Shown here piece after piece: positions 1 through 64,000 of a DNA stretch of 64,000 nucleotides. Below the pieces are notes generated by a model. It was given only the letters and a program-made list of their open reading frames with translations, did not search any database and was not told the origin of the DNA. The translations under genes and the position numbers were made by a program. The stretch comes from Rhynchopus sp. YZ270_cl-10 (Eukaryota; Euglenozoa; Diplonemea; Diplonemida; Diplonemidae): the NCBI GenBank assembly GCA_964035575.1, contig OZ037844.1, positions 1,727,588 to 1,791,587 on the forward strand, read 5' to 3'. The stretch's first letter is position 1. The number at the start of each line of letters is the position of its first letter.

Positions 1-101
1 GAGGATTCTGAGGAGGCTGTTGGTTTCTCCCTTGGCTGCCTTCGAGCAAGGACCCTCGGTCAGGCACCTGAATTCCTCTCGGAAAGGAATCAGGCCCCGT
101 T
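1..101 (+). other. Open, coding-like flank upstream of the first retroposon copy
   Basis: The first hundred bases are GC-balanced and open in the frame starting at base 1, reading as an ordinary mixed-composition peptide. They end where the GGGGTTCATT repeats begin. This may be a further upstream part of the retrotransposon coding region interrupted by the first retroposon copy, but no duplicated target site was found to prove it. Confidence 0.25.
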
Positions 102-222
102 GGGGTTCATTTACGGGGTTCATTTTTTTTTACGGGGTTCATTTTTTTTTACAAAAGGGGTTCATTTTTTTTTACAAAGGGGTTCATTTTTTTTTACAAA
201 GGGGTTCATTTTTTTTTACACA
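102..222 (+). repeat. Six tandem copies of a GGGGTTCATTTTTTTT motif
   Basis: The motif GGGGTTCATT starts at 102, 115, 134, 157, 179 and 201. Spacing settles to 22-23 bases, each copy followed by a run of T and TACAAA. The other full retroposon copy, at 2233, begins with a single motif of this type, so copy 1 carries an expanded 5' end. This could be repeated template jumping at the 5' end or simple slippage. Confidence 0.75.
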
Positions 223-1165
223 AAAAACTATGTTAAGACGAAATCCTACCGATGTGCCTACATGGGGCGTCCCCCGTCAGTAGTGCGCCAGATGAGGGGC
301 ATGAAGCGAAATGCGGTGAAAGGTGCAGGCCTGTTCGCAGCAGGTCTGGAGAGTTGTGGCAACTCGTCTGCTGAGCGTGTGAAGTATCAAGGCAGAGGTT
401 CGCTGTCCAAGTAAAACCTACCCTGGTCATCCTCTGCCTGTCTTGTTCTCTGTTGTGATTGTTTGTGTTTGTGGGCGGGATCAGATGGGTGGAGGGTGTT
501 TACTTTGTGTTTAGCTCGGAGAAGTGGCTTACCCGCCCACTCTCTGTTATTTATTCAGTGTCATTTTTTCATTCATCCCCAAAGTTTGTAGACAGAGTCA
601 AGGCCACCTTGGCCAAAAGGGTTTTTTCACCACACTTTTCTTTTGCTTCCATTCGTGGAAGTCTTGTTTTTCTTCTGTTCCTGGCCTGACGTGTGTTCAA
701 CAGGTGTGCTATTTTTACCAAGTGGAATCCATTTTTCTTTTTCCAGGGGAGGCACTAAAACAAACCATTCTGCAGACAACAAAGCAAAGGCAATGTGTTT
801 TTTATTCTCCCTTCCCTTCTTTTAAGTAAGGAGGATTAGGTCTTCTTTTTTTTCCTTTTTTTGCCCCAGAAGTGTGACGCCTGTGTATTCAAATTGATTA
901 AAAAGAATAAAAAACAAACACATAATGCAGTTTCTTGTTTTGTATAAAATTCTGTTGGCTCTTCCGTACTCTTCGCCCGCCTTTTATACAAAACTTGAAA
1001 CACCGACCATTTTTGGTCATCATTTTTTCCTTTTCATTTTTCCATTTCCTTTTTCCTTTTCCATTTCCTGTTCATTTTATTGTCTTTATTGTCTTCTCCA
1101 TTTCTTCCTTTTTCCTTTCTATTCTCATAAAAAACTAGTCCAAGTACAAAAAAGAGAAAAAAAAA
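102..1165 (+). mobile_element. Poly(A)-tailed non-autonomous retroposon, copy 1
   Basis: From about 201 to 1150 this matches 2240-3190 nearly base for base (offset about 2,040). It ends in an A-rich tail (1147-1165) after CCAAGTAC, the same place where the other two copies end. It has a GC-moderate 5' half, then C/T-rich tracts (1021-1130). No reverse transcriptase or other convincing protein is encoded; open frames inside are short and F/S-rich. It looks like a long SINE or an internally deleted LINE moved by another element's machinery. I found no flanking target-site duplication for this copy, so its 5' border is uncertain. Confidence 0.6.
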
Positions 1166-2220
1166 GAAGTCATCGAGCAGCACCTGACGATAGCAGCAAC
1201 TCCAGCGGCGGCAGCAAAGGCGGCGGCAGCACCACCTTCAGAGGTATCGGCTACTACTACTACAGCTGCAGTAGTGGCAGCTTCAGCTCGAGCACGGGCA
1301 CTGAAAGCAGCGGCAAGCAGAGCTGGGGAAGTAACCCCAGTGGGGTCAGCGGCAACGGGACCTACTACAGCAGCGCCAAAAGCAGTGGCTATTTTTTGCG
1401 GGATAGTGGCGGGGATGTGGGACGCTCTGATAGCAGTGGTAGAGGTGGCAGCAGCAGCAGCAGCAGAAACAGCAACCACAGTAACAGCAGCAACAGCTAC
1501 TACAACAGCAGCTGCTACAGTTTCGGCTACAGCAACTGCTACAATTACTACTGCAGCAAGAGCGAGAGCACCTGCAACTGCAACTGCAACGACTACGGCA
1601 TGAACAACAACAGCAACTGCTACAGCAACAGCCATCACTGCTGCAAGAGCACCAGCAACAGCACCAACAACTGCACCTGCAACAACCGCAAGAGCTACAA
1701 CTACAGCAGTTACAGCAACTGCAGCAGCCAAGGCTGGAGTGAGAGAGTGGGTGCAGGCGGTGCCGGGCATGGTGGAGGCTCAGTCAGGAGTGGGTATGGA
1801 GTTTTAGACGGCGACGATGATGGCCCCCGCCCCCCCGGCAGCAGCAGCTCCTTCAGCCACAAGAACCTCAGCAACAGTCTCCTCAGCGGTGGCAGCGGGA
1901 GCCCCCTTCCCCCCCATTATTACCCCATAAAGAGGCCTTTTGAGCCCAACAACCCAAGCAGCTACAGCTTTGATAGCAGTAACAAAAATTTTTGTGGAGG
2001 CAACACAGCAAAAAACTGTTGTCATTATAGACCACACCCCCCTCCCCCCCATGATAACCCCAAAAAGAGGCACGGTATGCCCAACCATTTCAGTGGCTGC
2101 AACTGTGATAGCAGCAAAAACGTACTCCTCGGAGTCCTGGGTAGGGTCCCGGTATCACCCCTGGCGTGCAGCAGCGGTAGCAGCACCACCTACAGCATCA
2201 GCAACTGCAGCAGCAATAGC
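1166..2220 (+). pseudogene. Low-complexity coding-like region of the retrotransposon, 5' segment
   Basis: This is a degenerate trinucleotide tract of GCA, ACA, ACT and GCT words. One forward frame (codons at 1274, 1277 and so on) reads as an Ala/Thr-rich linker with variation mostly at third codon positions, as in real coding DNA, but it has stops near 1601, 1805 and 1927. A second frame (codons at 2221, 2224 and so on) is Ser/Asn/Cys/Tyr-rich, has no stop here, and is the one that stays in phase with the downstream segments once the retroposon insertions are removed. It is either the repetitive N-terminal part of the retrotransposon protein or a decayed relic of it. The opposite-strand Ala/Val frame is a by-product of the repeat. 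Confidence 0.35.
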
Positions 2221-2232
2221 ACAAGTGTATCT
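2221..2232. repeat. Target-site duplication, left copy (ACAAGTGTATCT)
   Basis: The 12-base word ACAAGTGTATCT is repeated exactly at 3201-3212, directly after the A-run ending retroposon copy 2. It is the signature of target-primed insertion. Confidence 0.85.
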
Positions 2233-3200
2233 TTTTTTAGGGGTTCATTTTTTTTTACACAAAAAAATATGTTAAGACGAAATCCTACCGATGTGCCTAC
2301 ATGGGGCGTCCCCCGTCAGTAGTGCGCCAGATGAGGGGCACGAAGCGAAATGCGGTGAAAGGTGCAGGCCTGTTTTGCAGCAGGTCTGGAGAGTTGTGGC
2401 AACTCGTCTGCTGAGCGTGTGAAGTATCAAGGCAGAGGTTCGCTGTTCAAGTAAAACCTACCCTGGTCATCCTCTGCCTGTCTTGGTTTCTGTCGTGATT
2501 GTTTGTGTTTGTGGGCGGGATCAGATGGGTGGAGGGTGTTTACTTTGTGTTTAGCTCGGAGAAGTGGCTTACCCGCCCACTCTCTGTTATTTATTCAGTG
2601 TCATTTTTTCATTCATCCCCAAAGTTTGTAGACAGAGTCAAGACCACCTTGGCCAAAAGGGTTTTTTCACCACACTTTTCTTTTGCTTCCATTCGTGGAA
2701 GCGTTTGCTTTTCTTCTGTTCCTGGCCTGACGTGTGTTCAACAGGTGTGCTATTTTTACCAAGTGGAATCCATTTTTCTTTTTCCAGGGGAGGCACTAAA
2801 ACAAACCATTCTGCAGACAACAAAGCAAAGGCAATGTGTTTTTTATTCTCCCTTCCCTTCTTTTAAGTAAGGAGGATTAGGTCTTCTTTTTTTCCTTTTT
2901 TTGCCCCAGAAGTGTGACGCCTGTGTATTCAAATTGATCAAAAAGAATAAAAAACAAACACATAATGCAGTTTCTTGTTTTGTATAAAACTCTGTTGGCT
3001 CTACCGTACTCTTCGCCCGCCTTTTATACAAAACTTGAAACACCGACCATTTTTGGTCATCATTTTTTCCTTTTCATTTTTCCATTTCCTTTTTCCTTTT
3101 CCATTTCCTGTTCATTTTATTGTCTTTATTGTCTTCTCCATTTCTTCCTTTTTCCTTTCTAATCTCATAAAAAACTAGACCAAGTACAAAAAAAAAAAAA
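2233..3200 (+). mobile_element. Poly(A)-tailed non-autonomous retroposon, copy 2 (complete, with target-site duplication)
   Basis: This 968-base insertion begins with a T-run and GGGGTTCATT and ends in CAAGTAC plus about 13 A. It is flanked by an exact 12-base duplication. It is nearly identical to copy 1, so both moved recently. A poly(A) tail and a duplication of this size are typical of elements mobilised by LINEs with an apurinic-type endonuclease, not of R2-like enzymes, so the mobilising partner is probably not the element it sits in (inference). It contains no long protein-coding frame with credible composition. Internal features are a short hairpin GACCA/TGGTC near 3045 and long C/T tracts at 3061-3165. 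Confidence 0.85.
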
Positions 3201-3212
3201 ACAAGTGTATCT
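3201..3212. repeat. Target-site duplication, right copy (ACAAGTGTATCT)
   Basis: Exact partner of 2221-2232, flanking retroposon copy 2. Downstream, the trinucleotide-type sequence that was interrupted resumes. Confidence 0.85.
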
Positions 3213-4395
3213 ATAGGCGCCTACAGCAACACCAGCTCCTGCAGCGACGCCAACAGCAACAGCAATGACTACAGCAGCTGCAGCATCAACATCATGGGTG
3301 ACGGTGTGAGAGGTATGCTGGTGTTCGGGGACAGCCTTGAGGGGCTTGAGGGTCAGAGTTGCTGTGTGACGATGCGGGTGTGGCGGACCTTTCTCACCCC
3401 CACTTTCCAAAAGGGGAACGTAAAGTTAGAGCTATGGTTCGACTGGTGGTGCAACCTCTGGGAGGTCTTCACCTCCTTGCGCCAACCAGACCCCTGCTGG
3501 GTAGCCGAGGCACCTGAGTGGGGAGTGTTTGTGTCTTTCGCGGTCCTGGATCTGTGGAAGGACAGACGCGCCCCCACCCTCAGTCTCCTCCTTTTGTGGC
3601 TGGTGGGTAGGAGGAGGCCCAGGAGGTTGTGCAGGGGTCCCCGGTCTTTGAACTGGGCCAAAGCACAGGCGGGTAAGCTCCGTCGGCGCAAGCTCCGTCG
3701 GCGCAAGGCGCCCTGCAATCGTCCGCCCTCTCCGTTCGCACCCGCAGGTTCCCGCAGTTTCAGGGGTGCTGACGCTGTGAGAGGGGCAGTGCAGTGTGCG
3801 GCCATCTGGGTACTGGTGGTTGTGGGCTCTGAGCTTGGGAGGTCAGCGCCACATGCTTTGGGTTGTGTGCTGTTTCGGGACGCGGAGTTGCTGGGGGTGG
3901 GGCTGCTGCGGGGACTGTGCAGATTACGCAGGGGAGGGCGGTGGCTGGAAGGGGTGAGCGAGCGAGTGCGCCGATGGACCGGAGGGATCCGAGTGGCTGC
4001 CAGCTTGGTGAGGGCCAGTGTGCTGAGGGTGAGTCAGTTTTCGGTGAGTGCGGCCGGGTGGGTTTGGGTTGCATGGTCCGCAGGCGGTTTTTTGGCGGGT
4101 GTTGTGGCACTGGTCGGTGTCGCGCGCCCACTTGGCTGGGTTCTTCTCTTGGAGGTGTACCGTGTGGCAACACTCATGTGGACTCGTAGGATCGGGATGG
4201 CTTTTGGCATGCTGGCCTTATCCCTACTGGTCTTGCTGTCACTGTTGTGGCGAGCGGTGACGCCCTGGGACCTGCTCCCTGCCCCTGCTGATCCGAAGCA
4301 CCCGATAGGCTTGTCCCCGTACGCTTTGTCGGGCGGCTGTGCGAATAGGGAGTCGCCTGCGTACCATGCCGACGCCGTGGTAGTGGACAGAGTCC
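3213..4395 (+). pseudogene. Retrotransposon protein, middle segment, between two insertions
   Basis: An open frame runs through this segment with codons starting at multiples of three; the first ATG is at 3294. It begins Ser/Asn-rich (continuing the interrupted trinucleotide tract), has a duplicated basic stretch LRRRKLRRRK near 3680-3710, and becomes Leu/Val/Trp-rich from about 4020 to 4270. I recognise no domain. It ends at a GGACAGAGTCC target site where retroposon copy 3 is inserted. If that insertion is removed, the codons for Asp-Arg-Val in the target site join the reverse-transcriptase frame at 4930 without a shift. The low-complexity start and hydrophobic composition make me cautious about whether all of it is translated. 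Confidence 0.4.
4385..4395. repeat. Target-site duplication, left copy (GGACAGAGTCC)
   Basis: The 11-base word GGACAGAGTCC recurs at 4929-4939, immediately after the A-rich tail of retroposon copy 3. Six or seven extra bases (GCAAACC) lie between this site and the start of homology, as often seen in 5'-truncated insertions. Confidence 0.8.
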
Positions 4396-4401
4396 GCAAA
4401 C

Positions 4402-4928
4402 CCTTTCTTTTGCTTCCATTCGTGGAAGCGTTTGCTTTTCTTCTGTTCCTGGCCTGACGTGTGTTCAACAGGTGTGCTATTTTTACTGAGTGGAATCCAT
4501 TTTTCTTTTTCCAGGTGAGGCACTAAAACAAGACATCCTGCAGACAACGAAACAATGGGCACGTGTGTTTTTTATTCTCCCTTCCCTTCTTTTAAGTAAG
4601 GAGGATTAGGTCTTCTTTTTTTCCTTTTTTTGCCCCATAAGTGTGACGCCTGTGTATTCAAATTGATTAAAAAGAATAAAAAACAAACACACGATGCAGT
4701 TTCTTGTTTTGTTTAGGAGGAAGTGGCCACTTACTTTACTTTACCGCCCACCTTTTATACTAAAACTTGAAACACCGACCTTTTTTGGTCATCATTTTTT
4801 CATTTCCTTTTTCCTTTTCCATTTTCCTGTTCATTTTATTGTCTTTATTGTTTACTCCATTCTTCCTTTTTCCTTTCTTCTATTCTCACATACAAAAAAA
4901 GACCAAGTACATAAAAGAGAAAAAAAAA
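4402..4928 (+). mobile_element. 5'-truncated poly(A)-tailed retroposon, copy 3
   Basis: The sequence corresponds to the 3' half of copies 1 and 2 (homologous to about 2680-3195) with more substitutions and small indels, so it is older. It ends with ACCAAGTACATAAAAGAG and an A-run. The exact 11-base duplication on both sides shows a separate insertion event. Its position splits the retrotransposon reading frame upstream of the reverse transcriptase. Confidence 0.8.
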
Positions 4929-4939
4929 GGACAGAGTCC
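4929..4939. repeat. Target-site duplication, right copy (GGACAGAGTCC)
   Basis: Exact partner of 4385-4395; the retrotransposon coding frame resumes inside it. Confidence 0.8.
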
Positions 4940-7900
4940 TGACCAGATACGGAGCCCAGCGGAACGTCACCTCCTCCACCAACGACTGCGGATACCTGGC
5001 GTTGCATTACTGGGATAGCGTAGCTCAGCCGGACGTTAAGGCCCTGCGCAAGGTGGTTGTGGATGCCGCTACGTCGGTGCCCGATAGGATGGTTCAGGTT
5101 TTGGGAAGTGGACTGGCCGTCACGGAGTTTGTAAACGGTGTTTCAGGCACTGCTCACCTAAATCACATGGGGCTCCAGCTCTTCGCCACTTCGCAGCAGA
5201 AGAACATCGTGGTGGTGCAGGCTAGTGAGGACGACCCGCTGGTGCTCATCTCCCCGGGGTGCCGTTTCCTGACGGCCGCGGCCATTGCTAAGTTCCAAGA
5301 CACGTTGGATACAGTGGTCATCAGCCTCTGCGGCTCGCATTTCGAATACGTGTCCGTAGGGGCGGACAACGCGAATTCGAAGGAGTCCGTCGCATGGAAG
5401 ATGCGTAAGGCTGCGCGAGACGCCGTTTTGGACCCGGCCCAGAAGATCGGCCCCATCCCCACCACCACCAGGACGACGGCGCCCCTATCAACTAAGTTGG
5501 GGAACATCAACGCCGAGCGAGTGTTCTGCCCCTTCGACAAGTGCCGCCAGGGAATCCTGTCATCCTTCAAGGGTGAGGGGCTGTGCAGGAAGAGCATCCT
5601 GGACCACATGCGCCGGCACCAAGCAGAGGACTCTTATGTGTCGGACGACCTCCTCGGACACCTCGGGATGGCCCGCTGCGCCAATGATCAATGCGACAAA
5701 ATCATCCCAGGTTCTAGAGAGTGGTGCAACCTATGTGAGGTGGCTTTTGGCGAGGCGGGTTTCACGGCCCCGGACCGACGTGATCGGGGCGGACTCACGG
5801 CCGAAGATGACCTCCCTACTTTCGAGGCTATTGGCACCACGCGTGTGCAACTCAAAGGGGGCTGTCCGGAGGCTTACCTTGAGCAGTATTCGCGACTTTT
5901 CCTGAAGGTTTTGCTGGACATACTGTCACACCAGGACGAGCTCGCGTGGAAAAAATTTGCTTTGTTTTTCACGGTCCTCCACAGAGTGCGGTCGGATCGA
6001 GGGGGGGAGGGGCAGGCCAAGCGTCATTCTCGCGGTTGGGCGAAGGATTTGCAGCTCTGGGAAGAAGGGAAATTCGTCACTTTGTGGAACGACACCGTTG
6101 AGGGCCGCAAACCTCCTGCTGCGTGGACTGACGGCGATACCGTAGAGGGGAAGAAGAAGCGAGCGGTGGCGAAGGCAAGGGCGGGTCTGCCAAGCCAGGC
6201 CATGACGAGCGCCACCAGCGCGGGTGTTGCCCCCCACACGAAGGTGACTTTGGAGAAGCTGGAGGCCAAGCACCCCTCACCCGACGCCGATCCGGGGGTT
6301 TTCGATTGGCCGGATACAGTTGACGTTCCGCCTGTGACGCCGCTTGAGTTGATGAAGGCCATGCGCAGCATGCCGCGATCGTCCGCAGCTGGCCCCTCCC
6401 ACGTCACGGGAGCTCACCTCCGTACCCTCTGTTTGCAGCGTCGGGCTGGGTCTAAGGGCGCTCTAGGGGCCTTGGCGGCTGTACTCTCCTCGCTGGCCAA
6501 AGGGGAGGCCCCGCCTGAGGTGTCCCATTTCCTGGCAGGGGCGAACCTGGTTGCTTTACGGAAGTTGGCAAAGACTCCCGATCAGGAGGAGGATGTGCGG
6601 CCCATTGCCGTTGGAGACACGCTCAGACGGCTGGTGGGCAAGATCCTGGCGACTCGGGTGCGTACTCAGTCCCGTTCCATCTTCCTCAGGGGGAACCAAG
6701 TGGGAGTGGCAATGCCCAGGGGTACTTCAGCGGCGGCGGATGTCATTGCGCAGTACGCAGAGCGCCACAAGGAGGATGACAAGGTAATCCTCAAAATAGA
6801 TTACCGCAATGCCTTTAACAGCATTGATCGGACCGAGATGCTTCGCGCCGTGGATGCACACCTCCCCGAGCTGGCTCCCTGGGTGAGGTGGTGTTACATG
6901 TCTCCATCTTGCCTTTTCTTCGGCGAGGCCATCGTGAGGTCACAGAGGGGGGCTCAGCAAGGGGACCCCCTCGGTCCTCTGCTGTTTGCCCTCACCATAC
7001 ACCAAATGACGTTGGAGCTCCGTAGTGTGCCGGACTTGGATGGTACGTTGTGGTACCTGGACGACGGCTCCTTGCGTGGCCCCCCAGAGGCGGTGTACAA
7101 GGCATACCAGATTCTGCTAGAACGCAGTGTCCGCCTGGGTCTGGAGGTGAACGAGAGTAAGTGTGAGCTCGTTGCGATGGGGGGTCTGACGGCGCAACAA
7201 CTTGGACAGGTCGGCTTTGTGATCCGGGACGATAAGCAGCAGGGAGGGGAGGGTTTCAAGCTGCTAAGCCACACGGGTTTCGAATTTTTGGGTCTGCCGA
7301 TTGGAACCAGTGCGTATTGTGAGGAGTACATGCTGGTAAAGATGGAGACAACGCGGTCTAACCTCAGGGCCCTCATCGAACTGGATGACGCGCAGGTGGC
7401 GTACTACATCCTGCGTTACTGCGAAGGCTTCTGCCGCATGGTTTTTTACATGCGTGGGGTGACGGTGGTGGCCACAAAGTACCTGGGGATTTTCGACGAG
7501 GAGATCGGCAAGTGCCTCGCTGCCCTCCTGCACGACGCTCACGGTAGCCTTCCGCAGCTCGCCAGGGACCAGGCTGCCCTCCCCATTGCAATGGGAGGTC
7601 TAGGGATACGCAGAACCCGGGATCACTGGTCGGCAGCAGCTCTTGCGTCCCAAGCTGGGAACTTCCAGTTGGCGCAAACCCTCGACCCACAGTACGCCTG
7701 GGATGCTCTGAGATGGAAGCATGCTGTTTCAGACTACAACGAGAGGGTGGACCTGAAGTACAAACTCAACACAGACCAGCCCACCCAGCTCCCTGTCCAG
7801 CAGAAGCTCTCGGCGGCTATTGTTGATGCGCAGGCAGACAAGCTCATGCTGGCCTTGAGCACGAGGGACCGTGCCCGCATGAAGTCCCTTCTCCTCCCCA

Positions 7901-8805
7901 TGTCCGGGGCGTACCTCACAGCGATCCCCTCCAACGCCAACATGTTGGAGAGCACCACCTTTGCGGCGGTGACGCGTTTCCGGCTAGGAGTGGCCATCCA
8001 TGTGCCGGACTCCGTCTGCTCTTGTTGCTCTGGTGCGGGGACGCAACTTAAGATGGACGCGTATGGGGACCACTCCTTCGCCTGTTCCCACAGGGGATGC
8101 AGAATCCGCCGGCATGATGCCCTGAAACTTGCTCTGGGGGAGGCCGCGACAGGTGCTGGTCTAGGCCCGGTGATCGAGCAGCGTACAGGGGAACCAGGTG
8201 AGGGTGGCCAGCGACCAGCTGACATTTACCTGCCAGGAGGCGTATCTGAGAGCGCGCCGCGGTGTTTGGATGTGACCCATGTCGCCCCGACCCTGCCCTC
8301 CTACCGCCGGCCCGCTGCGAAGTTTATTGGGTGGACGGCGAAGACTCAAGGTCAGAGGAAGAGGGAGAAGCACGAGTTGTACTGCCGGCAGCACAGGATG
8401 TCCTTTTCGCCGGTGGTGTTTGAGGCCTTTGGCGGAGCTGGGGACGAGGCGAATTTGCTGTTAGCTCAGCTGGGTGGTCTGGCAAAAGATGTGTCTTCCC
8501 GTCTGGTGGGGTCGGCTGAGACGCGTATCCGCGAGCGGGTAGCTATTCGCTATCAGAAAGAAGTCGGTGCCTCTTTCCTGCGTAGGGGGGCTTTGTGCTT
8601 GGGGATTTCGACCATTGGTTCCCACAAGGAAAGCGGAACCCCGGAAGAGACGGACCCACAAACCCGCAAACCCGCAAACCCGCAAACCCGCAAACCCGCA
8701 AACCCGCAAACCCGCAAACCCGTAAACCCGCAAACCCGCAAACCCGCAAACCCGCAAACCCGCAAACCCGCAAACCCGCAAACCCGCAAACCCGCAAACC
8801 CGTAA
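4930..8805 (+). CDS. Non-LTR retrotransposon polyprotein: zinc fingers, reverse transcriptase, restriction-like endonuclease
   Basis: Residues are counted from the leucine codon at 5002. The frame is open from 4915; there is no ATG at the start because the 5' part is cut off by retroposon copy 3. A short N-terminal stretch contains NDCGYLAL, resembling the catalytic-Cys region of Ulp1-type cysteine proteases, which some NeSL/Utopia-type non-LTR elements carry. A Cys/His finger lies at about 174-207 (CPFDKC and HMRRH), with a second Cys cluster after it. The reverse transcriptase shows motif A KIDYRNAF (Asp600), motif B AQQGDPLGP (about 651-659) and motif C WYLDDG (Asp687, Asp688). After it come a CCHC knuckle (about 1006-1033), RRHD (1036-1039), RPADIYL (Asp1074) and CLDVTH (Asp1090), which fit the R2-like endonuclease fold. 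All catalytic motifs look intact. There is no stop before the AACCCGCA array; the TAA at 8803 comes from a repeat variant. Confidence 0.9.
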   Translation, partial: DRVLTRYGAQRNVTSSTNDCGYLALHYWDSVAQPDVKALRKVVVDAATSVPDRMVQVLGSGLAVTEFVNGVSGTAHLNHMGLQLFATSQQKNIVVVQASEDDPLVLISPGCRFLTAAAIAKFQDTLDTVVISLCGSHFEYVSVGADNANSKESVAWKMRKAARDAVLDPAQKIGPIPTTTRTTAPLSTKLGNINAERVFCPFDKCRQGILSSFKGEGLCRKSILDHMRRHQAEDSYVSDDLLGHLGMARCANDQCDKIIPGSREWCNLCEVAFGEAGFTAPDRRDRGGLTAEDDLPTFEAIGTTRVQLKGGCPEAYLEQYSRLFLKVLLDILSHQDELAWKKFALFFTVLHRVRSDRGGEGQAKRHSRGWAKDLQLWEEGKFVTLWNDTVEGRKPPAAWTDGDTVEGKKKRAVAKARAGLPSQAMTSATSAGVAPHTKVTLEKLEAKHPSPDADPGVFDWPDTVDVPPVTPLELMKAMRSMPRSSAAGPSHVTGAHLRTLCLQRRAGSKGALGALAAVLSSLAKGEAPPEVSHFLAGANLVALRKLAKTPDQEEDVRPIAVGDTLRRLVGKILATRVRTQSRSIFLRGNQVGVAMPRGTSAAADVIAQYAERHKEDDKVILKIDYRNAFNSIDRTEMLRAVDAHLPELAPWVRWCYMSPSCLFFGEAIVRSQRGAQQGDPLGPLLFALTIHQMTLELRSVPDLDGTLWYLDDGSLRGPPEAVYKAYQILLERSVRLGLEVNESKCELVAMGGLTAQQLGQVGFVIRDDKQQGGEGFKLLSHTGFEFLGLPIGTSAYCEEYMLVKMETTRSNLRALIELDDAQVAYYILRYCEGFCRMVFYMRGVTVVATKYLGIFDEEIGKCLAALLHDAHGSLPQLARDQAALPIAMGGLGIRRTRDHWSAAALASQAGNFQLAQTLDPQYAWDALRWKHAVSDYNERVDLKYKLNTDQPTQLPVQQKLSAAIVDAQADKLMLALSTRDRARMKSLLLPMSGAYLTAIPSNANMLESTTFAAVTRFRLGVAIHVPDSVCSCCSGAGTQLKMDAYGDHSFACSHRGCRIRRHDALKLALGEAATGAGLGPVIEQRTGEPGEGGQRPADIYLPGGVSESAPRCLDVTHVAPTLPSYRRPAAKFIGWTAKTQGQRKREKHELYCRQHRMSFSPVVFEAFGGAGDEANLLLAQLGGLAKDVSSRLVGSAETRIRERVAIRYQKEVGASFLRRGALCLGISTIGSHKESGTPEETDPQTRKPANPQTRKPANPQTRKPVNPQTRKPANPQTRKPANPQTRKPANP

Positions 8806-9580
8806 ACCCGCAAACCCGCAAACCCGCAAACCCGCAAACCCGCAAACCCGCAAACCCGCAAACCCGCAAACCCGCAAACCCGCAAACCCGCAAACCCGCA
8901 AACCCGCAAACCCGCAAACCCGCAAACCCGCAAACCCGCAAACCCGCAAACCCGCAAACCCGTAAACCCGCAAACCCGCAAACCCGCAAACCCGCAAACC
9001 CGCAAACCCGCAAACCCGCAAACCCGCAAACCCGCAAACCCGCAAACCCGCAAACCCGCAAACCCGCAAACCCGCAAACCCGCAAACCCGCAAACCCGCA
9101 AACCCGCAAACCCGCAAACCCGCAAACCCGCAAACCCGCAAACCCGCAAACCCGCAAACCCGCAAACCCGCAAACCCGCAAACCCGCAAACCCGCAAACC
9201 CGCAAACCCGTAAACCCGCAAACCCGCAAACCCGCAAACCCGCAAACCCGCAAACCCGCAAACCCGCAAACCCGCAAACCCGCAAACCCGCAAACCCGCA
9301 AACCCGCAAACCCGCAAACCCGCAAACCCGCAAACCCGCAAACCCGCAAACCCGCAAACCCGCAAACCCGCAAACCCGCAAACCCGCAAACCCGCAAACC
9401 CGCAAACCCGCAAACCCGCAAACCCGCAAACCCGCAAACCCGCAAACCCGCAAACCCGCAAACCCGCAAACCCGCAAACCCGCAAACCCGCAAACCCGCA
9501 AACCCGCAAACCCGCAAACCCGCAAACCCGCAAACCCGCAAACCCGCAAACCCGCAAACCCGCAAACCCGCAAACCCGCA
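8653..9580 (+). repeat. AACCCGCA satellite array 1, flush with the retrotransposon 3' end
   Basis: There are 115 exact-length 8-base units from 8661 to 9580, with a near-copy ACCCACA just before. Occasional units read AACCCGTA. The C-rich strand is on top. The array directly follows the endonuclease coding region with no 3' untranslated region or A-tail. Because three units make 24 bases, all three forward frames encode the same repeating peptide; these are not genes. Confidence 0.95.
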
Positions 9581-9790
9581 CTAGAAGAAAGCTCGCTAAA
9601 ATGTAGGAGGCTGGTGTGGTTGTGAACAGAATTTTTTTTTTATTGTATGAAGGTTTTGCATTTTTACAAATGTGAAAGCCGAAAAAATTGAATAGAAAAA
9701 TGAATTGAACTTGGCTCACCCCTCATTTCTCTTTTCATAGCATTTGTGTACTCACACACCAAAAACAGGTGAACTATTTCTCAAGAAACT
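9581..9790. other. Intergenic spacer upstream of the small zinc-finger gene
   Basis: AT-rich DNA between the satellite and the ATG at 9791. I see no TATA box of good quality, no repeat and no RNA gene. It probably holds the promoter and 5' leader of the next gene. Confidence 0.5.
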
Positions 9791-10355
9791 ATGAACACCA
9801 TGAAGATTAAGCGGAAGCCAGTGCCCTTTGTGCAGAAGAAAGATGCACCAAGCATGTTGCCGGTGTTCAATGTGCAGGATCAAGCTCCTCATGAGAGTGA
9901 GGAATTGCCACCAATTCCAGTGTGCTCCCAGAAGAAGGAGACAGTACTAACGAAGGTACAGGAGCAAGGCGTTAAAACAGAGGAGCAAACTCAGAAGGAA
10001 TCTGTGCTTCCGTCAGAACAGGCCGCAGCATTGGAAATTCCTGTTTCTGCAGAAAGCTTTTCCTCAGTGACTGAAGAGCTGAAAGAGGTGAAACAGACTG
10101 TCTCAGATCTCAAGAAACAGCTGAACGAAGTGTTCCTTCTGTGTCAGGACATGAAAAAGGTATGTATCAACTTTTCAAGTATCACTTTCAACAACTGAAA
10201 CTCAACAGGAGCTAGACAGAAAGAGAAAGCGCGAAGCAGCAGAAGACGAAAAAATGGAAAAGATGTGTTATGCTCACGAATGCTCTAGTACTTGGAGGGG
10301 AAGGGAATTTCAACACAAAGGTGCTCTTTTCCAGCACAATAAAGCACATCATTAG
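9791..10355 (+). CDS. Small protein with coiled-coil segment and C-terminal Cys/His finger; two exons
   Basis: Exon 1 is 9791-10159 (123 codons) and exon 2 is 10209-10355, ending in TAG. The 49-base intron (10160-10208) has a GTATGT donor and a CAACAG acceptor, like the introns in the gene array; reading through it would end the protein early. The product is 171 residues. Residues 1-12 are basic, 40-80 are polar and Glu/Gln-rich, about 85-135 are heptad-like and Lys/Glu-rich (coiled coil likely), and the end has Cys143, Cys148, His166 and His170, a C2H2-like finger with a long loop. ATG 9791 is the first in frame and AATAAA occurs near 10338. No family recognised. A nuclear or DNA-binding role is a guess from the finger and the basic patch KRKRE. 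Confidence 0.7.
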
Positions 10356-10681
10356 AGAATAATTTATTTTTTTTTTCGTTTGGGGGTATTTCTTATCGCA
10401 GAGAATGTGCAAATTACTTCTTCCTGCGCAAAAATATGGGTTCCCCTTTTTTATATGCACATGCAGATTGGTTTTAATTTTGTCAAAATTTTCAAGATCA
10501 TTTTTTAATTATTTTTTTTTGAAAACTTAGTTGTGAGACTTTTTTATTTTCCTTCTTGAAAACGCAAAACTTTCTCCCACCCACCATTTTATATTTTCTA
10601 CAATACAATTTCTAGCAATTTATCACAACTATTCAAAACTCACATAACAGTGGTCTGGGTACTTTACTTTTTGCAAAAAAA
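10356..10681. other. AT-rich intergenic region
   Basis: About 325 bases of T-rich DNA between the two zinc-finger genes, with runs of T at 10369-10377 and 10512-10519. No open frame of credible composition and no RNA gene seen. It presumably contains the 3' end of the first gene and the promoter of the second. Confidence 0.5.
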
Positions 10682-11671
10682 ATGAAAAGACAACGAAGCG
10701 AGGAAAGATCTGATGATGGGCACACTAAGAAGAAGGCTAATACAAAGACAACAGAAGCTGAAGAGGGAAACACTTCCCCAAAACGAAAGAGAGATGATGA
10801 GGGATTTATGTGCGACCATTGTGGCTCATACTTTACACATGAAAAGCAGAGCAAGAATCACAAACAGACAAAGAAGTGCAAAGAAACTTGCCCAAAGTGC
10901 CGAGTGAGGTTTCCGTCTAAGAATGCTAGATACAAACACCAAAAGACCTGTGCAGGAGAATGTCAGACAGCCCCACCCCAGAAGAAACCCAAGATGGAAG
11001 CTGATAAAAAAAATAACCGTTTTACATGTTCGCAATGTGATGCTTCGTACAAAAATGTATGGAAACTAAATGAGCACCTTGAAAAATGTGTGAAGGTGTG
11101 CATATTGTGTAGACGGGAGTGTGAAGAAAACCATATGTGCTTAGGGAAGATCTGCTGTCAGCACTGTGGTGAAGAGTTTGATGATGTGAAAAACCTTACT
11201 GCACATGAGGCTACATGCAAAACACAATGCCAGTATTGCTATTATCAATTTACAGATATGAGATCACTCCAAAATCATACACCATTCTGCATCCGGTTCA
11301 GAGTTCTGAACGGAAAGTCCCGCTATAAGTCCGACATATTTCTCCAAGCAGATGAGGCTACATTAGCACTTCCGCACCACAAAACGAATTCTTCTACACC
11401 TGCAGAGTCCGCTTTAATTGCAGCTGCATTGTGTTTGACAGCAGCAGAATTGCCAAGAGCTCTTCACATGGACGGCAGCCCATTATCCTCCTGGACGTTT
11501 CATACAGCAGAAATGTTTCGCGTTTCTGGGCAGAAGACTTCTGCACGACCTCACTATGCCACACAGCAGAATCTGATAAAGTTCCAAATTGTTCTGCTGT
11601 GGTGTCATAAGAATGTGCAGAAGAAGGCGCTCACTTTGGCCGGTGAGAGTATTGTCATGCCACAAAAATAA
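10682..11671 (+). CDS. C2HC zinc-finger array protein, 329 residues
   Basis: The N-terminus is strongly basic and acidic-mixed (KKK, PKRKRDD near residues 16-40), a probable nuclear localisation signal. Five fingers follow the strict pattern C-x2-C-x12-H-x3-5-C: Cys44/Cys47/His60/Cys66, Cys70/73/His86/Cys90, Cys116/119/His132/Cys136, Cys159/162/His175/Cys179 and Cys183/186/His199/Cys203. An irregular Cys/His cluster at 140-153 sits between the third and fourth. All five end in Cys instead of the usual second His, so this is a C2HC series, not classic C2H2. The C-terminal 120 residues have no recognisable domain. ATG 10682 is the first in frame; AATAAA overlaps the stop codon. A DNA- or RNA-binding function is likely from the fingers. 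Whether it is a host gene or belonged to a mobile element is open. Confidence 0.8.
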   Translation: MKRQRSEERSDDGHTKKKANTKTTEAEEGNTSPKRKRDDEGFMCDHCGSYFTHEKQSKNHKQTKKCKETCPKCRVRFPSKNARYKHQKTCAGECQTAPPQKKPKMEADKKNNRFTCSQCDASYKNVWKLNEHLEKCVKVCILCRRECEENHMCLGKICCQHCGEEFDDVKNLTAHEATCKTQCQYCYYQFTDMRSLQNHTPFCIRFRVLNGKSRYKSDIFLQADEATLALPHHKTNSSTPAESALIAAALCLTAAELPRALHMDGSPLSSWTFHTAEMFRVSGQKTSARPHYATQQNLIKFQIVLLWCHKNVQKKALTLAGESIVMPQK

Positions 11672-11814
11672 AGATCAAAAAAAGAAAAAAAGGGAAAACA
11701 GAATATTTCTGTAGTAAAAACGCACAAAAGAATCGATCCACCTAGTTTTCCAGTTGTAAATTACTTACCAATCAACCCAACTGTCCTACAGGAACTTACA
11801 CAAAAACCAAAAAA
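11672..11814. other. 3' flank of the zinc-finger gene
   Basis: A-rich sequence after the stop, likely the polyadenylation region. Nothing else recognised. Confidence 0.4.
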
Positions 11815-12475
11815 CATGTAAAAACTGATACATGCATTTTAGGTCAAAAATACCCATTTCTCAGCGCAAATTGACCCCATCACTGCACGCACAGACTCCG
11901 GAGAGCCAAAATCAAAATTTTTTTTTTTCGATTTTTTGTAGGCAAAAATTGGTGGGAAAATTTTTTTTGGTCAAAAATCCTGGTTTTTGGGTCTCATACA
12001 TGTGTATGACCAAATTTCAGGTGGTCAAAAGTGGAGTCTGACCCCCATGTCCAGGTTATGGAAATGTCCTATGAAGCCATTGCCGAAGGAATTTTGTACT
12101 TTTGAGCATCAGAAATTAGGTACTGACCAAAAAACCCACACAAAACCCAAAAACACCAAAAATCATGTAAAAACTGATACATGCATTTTAGGTCAAAAAT
12201 ACCCATTTCTCAGCGCAAATTGACCCCACCACAGCACGCACAGACTCCGGAGAGCCAAAATCAAAAATTTTTTTTTTCGATTTTTTGTAGGCAAAAATTG
12301 CTGGGAAATTTTTTTTGGTCAAAAATCCTGGTTTTTGGGTCTCATACATGTGTATGACCAAATTTTAGGTGGTCAAAAGTGGAGTCTGACCCCCATGTCC
12401 AGGTTATGGAAATGTCCTATGAAGCCATTCCCGAAGGAATTTTGTACTTTTGAGCATCAGAAATTAGGTACTGAA
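11815..12475. repeat. Two tandem copies of a 348-base non-coding repeat
   Basis: The block starting GTAAAAACTGATACATGC at 11819 recurs at 12167 with only a few substitutions, and the match continues through the end of each copy (TACTTTTGAGCATCAGAAA). A third, decayed part begins near 12548 (ATCTGACCCCCATGTCCAGG). Several TCAAAAA and GGTCAAAA words recur inside. No protein is encoded. Function unknown. Confidence 0.8.
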
Positions 12476-13081
12476 AAATTTTTCCACACAAATTTGACCT
12501 GGTACTCAAGGTCAATTTGACCTTGGGTTTTCTCTCAGGGTCTTGTGACCAATTTTAATCATGTTAAAAATGGAATCTGACCCCCATGTCCAGGTCATAA
12601 AAATGCCCAATGAGTCATTTAAAGCCACTGATTTGACCTTTTGAGCAGTTGTAGTTATATGTGGCCCAATTTTCCCAGCCAGAAAATGACCCCAAAAATC
12701 ACGAAAAAAAATATTTTAAAGCCGATACTCTTACACACCTAAATTTGGCCCTAAGTGTCAAAAGTGGGCCTCCAGGGTCGCAATAGCCTCATTTTATGGG
12801 GATACTGGCCATATTCATGGTTATCTCGTTTTTGAAATATTTATAACATATACACCCAGTACCTCAGAAACACAAAATATCGCAATTTTACTCACAAAAA
12901 TAGCCGTGAAATGCCGCACACATTTTAGATATTCCCAGATCCTGGGGACTGAGGCCCCCGGTCGGGGCTGTCGTTTCTGGGCCCCATACTACTGGAGTAT
13001 CATATCAGAATCACTCGGAAGTAGCAAACCGCCATGAAAGATGAGATGCCAAAAGCAAGCCCTCTATTCCGTAATAACTAG
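12476..13081. other. AT-rich non-coding region with a decayed third repeat copy
   Basis: Contains the degenerate remnant of the 348-base repeat to about 12620. The rest is AT-rich sequence with no gene seen, then a small GC-rich hairpin (GCCCC/GGGGC near 12953-12968) before the satellite array begins. Confidence 0.45.
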
Positions 13082-13800
13082 AAACCCCCGCAAACCCCCG
13101 CAAACCCGCAAACCCGCAAACCCGCAAACCCGCAAACCCGCAAACCCGCAAACCCGCAAACCGCAAACCCGCAAACCCGCAAACCCGCAAACCCGCAAAC
13201 CCGCAAACCCGCAACCCGCAAACCCGCAAACCCGCAAACCCGCAAACCCGCAAACCCGCAAACCCGCAACCCGCAAACCCGTAAACCGCAAACCCGCAAA
13301 CCCGCAAACCCGCAAACCCGTAAACCCGCAAACCGCAAACCCGCAAACCGCAAACCCGCAAACCCGCAAACCCGCAAACCCGCAAACCCGCAAACCCGCA
13401 AACCCGCAAACCCGCAAACCCGCAACCCGCAAACCCGCAAACCCGCAAACCCGCAAACCCGCAAACCCGCAACCCGCAAACCCGCAAACCCGTAAACCCG
13501 CAAACCCGCAAACCGCAAACCCGCAAACCCGCAAACCCGCAAACCCGCAAACCCGCAAACCCGCAAACCCGCAAACCCGCAAACCCGCAAACCCGCAAAC
13601 CCGCAAACCCGCAAACCCGCAAACCCGCAAACCCGCAAACCCGCAAACCCGCAAACCCGCAAACCCGCAAACCCGCAAACCCGCAAACCCGCAAACCCGC
13701 AAACCCGCAAACCCGCAAACCCGCAAACCCGCAAACCCGCAAACCCGCAAACCCGCAAACCCGCAAACCCGCAAACCCGCAAACCCGCACAAACCCGCAA
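13082..13800 (+). repeat. AACCCGCA satellite array 2, irregular, ending at a gap
   Basis: Same 8-base unit and same orientation as array 1, but with many 7-base units (AACCGCA, ACCCGCA) and two longer first units (AACCCCCGC). It ends in the assembly gap, so its true length is unknown. Confidence 0.95.
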
Positions 13801-14000
13801 NNNNNNNNNNNNNNNNNNNNNNNNNNNNNNNNNNNNNNNNNNNNNNNNNNNNNNNNNNNNNNNNNNNNNNNNNNNNNNNNNNNNNNNNNNNNNNNNNNNN
13901 NNNNNNNNNNNNNNNNNNNNNNNNNNNNNNNNNNNNNNNNNNNNNNNNNNNNNNNNNNNNNNNNNNNNNNNNNNNNNNNNNNNNNNNNNNNNNNNNNNNN
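13801..14000. other. Assembly gap of exactly 200 N
   Basis: The gap removes the junction between satellite array 2 and the first unit of the gene array, including the promoter and start codon of that unit's gene 1. The round size suggests a placeholder or estimate. Confidence 0.99.
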
Positions 14001-14099
14001 GAGGCGGAGGCGGAGGCGGGGTCGGCTCATACGCCACCCCCCCTCCTGGGACAATCCTCAGTCCCAGCAGCAGCGAAGGAGACGGAGAAGACAACAGCG
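14001..14099 (+). CDS. Gene 1 exon 1, unit 1, start lost in gap
   Basis: Remainder of exon 1, starting inside the GAGGCG repeats that encode the Glu-Ala run, up to the GTATGT donor at 14100. The perfect hairpin CTGGGAC/GTCCCAG lies at 14046-14067. Confidence 0.5.
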
Positions 14100-14533
14100 G
14101 TATGTAACTTTTACCCCTTTTTATTACTTTTTCTTCGTATGTCATTTCAACACTCCGGATTCTCGGCTCATGATGCCTCCTTACAAGAGGCGCAAACTCT
14201 GCTTAGCCGCATGGGTCCGCTCCCACCGCAGCTCCGCATCCTTCACGCGTACCGGTCAGTCATGCACGCACATCCCACACGACGTCTTTCCTTCACCTAT
14301 GTGAACGTCCACGAAGATGTTGGGTCTTCCTTGCTATCCTCCGCAGCAGCACGCTTCGCGCCTACTCCTCCGCCCGCACCATGGGAAGGGTGCCAGCATC
14401 AGTGTCACCTAGGTCCGTCATGAACAGGTCCCTCTCGGGCTTGTTTTTCTATTTCAGCCTGTTCACAGGCTTAACCTTGTTAGTTCCTCATTCTCTTTGT
14501 TTTTTTTTTATTTTTTGCAAATACGAAGTGTAA

Positions 14534-14669
14534 CCCAGGTGAGGTGTGCACTGGCTGTGCATGCAGGAGGAGGAGTAAGAGGTGCTATGGTGTGCGGAAC
14601 GCACAGGTGAGGTGTGCACTGACTGTGCATGCAGGAGGAGGAGTAAGAGGTGCTGTGGGGTGCGGAACG
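14534..14669. repeat. 68-base tandem duplication before the satellite
   Basis: The block beginning CCAGGTGAGGTGTGCACTG occurs twice in a row with a few differences, including TGCATGCAGGAGGAGGAG in both. It is present at the same place in every unit, for example 22049-22184 in unit 2. Confidence 0.8.
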
Positions 14670-14684
14670 TAGGGTATCGTGTTA

Positions 14685-17105
14685 CGTGCGCATGTAGTGT
14701 ATGGTGATACATGCGCACGCTGTGTATAGTGTACTGTGCGCACGTAGTGTATAGTGATACGTGCGCACGTGGTGCGCACGCTGTGTATAGTGTTCCGTGC
14801 GCACGTAGTGAAGAGTTTACTGTGCGCACGTGGTGCGCACGCTGTGTAGAGTGTACTGTGCGCACGCTGTGAAGAGTGTACTGTGCGCACGTGGTGCGCA
14901 CGCTGTGTATAGTGTACTGTGCGCACGTAGTGTATGGTGTACTGTGCGCACGTAGTGAAGAGTGAACTGTGCGCACGCTGTGTATGGTGTACTGTGCGCA
15001 CGTAGTGAAGACTGAACTGTGCGCACGCTGTGAAGAGAGTACTGTGCGCACACTGTGTATGGTGTACTATGCGCACGTAGTGAAGACTGAACTGTGCGCA
15101 CGCTGTGTATAGAGTACTGTGCGCACACTGTGTATAGTTTACTGTGCGCACGCTGTGTATGGTGTACTGTGCGCACGTAGTGAAGAGTGAACTGTGCGCA
15201 CGCTGTGTATAGTTTACTGTGCGCACGCTGTGTATGGTGTACTATGCGCACGTAGTGAAGACTGAACTGTGCGCACGCTGTGTATAGAGTACTGTGCGCA
15301 CACTGTGTATAGTTTACTGTGCGCACGCTGTGTATGGTGTACTGTGCGCACGTAGTGAAGAGTGAACTGTGCGCACGCTGTGTATAGCGTACTGTGCGCA
15401 CACTGTGTATAGTTTACTGTGCGCACGCTGTGTATGGTGTACTATGCGCACGTAGTGAAGACTGAACTGTGCGCACGCTGTGTATAGAGTACTGTGCGCA
15501 CACTGTGTATAGTTTACTGTGCGCACGCTGTGTATGGTGTACTGTGCGCACGTAGTGAAGAGTGAACTGTGCGCACGCTGTGTATAGCGTACTGTGCGCA
15601 CACTGTGTATAGTTTACTGTGCGCACGCTGTGTATGGTGTACTGTGCGCACGCTGTGTATGGTGAACTGTGCGCACGTAGTGTATAGAGTACTGTGCGCA
15701 CACTGTGTATAGTGTACTGTGCGCACGCTGTGTATGGTGAACTGTGCGCACGTAGTGAAGAGTGAACTGTGCGCACACTGTGTATGGTGTACTGTGCGCG
15801 CGTAATGTATAGAGTACAGTGCGCACGTGGTGCGCACGTATCACTACACTACGTGCGCACAGTACACTATACACAGTGTGCGCACAGTTCACTCTTCACT
15901 ACGTGCGCACAGTTCACCATACACTACGTGCGCACAGTTCACCATACACAGCGTGCGCACAGTTCACTCTTCACTACGTGCGCACAGTTCACCATACACT
16001 ACGTGCGCACAGTTCACCATACACAGCGTGCACACAGTTCACTCTTCACTACGTGCGCACAGTACACCATACACTACGTGCGCACAGTTCACCATACACA
16101 GCGTGCGCACAGTACACTACACACAGTGTGCGCATAGTTCACTGTGTGCACAGTTCACTCTTCACTACGTGCGCACAGTACACCATACACTACGTGCGCA
16201 CAGTTCACCGTACACAGCGTGCGCACAGTACACTACACACAGTGTGCGCACAGCTCACTCTTCACTACGTGCGCACAGTACACCATACACTACGTGCGCA
16301 CAGTTCACCATACACAGCATGCGCACAGTACACATAACACAGCGTGCGCACAGTTCACTCTTCACTACGTGCGCACCACGTGCGCACGGAACACTAGACA
16401 CAGCGTGCGCACCACGTGCGCACAGTACTCTATGCACGACGTGCGCACGTATCACTAAACACTACGTGCGCACAGTAAACTCTTCACTACGTGCGCACAG
16501 AACACTATAGACAGCGTGCGCACCACGTGCGCACGTATCACTATACACTACGTGCGCACCACGTGCGCACAGTAAACTCTTCACTACGTGCGCACGGAAC
16601 ACTATACACAGCGTGCGCACCACGTGCGCACGTATCACTATACACTACGTGCGCACCACGTGCGCACAGTAAACTCTTCACTACGTGCGCACGGAACACT
16701 ATACACAGCGTGCGCACCACGTGCGCACGTATCATTATACACTACGTGCGCACCACGTGCGCACGTATCACTATACACTACGTGCGCACCACGTGCGCAC
16801 AGTAAACTCTTCACTACGTGCGCACAGAACACTATACACAGCGTGCGCACCACGTGCGCACGTATCACTATACACTACGTGCGCACCACGTGCGCACAGT
16901 AAACTCTTCACTACGTGCGCACAGAACACTATACACTACGTGCGCACCACGTGCGCACAGTAAACTCTTCACTACGTGCGCACGGAACACTGTACACAGC
17001 GTGCGCACCACGTGCGCACGTATCACTATACACTACGTGCGCACCACGTGCGCACAGTACACTATACACTACGTGCGCACGTAGCACTCCTCACTACATG
17101 CGCAT
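14685..17105. repeat. GTGCGCAC satellite forming a giant near-palindrome, unit 1
   Basis: The left arm (14685 to about 15830) is made of 25-base monomers: the palindrome GTGCGCAC plus a 17-base spacer of a few types. The right arm (about 15840-17105) is the reverse complement of the same monomers. Element order is mirrored too: both outer ends carry the same TGCGCATGTAGTG word in opposite orientation, and both outer parts carry the GTGCGCACCACGTGCGCAC variant. The outer right arm is a 97-base higher-order repeat. The axis is at about 15834. It lies between exon 1 and exon 2 of gene 1, so it is probably intronic. Peptides readable here in every frame are repeat artefacts. Confidence 0.95.
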
Positions 17106-17236
17106 GGAAGCGTTGATATATTATTCAAGTGACAATGTTCTAATTATAGGTTATACACATTCTATTATTTGATAAATATTACAGCAATACCATAATAATT
17201 GGTCTATACTCTATGTACTACTAAACAACATTACAG

Positions 17237-18741
17237 GTGACCCCGTCATAGCGATACGGAAGGTGTACCGCACGCTGAACAAGAAGGTGGAATACTACGA
17301 GCAGCAAGGAGTACTGCTCCGGCTAGTAGACGGAGTGCTGGCGGATCGGTCCACCGAGCGCAACAGGAAGAAGGGGGATCCGTACGAGGTATGAATATAC
17401 ACTAAGTACCACATATATAATTCATACTACTTTTTACAGCGCGAGGAGTACGGACCCCAGGGGGAGCAGCCGCCGCCGAGCTGCCTGGAATTTGAGTTCC
17501 AGGCAGCACTCGACCACTCCGAGAATGGAGTGGTCGAGGAGGCGTGGCGACCCCACCTCCAGCGTAGGCTGGAGCTGGCGTGCCGACCGGCACGACAGGC
17601 GAAGAGGGAGTACGAGCTCCGTATGTCTTATTATACATTACCTATGCGTTTCCTCATATTTATATTATTCCCCCTTACTACAGCTCCCGAGGTCCGCAGC
17701 CTCGGATTTGGGACGTACGTCCCAACCGCACAGGAGGAGAAGCAGCAGAGGGAAGACGCGAAACGCGTCGTCGCGAACGGTCGGAGGATCGTCGCGACCC
17801 TCATGCTGTCGTCAGAGCTGATCATCAGCGACGACAGCAAGGTATGTGCTCAAACCTCCCACCTTCTATATTACTATACCAAAACATCACAGATCCATTC
17901 ACTGTTGACGGACACACTGAAACGCCCAGAGGACGAGGACACGCAGCGCGCGTCAGGGTCCGTGAGCGTGAGCGGACCGGGAGAGCCGCAGCCGCCCCCC
18001 GACAGCCACCCCCACGCCGGGCCGTCCGAGCTGACGTTCCCCCACGCCACCATGTCGGTTCCGTGGGCCCGTCTCCGGACGGCCCTGTGGGTGGCAGGAG
18101 GGGTGCGGGGCCTCCCCGAGCTCGAGGCTGCGGTAGAGGCGGAAAAAAACAGAGAAAAAAAAGCAAAGAAAAGGAGGGGTAAACCCCAGGACCAGTTCCA
18201 GGCGTGGTCCGAGGGAAAGGACTCCCAGTCCCAGGAGTGGGACTGGGTGTATACGGAAACGAATAGGCCGGGAAGAAAAAGAAAAAGGGAAACAGGACAA
18301 CCCAGGCGCGAGAACACCACCACCTCGCCCTCCCCCTGCCTCCCACCCCAGATGTACGCACTGCCGTACGACACCCCCCCCAGCTCCGCACAAAATAGTG
18401 AAAAAAAAAGAAGGGTAGGATGTGATATAAAAAAAACAGAAACCAAAAAGGAAAGCGAAGAAGAAACCAAAAAAGAAAAAAAAGTAGAAACAAAAAAACA
18501 GACCAAAAGAGAGAGAGAAGAAGCCGCTGCTAAAAAGCAGTGGCTTGATGCCTACCAAAAAATGGGCACGGAGGAAAAAAAGCAGTGGTGCATGGAGTGC
18601 GGCTTTAATTGCTGCGCTTCATGCACCACTCTTGTGGCATGCCATAACAGCTGCCACAAGAGAATACCCTCCAAATGGAAACAACGAAAAGAAGGGCGTG
18701 CAGTGCACGCAAGCGCCAAAATCATGCATAAAGCGAGATAA
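17237..18741 (+). CDS. Gene 1 exons 2-5, unit 1: unknown Lys/Glu-rich protein with Cys-rich C-terminus
   Basis: Exons 17237-17388, 17440-17620, 17684-17841 and 17893-18741. Exon boundaries, phases and protein are identical to unit 2, described in full there. Clear exon hairpins in this copy: 17481-17506, 17509-17538, an 18-base palindrome at 17708-17725, nested stems at 17806-17837, 18224-18247, 18584-18630, 18631-18660 and 18696-18710. The four short introns between and around these exons contain none that I could see. Confidence 0.7.
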
Positions 18742-18857
18742 GCACTATTTTTATATATTTTTGTTTTGTTTACTAAATTTTTATTTTTCAGACATGTCCC
18801 CCTAGATCACCTCCAGCCTCCCCCCTCTCTTCCAAATAATGTTTGAGCTAAATGAAA

Positions 18858-18864
18858 TATAAAG
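18858..18864 (+). promoter_or_regulatory. TATA box of gene 2 (TATAAAG), unit 1
   Basis: Lies 88 bases ahead of the gene 2 ATG in the short spacer after gene 1. The same site recurs in all complete units. Confidence 0.5.
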
Positions 18865-18951
18865 AACCCCTATACCCTCCCCTTTTTACTTTAGTTTATC
18901 ATCAGATACACTTTTTAATCCTCATCACATCCCATCAGACGTACACACACA

Positions 18952-20044
18952 ATGAGGGTGAAGATGGCGCGGAGACGGCCGGTCCCAGCCCCACCCCCAA
19001 TGGCGGCGATTCAGGCCCCAGCCCCAGCCCCAAAGGCGGCGACGAGAAGGAAGAGGAAGCGCAAGCGGGCGGCGACAGTGTCCTCCGCGTCCGCCGGGGG
19101 GTCGTCGGTGGGGAATATGTCCTCATTCTCCCCCGGCGCCCCCGGCGCCCCCGACGCCCCCACCTCCGTCATGCCGCGGAGCCCCACCACCACCACCAAC
19201 ACTGCCTCAGGTATGTATTCCCTCATACATTATTACATCGTTTTTAATTAAGTACGTAGTTATTAATCCCCCATCACAGAGACCGCCACCAGACAACGCC
19301 TGTCAGTGGTGAAGGTGCAGGCGAAGGCGCGGCTAGAAGCCGCCATGCAGGCAACGGAGGAGCCACCGAGGGTATGTTATATAATTCTCCCCTATATTAG
19401 CTCCCCCTTTATCCCAAGAATTACAACACTATACAGGAGAGTATGTCCCTCAGATTCGAAGTTGAGGCTACGGTAAGCTCAGAAGAAGAACCCGAGTGGA
19501 AAGAAAAAGTATGTATTTTAATTGTATTGTACCTATTTTTGTCATGCTATTTTATTTTTCTCAGAAACAGGCGATCCTGGCCAGGACACGCCAAATCCAG
19601 CATAAAATGCTGGAGGCGTACGCCGGGAAGGAGGACACGGACACGGACTGGAGAGAGTCCGTGTCGTCGCAGGGAGCCGGCAGCGACGAGGAGTACGAGG
19701 AAAAGGGGGGAGAGGGGGGGAGGGGCAAAGAGGTGGAGGTGGCATCGGGGAGGTGGGTGAGTGTAAGGGTGGGGGTTAGGGGGGAGGGGGTTAAGGGGGA
19801 GGGGGTTAAGGGGGAGGGGTATGGGGTCGCAACCGACGGTTGCGTCCCATACGAGGTGGGAACGGGGGAGGTGCCAAACGCAGACCAACTTAAAATGTTG
19901 GCTACTGCGGGCATCGCCCCCGGGGACGAGGGACTAGTCCCGCTCCCCCACAAGCACGACACCAGACAGACATGTCTGGTGCTCGTGACGAGAACAGAGG
20001 GGGGGGGGGTCTCTGTTACCCCCCCCTCCAAAAAAGGCAGCTGA
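18952..20044 (+). CDS. Gene 2, unit 1: unknown basic/acidic protein, four exons
   Basis: Exons 18952-19210, 19280-19371, 19437-19508 and 19565-20044. Donors are GTATGT in all three introns; acceptors are CACAG, TACAG and CTCAG. Phases (1, 0, 0) join without a stop to give 300 residues. The N-terminus is Pro/Ala-rich with a basic cluster RRKRKRKRA (about 32-40), a likely nuclear signal; the middle is charged and helical; the end is Gly/Glu-rich and then mixed. No known domain. Perfect hairpins lie in the exons: 19596-19614, 19640-19665 and 20037-20060, the last covering the stop codon. An 11-G run at 19999-20009 precedes the stop; a one-base change there would fuse this frame to the following open frame. 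It sits about 210 bases after gene 1, same strand. Confidence 0.7.
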
Positions 20045-20846
20045 CACCCCAGTCAGCTGCCCCCAGAGGCTCCTAACGACTAGGAGCCTCTGGTGCCACA
20101 ACCACCTTACGCGTGTGCGTGGTGGCACAGGGGGCAGAACGCAGCGCGTCCTCGCTAACGAGGAGAACGACAGGAGACGCGCCTACGCTAATGCGTGGGA
20201 AAGACGCCACAACGCAGAACAGGGCAGCGCCCTTGCTTTTGTGCCTCCAGTAGCGGCTAAAGCTACTCTGGTCATCGCTGCGTTCCTGGAAACGGAGGTG
20301 GCTGTCACCATCTACTCTACGAGTAGCGATGGTGACAGCATCCTGACTGCAGTCAGGATGCTACCACACCCCAGCCTCGCGCAAGTGAGGTCGAACGGCG
20401 CTCTGCGCCGTTCCTTGTTCAACGAGCCCCTGTGGCTGAGTACAGGCACACCTGACGTGTGCTTTATTCGGCTGAAGGCTGCTCTGAACAAGAAAAAACA
20501 CGGGGAGTGGGTGGACTTCGCAAGGAGACAAACAAAAGCGCAGGCTCGACTGGAGGAAGAGGGAATCAAGCTGATCGTGATGCTTTATCATGTTGGAATC
20601 ATAATAATCCATCACGAGCAGATTGATGGCCTCTCCACCTTCAAACGAGCCACGGAGTACCACGCCACTGCTCAACAGGACAGCCTGTCGTACTCGAAGA
20701 CGGGGCTAGTGATCCTCCTTGACGAGGGGGATCACTACTCCAGAATCAAGAACAAAAGCGACGCTGACCGCGTCGCGTTCGCAAACTGGTATCAAACGTC
20801 CATGTCAGGTAGAGTAACGGTTCATCAGAACTTGGCTAGACCTTAA
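19989..20846 (+). CDS. Third open frame, unit 1; probable continuation of gene 2
   Basis: A stop-free frame of 285 codons that overlaps the end of gene 2 in another phase. It has no ATG in its first 120 codons, so it is unlikely to start on its own. The sequence looks like a real folded protein (mixed hydrophobic and charged, segments such as VIAAFLETEVAVTIYS and KLIVMLYHVGIIIIHH) but matches nothing I know. Joining gene 2 to it by loss of one G in the 11-G run would give about 567 residues. Alternatives are programmed slippage, an undetected intron, or a consensus error copied into all units. Perfect hairpins: 20065-20091, 20301-20339, a 26-base palindrome at 20337-20362, 20393-20413, 20708-20736 and 20758-20776. 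Confidence 0.55.
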   Translation, partial: REQRGGGSLLPPPPKKAADTPVSCPQRLLTTRSLWCHNHLTRVRGGTGGRTQRVLANEENDRRRAYANAWERRHNAEQGSALAFVPPVAAKATLVIAAFLETEVAVTIYSTSSDGDSILTAVRMLPHPSLAQVRSNGALRRSLFNEPLWLSTGTPDVCFIRLKAALNKKKHGEWVDFARRQTKAQARLEEEGIKLIVMLYHVGIIIIHHEQIDGLSTFKRATEYHATAQQDSLSYSKTGLVILLDEGDHYSRIKNKSDADRVAFANWYQTSMSGRVTVHQNLARP

Positions 20847-21503
20847 GGCCACTAGTATTTCTTATAGTGACCTTCAGGTGTAATCAAAATTCTCATGAAC
20901 GTGTACTACACGTGACATGCCTTAGTAATACCAGTTGTAGAATTCAATATTTCCTCCTTTATCTATTGTTAATGTGATTTAGCAGGGAAAGCATTTTCCC
21001 TCATAAGTATTTTCCTTTTACAAAGACATTTTTCAGCGAAAGAATACATTTTGTTAAATATTTACAGCATTTTCTGTACAGTAGAATGCATATTTTATGT
21101 GTCGTGTAGACTTCTTCGAGATCAGCCGTTTTCCGTAACTCACGCGTCCTTTGCGTGCAATTAGATCACTTCTTACGGAAAACGTCATTTCTCTTGAGTA
21201 ATAAAAAATATTTTGGGCCCAGCACAGACTGGCCCAAGAAGGCAAGGAACGAACTGTAAAAACTAACGAAATATAGAGAAAGAAAGGCCATATGGGGGGG
21301 TTCCACATAGATATCGAAAGCAAATAACGCAAGAAGGGAAAAAAGACAGTATAAATAACAGAACGAAAAAAAAGAGGTCTACCTCACCTGCACCCCATTT
21401 CTATTTAATCTGCTTTCATATCCCACCTCCACCACTCTCCTCACCACAGATTACACAATACAATGACTTGCCTAACTCCCTAAAAAAAATAAAAGCAAGT
21501 AAA
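20847..21503. other. Inter-unit spacer and gene 1 promoter region, end of unit 1
   Basis: AT-rich with hairpins GGGAAA/TTTCCC (near 20985), CGTTTTCCGTAA/TTACGGAAAACG (21127-21184) and TTGGGCC/GGCCCAA (21213-21237). A TATA box is at 21350-21357. Then comes a pyrimidine-rich leader with a six-codon upstream open frame (ATG 21463, stop 21481) before the gene 1 ATG at 21504. Confidence 0.6.
21350..21357 (+). promoter_or_regulatory. TATA box of gene 1 (TATAAATA), unit 2
   Basis: Lies 147 bases ahead of the gene 1 ATG. The same sequence stands at the same place before units 3, 4, 5 and 6 (28690, 35805, 43405 and 51005). Confidence 0.55.
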
Positions 21504-21614
21504 ATGATGGAGGCGGAGGCGGAGGCGGAGGCGGGGTCGGCTCATACGCCACCCCCCCTCCTGGGACAATCCTCAGTCCCAGCAGCAGCGAAGGAGACGG
21601 AGAAGACAACAGCG
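21504..21614 (+). CDS. Gene 1 exon 1, unit 2
   Basis: Thirty-seven codons from a double ATG (21504, 21507) through a Glu-Ala run made by GAGGCG repeats, to a GTATGT donor at 21615. The next clear acceptor (TTACAG, 24576), preceded by a CTACTAAAC branch-point-like word, needs one extra base to keep frame. So either the donor is the GTAACT four bases downstream, which restores frame, or a further small exon lies in the 2.9-kb intron. Another AG at 24524 would also keep frame but would make an AT-rich exon. The frame also runs on past the donor to 21938, so a single-exon 145-residue product cannot be excluded. Confidence 0.5.
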
Positions 21615-22199
21615 GTATGTAACTTTTACCCCTTTTTATTACTTTTTCTTCGTATGTCATTTCAACACTCCGGATTCTCGGCTCATGATGCCTCCTTACA
21701 AGAGGCGCAAACTCTGCTTAGCCGCATGGGTCCGCTCCCACCGCAGCTCCGCATCCTTCACGCGTACCGGTCAGTCATGCACGCACATCCCACACGACGT
21801 CTTTCCTTCACCTATGTGAACGTCCACGAAGATGTTGGGTCTTCCTTGCTATCCTCCGCAGCAGCACGCTTCGCGCCTACTCCTCCGCCCGCACCATGGG
21901 AAGGGTGCCAGCATCAGTGTCACCTAGGTCCGTCATGAACAGGTCCCTCTCGGGCTTGTTTTTCTATTTCAGCCTGTTCACAGGCTTAACCTTGTTAGTT
22001 CCTCATTCTCTTTGTTTTTTTTTTATTTTTTGCAAATACGAAGTGTAACCCAGGTGAGGTGTGCACTGGCTGTGCATGCAGGAGGAGGAGTAAGAGGTGC
22101 TATGGTGTGCGGAACGCACAGGTGAGGTGTGCACTGACTGTGCATGCAGGAGGAGGAGTAAGAGGTGCTGTGGGGTGCGGAACGTAGGGTATCGTGTTA

Positions 22200-24445
22200 C
22201 GTGCGCATGTAGTGTATGGTGATACATGCGCACGCTGTGTATAGTGTACTGTGCGCACGTAGTGTATAGTGATACGTGCGCACGTGGTGCGCACGCTGTG
22301 TATAGTGTTCCGTGCGCACGTAGTGAAGAGTTTACTGTGCGCACGTGGTGCGCACGCTGTGTAGAGTGTACTGTGCGCACGCTGTGAAGAGTGTACTGTG
22401 CGCACGTGGTGCGCACGCTGTGTATAGTGTACTGTGCGCACGTAGTGTATGGTGTACTGTGCGCACGTAGTGAAGAGTGAACTGTGCGCACGCTGTGTAT
22501 GGTGTACTGTGCGCACGTAGTGAAGACTGAACTGTGCGCACGCTGTGAAGAGAGTACTGTGCGCACACTGTGTATGGTGTACTATGCGCACGTAGTGAAG
22601 ACTGAACTGTGCGCACGCTGTGTATAGAGTACTGTGCGCACACTGTGTATAGTTTACTGTGCGCACGCTGTGTATGGTGTACTGTGCGCACGTAGTGAAG
22701 AGTGAACTGTGCGCACGCTGTGTATAGCGTACTGTGCGCACACTGTGTATAGTTTACTGTGCGCACGCTGTGTATGGTGTACTGTGCGCACGCTGTGTAT
22801 GGTGAACTGTGCGCACGTAGTGTATAGAGTACTGTGCGCACACTGTGTATAGTGTACTGTGCGCACGCTGTGTATGGTGAACTGTGCGCACGTAGTGAAG
22901 AGTGAACTGTGCGCACACTGTGTATGGTGTACTGTGCGCGCGTAATGTATAGAGTACAGTGCGCACGTGGTGCGCACGTATCACTACACTACGTGCGCAC
23001 AGTACACTATACACAGTGTGCGCACAGTTCACTCTTCACTACGTGCGCACAGTTCACCATACACTACGTGCGCACAGTTCACCATACACAGCGTGCGCAC
23101 AGTTCACTCTTCACTACGTGCGCACAGTTCACCATACACTACGTGCGCACAGTTCACCATACACAGCGTGCACACAGTTCACTCTTCACTACGTGCGCAC
23201 AGTACACCATACACTACGTGCGCACAGTTCACCATACACAGCGTGCGCACAGTTCACTCTTCACTACGTGCGCACAGTTCACCATACACAGCGTGCACAC
23301 AGTTCACTCTTCACTACGTGCGCACAGTACACCATACACTACGTGCGCACAGTTCACCATACACAGCGTGCGCACAGTTCACTCTTCACTACGTGCGCAC
23401 AGTACACCATACACTACGTGCGCACAGTTCACCATACACAGCGTGCGCACAGTACACTACACACAGTGTGCGCATAGTTCACTGTGTGCACAGTTCACTC
23501 TTCACTACGTGCGCACAGTACACCATACACTACGTGCGCACAGTTCACCGTACACAGCGTGCGCACAGTACACTACACACAGTGTGCGCACAGCTCACTC
23601 TTCACTACGTGCGCACAGTACACCATACACTACGTGCGCACAGTTCACCATACACAGCATGCGCACAGTACACATAACACAGCGTGCGCACAGTTCACTC
23701 TTCACTACGTGCGCACCACGTGCGCACGGAACACTAAACACAGCGTGCGCACCACGTGCGCACAGTACTCTATGCACGACGTGCGCACGTATCACTAAAC
23801 ACTACGTGCGCACAGTAAACTCTTCACTACGTGCGCACAGAACACTATAGACAGCGTGCGCACCACGTGCGCACGTATCACTATACACTACGTGCGCACC
23901 ACGTGCGCACAGTAAACTCTTCACTACGTGCGCACGGAACACTATACACAGCGTGCGCACCACGTGCGCACGTATCACTATACACTACGTGCGCACCACG
24001 TGCGCACAGTAAACTCTTCACTACGTGCGCACGGAACACTATACACAGCGTGCGCACCACGTGCGCACGTATCATTATACACTACGTGCGCACCACGTGC
24101 GCACGTATCACTATACACTACGTGCGCACCACGTGCGCACAGTAAACTCTTCACTACGTGCGCACAGAACACTATACACAGCGTGCGCACCACGTGCGCA
24201 CGTATCACTATACACTACGTGCGCACCACGTGCGCACAGTAAACTCTTCACTACGTGCGCACAGAACACTATACACTACGTGCGCACCACGTGCGCACAG
24301 TAAACTCTTCACTACGTGCGCACGGAACACTGTACACAGCGTGCGCACCACGTGCGCACGTATCACTATACACTACGTGCGCACCACGTGCGCACAGTAC
24401 ACTATACACTACGTGCGCACGTAGCACTCCTCACTACATGCGCAT
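22200..24445. repeat. GTGCGCAC near-palindrome satellite, unit 2
   Basis: Same structure as in unit 1, axis at about 22974. The left arm is 375 bases shorter and the right arm 200 bases longer than in unit 1. Confidence 0.95.
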
Positions 24446-24576
24446 GGAAGCGTTGATATATTATTCAAGTGACAATGTTCTAATTATAGGTTATACACAT
24501 TCTATTATTTGATAAATATTACAGCAATACCATAATAATTGGTCTATACTCTATGTACTACTAAACAACATTACAG

Positions 24577-26081
24577 GTGACCCCGTCATAGCGATACGGA
24601 AGGTGTACCGCACGCTGAACAAGAAGGTGGAATACTACGAGCAGCAAGGAGTACTGCTCCGGCTAGTAGACGGAGTGCTGGCGGATCGGTCCACCGAGCG
24701 CAACAGGAAGAAGGGGGATCCGTACGAGGTATGAATATACACTAAGTACCACATATATAATTCATACTACTTTTTACAGCGCGAGGAGTACGGACCCCAG
24801 GGGGAGCAGCCGCCGCCGAGCTGCCTGGAATTTGAGTTCCAGGCAGCACTCGACCACTCCGAGAATGGAGTGGTCGAGGAGGCGTGGCGACCCCACCTCC
24901 AGCGTAGGCTGGAGCTGGCGTGCCGACCGGCACGACAGGCGAAGAGGGAGTACGAGCTCCGTATGTCTTATTATACATTACCTATGCGTTTCCTCATATT
25001 TATATTATTCCCCCTTACTACAGCTCCCGAGGTCCGCAGCCTCGGATTTGGGACGTACGTCCCAACCGCACAGGAGGAGAAGCAGCAGAGGGAAGACGCG
25101 AAACGCGTCGTCGCGAACGGTCGGAGGATCGTCGCGACCCTCATGCTGTCGTCAGAGCTGATCATCAGCGACGACAGCAAGGTATGTGCTCAAACCTCCC
25201 ACCTTCTATATTACTATACCAAAACATCACAGATCCATTCACTGTTGACGGACACACTGAAACGCCCAGAGGACGAGGACACGCAGCGCGCGTCAGGGTC
25301 CGTGAGCGTGAGCGGACCGGGAGAGCCGCAGCCGCCCCCCGACAGCCACCCCCACGCCGGGCCGTCCGAGCTGACGTTCCCCCACGCCACCATGTCGGTT
25401 CCGTGGGCCCGTCTCCGGACGGCCCTGTGGGTGGCAGGAGGGGTGCGGGGCCTCCCCGAGCTCGAGGCTGCGGTAGAGGCGGAAAAAAACAGAGAAAAAA
25501 AAGCAAAGAAAAGGAGGGGTAAACCCCAGGACCAGTTCCAGGCGTGGTCCGAGGGAAAGGACTCCCAGTCCCAGGAGTGGGACTGGGTGTATACGGAAAC
25601 GAATAGGCCGGGAAGAAAAAGAAAAAGGGAAACAGGACAACCCAGGCGCGAGAACACCACCACCTCGCCCTCCCCCTGCCTCCCACCCCAGATGTACGCA
25701 CTGCCGTACGACACCCCCCCCAGCTCCGCACAAAATAGTGAAAAAAAAAGAAGGGTAGGATGTGATATAAAAAAAACAGAAACCAAAAAGGAAAGCGAAG
25801 AAGAAACCAAAAAAGAAAAAAAAGTAGAAACAAAAAAACAGACCAAAAGAGAGAGAGAAGAAGCCGCTGCTAAAAAGCAGTGGCTTGATGCCTACCAAAA
25901 AATGGGCACGGAGGAAAAAAAGCAGTGGTGCATGGAGTGCGGCTTTAATTGCTGCGCTTCATGCACCACTCTTGTGGCATGCCATAACAGCTGCCACAAG
26001 AGAATACCCTCCAAATGGAAACAACGAAAAGAAGGGCGTGCAGTGCACGCAAGCGCCAAAATCATGCATAAAGCGAGATAA
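24577..26081 (+). CDS. Gene 1 exons 2-5, unit 2 (reference copy): unknown Lys/Glu-rich protein with Cys-rich C-terminus
   Basis: Exons 24577-24728, 24780-24960, 25024-25181 and 25233-26081. Introns are 51, 63 and 51 bases with GTATGA or GTATGT donors and ACAG/CACAG acceptors. Phases (0, 1, 0) join without stops and continue to TAA at 26079. With exon 1 the protein is about 484 residues. Exons 2-4 encode charged helical sequence. Exon 5 encodes a Pro-rich part, a Trp-containing part, a long Lys/Glu coiled-coil-like stretch, then a Cys cluster of pattern C-x2-C-x3-CC-x2-C-x5-C-x3-C near the C-terminus followed by a basic tail; zinc binding is plausible. No family recognised. The exons carry perfect inverted repeats throughout, and the Cys cluster itself is encoded by two nested long stems. 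Identical in all complete units, which suggests recent amplification or gene conversion. Confidence 0.7.
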
Positions 26082-26291
26082 GCACTATTTTTATATATTT
26101 TTGTTTTGTTTACTAAATTTTTATTTTTCAGACATGTCCCCCTAGATCACCTCCAGCCTCCCCCCTCTCTTCCAAATAATGTTTGAGCTAAATGAAATAT
26201 AAAGAACCCCTATACCCTCCCCTTTTTACTTTAGTTTATCATCAGATACACTTTTTAATCCTCATCACATCCCATCAGACGTACACACACA

Positions 26292-27384
26292 ATGAGGGTG
26301 AAGATGGCGCGGAGACGGCCGGTCCCAGCCCCACCCCCAATGGCGGCGATTCAGGCCCCAGCCCCAGCCCCAAAGGCGGCGACGAGAAGGAAGAGGAAGC
26401 GCAAGCGGGCGGCGACAGTGTCCTCCGCGTCCGCCGGGGGGTCGTCGGTGGGGAATATGTCCTCATTCTCCCCCGGCGCCCCCGGCGCCCCCGACGCCCC
26501 CACCTCCGTCATGCCGCGGAGCCCCACCACCACCACCAACACTGCCTCAGGTATGTATTCCCTCATACATTATTACATCGTTTTTAATTAAGTACGTAGT
26601 TATTAATCCCCCATCACAGAGACCGCCACCAGACAACGCCTGTCAGTGGTGAAGGTGCAGGCGAAGGCGCGGCTAGAAGCCGCCATGCAGGCAACGGAGG
26701 AGCCACCGAGGGTATGTTATATAATTCTCCCCTATATTAGCTCCCCCTTTATCCCAAGAATTACAACACTATACAGGAGAGTATGTCCCTCAGATTCGAA
26801 GTTGAGGCTACGGTAAGCTCAGAAGAAGAACCCGAGTGGAAAGAAAAAGTATGTATTTTAATTGTATTGTACCTATTTTTGTCATGCTATTTTATTTTTC
26901 TCAGAAACAGGCGATCCTGGCCAGGACACGCCAAATCCAGCATAAAATGCTGGAGGCGTACGCCGGGAAGGAGGACACGGACACGGACTGGAGAGAGTCC
27001 GTGTCGTCGCAGGGAGCCGGCAGCGACGAGGAGTACGAGGAAAAGGGGGGAGAGGGGGGGAGGGGCAAAGAGGTGGAGGTGGCATCGGGGAGGTGGGTGA
27101 GTGTAAGGGTGGGGGTTAGGGGGGAGGGGGTTAAGGGGGAGGGGGTTAAGGGGGAGGGGTATGGGGTCGCAACCGACGGTTGCGTCCCATACGAGGTGGG
27201 AACGGGGGAGGTGCCAAACGCAGACCAACTTAAAATGTTGGCTACTGCGGGCATCGCCCCCGGGGACGAGGGACTAGTCCCGCTCCCCCACAAGCACGAC
27301 ACCAGACAGACATGTCTGGTGCTCGTGACGAGAACAGAGGGGGGGGGGGTCTCTGTTACCCCCCCCTCCAAAAAAGGCAGCTGA
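26292..27384 (+). CDS. Gene 2, unit 2
   Basis: Exons 26292-26550, 26620-26711, 26777-26848 and 26905-27384. Translation, intron signals and the 11-G run are identical to unit 1, where the protein is described. TATAAAG lies 94-88 bases upstream of the ATG. Confidence 0.7.
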
Positions 27385-28186
27385 CACCCCAGTCAGCTGC
27401 CCCCAGAGGCTCCTAACGACTAGGAGCCTCTGGTGCCACAACCACCTTACGCGTGTGCGTGGTGGCACAGGGGGCAGAACGCAGCGCGTCCTCGCTAACG
27501 AGGAGAACGACAGGAGACGCGCCTACGCTAATGCGTGGGAAAGACGCCACAACGCAGAACAGGGCAGCGCCCTTGCTTTTGTGCCTCCAGTAGCGGCTAA
27601 AGCTACTCTGGTCATCGCTGCGTTCCTGGAAACGGAGGTGGCTGTCACCATCTACTCTACGAGTAGCGATGGTGACAGCATCCTGACTGCAGTCAGGATG
27701 CTACCACACCCCAGCCTCGCGCAAGTGAGGTCGAACGGCGCTCTGCGCCGTTCCTTGTTCAACGAGCCCCTGTGGCTGAGTACAGGCACACCTGACGTGT
27801 GCTTTATTCGGCTGAAGGCTGCTCTGAACAAGAAAAAACACGGGGAGTGGGTGGACTTCGCAAGGAGACAAACAAAAGCGCAGGCTCGACTGGAGGAAGA
27901 GGGAATCAAGCTGATCGTGATGCTTTATCATGTTGGAATCATAATAATCCATCACGAGCAGATTGATGGCCTCTCCACCTTCAAACGAGCCACGGAGTAC
28001 CACGCCACTGCTCAACAGGACAGCCTGTCGTACTCGAAGACGGGGCTAGTGATCCTCCTTGACGAGGGGGATCACTACTCCAGAATCAAGAACAAAAGCG
28101 ACGCTGACCGCGTCGCGTTCGCAAACTGGTATCAAACGTCCATGTCAGGTAGAGTAACGGTTCATCAGAACTTGGCTAGACCTTAA
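27329..28186 (+). CDS. Third open frame, unit 2; probable continuation of gene 2
   Basis: Identical to the unit 1 copy: no early ATG, overlaps the end of gene 2 in a +1 phase, and follows the same 11-G run. Confidence 0.55.
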   Translation, partial: REQRGGGSLLPPPPKKAADTPVSCPQRLLTTRSLWCHNHLTRVRGGTGGRTQRVLANEENDRRRAYANAWERRHNAEQGSALAFVPPVAAKATLVIAAFLETEVAVTIYSTSSDGDSILTAVRMLPHPSLAQVRSNGALRRSLFNEPLWLSTGTPDVCFIRLKAALNKKKHGEWVDFARRQTKAQARLEEEGIKLIVMLYHVGIIIIHHEQIDGLSTFKRATEYHATAQQDSLSYSKTGLVILLDEGDHYSRIKNKSDADRVAFANWYQTSMSGRVTVHQNLARP

Positions 28187-28843
28187 GGCCACTAGTATTT
28201 CTTATAGTGACCTTCAGGTGTAATCAAAATTCTCATGAACGTGTACTACACGTGACATGCCTTAGTAATACCAGTTGTAGAATTCAATATTTCCTCCTTT
28301 ATCTATTGTTAATGTGATTTAGCAGGGAAAGCATTTTCCCTCATAAGTATTTTCCTTTTACAAAGACATTTTTCAGCGAAAGAATACATTTTGTTAAATA
28401 TTTACAGCATTTTCTGTACAGTAGAATGCATATTTTATGTGTCGTGTAGACTTCTTCGAGATCAGCCGTTTTCCGTAACTCACGCGTCCTTTGCGTGCAA
28501 TTAGATCACTTCTTACGGAAAACGTCATTTCTCTTGAGTAATAAAAAATATTTTGGGCCCAGCACAGACTGGCCCAAGAAGGCAAGGAACGAACTGTAAA
28601 AACTAACGAAATATAGAGAAAGAAAGGCCATATGGGGGGGTTCCACATAGATATCGAAAGCAAATAACGCAAGAAGGGAAAAAAGACAGTATAAATAACA
28701 GAACGAAAAAAAAGAGGTCTACCTCACCTGCACCCCATTTCTATTTAATCTGCTTTCATATCCCACCTCCACCACTCTCCTCACCACAGATTACACAATA
28801 CAATGACTTGCCTAACTCCCTAAAAAAAATAAAAGCAAGTAAA

Positions 28844-28954
28844 ATGATGGAGGCGGAGGCGGAGGCGGAGGCGGGGTCGGCTCATACGCCACCCCCCCTC
28901 CTGGGACAATCCTCAGTCCCAGCAGCAGCGAAGGAGACGGAGAAGACAACAGCG
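28844..28954 (+). CDS. Gene 1 exon 1, unit 3
   Basis: Same as unit 2 exon 1, with the same TATA box at 28690 and the same upstream open frame in the leader. Confidence 0.5.
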
Positions 28955-29539
28955 GTATGTAACTTTTACCCCTTTTTATTACTTTTTCTTCGTATGTCAT
29001 TTCAACACTCCGGATTCTCGGCTCATGATGCCTCCTTACAAGAGGCGCAAACTCTGCTTAGCCGCATGGGTCCGCTCCCACCGCAGCTCCGCATCCTTCA
29101 CGCGTACCGGTCAGTCATGCACGCACATCCCACACGACGTCTTTCCTTCACCTATGTGAACGTCCACGAAGATGTTGGGTCTTCCTTGCTATCCTCCGCA
29201 GCAGCACGCTTCGCGCCTACTCCTCCGCCCGCACCATGGGAAGGGTGCCAGCATCAGTGTCACCTAGGTCCGTCATGAACAGGTCCCTCTCGGGCTTGTT
29301 TTTCTATTTCAGCCTGTTCACAGGCTTAACCTTGTTAGTTCCTCATTCTCTTTGTTTTTTTTTTATTTTTTGCAAATACGAAGTGTAACCCAGGTGAGGT
29401 GTGCACTGGCTGTGCATGCAGGAGGAGGAGTAAGAGGTGCTATGGTGTGCGGAACGCACAGGTGAGGTGTGCACTGACTGTGCATGCAGGAGGAGGAGTA
29501 AGAGGTGCTGTGGGGTGCGGAACGTAGGGTATCGTGTTA

Positions 29540-31560
29540 CGTGCGCATGTAGTGTATGGTGATACATGCGCACGCTGTGTATAGTGTACTGTGCGCACGT
29601 AGTGTATAGTGATACGTGCGCACGTGGTGCGCACGCTGTGTATAGTGTTCCGTGCGCACGTAGTGAAGAGTTTACTGTGCGCACGTGGTGCGCACGCTGT
29701 GTAGAGTGTACTGTGCGCACGCTGTGAAGAGTGTACTGTGCGCACGTGGTGCGCACGCTGTGTATAGTGTACTGTGCGCACGTAGTGTATGGTGTACTGT
29801 GCGCACGTAGTGAAGAGTGAACTGTGCGCACGCTGTGTATGGTGTACTGTGCGCACGTAGTGAAGACTGAACTGTGCGCACGCTGTGAAGAGAGTACTGT
29901 GCGCACACTGTGTATGGTGTACTATGCGCACGTAGTGAAGACTGAACTGTGCGCACGCTGTGTATAGAGTACTGTGCGCACACTGTGTATAGTTTACTGT
30001 GCGCACGCTGTGTATGGTGTACTGTGCGCACGCTGTGTATGGTGAACTGTGCGCACGTAGTGTATAGAGTACTGTGCGCACACTGTGTATAGTGTACTGT
30101 GCGCACGCTGTGTATGGTGAACTGTGCGCACGTAGTGAAGAGTGAACTGTGCGCACACTGTGTATGGTGTACTGTGCGCGCGTAATGTATAGAGTACAGT
30201 GCGCACGTGGTGCGCACGTATCACTACACTACGTGCGCACAGTACACTATACACAGTGTGCGCACAGTTCACTCTTCACTACGTGCGCACAGTTCACCAT
30301 ACACTACGTGCGCACAGTTCACCATACACAGCGTGCGCACAGTTCACTCTTCACTACGTGCGCACAGTTCACCATACACTACGTGCGCACAGTTCACCAT
30401 ACACAGCGTGCACACAGTTCACTCTTCACTACGTGCGCACAGTACACCATACACTACGTGCGCACAGTTCACCATACACAGCGTGCGCACAGTTCACTCT
30501 TCACTACGTGCGCACAGTACACCATACACTACGTGCGCACAGTTCACCATACACAGCGTGCGCACAGTACACTACACACAGTGTGCGCATAGTTCACTGT
30601 GTGCACAGTTCACTCTTCACTACGTGCGCACAGTACACCATACACTACGTGCGCACAGTTCACCGTACACAGCGTGCGCACAGTACACTACACACAGTGT
30701 GCGCACAGCTCACTCTTCACTACGTGCGCACAGTACACCATACACTACGTGCGCACAGTTCACCATACACAGCATGCGCACAGTACACATAACACAGCGT
30801 GCGCACAGTTCACTCTTCACTACGTGCGCACCACGTGCGCACGGAACACTAAACACAGCGTGCGCACCACGTGCGCACAGTACTCTATGCACGACGTGCG
30901 CACGTATCACTAAACACTACGTGCGCACAGTAAACTCTTCACTACGTGCGCACAGAACACTATAGACAGCGTGCGCACCACGTGCGCACGTATCACTATA
31001 CACTACGTGCGCACCACGTGCGCACAGTAAACTCTTCACTACGTGCGCACGGAACACTATACACAGCGTGCGCACCACGTGCGCACGTATCACTATACAC
31101 TACGTGCGCACCACGTGCGCACAGTAAACTCTTCACTACGTGCGCACGGAACACTATACACAGCGTGCGCACCACGTGCGCACGTATCATTATACACTAC
31201 GTGCGCACCACGTGCGCACGTATCACTATACACTACGTGCGCACCACGTGCGCACAGTAAACTCTTCACTACGTGCGCACAGAACACTATACACAGCGTG
31301 CGCACCACGTGCGCACGTATCACTATACACTACGTGCGCACCACGTGCGCACAGTAAACTCTTCACTACGTGCGCACAGAACACTATACACTACGTGCGC
31401 ACCACGTGCGCACAGTAAACTCTTCACTACGTGCGCACGGAACACTGTACACAGCGTGCGCACCACGTGCGCACGTATCACTATACACTACGTGCGCACC
31501 ACGTGCGCACAGTACACTATACACTACGTGCGCACGTAGCACTCCTCACTACATGCGCAT
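29540..31560. repeat. GTGCGCAC near-palindrome satellite, unit 3
   Basis: Shortest complete satellite (about 2.0 kb), axis at about 30214. Confidence 0.95.
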
Positions 31561-31691
31561 GGAAGCGTTGATATATTATTCAAGTGACAATGTTCTAATT
31601 ATAGGTTATACACATTCTATTATTTGATAAATATTACAGCAATACCATAATAATTGGTCTATACTCTATGTACTACTAAACAACATTACAG

Positions 31692-33196
31692 GTGACCCCG
31701 TCATAGCGATACGGAAGGTGTACCGCACGCTGAACAAGAAGGTGGAATACTACGAGCAGCAAGGAGTACTGCTCCGGCTAGTAGACGGAGTGCTGGCGGA
31801 TCGGTCCACCGAGCGCAACAGGAAGAAGGGGGATCCGTACGAGGTATGAATATACACTAAGTACCACATATATAATTCATACTACTTTTTACAGCGCGAG
31901 GAGTACGGACCCCAGGGGGAGCAGCCGCCGCCGAGCTGCCTGGAATTTGAGTTCCAGGCAGCACTCGACCACTCCGAGAATGGAGTGGTCGAGGAGGCGT
32001 GGCGACCCCACCTCCAGCGTAGGCTGGAGCTGGCGTGCCGACCGGCACGACAGGCGAAGAGGGAGTACGAGCTCCGTATGTCTTATTATACATTACCTAT
32101 GCGTTTCCTCATATTTATATTATTCCCCCTTACTACAGCTCCCGAGGTCCGCAGCCTCGGATTTGGGACGTACGTCCCAACCGCACAGGAGGAGAAGCAG
32201 CAGAGGGAAGACGCGAAACGCGTCGTCGCGAACGGTCGGAGGATCGTCGCGACCCTCATGCTGTCGTCAGAGCTGATCATCAGCGACGACAGCAAGGTAT
32301 GTGCTCAAACCTCCCACCTTCTATATTACTATACCAAAACATCACAGATCCATTCACTGTTGACGGACACACTGAAACGCCCAGAGGACGAGGACACGCA
32401 GCGCGCGTCAGGGTCCGTGAGCGTGAGCGGACCGGGAGAGCCGCAGCCGCCCCCCGACAGCCACCCCCACGCCGGGCCGTCCGAGCTGACGTTCCCCCAC
32501 GCCACCATGTCGGTTCCGTGGGCCCGTCTCCGGACGGCCCTGTGGGTGGCAGGAGGGGTGCGGGGCCTCCCCGAGCTCGAGGCTGCGGTAGAGGCGGAAA
32601 AAAACAGAGAAAAAAAAGCAAAGAAAAGGAGGGGTAAACCCCAGGACCAGTTCCAGGCGTGGTCCGAGGGAAAGGACTCCCAGTCCCAGGAGTGGGACTG
32701 GGTGTATACGGAAACGAATAGGCCGGGAAGAAAAAGAAAAAGGGAAACAGGACAACCCAGGCGCGAGAACACCACCACCTCGCCCTCCCCCTGCCTCCCA
32801 CCCCAGATGTACGCACTGCCGTACGACACCCCCCCCAGCTCCGCACAAAATAGTGAAAAAAAAAGAAGGGTAGGATGTGATATAAAAAAAACAGAAACCA
32901 AAAAGGAAAGCGAAGAAGAAACCAAAAAAGAAAAAAAAGTAGAAACAAAAAAACAGACCAAAAGAGAGAGAGAAGAAGCCGCTGCTAAAAAGCAGTGGCT
33001 TGATGCCTACCAAAAAATGGGCACGGAGGAAAAAAAGCAGTGGTGCATGGAGTGCGGCTTTAATTGCTGCGCTTCATGCACCACTCTTGTGGCATGCCAT
33101 AACAGCTGCCACAAGAGAATACCCTCCAAATGGAAACAACGAAAAGAAGGGCGTGCAGTGCACGCAAGCGCCAAAATCATGCATAAAGCGAGATAA
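31692..33196 (+). CDS. Gene 1 exons 2-5, unit 3
   Basis: Exons 31692-31843, 31895-32075, 32139-32296 and 32348-33196; product identical to unit 2. Confidence 0.7.
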
Positions 33197-33406
33197 GCAC
33201 TATTTTTATATATTTTTGTTTTGTTTACTAAATTTTTATTTTTCAGACATGTCCCCCTAGATCACCTCCAGCCTCCCCCCTCTCTTCCAAATAATGTTTG
33301 AGCTAAATGAAATATAAAGAACCCCTATACCCTCCCCTTTTTACTTTAGTTTATCATCAGATACACTTTTTAATCCTCATCACATCCCATCAGACGTACA
33401 CACACA

Positions 33407-34499
33407 ATGAGGGTGAAGATGGCGCGGAGACGGCCGGTCCCAGCCCCACCCCCAATGGCGGCGATTCAGGCCCCAGCCCCAGCCCCAAAGGCGGCGACGA
33501 GAAGGAAGAGGAAGCGCAAGCGGGCGGCGACAGTGTCCTCCGCGTCCGCCGGGGGGTCGTCGGTGGGGAATATGTCCTCATTCTCCCCCGGCGCCCCCGG
33601 CGCCCCCGACGCCCCCACCTCCGTCATGCCGCGGAGCCCCACCACCACCACCAACACTGCCTCAGGTATGTATTCCCTCATACATTATTACATCGTTTTT
33701 AATTAAGTACGTAGTTATTAATCCCCCATCACAGAGACCGCCACCAGACAACGCCTGTCAGTGGTGAAGGTGCAGGCGAAGGCGCGGCTAGAAGCCGCCA
33801 TGCAGGCAACGGAGGAGCCACCGAGGGTATGTTATATAATTCTCCCCTATATTAGCTCCCCCTTTATCCCAAGAATTACAACACTATACAGGAGAGTATG
33901 TCCCTCAGATTCGAAGTTGAGGCTACGGTAAGCTCAGAAGAAGAACCCGAGTGGAAAGAAAAAGTATGTATTTTAATTGTATTGTACCTATTTTTGTCAT
34001 GCTATTTTATTTTTCTCAGAAACAGGCGATCCTGGCCAGGACACGCCAAATCCAGCATAAAATGCTGGAGGCGTACGCCGGGAAGGAGGACACGGACACG
34101 GACTGGAGAGAGTCCGTGTCGTCGCAGGGAGCCGGCAGCGACGAGGAGTACGAGGAAAAGGGGGGAGAGGGGGGGAGGGGCAAAGAGGTGGAGGTGGCAT
34201 CGGGGAGGTGGGTGAGTGTAAGGGTGGGGGTTAGGGGGGAGGGGGTTAAGGGGGAGGGGGTTAAGGGGGAGGGGTATGGGGTCGCAACCGACGGTTGCGT
34301 CCCATACGAGGTGGGAACGGGGGAGGTGCCAAACGCAGACCAACTTAAAATGTTGGCTACTGCGGGCATCGCCCCCGGGGACGAGGGACTAGTCCCGCTC
34401 CCCCACAAGCACGACACCAGACAGACATGTCTGGTGCTCGTGACGAGAACAGAGGGGGGGGGGGTCTCTGTTACCCCCCCCTCCAAAAAAGGCAGCTGA
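33407..34499 (+). CDS. Gene 2, unit 3
   Basis: Exons 33407-33665, 33735-33826, 33892-33963 and 34020-34499; product identical to unit 1. Confidence 0.7.
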
Positions 34500-35301
34500 C
34501 ACCCCAGTCAGCTGCCCCCAGAGGCTCCTAACGACTAGGAGCCTCTGGTGCCACAACCACCTTACGCGTGTGCGTGGTGGCACAGGGGGCAGAACGCAGC
34601 GCGTCCTCGCTAACGAGGAGAACGACAGGAGACGCGCCTACGCTAATGCGTGGGAAAGACGCCACAACGCAGAACAGGGCAGCGCCCTTGCTTTTGTGCC
34701 TCCAGTAGCGGCTAAAGCTACTCTGGTCATCGCTGCGTTCCTGGAAACGGAGGTGGCTGTCACCATCTACTCTACGAGTAGCGATGGTGACAGCATCCTG
34801 ACTGCAGTCAGGATGCTACCACACCCCAGCCTCGCGCAAGTGAGGTCGAACGGCGCTCTGCGCCGTTCCTTGTTCAACGAGCCCCTGTGGCTGAGTACAG
34901 GCACACCTGACGTGTGCTTTATTCGGCTGAAGGCTGCTCTGAACAAGAAAAAACACGGGGAGTGGGTGGACTTCGCAAGGAGACAAACAAAAGCGCAGGC
35001 TCGACTGGAGGAAGAGGGAATCAAGCTGATCGTGATGCTTTATCATGTTGGAATCATAATAATCCATCACGAGCAGATTGATGGCCTCTCCACCTTCAAA
35101 CGAGCCACGGAGTACCACGCCACTGCTCAACAGGACAGCCTGTCGTACTCGAAGACGGGGCTAGTGATCCTCCTTGACGAGGGGGATCACTACTCCAGAA
35201 TCAAGAACAAAAGCGACGCTGACCGCGTCGCGTTCGCAAACTGGTATCAAACGTCCATGTCAGGTAGAGTAACGGTTCATCAGAACTTGGCTAGACCTTA
35301 A
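34444..35301 (+). CDS. Third open frame, unit 3; probable continuation of gene 2
   Basis: Identical to the unit 1 copy, including the G-run before the phase change. Confidence 0.55.
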   Translation, partial: REQRGGGSLLPPPPKKAADTPVSCPQRLLTTRSLWCHNHLTRVRGGTGGRTQRVLANEENDRRRAYANAWERRHNAEQGSALAFVPPVAAKATLVIAAFLETEVAVTIYSTSSDGDSILTAVRMLPHPSLAQVRSNGALRRSLFNEPLWLSTGTPDVCFIRLKAALNKKKHGEWVDFARRQTKAQARLEEEGIKLIVMLYHVGIIIIHHEQIDGLSTFKRATEYHATAQQDSLSYSKTGLVILLDEGDHYSRIKNKSDADRVAFANWYQTSMSGRVTVHQNLARP

Positions 35302-35958
35302 GGCCACTAGTATTTCTTATAGTGACCTTCAGGTGTAATCAAAATTCTCATGAACGTGTACTACACGTGACATGCCTTAGTAATACCAGTTGTAGAATTC
35401 AATATTTCCTCCTTTATCTATTGTTAATGTGATTTAGCAGGGAAAGCATTTTCCCTCATAAGTATTTTCCTTTTACAAAGACATTTTTCAGCGAAAGAAT
35501 ACATTTTGTTAAATATTTACAGCATTTTCTGTACAGTAGAATGCATATTTTATGTGTCGTGTAGACTTCTTCGAGATCAGCCGTTTTCCGTAACTCACGC
35601 GTCCTTTGCGTGCAATTAGATCACTTCTTACGGAAAACGTCATTTCTCTTGAGTAATAAAAAATATTTTGGGCCCAGCACAGACTGGCCCAAGAAGGCAA
35701 GGAACGAACTGTAAAAACTAACGAAATATAGAGAAAGAAAGGCCATATGGGGGGGTTCCACATAGATATCGAAAGCAAATAACGCAAGAAGGGAAAAAAG
35801 ACAGTATAAATAACAGAACGAAAAAAAAGAGGTCTACCTCACCTGCACCCCATTTCTATTTAATCTGCTTTCATATCCCACCTCCACCACTCTCCTCACC
35901 ACAGATTACACAATACAATGACTTGCCTAACTCCCTAAAAAAAATAAAAGCAAGTAAA

Positions 35959-36069
35959 ATGATGGAGGCGGAGGCGGAGGCGGAGGCGGGGTCGGCTCAT
36001 ACGCCACCCCCCCTCCTGGGACAATCCTCAGTCCCAGCAGCAGCGAAGGAGACGGAGAAGACAACAGCG
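35959..36069 (+). CDS. Gene 1 exon 1, unit 4
   Basis: Same as unit 2 exon 1; TATA box at 35805. Confidence 0.5.
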
Positions 36070-36654
36070 GTATGTAACTTTTACCCCTTTTTATTACTTT
36101 TTCTTCGTATGTCATTTCAACACTCCGGATTCTCGGCTCATGATGCCTCCTTACAAGAGGCGCAAACTCTGCTTAGCCGCATGGGTCCGCTCCCACCGCA
36201 GCTCCGCATCCTTCACGCGTACCGGTCAGTCATGCACGCACATCCCACACGACGTCTTTCCTTCACCTATGTGAACGTCCACGAAGATGTTGGGTCTTCC
36301 TTGCTATCCTCCGCAGCAGCACGCTTCGCGCCTACTCCTCCGCCCGCACCATGGGAAGGGTGCCAGCATCAGTGTCACCTAGGTCCGTCATGAACAGGTC
36401 CCTCTCGGGCTTGTTTTTCTATTTCAGCCTGTTCACAGGCTTAACCTTGTTAGTTCCTCATTCTCTTTGTTTTTTTTTTATTTTTTGCAAATACGAAGTG
36501 TAACCCAGGTGAGGTGTGCACTGGCTGTGCATGCAGGAGGAGGAGTAAGAGGTGCTATGGTGTGCGGAACGCACAGGTGAGGTGTGCACTGACTGTGCAT
36601 GCAGGAGGAGGAGTAAGAGGTGCTGTGGGGTGCGGAACGTAGGGTATCGTGTTA

Positions 36655-39160
36655 CGTGCGCATGTAGTGTATGGTGATACATGCGCACGCTGTGTATAGT
36701 GTACTGTGCGCACGTAGTGTATAGTGATACGTGCGCACGTGGTGCGCACGCTGTGTATAGTGTTCCGTGCGCACGTAGTGAAGAGTTTACTGTGCGCACG
36801 TGGTGCGCACGCTGTGTAGAGTGTACTGTGCGCACGCTGTGAAGAGTGTACTGTGCGCACGTGGTGCGCACGCTGTGTATAGTGTACTGTGCGCACGTAG
36901 TGTATGGTGTACTGTGCGCACGTAGTGAAGAGTGAACTGTGCGCACGCTGTGTATGGTGTACTGTGCGCACGTAGTGAAGACTGAACTGTGCGCACGCTG
37001 TGAAGAGAGTACTGTGCGCACACTGTGTATGGTGTACTATGCGCACGTAGTGAAGACTGAACTGTGCGCACGCTGTGTATAGAGTACTGTGCGCACACTG
37101 TGTATAGTTTACTGTGCGCACGCTGTGTATGGTGTACTGTGCGCACGTAGTGAAGAGTGAACTGTGCGCACGCTGTGTATAGCGTACTGTGCGCACACTG
37201 TGTATAGTTTACTGTGCGCACGCTGTGTATGGTGTACTGTGCGCACGCTGTGTATGGTGAACTGTGCGCACGTAGTGTATAGAGTACTGTGCGCACACTG
37301 TGTATAGTGTACTGTGCGCACGCTGTGTATGGTGAACTGTGCGCACGTAGTGAAGAGTGAACTGTGCGCACACTGTGTATGGTGTACTGTGCGCGCGTAA
37401 TGTATAGAGTACAGTGCGCACGTGGTGCGCACGTATCACTACACTACGTGCGCACAGTACACTATACACAGTGTGCGCACAGTTCACTCTTCACTACGTG
37501 CGCACAGTTCACCATACACTACGTGCGCACAGTTCACCATACACAGCGTGCGCACAGTTCACTCTTCACTACGTGCGCACAGTTCACCATACACTACGTG
37601 CGCACAGTTCACCATACACAGCGTGCACACAGTTCACTCTTCACTACGTGCGCACAGTACACCATACACTACGTGCGCACAGTTCACCATACACAGCGTG
37701 CGCACAGTTCACTCTTCACTACGTGCGCACAGTACACCATACACTACGTGCGCACAGTTCACCATACACAGCGTGCGCACAGTACACTACACACAGTGTG
37801 CGCATAGTTCACTGTGTGCACAGTTCACTCTTCACTACGTGCGCACAGTACACCATACACTACGTGCGCACAGTTCACCGTACACAGCGTGCGCACAGTA
37901 CACTACACACAGTGTGCGCACAGCTCACTCTTCACTACGTGCGCACCACGTGCGCACGGAACACTAAACACAGCGTGCGCACCACGTGCGCACAGTACTC
38001 TATGCACGACGTGCGCACGTATCACTAAACACTACGTGCGCACAGTAAACTCTTCACTACGTGCGCACAGAACACTATAGACAGCGTGCGCACCACGTGC
38101 GCACGTATCACTATACACTACGTGCGCACCACGTGCGCACAGTAAACTCTTCACTACGTGCGCACGGAACACTATACACAGCGTGCGCACCACGTGCGCA
38201 CGTATCACTATACACTACGTGCGCACCACGTGCGCACAGTAAACTCTTCACTACGTGCGCACGGAACACTATACACAGCGTGCGCACCACGTGCGCACGT
38301 ATCATTATACACTACGTGCGCACCACGTGCGCACGTATCACTATACACTACGTGCGCACCACGTGCGCACAGTAAACTCTTCACTACGTGCGCACAGAAC
38401 ACTATACACAGCGTGCGCACCACGTGCGCACGTATCACTATACACTACGTGCGCACCACGTGCGCACAGTAAACTCTTCACTACGTGCGCACAGAACACT
38501 ATACACTACGTGCGCACCACGTGCGCACAGTAAACTCTTCACTACGTGCGCACGGAACACTGTACACAGCGTGCGCACCACGTGCGCACGTATCACTATA
38601 CACTACGTGCGCACCACGTGCGCACAGTAAACTCTTCACTACGTGCGCACGGAACACTATACACAGCGTGCGCACCACGTGCGCACGTATCACTATACAC
38701 TACGTGCGCACCACGTGCGCACAGTAAACTCTTCACTACGTGCGCACGGAACACTATACACAGCGTGCGCACCACGTGCGCACGTATCATTATACACTAC
38801 GTGCGCACCACGTGCGCACGTATCACTATACACTACGTGCGCACCACGTGCGCACAGTAAACTCTTCACTACGTGCGCACAGAACACTATACACAGCGTG
38901 CGCACCACGTGCGCACGTATCACTATACACTACGTGCGCACCACGTGCGCACAGTAAACTCTTCACTACGTGCGCACAGAACACTATACACTACGTGCGC
39001 ACCACGTGCGCACAGTAAACTCTTCACTACGTGCGCACGGAACACTGTACACAGCGTGCGCACCACGTGCGCACGTATCACTATACACTACGTGCGCACC
39101 ACGTGCGCACAGTACACTATACACTACGTGCGCACGTAGCACTCCTCACTACATGCGCAT
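36655..39160. repeat. GTGCGCAC near-palindrome satellite, unit 4
   Basis: Axis at about 37429. The right arm lost a block near 37938 and gained five 97-base higher-order units compared with unit 3 (net +385; total unit difference 485). Confidence 0.95.
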
Positions 39161-39291
39161 GGAAGCGTTGATATATTATTCAAGTGACAATGTTCTAATT
39201 ATAGGTTATACACATTCTATTATTTGATAAATATTACAGCAATACCATAATAATTGGTCTATACTCTATGTACTACTAAACAACATTACAG

Positions 39292-40796
39292 GTGACCCCG
39301 TCATAGCGATACGGAAGGTGTACCGCACGCTGAACAAGAAGGTGGAATACTACGAGCAGCAAGGAGTACTGCTCCGGCTAGTAGACGGAGTGCTGGCGGA
39401 TCGGTCCACCGAGCGCAACAGGAAGAAGGGGGATCCGTACGAGGTATGAATATACACTAAGTACCACATATATAATTCATACTACTTTTTACAGCGCGAG
39501 GAGTACGGACCCCAGGGGGAGCAGCCGCCGCCGAGCTGCCTGGAATTTGAGTTCCAGGCAGCACTCGACCACTCCGAGAATGGAGTGGTCGAGGAGGCGT
39601 GGCGACCCCACCTCCAGCGTAGGCTGGAGCTGGCGTGCCGACCGGCACGACAGGCGAAGAGGGAGTACGAGCTCCGTATGTCTTATTATACATTACCTAT
39701 GCGTTTCCTCATATTTATATTATTCCCCCTTACTACAGCTCCCGAGGTCCGCAGCCTCGGATTTGGGACGTACGTCCCAACCGCACAGGAGGAGAAGCAG
39801 CAGAGGGAAGACGCGAAACGCGTCGTCGCGAACGGTCGGAGGATCGTCGCGACCCTCATGCTGTCGTCAGAGCTGATCATCAGCGACGACAGCAAGGTAT
39901 GTGCTCAAACCTCCCACCTTCTATATTACTATACCAAAACATCACAGATCCATTCACTGTTGACGGACACACTGAAACGCCCAGAGGACGAGGACACGCA
40001 GCGCGCGTCAGGGTCCGTGAGCGTGAGCGGACCGGGAGAGCCGCAGCCGCCCCCCGACAGCCACCCCCACGCCGGGCCGTCCGAGCTGACGTTCCCCCAC
40101 GCCACCATGTCGGTTCCGTGGGCCCGTCTCCGGACGGCCCTGTGGGTGGCAGGAGGGGTGCGGGGCCTCCCCGAGCTCGAGGCTGCGGTAGAGGCGGAAA
40201 AAAACAGAGAAAAAAAAGCAAAGAAAAGGAGGGGTAAACCCCAGGACCAGTTCCAGGCGTGGTCCGAGGGAAAGGACTCCCAGTCCCAGGAGTGGGACTG
40301 GGTGTATACGGAAACGAATAGGCCGGGAAGAAAAAGAAAAAGGGAAACAGGACAACCCAGGCGCGAGAACACCACCACCTCGCCCTCCCCCTGCCTCCCA
40401 CCCCAGATGTACGCACTGCCGTACGACACCCCCCCCAGCTCCGCACAAAATAGTGAAAAAAAAAGAAGGGTAGGATGTGATATAAAAAAAACAGAAACCA
40501 AAAAGGAAAGCGAAGAAGAAACCAAAAAAGAAAAAAAAGTAGAAACAAAAAAACAGACCAAAAGAGAGAGAGAAGAAGCCGCTGCTAAAAAGCAGTGGCT
40601 TGATGCCTACCAAAAAATGGGCACGGAGGAAAAAAAGCAGTGGTGCATGGAGTGCGGCTTTAATTGCTGCGCTTCATGCACCACTCTTGTGGCATGCCAT
40701 AACAGCTGCCACAAGAGAATACCCTCCAAATGGAAACAACGAAAAGAAGGGCGTGCAGTGCACGCAAGCGCCAAAATCATGCATAAAGCGAGATAA
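39292..40796 (+). CDS. Gene 1 exons 2-5, unit 4
   Basis: Exons 39292-39443, 39495-39675, 39739-39896 and 39948-40796; product identical to unit 2. Confidence 0.7.
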
Positions 40797-41006
40797 GCAC
40801 TATTTTTATATATTTTTGTTTTGTTTACTAAATTTTTATTTTTCAGACATGTCCCCCTAGATCACCTCCAGCCTCCCCCCTCTCTTCCAAATAATGTTTG
40901 AGCTAAATGAAATATAAAGAACCCCTATACCCTCCCCTTTTTACTTTAGTTTATCATCAGATACACTTTTTAATCCTCATCACATCCCATCAGACGTACA
41001 CACACA

Positions 41007-42099
41007 ATGAGGGTGAAGATGGCGCGGAGACGGCCGGTCCCAGCCCCACCCCCAATGGCGGCGATTCAGGCCCCAGCCCCAGCCCCAAAGGCGGCGACGA
41101 GAAGGAAGAGGAAGCGCAAGCGGGCGGCGACAGTGTCCTCCGCGTCCGCCGGGGGGTCGTCGGTGGGGAATATGTCCTCATTCTCCCCCGGCGCCCCCGG
41201 CGCCCCCGACGCCCCCACCTCCGTCATGCCGCGGAGCCCCACCACCACCACCAACACTGCCTCAGGTATGTATTCCCTCATACATTATTACATCGTTTTT
41301 AATTAAGTACGTAGTTATTAATCCCCCATCACAGAGACCGCCACCAGACAACGCCTGTCAGTGGTGAAGGTGCAGGCGAAGGCGCGGCTAGAAGCCGCCA
41401 TGCAGGCAACGGAGGAGCCACCGAGGGTATGTTATATAATTCTCCCCTATATTAGCTCCCCCTTTATCCCAAGAATTACAACACTATACAGGAGAGTATG
41501 TCCCTCAGATTCGAAGTTGAGGCTACGGTAAGCTCAGAAGAAGAACCCGAGTGGAAAGAAAAAGTATGTATTTTAATTGTATTGTACCTATTTTTGTCAT
41601 GCTATTTTATTTTTCTCAGAAACAGGCGATCCTGGCCAGGACACGCCAAATCCAGCATAAAATGCTGGAGGCGTACGCCGGGAAGGAGGACACGGACACG
41701 GACTGGAGAGAGTCCGTGTCGTCGCAGGGAGCCGGCAGCGACGAGGAGTACGAGGAAAAGGGGGGAGAGGGGGGGAGGGGCAAAGAGGTGGAGGTGGCAT
41801 CGGGGAGGTGGGTGAGTGTAAGGGTGGGGGTTAGGGGGGAGGGGGTTAAGGGGGAGGGGGTTAAGGGGGAGGGGTATGGGGTCGCAACCGACGGTTGCGT
41901 CCCATACGAGGTGGGAACGGGGGAGGTGCCAAACGCAGACCAACTTAAAATGTTGGCTACTGCGGGCATCGCCCCCGGGGACGAGGGACTAGTCCCGCTC
42001 CCCCACAAGCACGACACCAGACAGACATGTCTGGTGCTCGTGACGAGAACAGAGGGGGGGGGGGTCTCTGTTACCCCCCCCTCCAAAAAAGGCAGCTGA
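41007..42099 (+). CDS. Gene 2, unit 4
   Basis: Exons 41007-41265, 41335-41426, 41492-41563 and 41620-42099; product identical to unit 1. Confidence 0.7.
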
Positions 42100-42901
42100 C
42101 ACCCCAGTCAGCTGCCCCCAGAGGCTCCTAACGACTAGGAGCCTCTGGTGCCACAACCACCTTACGCGTGTGCGTGGTGGCACAGGGGGCAGAACGCAGC
42201 GCGTCCTCGCTAACGAGGAGAACGACAGGAGACGCGCCTACGCTAATGCGTGGGAAAGACGCCACAACGCAGAACAGGGCAGCGCCCTTGCTTTTGTGCC
42301 TCCAGTAGCGGCTAAAGCTACTCTGGTCATCGCTGCGTTCCTGGAAACGGAGGTGGCTGTCACCATCTACTCTACGAGTAGCGATGGTGACAGCATCCTG
42401 ACTGCAGTCAGGATGCTACCACACCCCAGCCTCGCGCAAGTGAGGTCGAACGGCGCTCTGCGCCGTTCCTTGTTCAACGAGCCCCTGTGGCTGAGTACAG
42501 GCACACCTGACGTGTGCTTTATTCGGCTGAAGGCTGCTCTGAACAAGAAAAAACACGGGGAGTGGGTGGACTTCGCAAGGAGACAAACAAAAGCGCAGGC
42601 TCGACTGGAGGAAGAGGGAATCAAGCTGATCGTGATGCTTTATCATGTTGGAATCATAATAATCCATCACGAGCAGATTGATGGCCTCTCCACCTTCAAA
42701 CGAGCCACGGAGTACCACGCCACTGCTCAACAGGACAGCCTGTCGTACTCGAAGACGGGGCTAGTGATCCTCCTTGACGAGGGGGATCACTACTCCAGAA
42801 TCAAGAACAAAAGCGACGCTGACCGCGTCGCGTTCGCAAACTGGTATCAAACGTCCATGTCAGGTAGAGTAACGGTTCATCAGAACTTGGCTAGACCTTA
42901 A
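42044..42901 (+). CDS. Third open frame, unit 4; probable continuation of gene 2
   Basis: Identical to the unit 1 copy. Confidence 0.55.
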   Translation, partial: REQRGGGSLLPPPPKKAADTPVSCPQRLLTTRSLWCHNHLTRVRGGTGGRTQRVLANEENDRRRAYANAWERRHNAEQGSALAFVPPVAAKATLVIAAFLETEVAVTIYSTSSDGDSILTAVRMLPHPSLAQVRSNGALRRSLFNEPLWLSTGTPDVCFIRLKAALNKKKHGEWVDFARRQTKAQARLEEEGIKLIVMLYHVGIIIIHHEQIDGLSTFKRATEYHATAQQDSLSYSKTGLVILLDEGDHYSRIKNKSDADRVAFANWYQTSMSGRVTVHQNLARP

Positions 42902-43558
42902 GGCCACTAGTATTTCTTATAGTGACCTTCAGGTGTAATCAAAATTCTCATGAACGTGTACTACACGTGACATGCCTTAGTAATACCAGTTGTAGAATTC
43001 AATATTTCCTCCTTTATCTATTGTTAATGTGATTTAGCAGGGAAAGCATTTTCCCTCATAAGTATTTTCCTTTTACAAAGACATTTTTCAGCGAAAGAAT
43101 ACATTTTGTTAAATATTTACAGCATTTTCTGTACAGTAGAATGCATATTTTATGTGTCGTGTAGACTTCTTCGAGATCAGCCGTTTTCCGTAACTCACGC
43201 GTCCTTTGCGTGCAATTAGATCACTTCTTACGGAAAACGTCATTTCTCTTGAGTAATAAAAAATATTTTGGGCCCAGCACAGACTGGCCCAAGAAGGCAA
43301 GGAACGAACTGTAAAAACTAACGAAATATAGAGAAAGAAAGGCCATATGGGGGGGTTCCACATAGATATCGAAAGCAAATAACGCAAGAAGGGAAAAAAG
43401 ACAGTATAAATAACAGAACGAAAAAAAAGAGGTCTACCTCACCTGCACCCCATTTCTATTTAATCTGCTTTCATATCCCACCTCCACCACTCTCCTCACC
43501 ACAGATTACACAATACAATGACTTGCCTAACTCCCTAAAAAAAATAAAAGCAAGTAAA

Positions 43559-43669
43559 ATGATGGAGGCGGAGGCGGAGGCGGAGGCGGGGTCGGCTCAT
43601 ACGCCACCCCCCCTCCTGGGACAATCCTCAGTCCCAGCAGCAGCGAAGGAGACGGAGAAGACAACAGCG
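43559..43669 (+). CDS. Gene 1 exon 1, unit 5
   Basis: Same as unit 2 exon 1; TATA box at 43405. Confidence 0.5.
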
Positions 43670-44254
43670 GTATGTAACTTTTACCCCTTTTTATTACTTT
43701 TTCTTCGTATGTCATTTCAACACTCCGGATTCTCGGCTCATGATGCCTCCTTACAAGAGGCGCAAACTCTGCTTAGCCGCATGGGTCCGCTCCCACCGCA
43801 GCTCCGCATCCTTCACGCGTACCGGTCAGTCATGCACGCACATCCCACACGACGTCTTTCCTTCACCTATGTGAACGTCCACGAAGATGTTGGGTCTTCC
43901 TTGCTATCCTCCGCAGCAGCACGCTTCGCGCCTACTCCTCCGCCCGCACCATGGGAAGGGTGCCAGCATCAGTGTCACCTAGGTCCGTCATGAACAGGTC
44001 CCTCTCGGGCTTGTTTTTCTATTTCAGCCTGTTCACAGGCTTAACCTTGTTAGTTCCTCATTCTCTTTGTTTTTTTTTTATTTTTTGCAAATACGAAGTG
44101 TAACCCAGGTGAGGTGTGCACTGGCTGTGCATGCAGGAGGAGGAGTAAGAGGTGCTATGGTGTGCGGAACGCACAGGTGAGGTGTGCACTGACTGTGCAT
44201 GCAGGAGGAGGAGTAAGAGGTGCTGTGGGGTGCGGAACGTAGGGTATCGTGTTA

Positions 44255-46760
44255 CGTGCGCATGTAGTGTATGGTGATACATGCGCACGCTGTGTATAGT
44301 GTACTGTGCGCACGTAGTGTATAGTGATACGTGCGCACGTGGTGCGCACGCTGTGTATAGTGTTCCGTGCGCACGTAGTGAAGAGTTTACTGTGCGCACG
44401 TGGTGCGCACGCTGTGTAGAGTGTACTGTGCGCACGCTGTGAAGAGTGTACTGTGCGCACGTGGTGCGCACGCTGTGTATAGTGTACTGTGCGCACGTAG
44501 TGTATGGTGTACTGTGCGCACGTAGTGAAGAGTGAACTGTGCGCACGCTGTGTATGGTGTACTGTGCGCACGTAGTGAAGACTGAACTGTGCGCACGCTG
44601 TGAAGAGAGTACTGTGCGCACACTGTGTATGGTGTACTATGCGCACGTAGTGAAGACTGAACTGTGCGCACGCTGTGTATAGAGTACTGTGCGCACACTG
44701 TGTATAGTTTACTGTGCGCACGCTGTGTATGGTGTACTGTGCGCACGTAGTGAAGAGTGAACTGTGCGCACGCTGTGTATAGCGTACTGTGCGCACACTG
44801 TGTATAGTTTACTGTGCGCACGCTGTGTATGGTGTACTGTGCGCACGCTGTGTATGGTGAACTGTGCGCACGTAGTGTATAGAGTACTGTGCGCACACTG
44901 TGTATAGTGTACTGTGCGCACGCTGTGTATGGTGAACTGTGCGCACGTAGTGAAGAGTGAACTGTGCGCACACTGTGTATGGTGTACTGTGCGCGCGTAA
45001 TGTATAGAGTACAGTGCGCACGTGGTGCGCACGTATCACTACACTACGTGCGCACAGTACACTATACACAGTGTGCGCACAGTTCACTCTTCACTACGTG
45101 CGCACAGTTCACCATACACTACGTGCGCACAGTTCACCATACACAGCGTGCGCACAGTTCACTCTTCACTACGTGCGCACAGTTCACCATACACTACGTG
45201 CGCACAGTTCACCATACACAGCGTGCACACAGTTCACTCTTCACTACGTGCGCACAGTACACCATACACTACGTGCGCACAGTTCACCATACACAGCGTG
45301 CGCACAGTTCACTCTTCACTACGTGCGCACAGTACACCATACACTACGTGCGCACAGTTCACCATACACAGCGTGCGCACAGTACACTACACACAGTGTG
45401 CGCATAGTTCACTGTGTGCACAGTTCACTCTTCACTACGTGCGCACAGTACACCATACACTACGTGCGCACAGTTCACCGTACACAGCGTGCGCACAGTA
45501 CACTACACACAGTGTGCGCACAGCTCACTCTTCACTACGTGCGCACCACGTGCGCACGGAACACTAAACACAGCGTGCGCACCACGTGCGCACAGTACTC
45601 TATGCACGACGTGCGCACGTATCACTAAACACTACGTGCGCACAGTAAACTCTTCACTACGTGCGCACAGAACACTATAGACAGCGTGCGCACCACGTGC
45701 GCACGTATCACTATACACTACGTGCGCACCACGTGCGCACAGTAAACTCTTCACTACGTGCGCACGGAACACTATACACAGCGTGCGCACCACGTGCGCA
45801 CGTATCACTATACACTACGTGCGCACCACGTGCGCACAGTAAACTCTTCACTACGTGCGCACGGAACACTATACACAGCGTGCGCACCACGTGCGCACGT
45901 ATCATTATACACTACGTGCGCACCACGTGCGCACGTATCACTATACACTACGTGCGCACCACGTGCGCACAGTAAACTCTTCACTACGTGCGCACAGAAC
46001 ACTATACACAGCGTGCGCACCACGTGCGCACGTATCACTATACACTACGTGCGCACCACGTGCGCACAGTAAACTCTTCACTACGTGCGCACAGAACACT
46101 ATACACTACGTGCGCACCACGTGCGCACAGTAAACTCTTCACTACGTGCGCACGGAACACTGTACACAGCGTGCGCACCACGTGCGCACGTATCACTATA
46201 CACTACGTGCGCACCACGTGCGCACAGTAAACTCTTCACTACGTGCGCACGGAACACTATACACAGCGTGCGCACCACGTGCGCACGTATCACTATACAC
46301 TACGTGCGCACCACGTGCGCACAGTAAACTCTTCACTACGTGCGCACGGAACACTATACACAGCGTGCGCACCACGTGCGCACGTATCATTATACACTAC
46401 GTGCGCACCACGTGCGCACGTATCACTATACACTACGTGCGCACCACGTGCGCACAGTAAACTCTTCACTACGTGCGCACAGAACACTATACACAGCGTG
46501 CGCACCACGTGCGCACGTATCACTATACACTACGTGCGCACCACGTGCGCACAGTAAACTCTTCACTACGTGCGCACAGAACACTATACACTACGTGCGC
46601 ACCACGTGCGCACAGTAAACTCTTCACTACGTGCGCACGGAACACTGTACACAGCGTGCGCACCACGTGCGCACGTATCACTATACACTACGTGCGCACC
46701 ACGTGCGCACAGTACACTATACACTACGTGCGCACGTAGCACTCCTCACTACATGCGCAT
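44255..46760. repeat. GTGCGCAC near-palindrome satellite, unit 5
   Basis: Axis at about 45029; same arrangement as unit 4. Confidence 0.95.
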
Positions 46761-46891
46761 GGAAGCGTTGATATATTATTCAAGTGACAATGTTCTAATT
46801 ATAGGTTATACACATTCTATTATTTGATAAATATTACAGCAATACCATAATAATTGGTCTATACTCTATGTACTACTAAACAACATTACAG

Positions 46892-48396
46892 GTGACCCCG
46901 TCATAGCGATACGGAAGGTGTACCGCACGCTGAACAAGAAGGTGGAATACTACGAGCAGCAAGGAGTACTGCTCCGGCTAGTAGACGGAGTGCTGGCGGA
47001 TCGGTCCACCGAGCGCAACAGGAAGAAGGGGGATCCGTACGAGGTATGAATATACACTAAGTACCACATATATAATTCATACTACTTTTTACAGCGCGAG
47101 GAGTACGGACCCCAGGGGGAGCAGCCGCCGCCGAGCTGCCTGGAATTTGAGTTCCAGGCAGCACTCGACCACTCCGAGAATGGAGTGGTCGAGGAGGCGT
47201 GGCGACCCCACCTCCAGCGTAGGCTGGAGCTGGCGTGCCGACCGGCACGACAGGCGAAGAGGGAGTACGAGCTCCGTATGTCTTATTATACATTACCTAT
47301 GCGTTTCCTCATATTTATATTATTCCCCCTTACTACAGCTCCCGAGGTCCGCAGCCTCGGATTTGGGACGTACGTCCCAACCGCACAGGAGGAGAAGCAG
47401 CAGAGGGAAGACGCGAAACGCGTCGTCGCGAACGGTCGGAGGATCGTCGCGACCCTCATGCTGTCGTCAGAGCTGATCATCAGCGACGACAGCAAGGTAT
47501 GTGCTCAAACCTCCCACCTTCTATATTACTATACCAAAACATCACAGATCCATTCACTGTTGACGGACACACTGAAACGCCCAGAGGACGAGGACACGCA
47601 GCGCGCGTCAGGGTCCGTGAGCGTGAGCGGACCGGGAGAGCCGCAGCCGCCCCCCGACAGCCACCCCCACGCCGGGCCGTCCGAGCTGACGTTCCCCCAC
47701 GCCACCATGTCGGTTCCGTGGGCCCGTCTCCGGACGGCCCTGTGGGTGGCAGGAGGGGTGCGGGGCCTCCCCGAGCTCGAGGCTGCGGTAGAGGCGGAAA
47801 AAAACAGAGAAAAAAAAGCAAAGAAAAGGAGGGGTAAACCCCAGGACCAGTTCCAGGCGTGGTCCGAGGGAAAGGACTCCCAGTCCCAGGAGTGGGACTG
47901 GGTGTATACGGAAACGAATAGGCCGGGAAGAAAAAGAAAAAGGGAAACAGGACAACCCAGGCGCGAGAACACCACCACCTCGCCCTCCCCCTGCCTCCCA
48001 CCCCAGATGTACGCACTGCCGTACGACACCCCCCCCAGCTCCGCACAAAATAGTGAAAAAAAAAGAAGGGTAGGATGTGATATAAAAAAAACAGAAACCA
48101 AAAAGGAAAGCGAAGAAGAAACCAAAAAAGAAAAAAAAGTAGAAACAAAAAAACAGACCAAAAGAGAGAGAGAAGAAGCCGCTGCTAAAAAGCAGTGGCT
48201 TGATGCCTACCAAAAAATGGGCACGGAGGAAAAAAAGCAGTGGTGCATGGAGTGCGGCTTTAATTGCTGCGCTTCATGCACCACTCTTGTGGCATGCCAT
48301 AACAGCTGCCACAAGAGAATACCCTCCAAATGGAAACAACGAAAAGAAGGGCGTGCAGTGCACGCAAGCGCCAAAATCATGCATAAAGCGAGATAA
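46892..48396 (+). CDS. Gene 1 exons 2-5, unit 5
   Basis: Exons 46892-47043, 47095-47275, 47339-47496 and 47548-48396; product identical to unit 2. Confidence 0.7.
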
Positions 48397-48606
48397 GCAC
48401 TATTTTTATATATTTTTGTTTTGTTTACTAAATTTTTATTTTTCAGACATGTCCCCCTAGATCACCTCCAGCCTCCCCCCTCTCTTCCAAATAATGTTTG
48501 AGCTAAATGAAATATAAAGAACCCCTATACCCTCCCCTTTTTACTTTAGTTTATCATCAGATACACTTTTTAATCCTCATCACATCCCATCAGACGTACA
48601 CACACA

Positions 48607-49699
48607 ATGAGGGTGAAGATGGCGCGGAGACGGCCGGTCCCAGCCCCACCCCCAATGGCGGCGATTCAGGCCCCAGCCCCAGCCCCAAAGGCGGCGACGA
48701 GAAGGAAGAGGAAGCGCAAGCGGGCGGCGACAGTGTCCTCCGCGTCCGCCGGGGGGTCGTCGGTGGGGAATATGTCCTCATTCTCCCCCGGCGCCCCCGG
48801 CGCCCCCGACGCCCCCACCTCCGTCATGCCGCGGAGCCCCACCACCACCACCAACACTGCCTCAGGTATGTATTCCCTCATACATTATTACATCGTTTTT
48901 AATTAAGTACGTAGTTATTAATCCCCCATCACAGAGACCGCCACCAGACAACGCCTGTCAGTGGTGAAGGTGCAGGCGAAGGCGCGGCTAGAAGCCGCCA
49001 TGCAGGCAACGGAGGAGCCACCGAGGGTATGTTATATAATTCTCCCCTATATTAGCTCCCCCTTTATCCCAAGAATTACAACACTATACAGGAGAGTATG
49101 TCCCTCAGATTCGAAGTTGAGGCTACGGTAAGCTCAGAAGAAGAACCCGAGTGGAAAGAAAAAGTATGTATTTTAATTGTATTGTACCTATTTTTGTCAT
49201 GCTATTTTATTTTTCTCAGAAACAGGCGATCCTGGCCAGGACACGCCAAATCCAGCATAAAATGCTGGAGGCGTACGCCGGGAAGGAGGACACGGACACG
49301 GACTGGAGAGAGTCCGTGTCGTCGCAGGGAGCCGGCAGCGACGAGGAGTACGAGGAAAAGGGGGGAGAGGGGGGGAGGGGCAAAGAGGTGGAGGTGGCAT
49401 CGGGGAGGTGGGTGAGTGTAAGGGTGGGGGTTAGGGGGGAGGGGGTTAAGGGGGAGGGGGTTAAGGGGGAGGGGTATGGGGTCGCAACCGACGGTTGCGT
49501 CCCATACGAGGTGGGAACGGGGGAGGTGCCAAACGCAGACCAACTTAAAATGTTGGCTACTGCGGGCATCGCCCCCGGGGACGAGGGACTAGTCCCGCTC
49601 CCCCACAAGCACGACACCAGACAGACATGTCTGGTGCTCGTGACGAGAACAGAGGGGGGGGGGGTCTCTGTTACCCCCCCCTCCAAAAAAGGCAGCTGA
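48607..49699 (+). CDS. Gene 2, unit 5
   Basis: Exons 48607-48865, 48935-49026, 49092-49163 and 49220-49699; product identical to unit 1. Confidence 0.7.
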
Positions 49700-50501
49700 C
49701 ACCCCAGTCAGCTGCCCCCAGAGGCTCCTAACGACTAGGAGCCTCTGGTGCCACAACCACCTTACGCGTGTGCGTGGTGGCACAGGGGGCAGAACGCAGC
49801 GCGTCCTCGCTAACGAGGAGAACGACAGGAGACGCGCCTACGCTAATGCGTGGGAAAGACGCCACAACGCAGAACAGGGCAGCGCCCTTGCTTTTGTGCC
49901 TCCAGTAGCGGCTAAAGCTACTCTGGTCATCGCTGCGTTCCTGGAAACGGAGGTGGCTGTCACCATCTACTCTACGAGTAGCGATGGTGACAGCATCCTG
50001 ACTGCAGTCAGGATGCTACCACACCCCAGCCTCGCGCAAGTGAGGTCGAACGGCGCTCTGCGCCGTTCCTTGTTCAACGAGCCCCTGTGGCTGAGTACAG
50101 GCACACCTGACGTGTGCTTTATTCGGCTGAAGGCTGCTCTGAACAAGAAAAAACACGGGGAGTGGGTGGACTTCGCAAGGAGACAAACAAAAGCGCAGGC
50201 TCGACTGGAGGAAGAGGGAATCAAGCTGATCGTGATGCTTTATCATGTTGGAATCATAATAATCCATCACGAGCAGATTGATGGCCTCTCCACCTTCAAA
50301 CGAGCCACGGAGTACCACGCCACTGCTCAACAGGACAGCCTGTCGTACTCGAAGACGGGGCTAGTGATCCTCCTTGACGAGGGGGATCACTACTCCAGAA
50401 TCAAGAACAAAAGCGACGCTGACCGCGTCGCGTTCGCAAACTGGTATCAAACGTCCATGTCAGGTAGAGTAACGGTTCATCAGAACTTGGCTAGACCTTA
50501 A
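49644..50501 (+). CDS. Third open frame, unit 5; probable continuation of gene 2
   Basis: Identical to the unit 1 copy. Confidence 0.55.
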   Translation, partial: REQRGGGSLLPPPPKKAADTPVSCPQRLLTTRSLWCHNHLTRVRGGTGGRTQRVLANEENDRRRAYANAWERRHNAEQGSALAFVPPVAAKATLVIAAFLETEVAVTIYSTSSDGDSILTAVRMLPHPSLAQVRSNGALRRSLFNEPLWLSTGTPDVCFIRLKAALNKKKHGEWVDFARRQTKAQARLEEEGIKLIVMLYHVGIIIIHHEQIDGLSTFKRATEYHATAQQDSLSYSKTGLVILLDEGDHYSRIKNKSDADRVAFANWYQTSMSGRVTVHQNLARP

Positions 50502-51158
50502 GGCCACTAGTATTTCTTATAGTGACCTTCAGGTGTAATCAAAATTCTCATGAACGTGTACTACACGTGACATGCCTTAGTAATACCAGTTGTAGAATTC
50601 AATATTTCCTCCTTTATCTATTGTTAATGTGATTTAGCAGGGAAAGCATTTTCCCTCATAAGTATTTTCCTTTTACAAAGACATTTTTCAGCGAAAGAAT
50701 ACATTTTGTTAAATATTTACAGCATTTTCTGTACAGTAGAATGCATATTTTATGTGTCGTGTAGACTTCTTCGAGATCAGCCGTTTTCCGTAACTCACGC
50801 GTCCTTTGCGTGCAATTAGATCACTTCTTACGGAAAACGTCATTTCTCTTGAGTAATAAAAAATATTTTGGGCCCAGCACAGACTGGCCCAAGAAGGCAA
50901 GGAACGAACTGTAAAAACTAACGAAATATAGAGAAAGAAAGGCCATATGGGGGGGTTCCACATAGATATCGAAAGCAAATAACGCAAGAAGGGAAAAAAG
51001 ACAGTATAAATAACAGAACGAAAAAAAAGAGGTCTACCTCACCTGCACCCCATTTCTATTTAATCTGCTTTCATATCCCACCTCCACCACTCTCCTCACC
51101 ACAGATTACACAATACAATGACTTGCCTAACTCCCTAAAAAAAATAAAAGCAAGTAAA

Positions 51159-51269
51159 ATGATGGAGGCGGAGGCGGAGGCGGAGGCGGGGTCGGCTCAT
51201 ACGCCACCCCCCCTCCTGGGACAATCCTCAGTCCCAGCAGCAGCGAAGGAGACGGAGAAGACAACAGCG
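51159..51269 (+). pseudogene. Gene 1 exon 1, unit 6, orphaned
   Basis: Intact exon 1 with TATA box at 51005, but its downstream exons are missing. If transcribed it would read through the satellite into the AACCCGCA array. Confidence 0.6.
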
Positions 51270-51854
51270 GTATGTAACTTTTACCCCTTTTTATTACTTT
51301 TTCTTCGTATGTCATTTCAACACTCCGGATTCTCGGCTCATGATGCCTCCTTACAAGAGGCGCAAACTCTGCTTAGCCGCATGGGTCCGCTCCCACCGCA
51401 GCTCCGCATCCTTCACGCGTACCGGTCAGTCATGCACGCACATCCCACACGACGTCTTTCCTTCACCTATGTGAACGTCCACGAAGATGTTGGGTCTTCC
51501 TTGCTATCCTCCGCAGCAGCACGCTTCGCGCCTACTCCTCCGCCCGCACCATGGGAAGGGTGCCAGCATCAGTGTCACCTAGGTCCGTCATGAACAGGTC
51601 CCTCTCGGGCTTGTTTTTCTATTTCAGCCTGTTCACAGGCTTAACCTTGTTAGTTCCTCATTCTCTTTGTTTTTTTTTTATTTTTTGCAAATACGAAGTG
51701 TAACCCAGGTGAGGTGTGCACTGGCTGTGCATGCAGGAGGAGGAGTAAGAGGTGCTATGGTGTGCGGAACGCACAGGTGAGGTGTGCACTGACTGTGCAT
51801 GCAGGAGGAGGAGTAAGAGGTGCTGTGGGGTGCGGAACGTAGGGTATCGTGTTA

Positions 51855-53560
51855 CGTGCGCATGTAGTGTATGGTGATACATGCGCACGCTGTGTATAGT
51901 GTACTGTGCGCACGTAGTGTATAGTGATACGTGCGCACGTGGTGCGCACGCTGTGTATAGTGTTCCGTGCGCACGTAGTGAAGAGTTTACTGTGCGCACG
52001 TGGTGCGCACGCTGTGTAGAGTGTACTGTGCGCACGCTGTGAAGAGTGTACTGTGCGCACGTGGTGCGCACGCTGTGTATAGTGTACTGTGCGCACGTAG
52101 TGTATGGTGTACTGTGCGCACGTAGTGAAGAGTGAACTGTGCGCACGCTGTGTATGGTGTACTGTGCGCACGTAGTGAAGACTGAACTGTGCGCACGCTG
52201 TGAAGAGAGTACTGTGCGCACACTGTGTATGGTGTACTATGCGCACGTAGTGAAGACTGAACTGTGCGCACGCTGTGTATAGAGTACTGTGCGCACACTG
52301 TGTATAGTTTACTGTGCGCACGCTGTGTATGGTGTACTGTGCGCACGTAGTGAAGAGTGAACTGTGCGCACGCTGTGTATAGCGTACTGTGCGCACACTG
52401 TGTATAGTTTACTGTGCGCACGCTGTGTATGGTGTACTGTGCGCACGCTGTGTATGGTGAACTGTGCGCACGTAGTGTATAGAGTACTGTGCGCACACTG
52501 TGTATAGTGTACTGTGCGCACGCTGTGTATGGTGAACTGTGCGCACGTAGTGAAGAGTGAACTGTGCGCACACTGTGTATGGTGTACTGTGCGCGCGTAA
52601 TGTATAGAGTACAGTGCGCACGTGGTGCGCACGTATCACTACACTACGTGCGCACAGTACACTATACACAGTGTGCGCACAGTTCACTCTTCACTACGTG
52701 CGCACAGTTCACCATACACTACGTGCGCACAGTTCACCATACACAGCGTGCGCACAGTTCACTCTTCACTACGTGCGCACAGTTCACCATACACTACGTG
52801 CGCACAGTTCACCATACACAGCGTGCACACAGTTCACTCTTCACTACGTGCGCACAGTACACCATACACTACGTGCGCACAGTTCACCATACACAGCGTG
52901 CGCACAGTTCACTCTTCACTACGTGCGCACAGTACACCATACACTACGTGCGCACAGTTCACCATACACAGCGTGCGCACAGTACACTACACACAGTGTG
53001 CGCATAGTTCACTGTGTGCACAGTTCACTCTTCACTACGTGCGCACAGTACACCATACACTACGTGCGCACAGTTCACCGTACACAGCGTGCGCACAGTA
53101 CACTACACACAGTGTGCGCACAGCTCACTCTTCACTACGTGCGCACAGTACACCATACACTACGTGCGCACAGTTCACCATACACAGCATGCGCACAGTA
53201 CACATAACACAGCGTGCGCACAGTTCACTCTTCACTACGTGCGCACCACGTGCGCACGGAACACTAAACACAGCGTGCGCACCACGTGCGCACAGTACTC
53301 TATGCACGACGTGCGCACGTATCACTAAACACTACGTGCGCACAGTAAACTCTTCACTACGTGCGCACAGAACACTATAGACAGCGTGCGCACCACGTGC
53401 GCACGTATCACTATACACTACGTGCGCACCACGTGCGCACAGTAAACTCTTCACTACGTGCGCACGGAACACTATACACAGCGTGCGCACCACGTGCGCA
53501 CGTATCACTATACACTACGTGCGCACCACGTGCGCACAGTAAACTCTTCACTACGTGCGC
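51855..53560. repeat. GTGCGCAC near-palindrome satellite, unit 6, right end cut
   Basis: Axis at about 52629. The right arm ends abruptly at 53560; the four bases CGCA at 53558-53561 are shared by both repeats at the junction. Confidence 0.95.
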
Positions 53561-55578
53561 AAACCCGCAAACCCGTAAACCCGTAAACCCGCAAACCCGC
53601 AAACCCGCAAACCCGCAAACCCGTAAACCCGCAAACCCGCAAACCCGCAAACCCGCAAACCCGCAAACCCGTAAACCCGCAAACCCGTAAACCCGCAAAC
53701 CCGCAAACCCGCAAACCCGCAAACCCGCAAACCCGCAAACCCGCAAACCCGCAAACCCGCAAACCCGCAAACCCGCAAACCCGCAAACCCGCAAACCCGC
53801 AAACCCGCAAACCCGCAAACCCGCAAACCCGCAAACCCGCAAACCCGCAAACCCGCAAACCCGCAAACCCGCAAACCCGCAAACCCGCAAACCCGCAAAC
53901 CCGCAAACCCGCAAACCCGCAAACCCGCAAACCCGCAAACCCGCAAACCCGCAAACCCGCAAACCCGCAAACCCGCAAACCCGCAAACCCGCAAACCCGC
54001 AAACCCGCAAACCCGCAAACCCGCAAACCCGCAAACCCGCAAACCCGCAAACCCGCAAACCCGCAAACCCGCAAACCCGCAAACCCGCAAACCCGCAAAC
54101 CCGCAAACCCGCAAACCCGCAAACCCGCAAACCCGCAAACCCGCAAACCCGCAAACCCGCAAACCCGCAAAACCCGCAAACCCGCAAACCCGTAAACCCG
54201 CAAACCCGCAAACCCGCAAACCCGCAAACCCGTAAACCCGCAAACCCGCAAACCCGCAAACCCGCAAACCCGCAAACCCGCAAACCCGCAAACCCGCAAA
54301 CCCGCAAACCCGCAAACCCGCAAACCCGCAAACCCGCAAACCCGCAAACCCGCAAACCCGCAAACCCGCAAACCCGCAAACCCGCAAACCCGCAAACCCG
54401 CAAACCCGCAAACCCGCAAACCCGTAAACCCGCAAACCCGCAAACCCGCAAACCCGCAAACCCGCAAACCCGCAAACCCGCAAACCCGCAAACCCGCAAA
54501 CCCGCAAACCCGCAAACCCGCAAACCCGCAAACCCGCAAACCCGCAAACCCGCAAACCCGCAAACCCGCAAACCCGCAAACCCGCAAACCCGCAAACCCG
54601 CAAACCCGCAAACCCGCAAACCCGCAAACCCGCAAACCCGCAAACCCGCAAACCCGCAAACCCGCAAACCCGCAAACCCGCAAACCCGCAAACCCGCAAA
54701 CCCGCAAACCCGCAAACCCGCAAACCCGCAAACCCGCAAACCCGCAAACCCGCAAACCCGCAAACCCGCAAACCCGCAAACCCGCAAACCCGCAAACCCG
54801 CAAACCCGCAAACCCGCAAACCCGCAAACCCGCAAACCCGCAAACCCGCAAACCCGCAAACCCGCAAACCCGCAAACCCGCAAACCCGCAAACCCGCAAA
54901 CCCGCAAACCCGCAAACCCGCAAACCCGCAAACCCGCAAACCCGCAAACCCGCAAACCCGCAAACCCGCAAACCCGCAAACCCGCAAACCCGCAAACCCG
55001 CAAACCCGCAAACCCGCAAACCCGCAAACCCGCAAACCCGCAAACCCGCAAACCCGCAAACCCGCAAACCCGCAAACCCGCAAACCCGCAAACCCGCAAA
55101 CCCGCAAACCCGCAAACCCGCAAACCCGCAAACCCGCAAACCCGCAAACCCGCAAACCCGCAAACCCGCAAACCCGCAAACCCGCAAACCCGCAAACCCG
55201 CAAACCCGCAAACCCGCAAACCCGCAAACCCGCAAACCCGCAAACCCGCAAACCCGCAAACCCGCAAACCCGCAAACCCGCAAACCCGCAAACCCGCAAA
55301 CCCGCAAACCCGCAAACCCGCAAACCCGCAAACCCGTAAACCCGCAAACCCGCAAACCCGCAAACCCGCAAACCCGCAAACCCGCAAACCCGCAAACCCG
55401 TAAACCCGCAAACCCGCAAACCCGCAAACCCGCAAACCCGCAAACCCGCAAACCCGCAAACCCGCAAACCCGCAAACCCGTAAACCCGCAAACCCGCAAA
55501 CCCGCAAACCCGTAAACCCGTAAACCCGCAAACCCGCAAACCCGCAAACCCGCAAACCCGCAAACCCGCAAACCCGCA
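53561..55578 (+). repeat. AACCCGCA satellite array 3 (about 252 units)
   Basis: Two kilobases of nearly pure 8-base units, C-rich strand on top, with scattered AACCCGTA variants clustered near both ends and one 9-base unit near 54170. Confidence 0.97.
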
Positions 55579-55730
55579 ATTTTTTGTCAAAATGTGCATA
55601 ATTTAGGTCCATTTTCATGCAGATTTTGTGATTTTTTGTCAATTTTTGCAAAATTTGTAAATTTTTCACTTTTTGTCAATTTTTGCCTATTTTTGTAAAT
55701 TTTGCATATTTTTGCAAATTCTGCAAAATT
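55579..55730 (+). repeat. AT-rich spacer, truncated copy
   Basis: Matches the first 150 bases of the full spacers (AATTTTTTGTCAAAATG to AAATTCTGCAAAATT), then returns directly to AACCCGCA repeats, lacking the other 600 bases. Confidence 0.85.
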
Positions 55731-56294
55731 CCGCAAACCCGCAAACCCGCAAACCCGCAAACCCGCAAACCCGCAAACCCGCAAACCCGCAAACCCGCAA
55801 ACCCGCAAACCCGCAAACCCGCAAACCCGCAAACCCGCAAACCCGCAAACCCGCAAACCCGTAAACCCGCAAACCCGCAAACCCGCAAACCCGCAAACCC
55901 GCAAACCCGCAAACCCGCAAACCCGCAAACCCGTAAACCCGCAAACCCGCAAACCCGCAAACCCGCAAACCCGCAAACCCGCAAACCCGCAAACCCGCAA
56001 ACCCGCAAACCCGCAAACCCGCAAACCCGCAAACCCGCAAACCCGCAAACCCGCAAACCCGTAAACCCGCAAACCCGCAAACCCGCAAACCCGCAAACCC
56101 GCAAACCCGCAAACCCGCAAACCCGCAAACCCGCAAACCCGCAAACCCGCAAACCCGCAAACCCGCAAACCCGCAAACCCGCAAACCCGCAAACCCGTAA
56201 ACCCGCAAACCCGCAAACCCGCAAACCCGCAAACCCGCAAACCCGCAAACCCGCAAACCCGCAAACCCGCAAACCCGCAAACCCGCAAACCCGC
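55731..56294 (+). repeat. AACCCGCA satellite array 4
   Basis: About 70 units in the same orientation between the truncated and the first full spacer. Confidence 0.95.
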
Positions 56295-57060
56295 AATTTT
56301 TTGTCAAAATGTGCATAATTTAGGTCCATTTTCATGCAGATTTTGTGATTTTTTGTCAATTTTTGCAAAATTTGTAAATTTTTCACTTTTTGTCAATTTT
56401 TGCCTATTTTTGTAAATTTTGCATATTTTTGCAAATTCTGCAAAATTTCAATTTTCGACTTTTTAGATAGCCGGAAACTGTGGCTTGTATTTTTGAGAAA
56501 ATGGAAGATTTTGCACTTTTAGCATTTTTTTGAAAATTTAGCATTTTTGTGTAAATTTAGCATTTTTTGCATTTTTTTGGAATTTTTGGAATTTTTGGAA
56601 TTTTGGAAATTTTGTCAAATTCTGCAAAATTTGTTGGATCTGCATGCAGATTTTGCCAGATTTTGCACTTTTCTGCAAAATTTCAAAAATGCTGATTTAG
56701 CATTTTTCCGGTTTTTTTTAGACCCGGATATTTTTTTGCATAATTGTGCAAAATTTTGCACAATTACGTACAATTTTCATGCACAATTCTCCAAAATTTT
56801 GCAAAAAATGACAAAATTCACTGTTCAATTTTCCGGTTCCTTATAGAGCCGGATTTTTTTTTGCATAATTCTGCAAAATTTTTTTTTTGCAAATTTTGCA
56901 AAAGTGGAACTTTAGTTGGTGTGGTAATGAAGCACAACAGAGGCCATTTAGCAGCCCAGGATGCGTCGCGGGCGCTTCGCGCCCGCTCCGCGGTCCCGCA
57001 TGCCATTTAGCAGCCCAGGATGCGTCGCGGGCGCTTCGCGCCCGCTCCGCGGTCCCGCAT
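56295..57060 (+). repeat. AT-rich spacer copy 1 (766 bases)
   Basis: AT-rich, built of TTTTGCA, AATTTTTGG and TTTAGCA words, with a GC-rich end. It contains perfect inverted repeats: a 14-base palindrome around 56645, AAAAATGCT/AGCATTTTT at 56685-56707, a 24-base palindrome at 56742-56765 (half-site AATTGTGCAAAA), and GCGGGCGC/GCGCCCGC at 56968-56986. The last 118 bases are a 59-base GC-rich block twice in a row. It then grades into the satellite through TCCCGCAT units. No credible gene; Phe-rich frames are by-products. Confidence 0.9.
56943..57060 (+). repeat. 59-base GC-rich block, duplicated
   Basis: Starts GCCATTTAGCAGCCCAGG and ends GTCCCGCAT; two exact copies (56943-57001 and 57002-57060). 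Present as a pair in all six full spacers. Each block carries an 8-bp GC stem with a TTC loop. Confidence 0.9.
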
Positions 57061-57250
57061 TCCCGCATTCCCGCAAACCCGCAAACCCGCAAACCCGCAA
57101 ACCCGCAAACCCGCAAACCCGCAAACCCGCAAACCCGCAAACCCGCAAACCCGCAAACCCGCAAACCCGCAAACCCGCAAACCCGCAAACCCGTAAACCC
57201 GCAAACCCGCAAACCCGCAAACCCGCAAACCCGCAAACCCGCAAACCCGC
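57061..57250 (+). repeat. AACCCGCA satellite array 5
   Basis: Short array starting with two TCCCGCAT-type units, then regular units. Confidence 0.95.
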
Positions 57251-58044
57251 AATTTTTTGTCAAAATGTGCATAATTTAGGTCCATTTTCATGCAGATTTT
57301 GTGATTTTTTGTCAATTTTTGCAAAATTTGTAAATTTTTCACTTTTTGTCAATTTTTGCCTATTTTTGTAAATTTTGCATATTTTTGCAAATTCTGCAAA
57401 ATTTCAATTTTCGACTTTTTAGATAGCCGGAAACTGTGGCTTGTATTTTTGAGAAAATGGAAGATTTTGCACTTTTAGCATTTTTTTGTAAATTTAGCAT
57501 TTTTGTGTAAATTTAGCATTTTTGTGTAAATTTTACATTTTTTGCATTTTTTTGGAATTTTTGGAATTTTTGGAATTTTTGGAATTTTGGAAATTTTGTC
57601 AAATTCTGCAAAATTTGTTGGATCTGCATGCAGATTTTGCCAGATTTTGCACTTTTCTGCAAAATTTCAAAAATGCTGATTTAGCATTTTTCCGGTTTTT
57701 TTTAGACCCGGATATTTTTTTGCATAATTGTGCAAAATTTTGCACAATTACGTACAATTTTCATGCACAATTCTCCAAAATTTTGCAAAAAATGACAAAA
57801 TTCACTGTTCAATTTTCCGGTTCCTTATAGAGCCGGATTTTTTTTTGCATAATTCTGCAAAATTTTTTTTTTGCAAATTTTGCAAAAGTGGAACTTTAGT
57901 TGGTGTGGTAATGAAGCACAACAGAGGCCATTTAGCAGCCCAGGATGCGTCGCGGGCGCTTCGCGCCCGCTCCGCGGTCCCGCATGCCATTTAGCAGCCC
58001 AGGATGCGTCGCGGGCGCTTCGCGCCCGCTCCGCGGTCCCGCAT
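57251..58044 (+). repeat. AT-rich spacer copy 2 (794 bases)
   Basis: As copy 1 but with about 28 extra bases from additional GTGTAAATTTAGCATTTTT and TTTTTGGAA words near 57490-57580. Confidence 0.9.
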
Positions 58045-58290
58045 TCCCGCATTCCCGCAAACCCGCAAACCCGCAAACCCGCAAACCCGCAAACCCGCAA
58101 ACCCGCAAACCCGCAAACCCGCAAACCCGCAAACCCGCAAACCCGCAAACCCGCAAACCCGCAAACCCGCAAACCCGCAAACCCGCAAACCCGCAAACCC
58201 GCAAACCCGTAAACCCGCAAACCCGCAAACCCGCAAACCCGCAAACCCGCAAACCCGCAAACCCGCAAACCCGCAAACCCGCAAACCCGC
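58045..58290 (+). repeat. AACCCGCA satellite array 6
   Basis: Regular 8-base units, one AACCCGTA variant. Confidence 0.95.
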
Positions 58291-59056
58291 AATTTTTTGT
58301 CAAAATGTGCATAATTTAGGTCCATTTTCATGCAGATTTTGTGATTTTTTGTCAATTTTTGCAAAATTTGTAAATTTTTCACTTTTTGTCAATTTTTGCC
58401 TATTTTTGTAAATTTTGCATATTTTTGCAAATTCTGCAAAATTTCAATTTTCGACTTTTTAGATAGCCGGAAACTGTGGCTTGTATTTTTGAGAAAATGG
58501 AAGATTTTGCACTTTTAGCATTTTTTTGTAAATTTAGCATTTTTGTGTAAATTTAGCATTTTTTGCATTTTTTTGGAATTTTTGGAATTTTTGGAATTTT
58601 GGAAATTTTGTCAAATTCTGCAAAATTTGTTGGATCTGCATGCAGATTTTGCCAGATTTTGCACTTTTCTGCAAAATTTCAAAAATGCTGATTTAGCATT
58701 TTTCCGGTTTTTTTTAGACCCGGATATTTTTTTGCATAATTGTGCAAAATTTTGCACAATTACGTACAATTTTCATGCACAATTCTCCAAAATTTTGCAA
58801 AAAATGACAAAATTCACTGTTCAATTTTCCGGTTCCTTATAGAGCCGGATTTTTTTTTGCATAATTCTGCAAAATTTTTTTTTTGCAAATTTTGCAAAAG
58901 TGGAACTTTAGTTGGTGTGGTAATGAAGCACAACAGAGGCCATTTAGCAGCCCAGGATGCGTCGCGGGCGCTTCGCGCCCGCTCCGCGGTCCCGCATGCC
59001 ATTTAGCAGCCCAGGATGCGTCGCGGGCGCTTCGCGCCCGCTCCGCGGTCCCGCAT
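58291..59056 (+). repeat. AT-rich spacer copy 3
   Basis: 766 bases, nearly identical to copy 1, with the same inverted repeats and 59-base pair. Confidence 0.9.
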
Positions 59057-59310
59057 TCCCGCATTCCCGCAAACCCGCAAACCCGCAAACCCGCAAACCC
59101 GCAAACCCGCAAACCCGCAAACCCGCAAACCCGCAAACCCGCAAACCCGCAAACCCGCAAACCCGCAAACCCGCAAACCCGCAAACCCGCAAACCCGCAA
59201 ACCCGCAAACCCGTAAACCCGCAAACCCGCAAACCCGCAAACCCGCAAACCCGCAAACCCGCAAACCCGCAAACCCGCAAACCCGCAAACCCGCAAACCC
59301 GCAAACCCGC
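59057..59310 (+). repeat. AACCCGCA satellite array 7
   Basis: Regular units with one AACCCGTA variant in about the same place as in array 8. Confidence 0.95.
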
Positions 59311-60074
59311 AATTTTTTGTCAAAATGTGCATAATTTAGGTCCATTTTCATGCAGATTTTGTGATTTTTTGTCAATTTTTGCAAAATTTGTAAATTTTTC
59401 ACTTTTTGTCAATTTTTGCCTATTTTTGTAAATTTTGCATATTTTTGCAAATTCTGCAAAATTTCAATTTTCGACTTTTTAGATAGCCGGAAACTGTGGC
59501 TTGTATTTTTGAGAAAATGGAAGATTTTGCACTTTTAGCATTTTTTTGAAAATTTAGCATTTTTGTGTAAATTTAGCATTTTTTGCATTTTTTGGAATTT
59601 TTGGAATTTTTGGAATTTTGGAAATTTTGTCAAATTCTGCAAAATTTGTTGGATCTGCATGCAGATTTTGCCAGATTTTGCACTTTTCTGCAAAATTTCA
59701 AAAATGCTGATTTAGCATTTTTCCGGTTTTTTTAGACCCGGATATTTTTTTGCATAATTGTGCAAAATTTTGCACAATTACGTACAATTTTCATGCACAA
59801 TTCTCCAAAATTTTGCAAAAAATGACAAAATTCACTGTTCAATTTTCCGGTTCCTTATAGAGCCGGATTTTTTTTTGCATAATTCTGCAAAATTTTTTTT
59901 TTGCAAATTTTGCAAAAGTGGAACTTTAGTTGGTGTGGTAATGAAGCACAACAGAGGCCATTTAGCAGCCCAGGATGCGTCGCGGGCGCTTCGCGCCCGC
60001 TCCGCGGTCCCGCATGCCATTTAGCAGCCCAGGATGCGTCGCGGGCGCTTCGCGCCCGCTCCGCGGTCCCGCAT
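59311..60074 (+). repeat. AT-rich spacer copy 4
   Basis: 764 bases; differs from copy 3 by small homopolymer changes. Confidence 0.9.
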
Positions 60075-60328
60075 TCCCGCATTCCCGCAAACCCGCAAAC
60101 CCGCAAACCCGCAAACCCGCAAACCCGCAAACCCGCAAACCCGCAAACCCGCAAACCCGCAAACCCGCAAACCCGCAAACCCGCAAACCCGCAAACCCGC
60201 AAACCCGCAAACCCGCAAACCCGCAAACCCGTAAACCCGCAAACCCGCAAACCCGCAAACCCGCAAACCCGCAAACCCGCAAACCCGCAAACCCGCAAAC
60301 CCGCAAACCCGCAAACCCGCAAACCCGC
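60075..60328 (+). repeat. AACCCGCA satellite array 8
   Basis: Same length and variant position as array 7; spacer plus array repeats with a period of about 1,018 bases. Confidence 0.95.
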
Positions 60329-61092
60329 AATTTTTTGTCAAATGTGCATAATTTAGGTCCATTTTCATGCAGATTTTGTGATTTTTTGTCAATTTTTGCA
60401 AAATTTGTAAATTTTTCACTTTTTGTCAATTTTTGCCTATTTTTGTAAATTTTGCATATTTTTGCAAATTCTGCAAAATTTCAATTTCGACTTTTTAGAT
60501 AGCCGGAAACTGTGGCTTGTATTTTTGAGAAAATGGAAGATTTTGCACTTTTAGCATTTTTTTGTAAATTTAGCATTTTTGTGTAAATTTAGCATTTTTT
60601 GCATTTTTTTGGAATTTTTGGAATTTTTGGAATTTTGGAAATTTTGTCAAATTCTGCAAAATTTGTTGGATCTGCATGCAGATTTTGCCAGATTTTGCAC
60701 TTTTCTGCAAAATTTCAAAAATGCTGATTTAGCATTTTTCCGGTTTTTTTTAGACCCGGATATTTTTTTGCATAATTGTGCAAAATTTTGCACAATTACG
60801 TACAATTTTCATGCACAATTCTCCAAAATTTTGCAAAAAATGACAAAATTCACTGTTCAATTTTCCGGTTCCTTATAGAGCCGGATTTTTTTTTGCATAA
60901 TTCTGCAAAATTTTTTTTTTGCAAATTTTGCAAAAGTGGAACTTTAGTTGGTGTGGTAATGAAGCACAACAGAGGCCATTTAGCAGCCCAGGATGCGTCG
61001 CGGGCGCTTCGCGCCCGCTCCGCGGTCCCGCATGCCATTTAGCAGCCCAGGATGCGTCGCGGGCGCTTCGCGCCCGCTCCGCGGTCCCGCAT
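60329..61092 (+). repeat. AT-rich spacer copy 5
   Basis: As copy 4, with single-base deletions in A or T runs (for example GTCAAATG near 60336). Confidence 0.9.
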
Positions 61093-61343
61093 TCCCGCAT
61101 TCCCGCAAACCCGCAAACCCGCAAACCCGCAAACCCGCAAACCCGCAAACCCGCAAACCCGCAAACCCGCAAACCGCAACCCGCAAACCCGCAAACCCGC
61201 AAACCCGCAAACCCGCAAACCCGCAAACCCGCAAACCCGCAAACCCGTAAACCCGCAAACCCGCAAACCCGCAAACCCGCAAACCCGCAAACCCGCAAAC
61301 CCGCAAACCCGCAAACCCGCAAACCCGCAAACCGCAAACCCGC
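61093..61343 (+). repeat. AACCCGCA satellite array 9, with irregular units
   Basis: Like array 8 but with 7-base units (AACCGCA, AACCCGC) near 61172 and 61330. Confidence 0.95.
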
Positions 61344-62107
61344 AATTTTTTGTCAAAATGTGCATAATTTAGGTCCATTTTCATGCAGATTTTGTGATTT
61401 TTTGTCAATTTTGCAAAATTTGTAAATTTTTCACTTTTTGTCAATTTTTGCCTATTTTTGTAAATTTTGCATATTTTTGCAAATTCTGCAAAATTTCAAT
61501 TTTCGACTTTTTAGATAGCCGGAAACTGTGGCTTGTATTTTTGAGAAAATGGAAGATTTTGCACTTTAGCATTTTTTTGTAAATTTAGCATTTTTGTGTA
61601 AATTTAGCATTTTTTGCATTTTTTTGGAATTTTTGGAATTTTTGGAATTTTGGAAATTTTGTCAAATTCTGCAAAATTTGTTGGATCTGCATGCAGATTT
61701 TGCCAGATTTTGCACTTTTCTGCAAAATTTCAAAAATGCTGATTTAGCATTTTTCGGTTTTTTTTAGACCCGGATATTTTTTTTGCATAATTGTGCAAAA
61801 TTTTGCACAATTACGTACAATTTTCATGCACAATTCTCCAAAATTTTGCAAAAATGACAAAATTCACTGTTCAATTTTCCGGTTCCTTATAGAGCCGGAT
61901 TTTTTTTTGCATAATTCTGCAAAATTTTTTTTTTTGCAAATTTTGCAAAAGTGGAACTTTAGTTGGTGTGGTAATGAAGCACAACAGAGGCCATTTAGCA
62001 GCCCAGGATGCGTCGCGGGCGCTTCGCGCCCGCTCCGCGGTCCCGCATGCCATTTAGCAGCCCAGGATGCGTCGCGGGCGCTTCGCGCCCGCTCCGCGGT
62101 CCCGCAT
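61344..62107 (+). repeat. AT-rich spacer copy 6
   Basis: As copy 5, with several one-base homopolymer differences; last full spacer in the window. Confidence 0.9.
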
Positions 62108-64000
62108 TCCCGCATTCCCGCAAACCCGCAAACCCGCAAACCCGCAAACCCGCAAACCCGCAAACCCGCAAACCGCAAACCCGCAAACCCGCAAACCCGC
62201 AAACCCGCAACCCGCAAACCCGCAAACCCGTAAACCCGCAAACCCGCAAACCGCAAACCCCGCAAACCCGCAAACCCGCAAACCCGCAAACGCAACCGCA
62301 AACCCGCAAACCCGCAAACCCGCAAACCCGCAAACCCGTAAACCCGCAAACCCGCAAACCCGCAAACCCGCAAACCCGCAAACCGCAAACCCGCAAACCC
62401 GCAAACCCGCAAACCCGCAAACCCGCAAACCGCAAACCCGCAAACCCGCAAACCCGCAAACCGCAAACCCGCAAACCCGCAAACCCGCAAACCCGCAAAC
62501 CCGCAAACCCGCAAACCCGCAAACCCGCAAACCCGCAAACCCGCAAACCCGCAAACCCGCAAACCCGCAAACCCGCAAACCCGCAAACCGCAAACCCGCA
62601 AACCCGCAACCCGCAAACCCGCAAACCCGCAAACCCGCAAACCCGTAAACCCGCAAACCCGCAAACCCGCAAACCCGCAAACCCGCAAACCCGCAAACCC
62701 GCAAACCCGCAAACCCGCAAACCCGCAAACCCGCAAACCCGCAAACCCCGCAAACCCGCAAACCCGCAAACCCGCAAACCCGCAAACCCGCAAACCCGCA
62801 AACCCGCAAACCCGCAAACCCGCAAACCGCAAACCCGCAAACCCGCAAACCCGCAAACCCGCAAACCCGCAAACCCGCAAACCCGCAAACCCGCAAACCC
62901 GCAAACCCGCAAACCCGCAAACCCGCAAACCCGCAAACCCGCAAACCCGCAAACCCGCAAACCCGCAAACCCGCAAACCCGCAAACCCGCAAACCCGCAA
63001 ACCCGCAAACCCGCAAACCCGCAAACCGCAAACCCGCAAACCCGCAAACCCGCAAACCCGCAAACCCGCAAACCGCAAACCCGCAAACCCGCAAACCCGC
63101 AAACCCGCAAACCCGCAAACCCGCAAACCCGCAAACCCGCAAACCCGCAAACCCGCAAACCCGCAAACCCGCAAACCCGCAAACCCGCAAACCCGCAAAC
63201 CCGCAAACCCGTAAACCCGCAAACCCGCAAACCCGCAAACCGCAAACCCGCAAACCCGCAAACCCGCAAACCCGTAAACCCGCAAACCCGCAAACCCGCA
63301 AACCCGCAAACCCGCAAACCCGCAAACCCGCAAACCCGCAAACCCGCAAACCCGCAAACCCGCAAACCGCAAACCCGCAAACCCGCAAACCCGCAAACCC
63401 GCAAACCCGCAAACCCGCAAACCCGCAAACCCGCAAACCCGCAAACCCGCAAACCCGCAAACCCGCAAACCCGCAAAACCCGCAAACCCGCAAACCCGCA
63501 AACCCGCAAACCCGCAAACCCGCAAACCCGCAAACCCGCAAACCCGCAAACCCGCAAACCCGCAAACCCGCAAACCCGCAAACCCGCAAACCCGCAAACC
63601 CGCAAACCCGCAAACCCGCAAACCCGCAAACCCGCAAACCCGCAAACCCGTAAACCCGCAAACCCGCAAACCCGCAAACCCGCAAACCCGCAAACCCGCA
63701 AACCGCAAACCCGCAAACCCGCAAACCCGCAAACCCGCAAACCCGCAAACCCGCAAACCCGCAAACCCGCAAACCCGCAAACCCGCAAACCCGCAAACCC
63801 GCAAACCCGTAAACCCGCAAACCCGCAAACCCGCAAATCCGCAAACCCGCAAACCCGCAAACCCGCAAACCCGCAAACCCGCAAACCCGCAAACCCGCAA
63901 ACCCGCAAACCCGCAAACCCGCAAACCCGCAAACCCGCAAACCCGCAAACCCGCAAACCCGCAAACCCGCAAACCCGCAAACCCGCAAACCCGCAAACCC
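62108..64000 (+). repeat. AACCCGCA satellite array 10, runs off the window
   Basis: At least 1.9 kb, same orientation, with many 7-base units and a few 9-base units, mostly in the first 700 bases and scattered after. No gene or RNA feature inside. Confidence 0.97.

Follow-up and report, generated by a model that had tools for sequence, protein, structure and literature searches.

Inverted repeats seldom overlap protein-coding sequence (PMC6649704), and the nearest precedent for the hairpins described here is the coding palindromes reported there from the mitochondrial genes of Nematomorpha. These are counted from 15 bp, with a mean of 43 and a longest case of 142 bp; the longer repeats avoid phase 3, and the short ones lean to it (PMC6649704). 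PMC2996958 is listed as concerning a palindromic repeat that codes for protein in microbes. In Saccharomyces, template-switch mutations between inverted repeats are isolated events that concern about 1% of genes (PMC8604942). Among the literature matches listed, there were no nuclear coding palindromes of the kind reported below.

Rickettsia palindromic elements are dispersed copies of families, and single-stranded RNA viruses and phages have dense local hairpins in their coding RNA. The locus under study, a pair of putative genes at 17237-20846 (+ strand) in a 64,000-nucleotide stretch of DNA (the window), resembles the nematomorph genes in its scattered, closely spaced perfect inverted repeats within coding sequence, the function being unsettled in both (PMC6649704). 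However, the nematomorph palindromes are mitochondrial and counted from 15 bp, whereas the gene pair has spliceosomal-type introns, belongs to a tandem array within a contig of 1.79 Mb and has stems of at most 13 bp. The sequence-only reading had known of no described family like this one, which overlooked the nematomorph palindromes, albeit of another compartment and length. The gene pair shares with the Saccharomyces sites (PMC8604942) perfect short stems (7-16 bp there), short spacers and a location in coding DNA, but those are isolated events, whereas here 15 stems of at least 9 bp occur in one gene pair with a coding-strand bias. Like the Rickettsia elements, which PMC6649704 mentions, the palindromes lie within reading frames; unlike them, their arms have no 7-mer in common. 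The dense local hairpins recall RNA viruses and phages, although no viral gene was recognised in the parts searched.

Organization of the tandem element

The tandem unit of 7.1-7.6 kb comprises two putative genes, A and B, and an adjoining inverted GTGCGCAC satellite, in near-identical copies. In the satellite at 14667-17104 (no strand assigned), 25-bp units carrying the palindrome GTGCGCAC form two inverted halves that meet near 15829; the satellite has 80% identity to its own reverse complement across about 2.5 kb. Such satellite palindromes separate successive array units. The window holds five copies of the gene pair, all on the + strand (17237-20846, 24577-28186, 31692-35301, 39292-42901 and 46892-50501), with complete identity across 3,610 bp. 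Seven array copies were found in the genome, alike in the gene pair except for homopolymer lengths; the copy at C12:670-4281 has one extra C and one extra G. A sequencing artefact was rejected as the source of the hairpins, since the seven copies agree except in homopolymer lengths. Stretch C (21504-22050, + strand), which follows gene B and precedes the next satellite, is a possible further exon with a GTATGT donor at its end and matches contig C59 at 77% across 186 bp. An Rfam scan of the window at gathering scores gave no match.

Gene A (17237-18742, + strand) has exons A1-A4 at 17237-17388, 17440-17620, 17684-17841 and 17893-18742, and its frame stays open across the GTATGT/A...CAG introns at 17389-17439, 17621-17683 and 17842-17892. 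A putative 3' splice site at 17236 makes a further upstream exon likely. Gene B (18951-20846, + strand) has exons B1-B4 at 18951-19210, 19280-19371, 19437-19508 and 19565-20846, separated by introns at 19211-19279, 19372-19436 and 19509-19564. The introns of both genes (GTATGT...CAG) resemble those of a gene of L020 that looks Pumilio-like by eye. The reading frame of gene B shifts inside a G11 homopolymer block near 19998-20010: the frame of its N-part ends at a stop near 20044, and that of its C-part is open from about 19990. On C51, a relic aligns to the two parts without any change of frame. The poly-G hairpin is a possible site of programmed frameshifting, but homopolymer lengths vary among copies.

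Pfam was queried with gene A, the gene B C-part, a reverse transcriptase (RT) ORF and a zinc-finger ORF, and neither gene A nor the C-part had a match at E≤1. A PDB sequence search with the C-part returned zero matches, and no relative of the C-part was found among phage records or viral contigs. Three PDB matches of exon A4 (E 0.7-1.7) were judged not credible, and a structure prediction for the C-part, made without relatives, was set aside at a pLDDT of 36.6. No intact homologue was found.

Hairpins in the exons

The stems quoted in the sequence-only reading do exist, and some, such as those at 17480-17507 and 20063-20093, are longer than it stated. On the + strand, exon A2 carries stems at 17480-17507 (11 bp) and 17509-17538 (12 bp), exon A3 at 17708-17725 (a 9-bp palindrome) and 17804-17839 (10 bp), and exon A4 at 18224-18247 (10 bp), 18584-18630 (11 bp, with three internal G.U pairs on extension) and 18629-18662 (11 bp). 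In exon B4 (+ strand), a string of hairpins stands nearly back-to-back across 19960-20413: 19960-19981, 19997-20028, 20036-20061, 20063-20093 (13 bp, the longest perfect arm in the gene pair), 20144-20182, 20301-20339 (12 bp), a 26-base palindrome at 20337-20362, and 20393-20413. The same exon has further hairpins at 19596-19614, 19640-19665, 19828-19844, 20558-20634 (35 nt, 80%) and 20707-20737, and an imperfect 18-nt stem (20837-20882) crosses the end of gene B. We rejected the idea of Dicer precursors because the perfect stems, none of them above 13 bp, lack the length required; the sole candidate was the 35-nt, 80% stem.

The stems are all short, Watson-Crick perfect and mostly abrupt at their ends; 12 of 20 exonic hairpins have no internal mismatch, and loops are of at most 6 nt in 12 of the 18 exonic stems of at least 8 bp. 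Their phases 1:2:3 are distributed 1:9:7, and the short repeats of nematomorphs likewise lean to phase 3. No 7-mer is common to any two arms of at least 8 bp, so the arms are unrelated, and the hairpin lengths do not form one family. The hairpin at 20063-20093, the only one used in a genome-wide search (≤3 mismatches), occurred only in the seven array copies and one relic.

Stem density in exons, introns and other ORFs

We counted non-overlapping perfect stems with loops of 0-30 nt in 17237-20846 and compared them with 200 dinucleotide shuffles. Observed against expected numbers were 26 and 5.12 for at least 7 bp, 19 and 1.21 for at least 8 bp, 15 and 0.29 for at least 9 bp (shuffle maximum 3), and 10 and 0.04 for at least 10 bp (maximum 1), which bears out the earlier claim of a density beyond random. 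The excess also persists against synonymous-codon shuffles (300 for each part), with stems of at least 9 bp numbering 6 against 0.47 in gene A (maximum 3), 4 against 0.49 in the first part of gene B (maximum 3) and 4 against 0.16 in its second part (maximum 2). The hairpins thus exceed what codon composition would give by chance.

ORFs sampled from this genome are not equally dense. Twenty-one of them (32.4 kb) hold 14 stems of at least 9 bp against 6.75 expected, of which 8 lie in satellite read as ORF and 1 in a partial copy of the element on C52; the remaining 5 against about 6 are near chance, and the gene pair is about 30 times as dense (15 in 3.05 kb against 5 in 31.7 kb). A DIRS-like ORF carries a 17-bp stem (L018 5698-5759). 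In 63.3 kb of non-array DNA there are 30 stems of at least 9 bp against 8.0 expected. An intended random control of 10 kb, L052, which has no ORF of 200 aa, showed 0 against 9.35 expected; its composition seems simple, and the pooled controls exclude it.

The exons had been described as 2.3 kb packed with inverted repeats; the excess is real, but the exons sum to 3.05 kb and dense hairpins are confined to four of the eight. With a low-complexity filter, stems of at least 9 bp number 0, 2, 2 and 2 in A1-A4 and 1, 0, 0 and 7 in B1-B4, that is, 13 in the 2,471 nt of A2, A3, A4 and B4 and 1 in the 576 nt of A1 and B1-B3. The introns (355 nt), where no stems had been seen by eye, lack stems of at least 9 bp but are at chance level (2 against 1.18 for at least 7 bp, 1 against 0.39 for at least 8 bp) and prove little because they are short, about 1.6 stems being expected there at exon density. 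The contrast between exons and non-exons holds when the spacers 17105-17236, 18743-18950 and 20847-21503 are added: these 1,352 nt have no stem of at least 9 bp, where exon density would predict about 6 (P about 0.002, our own arithmetic). Stretch C has one stem of at least 8 bp and none of at least 9 bp.

Folding potential and strand bias

In 120-nt windows, the mean fold z is −3.02 in exons (42 windows) and −0.85 elsewhere (23; Mann-Whitney P 0.0013, with overlapping windows). On the coding and the other strand, respectively, fold z is −6.7 and −6.9 for A2, −5.4 and −3.9 for A3, −10.9 and −6.0 for A4, and −14.3 and −14.0 for B4, where local z falls as low as −11.5. Spacer 20847-21503 also folds better than shuffles (z −2.96, + strand), as does stretch C (−3.4 on the + strand, −4.6 on the other). 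One control window, in the ORF at 925, has a fold z of −8 to −9.

Beyond composition, folding is better for the coding strand (z −13.5) than for its complement (z −10.8). Their difference of −6.2, compared with 31.6 ± 14.4 in shuffles, was reached in 0 of 150, and moving the windows by 75 nt gave a z of difference of −3.4 (0 of 60). The bias is mainly that of gene A: 0 of 80 shuffles reached it in A2-A4, or 2 of 80 once the G.U-rich stem was removed, whereas 11 of 80 did so in B4 alone, which is not significant. The strand-difference z was −0.36 for A1 with B1-B3, 0.08 for the C51 relic, and −2.03 to +1.04 for seven control ORFs, −2.03 corresponding to 2% of shuffles.

Internal mismatches in extended stems (score at least 8) are G.U in 5 of 16 cases and A.C in 1 of 16, although by composition A.C-allowed stems of at least 9 bp are likelier (7.36 expected) than G.U-allowed ones (2.44). 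Counts with Watson-Crick pairs only, G.U allowed and A.C allowed are 13, 18 and 16 for at least 9 bp, 10, 14 and 11 for at least 10 bp, 5, 8 and 8 for at least 11 bp, and 3, 7 and 4 for at least 12 bp. Mismatches at the ends of stems of at least 7 bp show no G.U preference (G.U 3, A.C 8).

The hairpin sites of exon B4 are recognisable, in degraded form, at matching places in the C51 relic (77% identity), whose fold z of −4.4 compares with −2.6 to +2.0 in 14 windows of the same locus. In an alignment read by eye against this single degraded relic, which does not give the direction of change, pairs are broken on one side and there is no clean double compensation. The differences fall on codon positions as 15, 14 and 9 of 67 each, with no third-position concentration.

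Possible selection for mRNA structure and its alternatives

The excess of hairpins in exons suggests either selection for folded mRNA or an unusual palindrome-making process. We tentatively favour the first, at a probability of roughly 0.4: the mRNAs of genes A and B may have been selected for dense local secondary structure. Transcription of the genes and formation of the stems in cells are inferred, as is the action of selection on the stems. Two protein-coding genes of a satellite-flanked tandem element would yield heavily structured mRNAs, each hairpin being an unrelated stem that evolved separately from coding sequence and was retained for its action in spliced sense RNA; the purpose, at a guess, might be to shield a selfish repeat's transcript against RNA decay or silencing by the host, or to slow translation. 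This reading is based on the excess over dinucleotide and synonymous shuffles with sampled ORFs near chance, the absence of stems of at least 9 bp from the introns and spacers of the unit, the better folding of the coding strand, the stem sites still visible in the relic, and the preference for G.U among internal mismatches. Against it stand the concentration of the strand bias in gene A and the control ORF at −2.03, the equal gain from G.U and A.C at 11 bp or more, the lack of G.U preference at stem ends, the good folding of spacer 20847-21503, stretch C and one control window, and the one-sided breakage of pairs without third-position concentration in the relic. Moreover, the perfection of the stems and the lack of a spacer in the 26-base palindrome go beyond what an RNA needs.

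A close rival, which we regard as quite conceivable though short of even odds, is quasi-palindrome correction: template switching in DNA between inverted repeats of imperfect match would have repeatedly perfected the stems in fast-evolving, weakly constrained coding DNA, the hairpins being by-products of mutation that array homogenisation spread among the copies. It would explain the abrupt, mismatch-free stems and the dominance of short spacers, and the process is documented for yeast coding genes and linked there with short spacers (PMC8604942). The surplus of stems in non-array DNA, with the 17-bp stem of the DIRS-like ORF, and the lack of third-position bias between array and relic also fit. 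However, stems of at least 9 bp are nearly absent from introns, spacers and exons A1 and B1-B3, sampled ORFs are near chance, and a coding-strand bias is present. Phases of 1:9:7 also depart from the about equal numbers expected under stop-free random arm replacement (P about 0.01, our own arithmetic), but this argument is weak because chance stems of at least 6 bp in the RT ORF give 1:8:10. Template switching, first proposed to act on spliced RNA before re-insertion, survives as a rival in a DNA-level form, and a spliced-RNA intermediate is not required.

That the palindromes act in DNA, as cruciforms or protein-binding sites serving the array (homogenisation, silencing, or a centromere- or replication-like role) together with the GTGCGCAC satellite, seems improbable: satellite palindromes do sit between virtually identical units, but the exonic stems have no common sequence, are scarce in spacers and show coding-strand bias. 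Mobile palindromic elements inserted in frame, also put forward earlier, have precedents in Rickettsia palindromic elements and double-hairpin elements, and a 12-nt in-frame indel with a small palindrome distinguishes the two partial copies on C52 from the array; yet the arms have no 7-mer in common, the lengths are not those of one family, and the restriction of hairpin 20063-20093, the sole one searched, to the array copies and one relic of 77% identity argues against dispersal, so this reading is largely refuted and very improbable. A captured single-stranded RNA replicon, whose hairpin-packed coding RNA was later turned into DNA, would suit the nearly back-to-back hairpins in 19960-20413 and the sense bias, but is equally far-fetched given the spliceosomal-type introns, the lack of Pfam matches for gene A or the gene B C-part, and the lack of relatives of the latter among phage records or viral contigs.

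Selection on mRNA structure may have a bolder form, which we consider unlikely: a selfish tandem element of a eukaryotic chromosome whose two messages are strings of unrelated perfect hairpins ("RNA armour"), selected in the sense RNA for escape from or exploitation of the host's RNA surveillance, or for a replicating or packaged RNA stage. Whether coding palindromes are by-products of DNA copying or are retained for the RNA, a question left open by nematomorph mitochondria, is now testable, and the strand-bias test is usable at any coding-palindrome locus.

Hairpins in the exons of the gene pair

A single script counted the perfect stems, with 200 dinucleotide shuffles as the comparison. The gene pair (17237-20846), composed of gene A (exons A1 to A4) and gene B (exons B1 to B4), contains 15 stems of at least 9 bp with loops of at most 30 nt, against 0.29 expected, and the excess persists under synonymous-codon shuffling, in which the protein and codon usage are held. 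The sequence-only reading had placed the density above random, which these counts bear out, and all the hairpins it quoted as examples are present. Its picture of packed exons and free introns stands in part: the excess is confined to exons A2, A3, A4, and B4, whereas A1 and B1 to B3 together carry one stem, made of G and C runs, in 576 nt. Introns and spacers combined hold no stem of at least 9 bp in 1,352 nt, although the introns alone are at chance level and too short for strong evidence. The non-exon parts are not featureless, with fold z values of -3.0 in the spacer after gene B (20847-21503) and -3.4 in the stretch preceding the next satellite (21504-22050).

Tandem array and relics

The window (1,727,588-1,791,587) is the right end of contig C12 in a genome of 152.4 Mb and 126 contigs. 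Gene pairs start at 17237, 24577, 31692, 39292, and 46892 (spacing of 7,340, 7,115, 7,600, and 7,600), and the left border of this tandem array is out of sight because an N run (13801-14000) adjoins the first unit. Two more copies lie in reverse orientation at the opposite end of C12. The 3,610 bp are identical among all five window copies and in one far-end copy; the other departs from them only at two homopolymers, by a single base each. The G-run at 19998-20010 is 11 or 12 long depending on the array copy and sits inside the hairpin where the reading frame of gene B changes. Between the pairs runs a satellite of 25-bp units containing the palindrome GTGCGCAC, built as two inverted halves, and the whole looks like a terminal-inverted-repeat element in a head-to-tail array, although the parts searched yielded no recognisable transposase. 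The introns are of the GTATGT...ACAG kind, which also occurs in a gene elsewhere in the genome (stretch L020) that we take, by eye, for Pumilio-like; the gene pair therefore looks ordinary in splicing.

Partial copies of the element lie on C52 and short relics on C51, C79, C9, and C90. Matches on C83 and C23 are confined to the A-rich stretch of exon A4, and segments of 20847-22060 have counterparts on C59, C102, and further contigs. The hairpin-shaped segment at 21116-21212 (74-79% matches on C102, C12, C11, C75, C74, C24, C35, and C69) is perhaps a small dispersed MITE-like repeat within the array unit. On C52, apparently non-coding DNA next to a satellite array of the same kind (stretch L018, positions 301-960) holds large nested hairpins whose perfect arms measure 13 to 18 bp. 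A long (CCCGCAAA)n satellite occupies 8654-9580, 13087-13800, 53561-55580, and the last 400 bases of the window; the end of a 1,267-aa reverse transcriptase ORF (5002-8805; RVT_1, 3e-19) reads into it.

The C51 relic (234 nt, 77% identity to 19876-20109) is foldable, with z of -4.4 compared with -2.6 to +2.0 in 14 windows of the same locus. Since its single open frame aligns with the two frames of gene B (at 53% over 53 residues and at 58% over 36), it supports gene B as a putative protein gene. Substitutions between array and relic are spread across codon positions (15, 14, and 9 of 67 each), so this comparison does not reveal protein-level constraint either. The relic has stems at positions matching the array stems, several of them broken by one-sided changes, and no clean double (compensatory) change was seen in the alignment. 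A 12-nt in-frame piece with a small palindrome is absent from both C52 partial copies. In two other relics (L021 4203-4294 and L022 4754-4836), homology extends over an intron of gene B but takes in little of the exon before it, which gives the impression that introns have been conserved better than exons.

Genomic controls

The ORFs sampled as ordinary genes, against which the sequence-only reading wished the exons to be compared, are near expectation. Fourteen stems were found in 21 control ORFs (32.4 kb). Eight of them fall in a satellite that reads as an ORF and one in a C52 copy of the element; without these nine, 5 remain against about 6 expected, 2.75 of the latter coming from one low-complexity ORF. 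A 17-bp perfect stem (L018 5698-5759) lies in a glutamine-rich ORF that the script's overlap filter had omitted and that, on our reading, belongs to a DIRS-like element. Fold z averaged -0.05 over 58 windows taken from four other ORFs, with a minimum of -9.3 in the ORF at 925. Non-array DNA (63.3 kb including ORFs) held 30 stems against 8.0 expected. Because, on our reading, 26 of these lie outside the control ORFs (one being the C51 relic), palindromes seem somewhat common in the non-coding DNA of this genome, not in the sampled genes. Stretch L052 (0 stems against 9.35 expected) was excluded from both control pools.

Origin of the stems

The nearest precedent is the coding palindromes of nematomorph mitochondria, which present the same oddity as the gene pair but differ in compartment and length; there too the explanation is not settled, and the authors consider conversion of repeats, for instance by template switching (PMC6649704). 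Among the literature matches listed, there was no gene combining spliceosomal introns with such coding palindromes, which is no proof of absence.

Mobile palindromic insertions, a meaning offered by the sequence-only reading, find no favor, since no two hairpin arms share a 7-mer and the one stem searched genome-wide (13 bp, 20063-20093, three mismatches) occurs only in the seven array copies and the C51 relic; the stems therefore do not resemble a mobile palindrome that has been copied.

Template switching, also proposed earlier, is a serious candidate that we rank only slightly below selection for a structured message, both short of even odds. It explains the perfection of the stems, their short spacers (loops of at most 6 nt in 12 of 18), and the lack of compensation, but does not by itself say why introns, spacers, and other genes largely escape. 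Stem phase, that is, which codon positions face each other, is distributed 1:9:7 over phases 1, 2, and 3, compared with about equal shares under stop-filtered random arm replacement and 0.24, 0.31, and 0.45 under synonymous shuffles. This skew may merely mirror codon composition, because chance stems of at least 6 bp in the reverse transcriptase ORF show 1:8:10.

Selection acting on the sense RNA would be expected to tolerate G.U pairs but not A.C pairs. In 150-nt pieces, the hairpin exons have a fold z of -13.5 on the coding strand and -10.8 on the complement, a difference lower than in 150 of 150 shuffles (60 of 60 with shifted pieces). The strand difference is z -2.03 to +1.04 in seven control ORFs, -0.36 in the hairpin-poor exons, and 0.08 in the C51 relic. 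The bias is carried by gene A (reached by 0 of 80 shuffles, or by 2 of 80 once its G.U-rich stem is removed), and exon B4 alone shows only the same direction (11 of 80). Internal stem mismatches (n = 16) point in this direction as well, with five G.U and one A.C. Allowing G.U or A.C raises the Watson-Crick stems of at least 9 bp from 13 to 18 or 16, those of at least 10 bp from 10 to 14 or 11, those of at least 11 bp from 5 to 8 in either case, and those of at least 12 bp from 3 to 7 or 4; chance expectation at the shorter lengths favors A.C over G.U. Against an RNA-level reading, G.U is not favored among the mismatches at stem ends (three G.U, eight A.C), and 12 of the 20 hairpins in exons have perfect stems that stop abruptly.

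We tentatively suggest, with a probability of roughly 0.4, that selection for a structured message accounts for the stems. Such selection on mRNA structure would explain why stems favor exons and are scarce in introns and spacers, as well as the strand bias of the gene pair.
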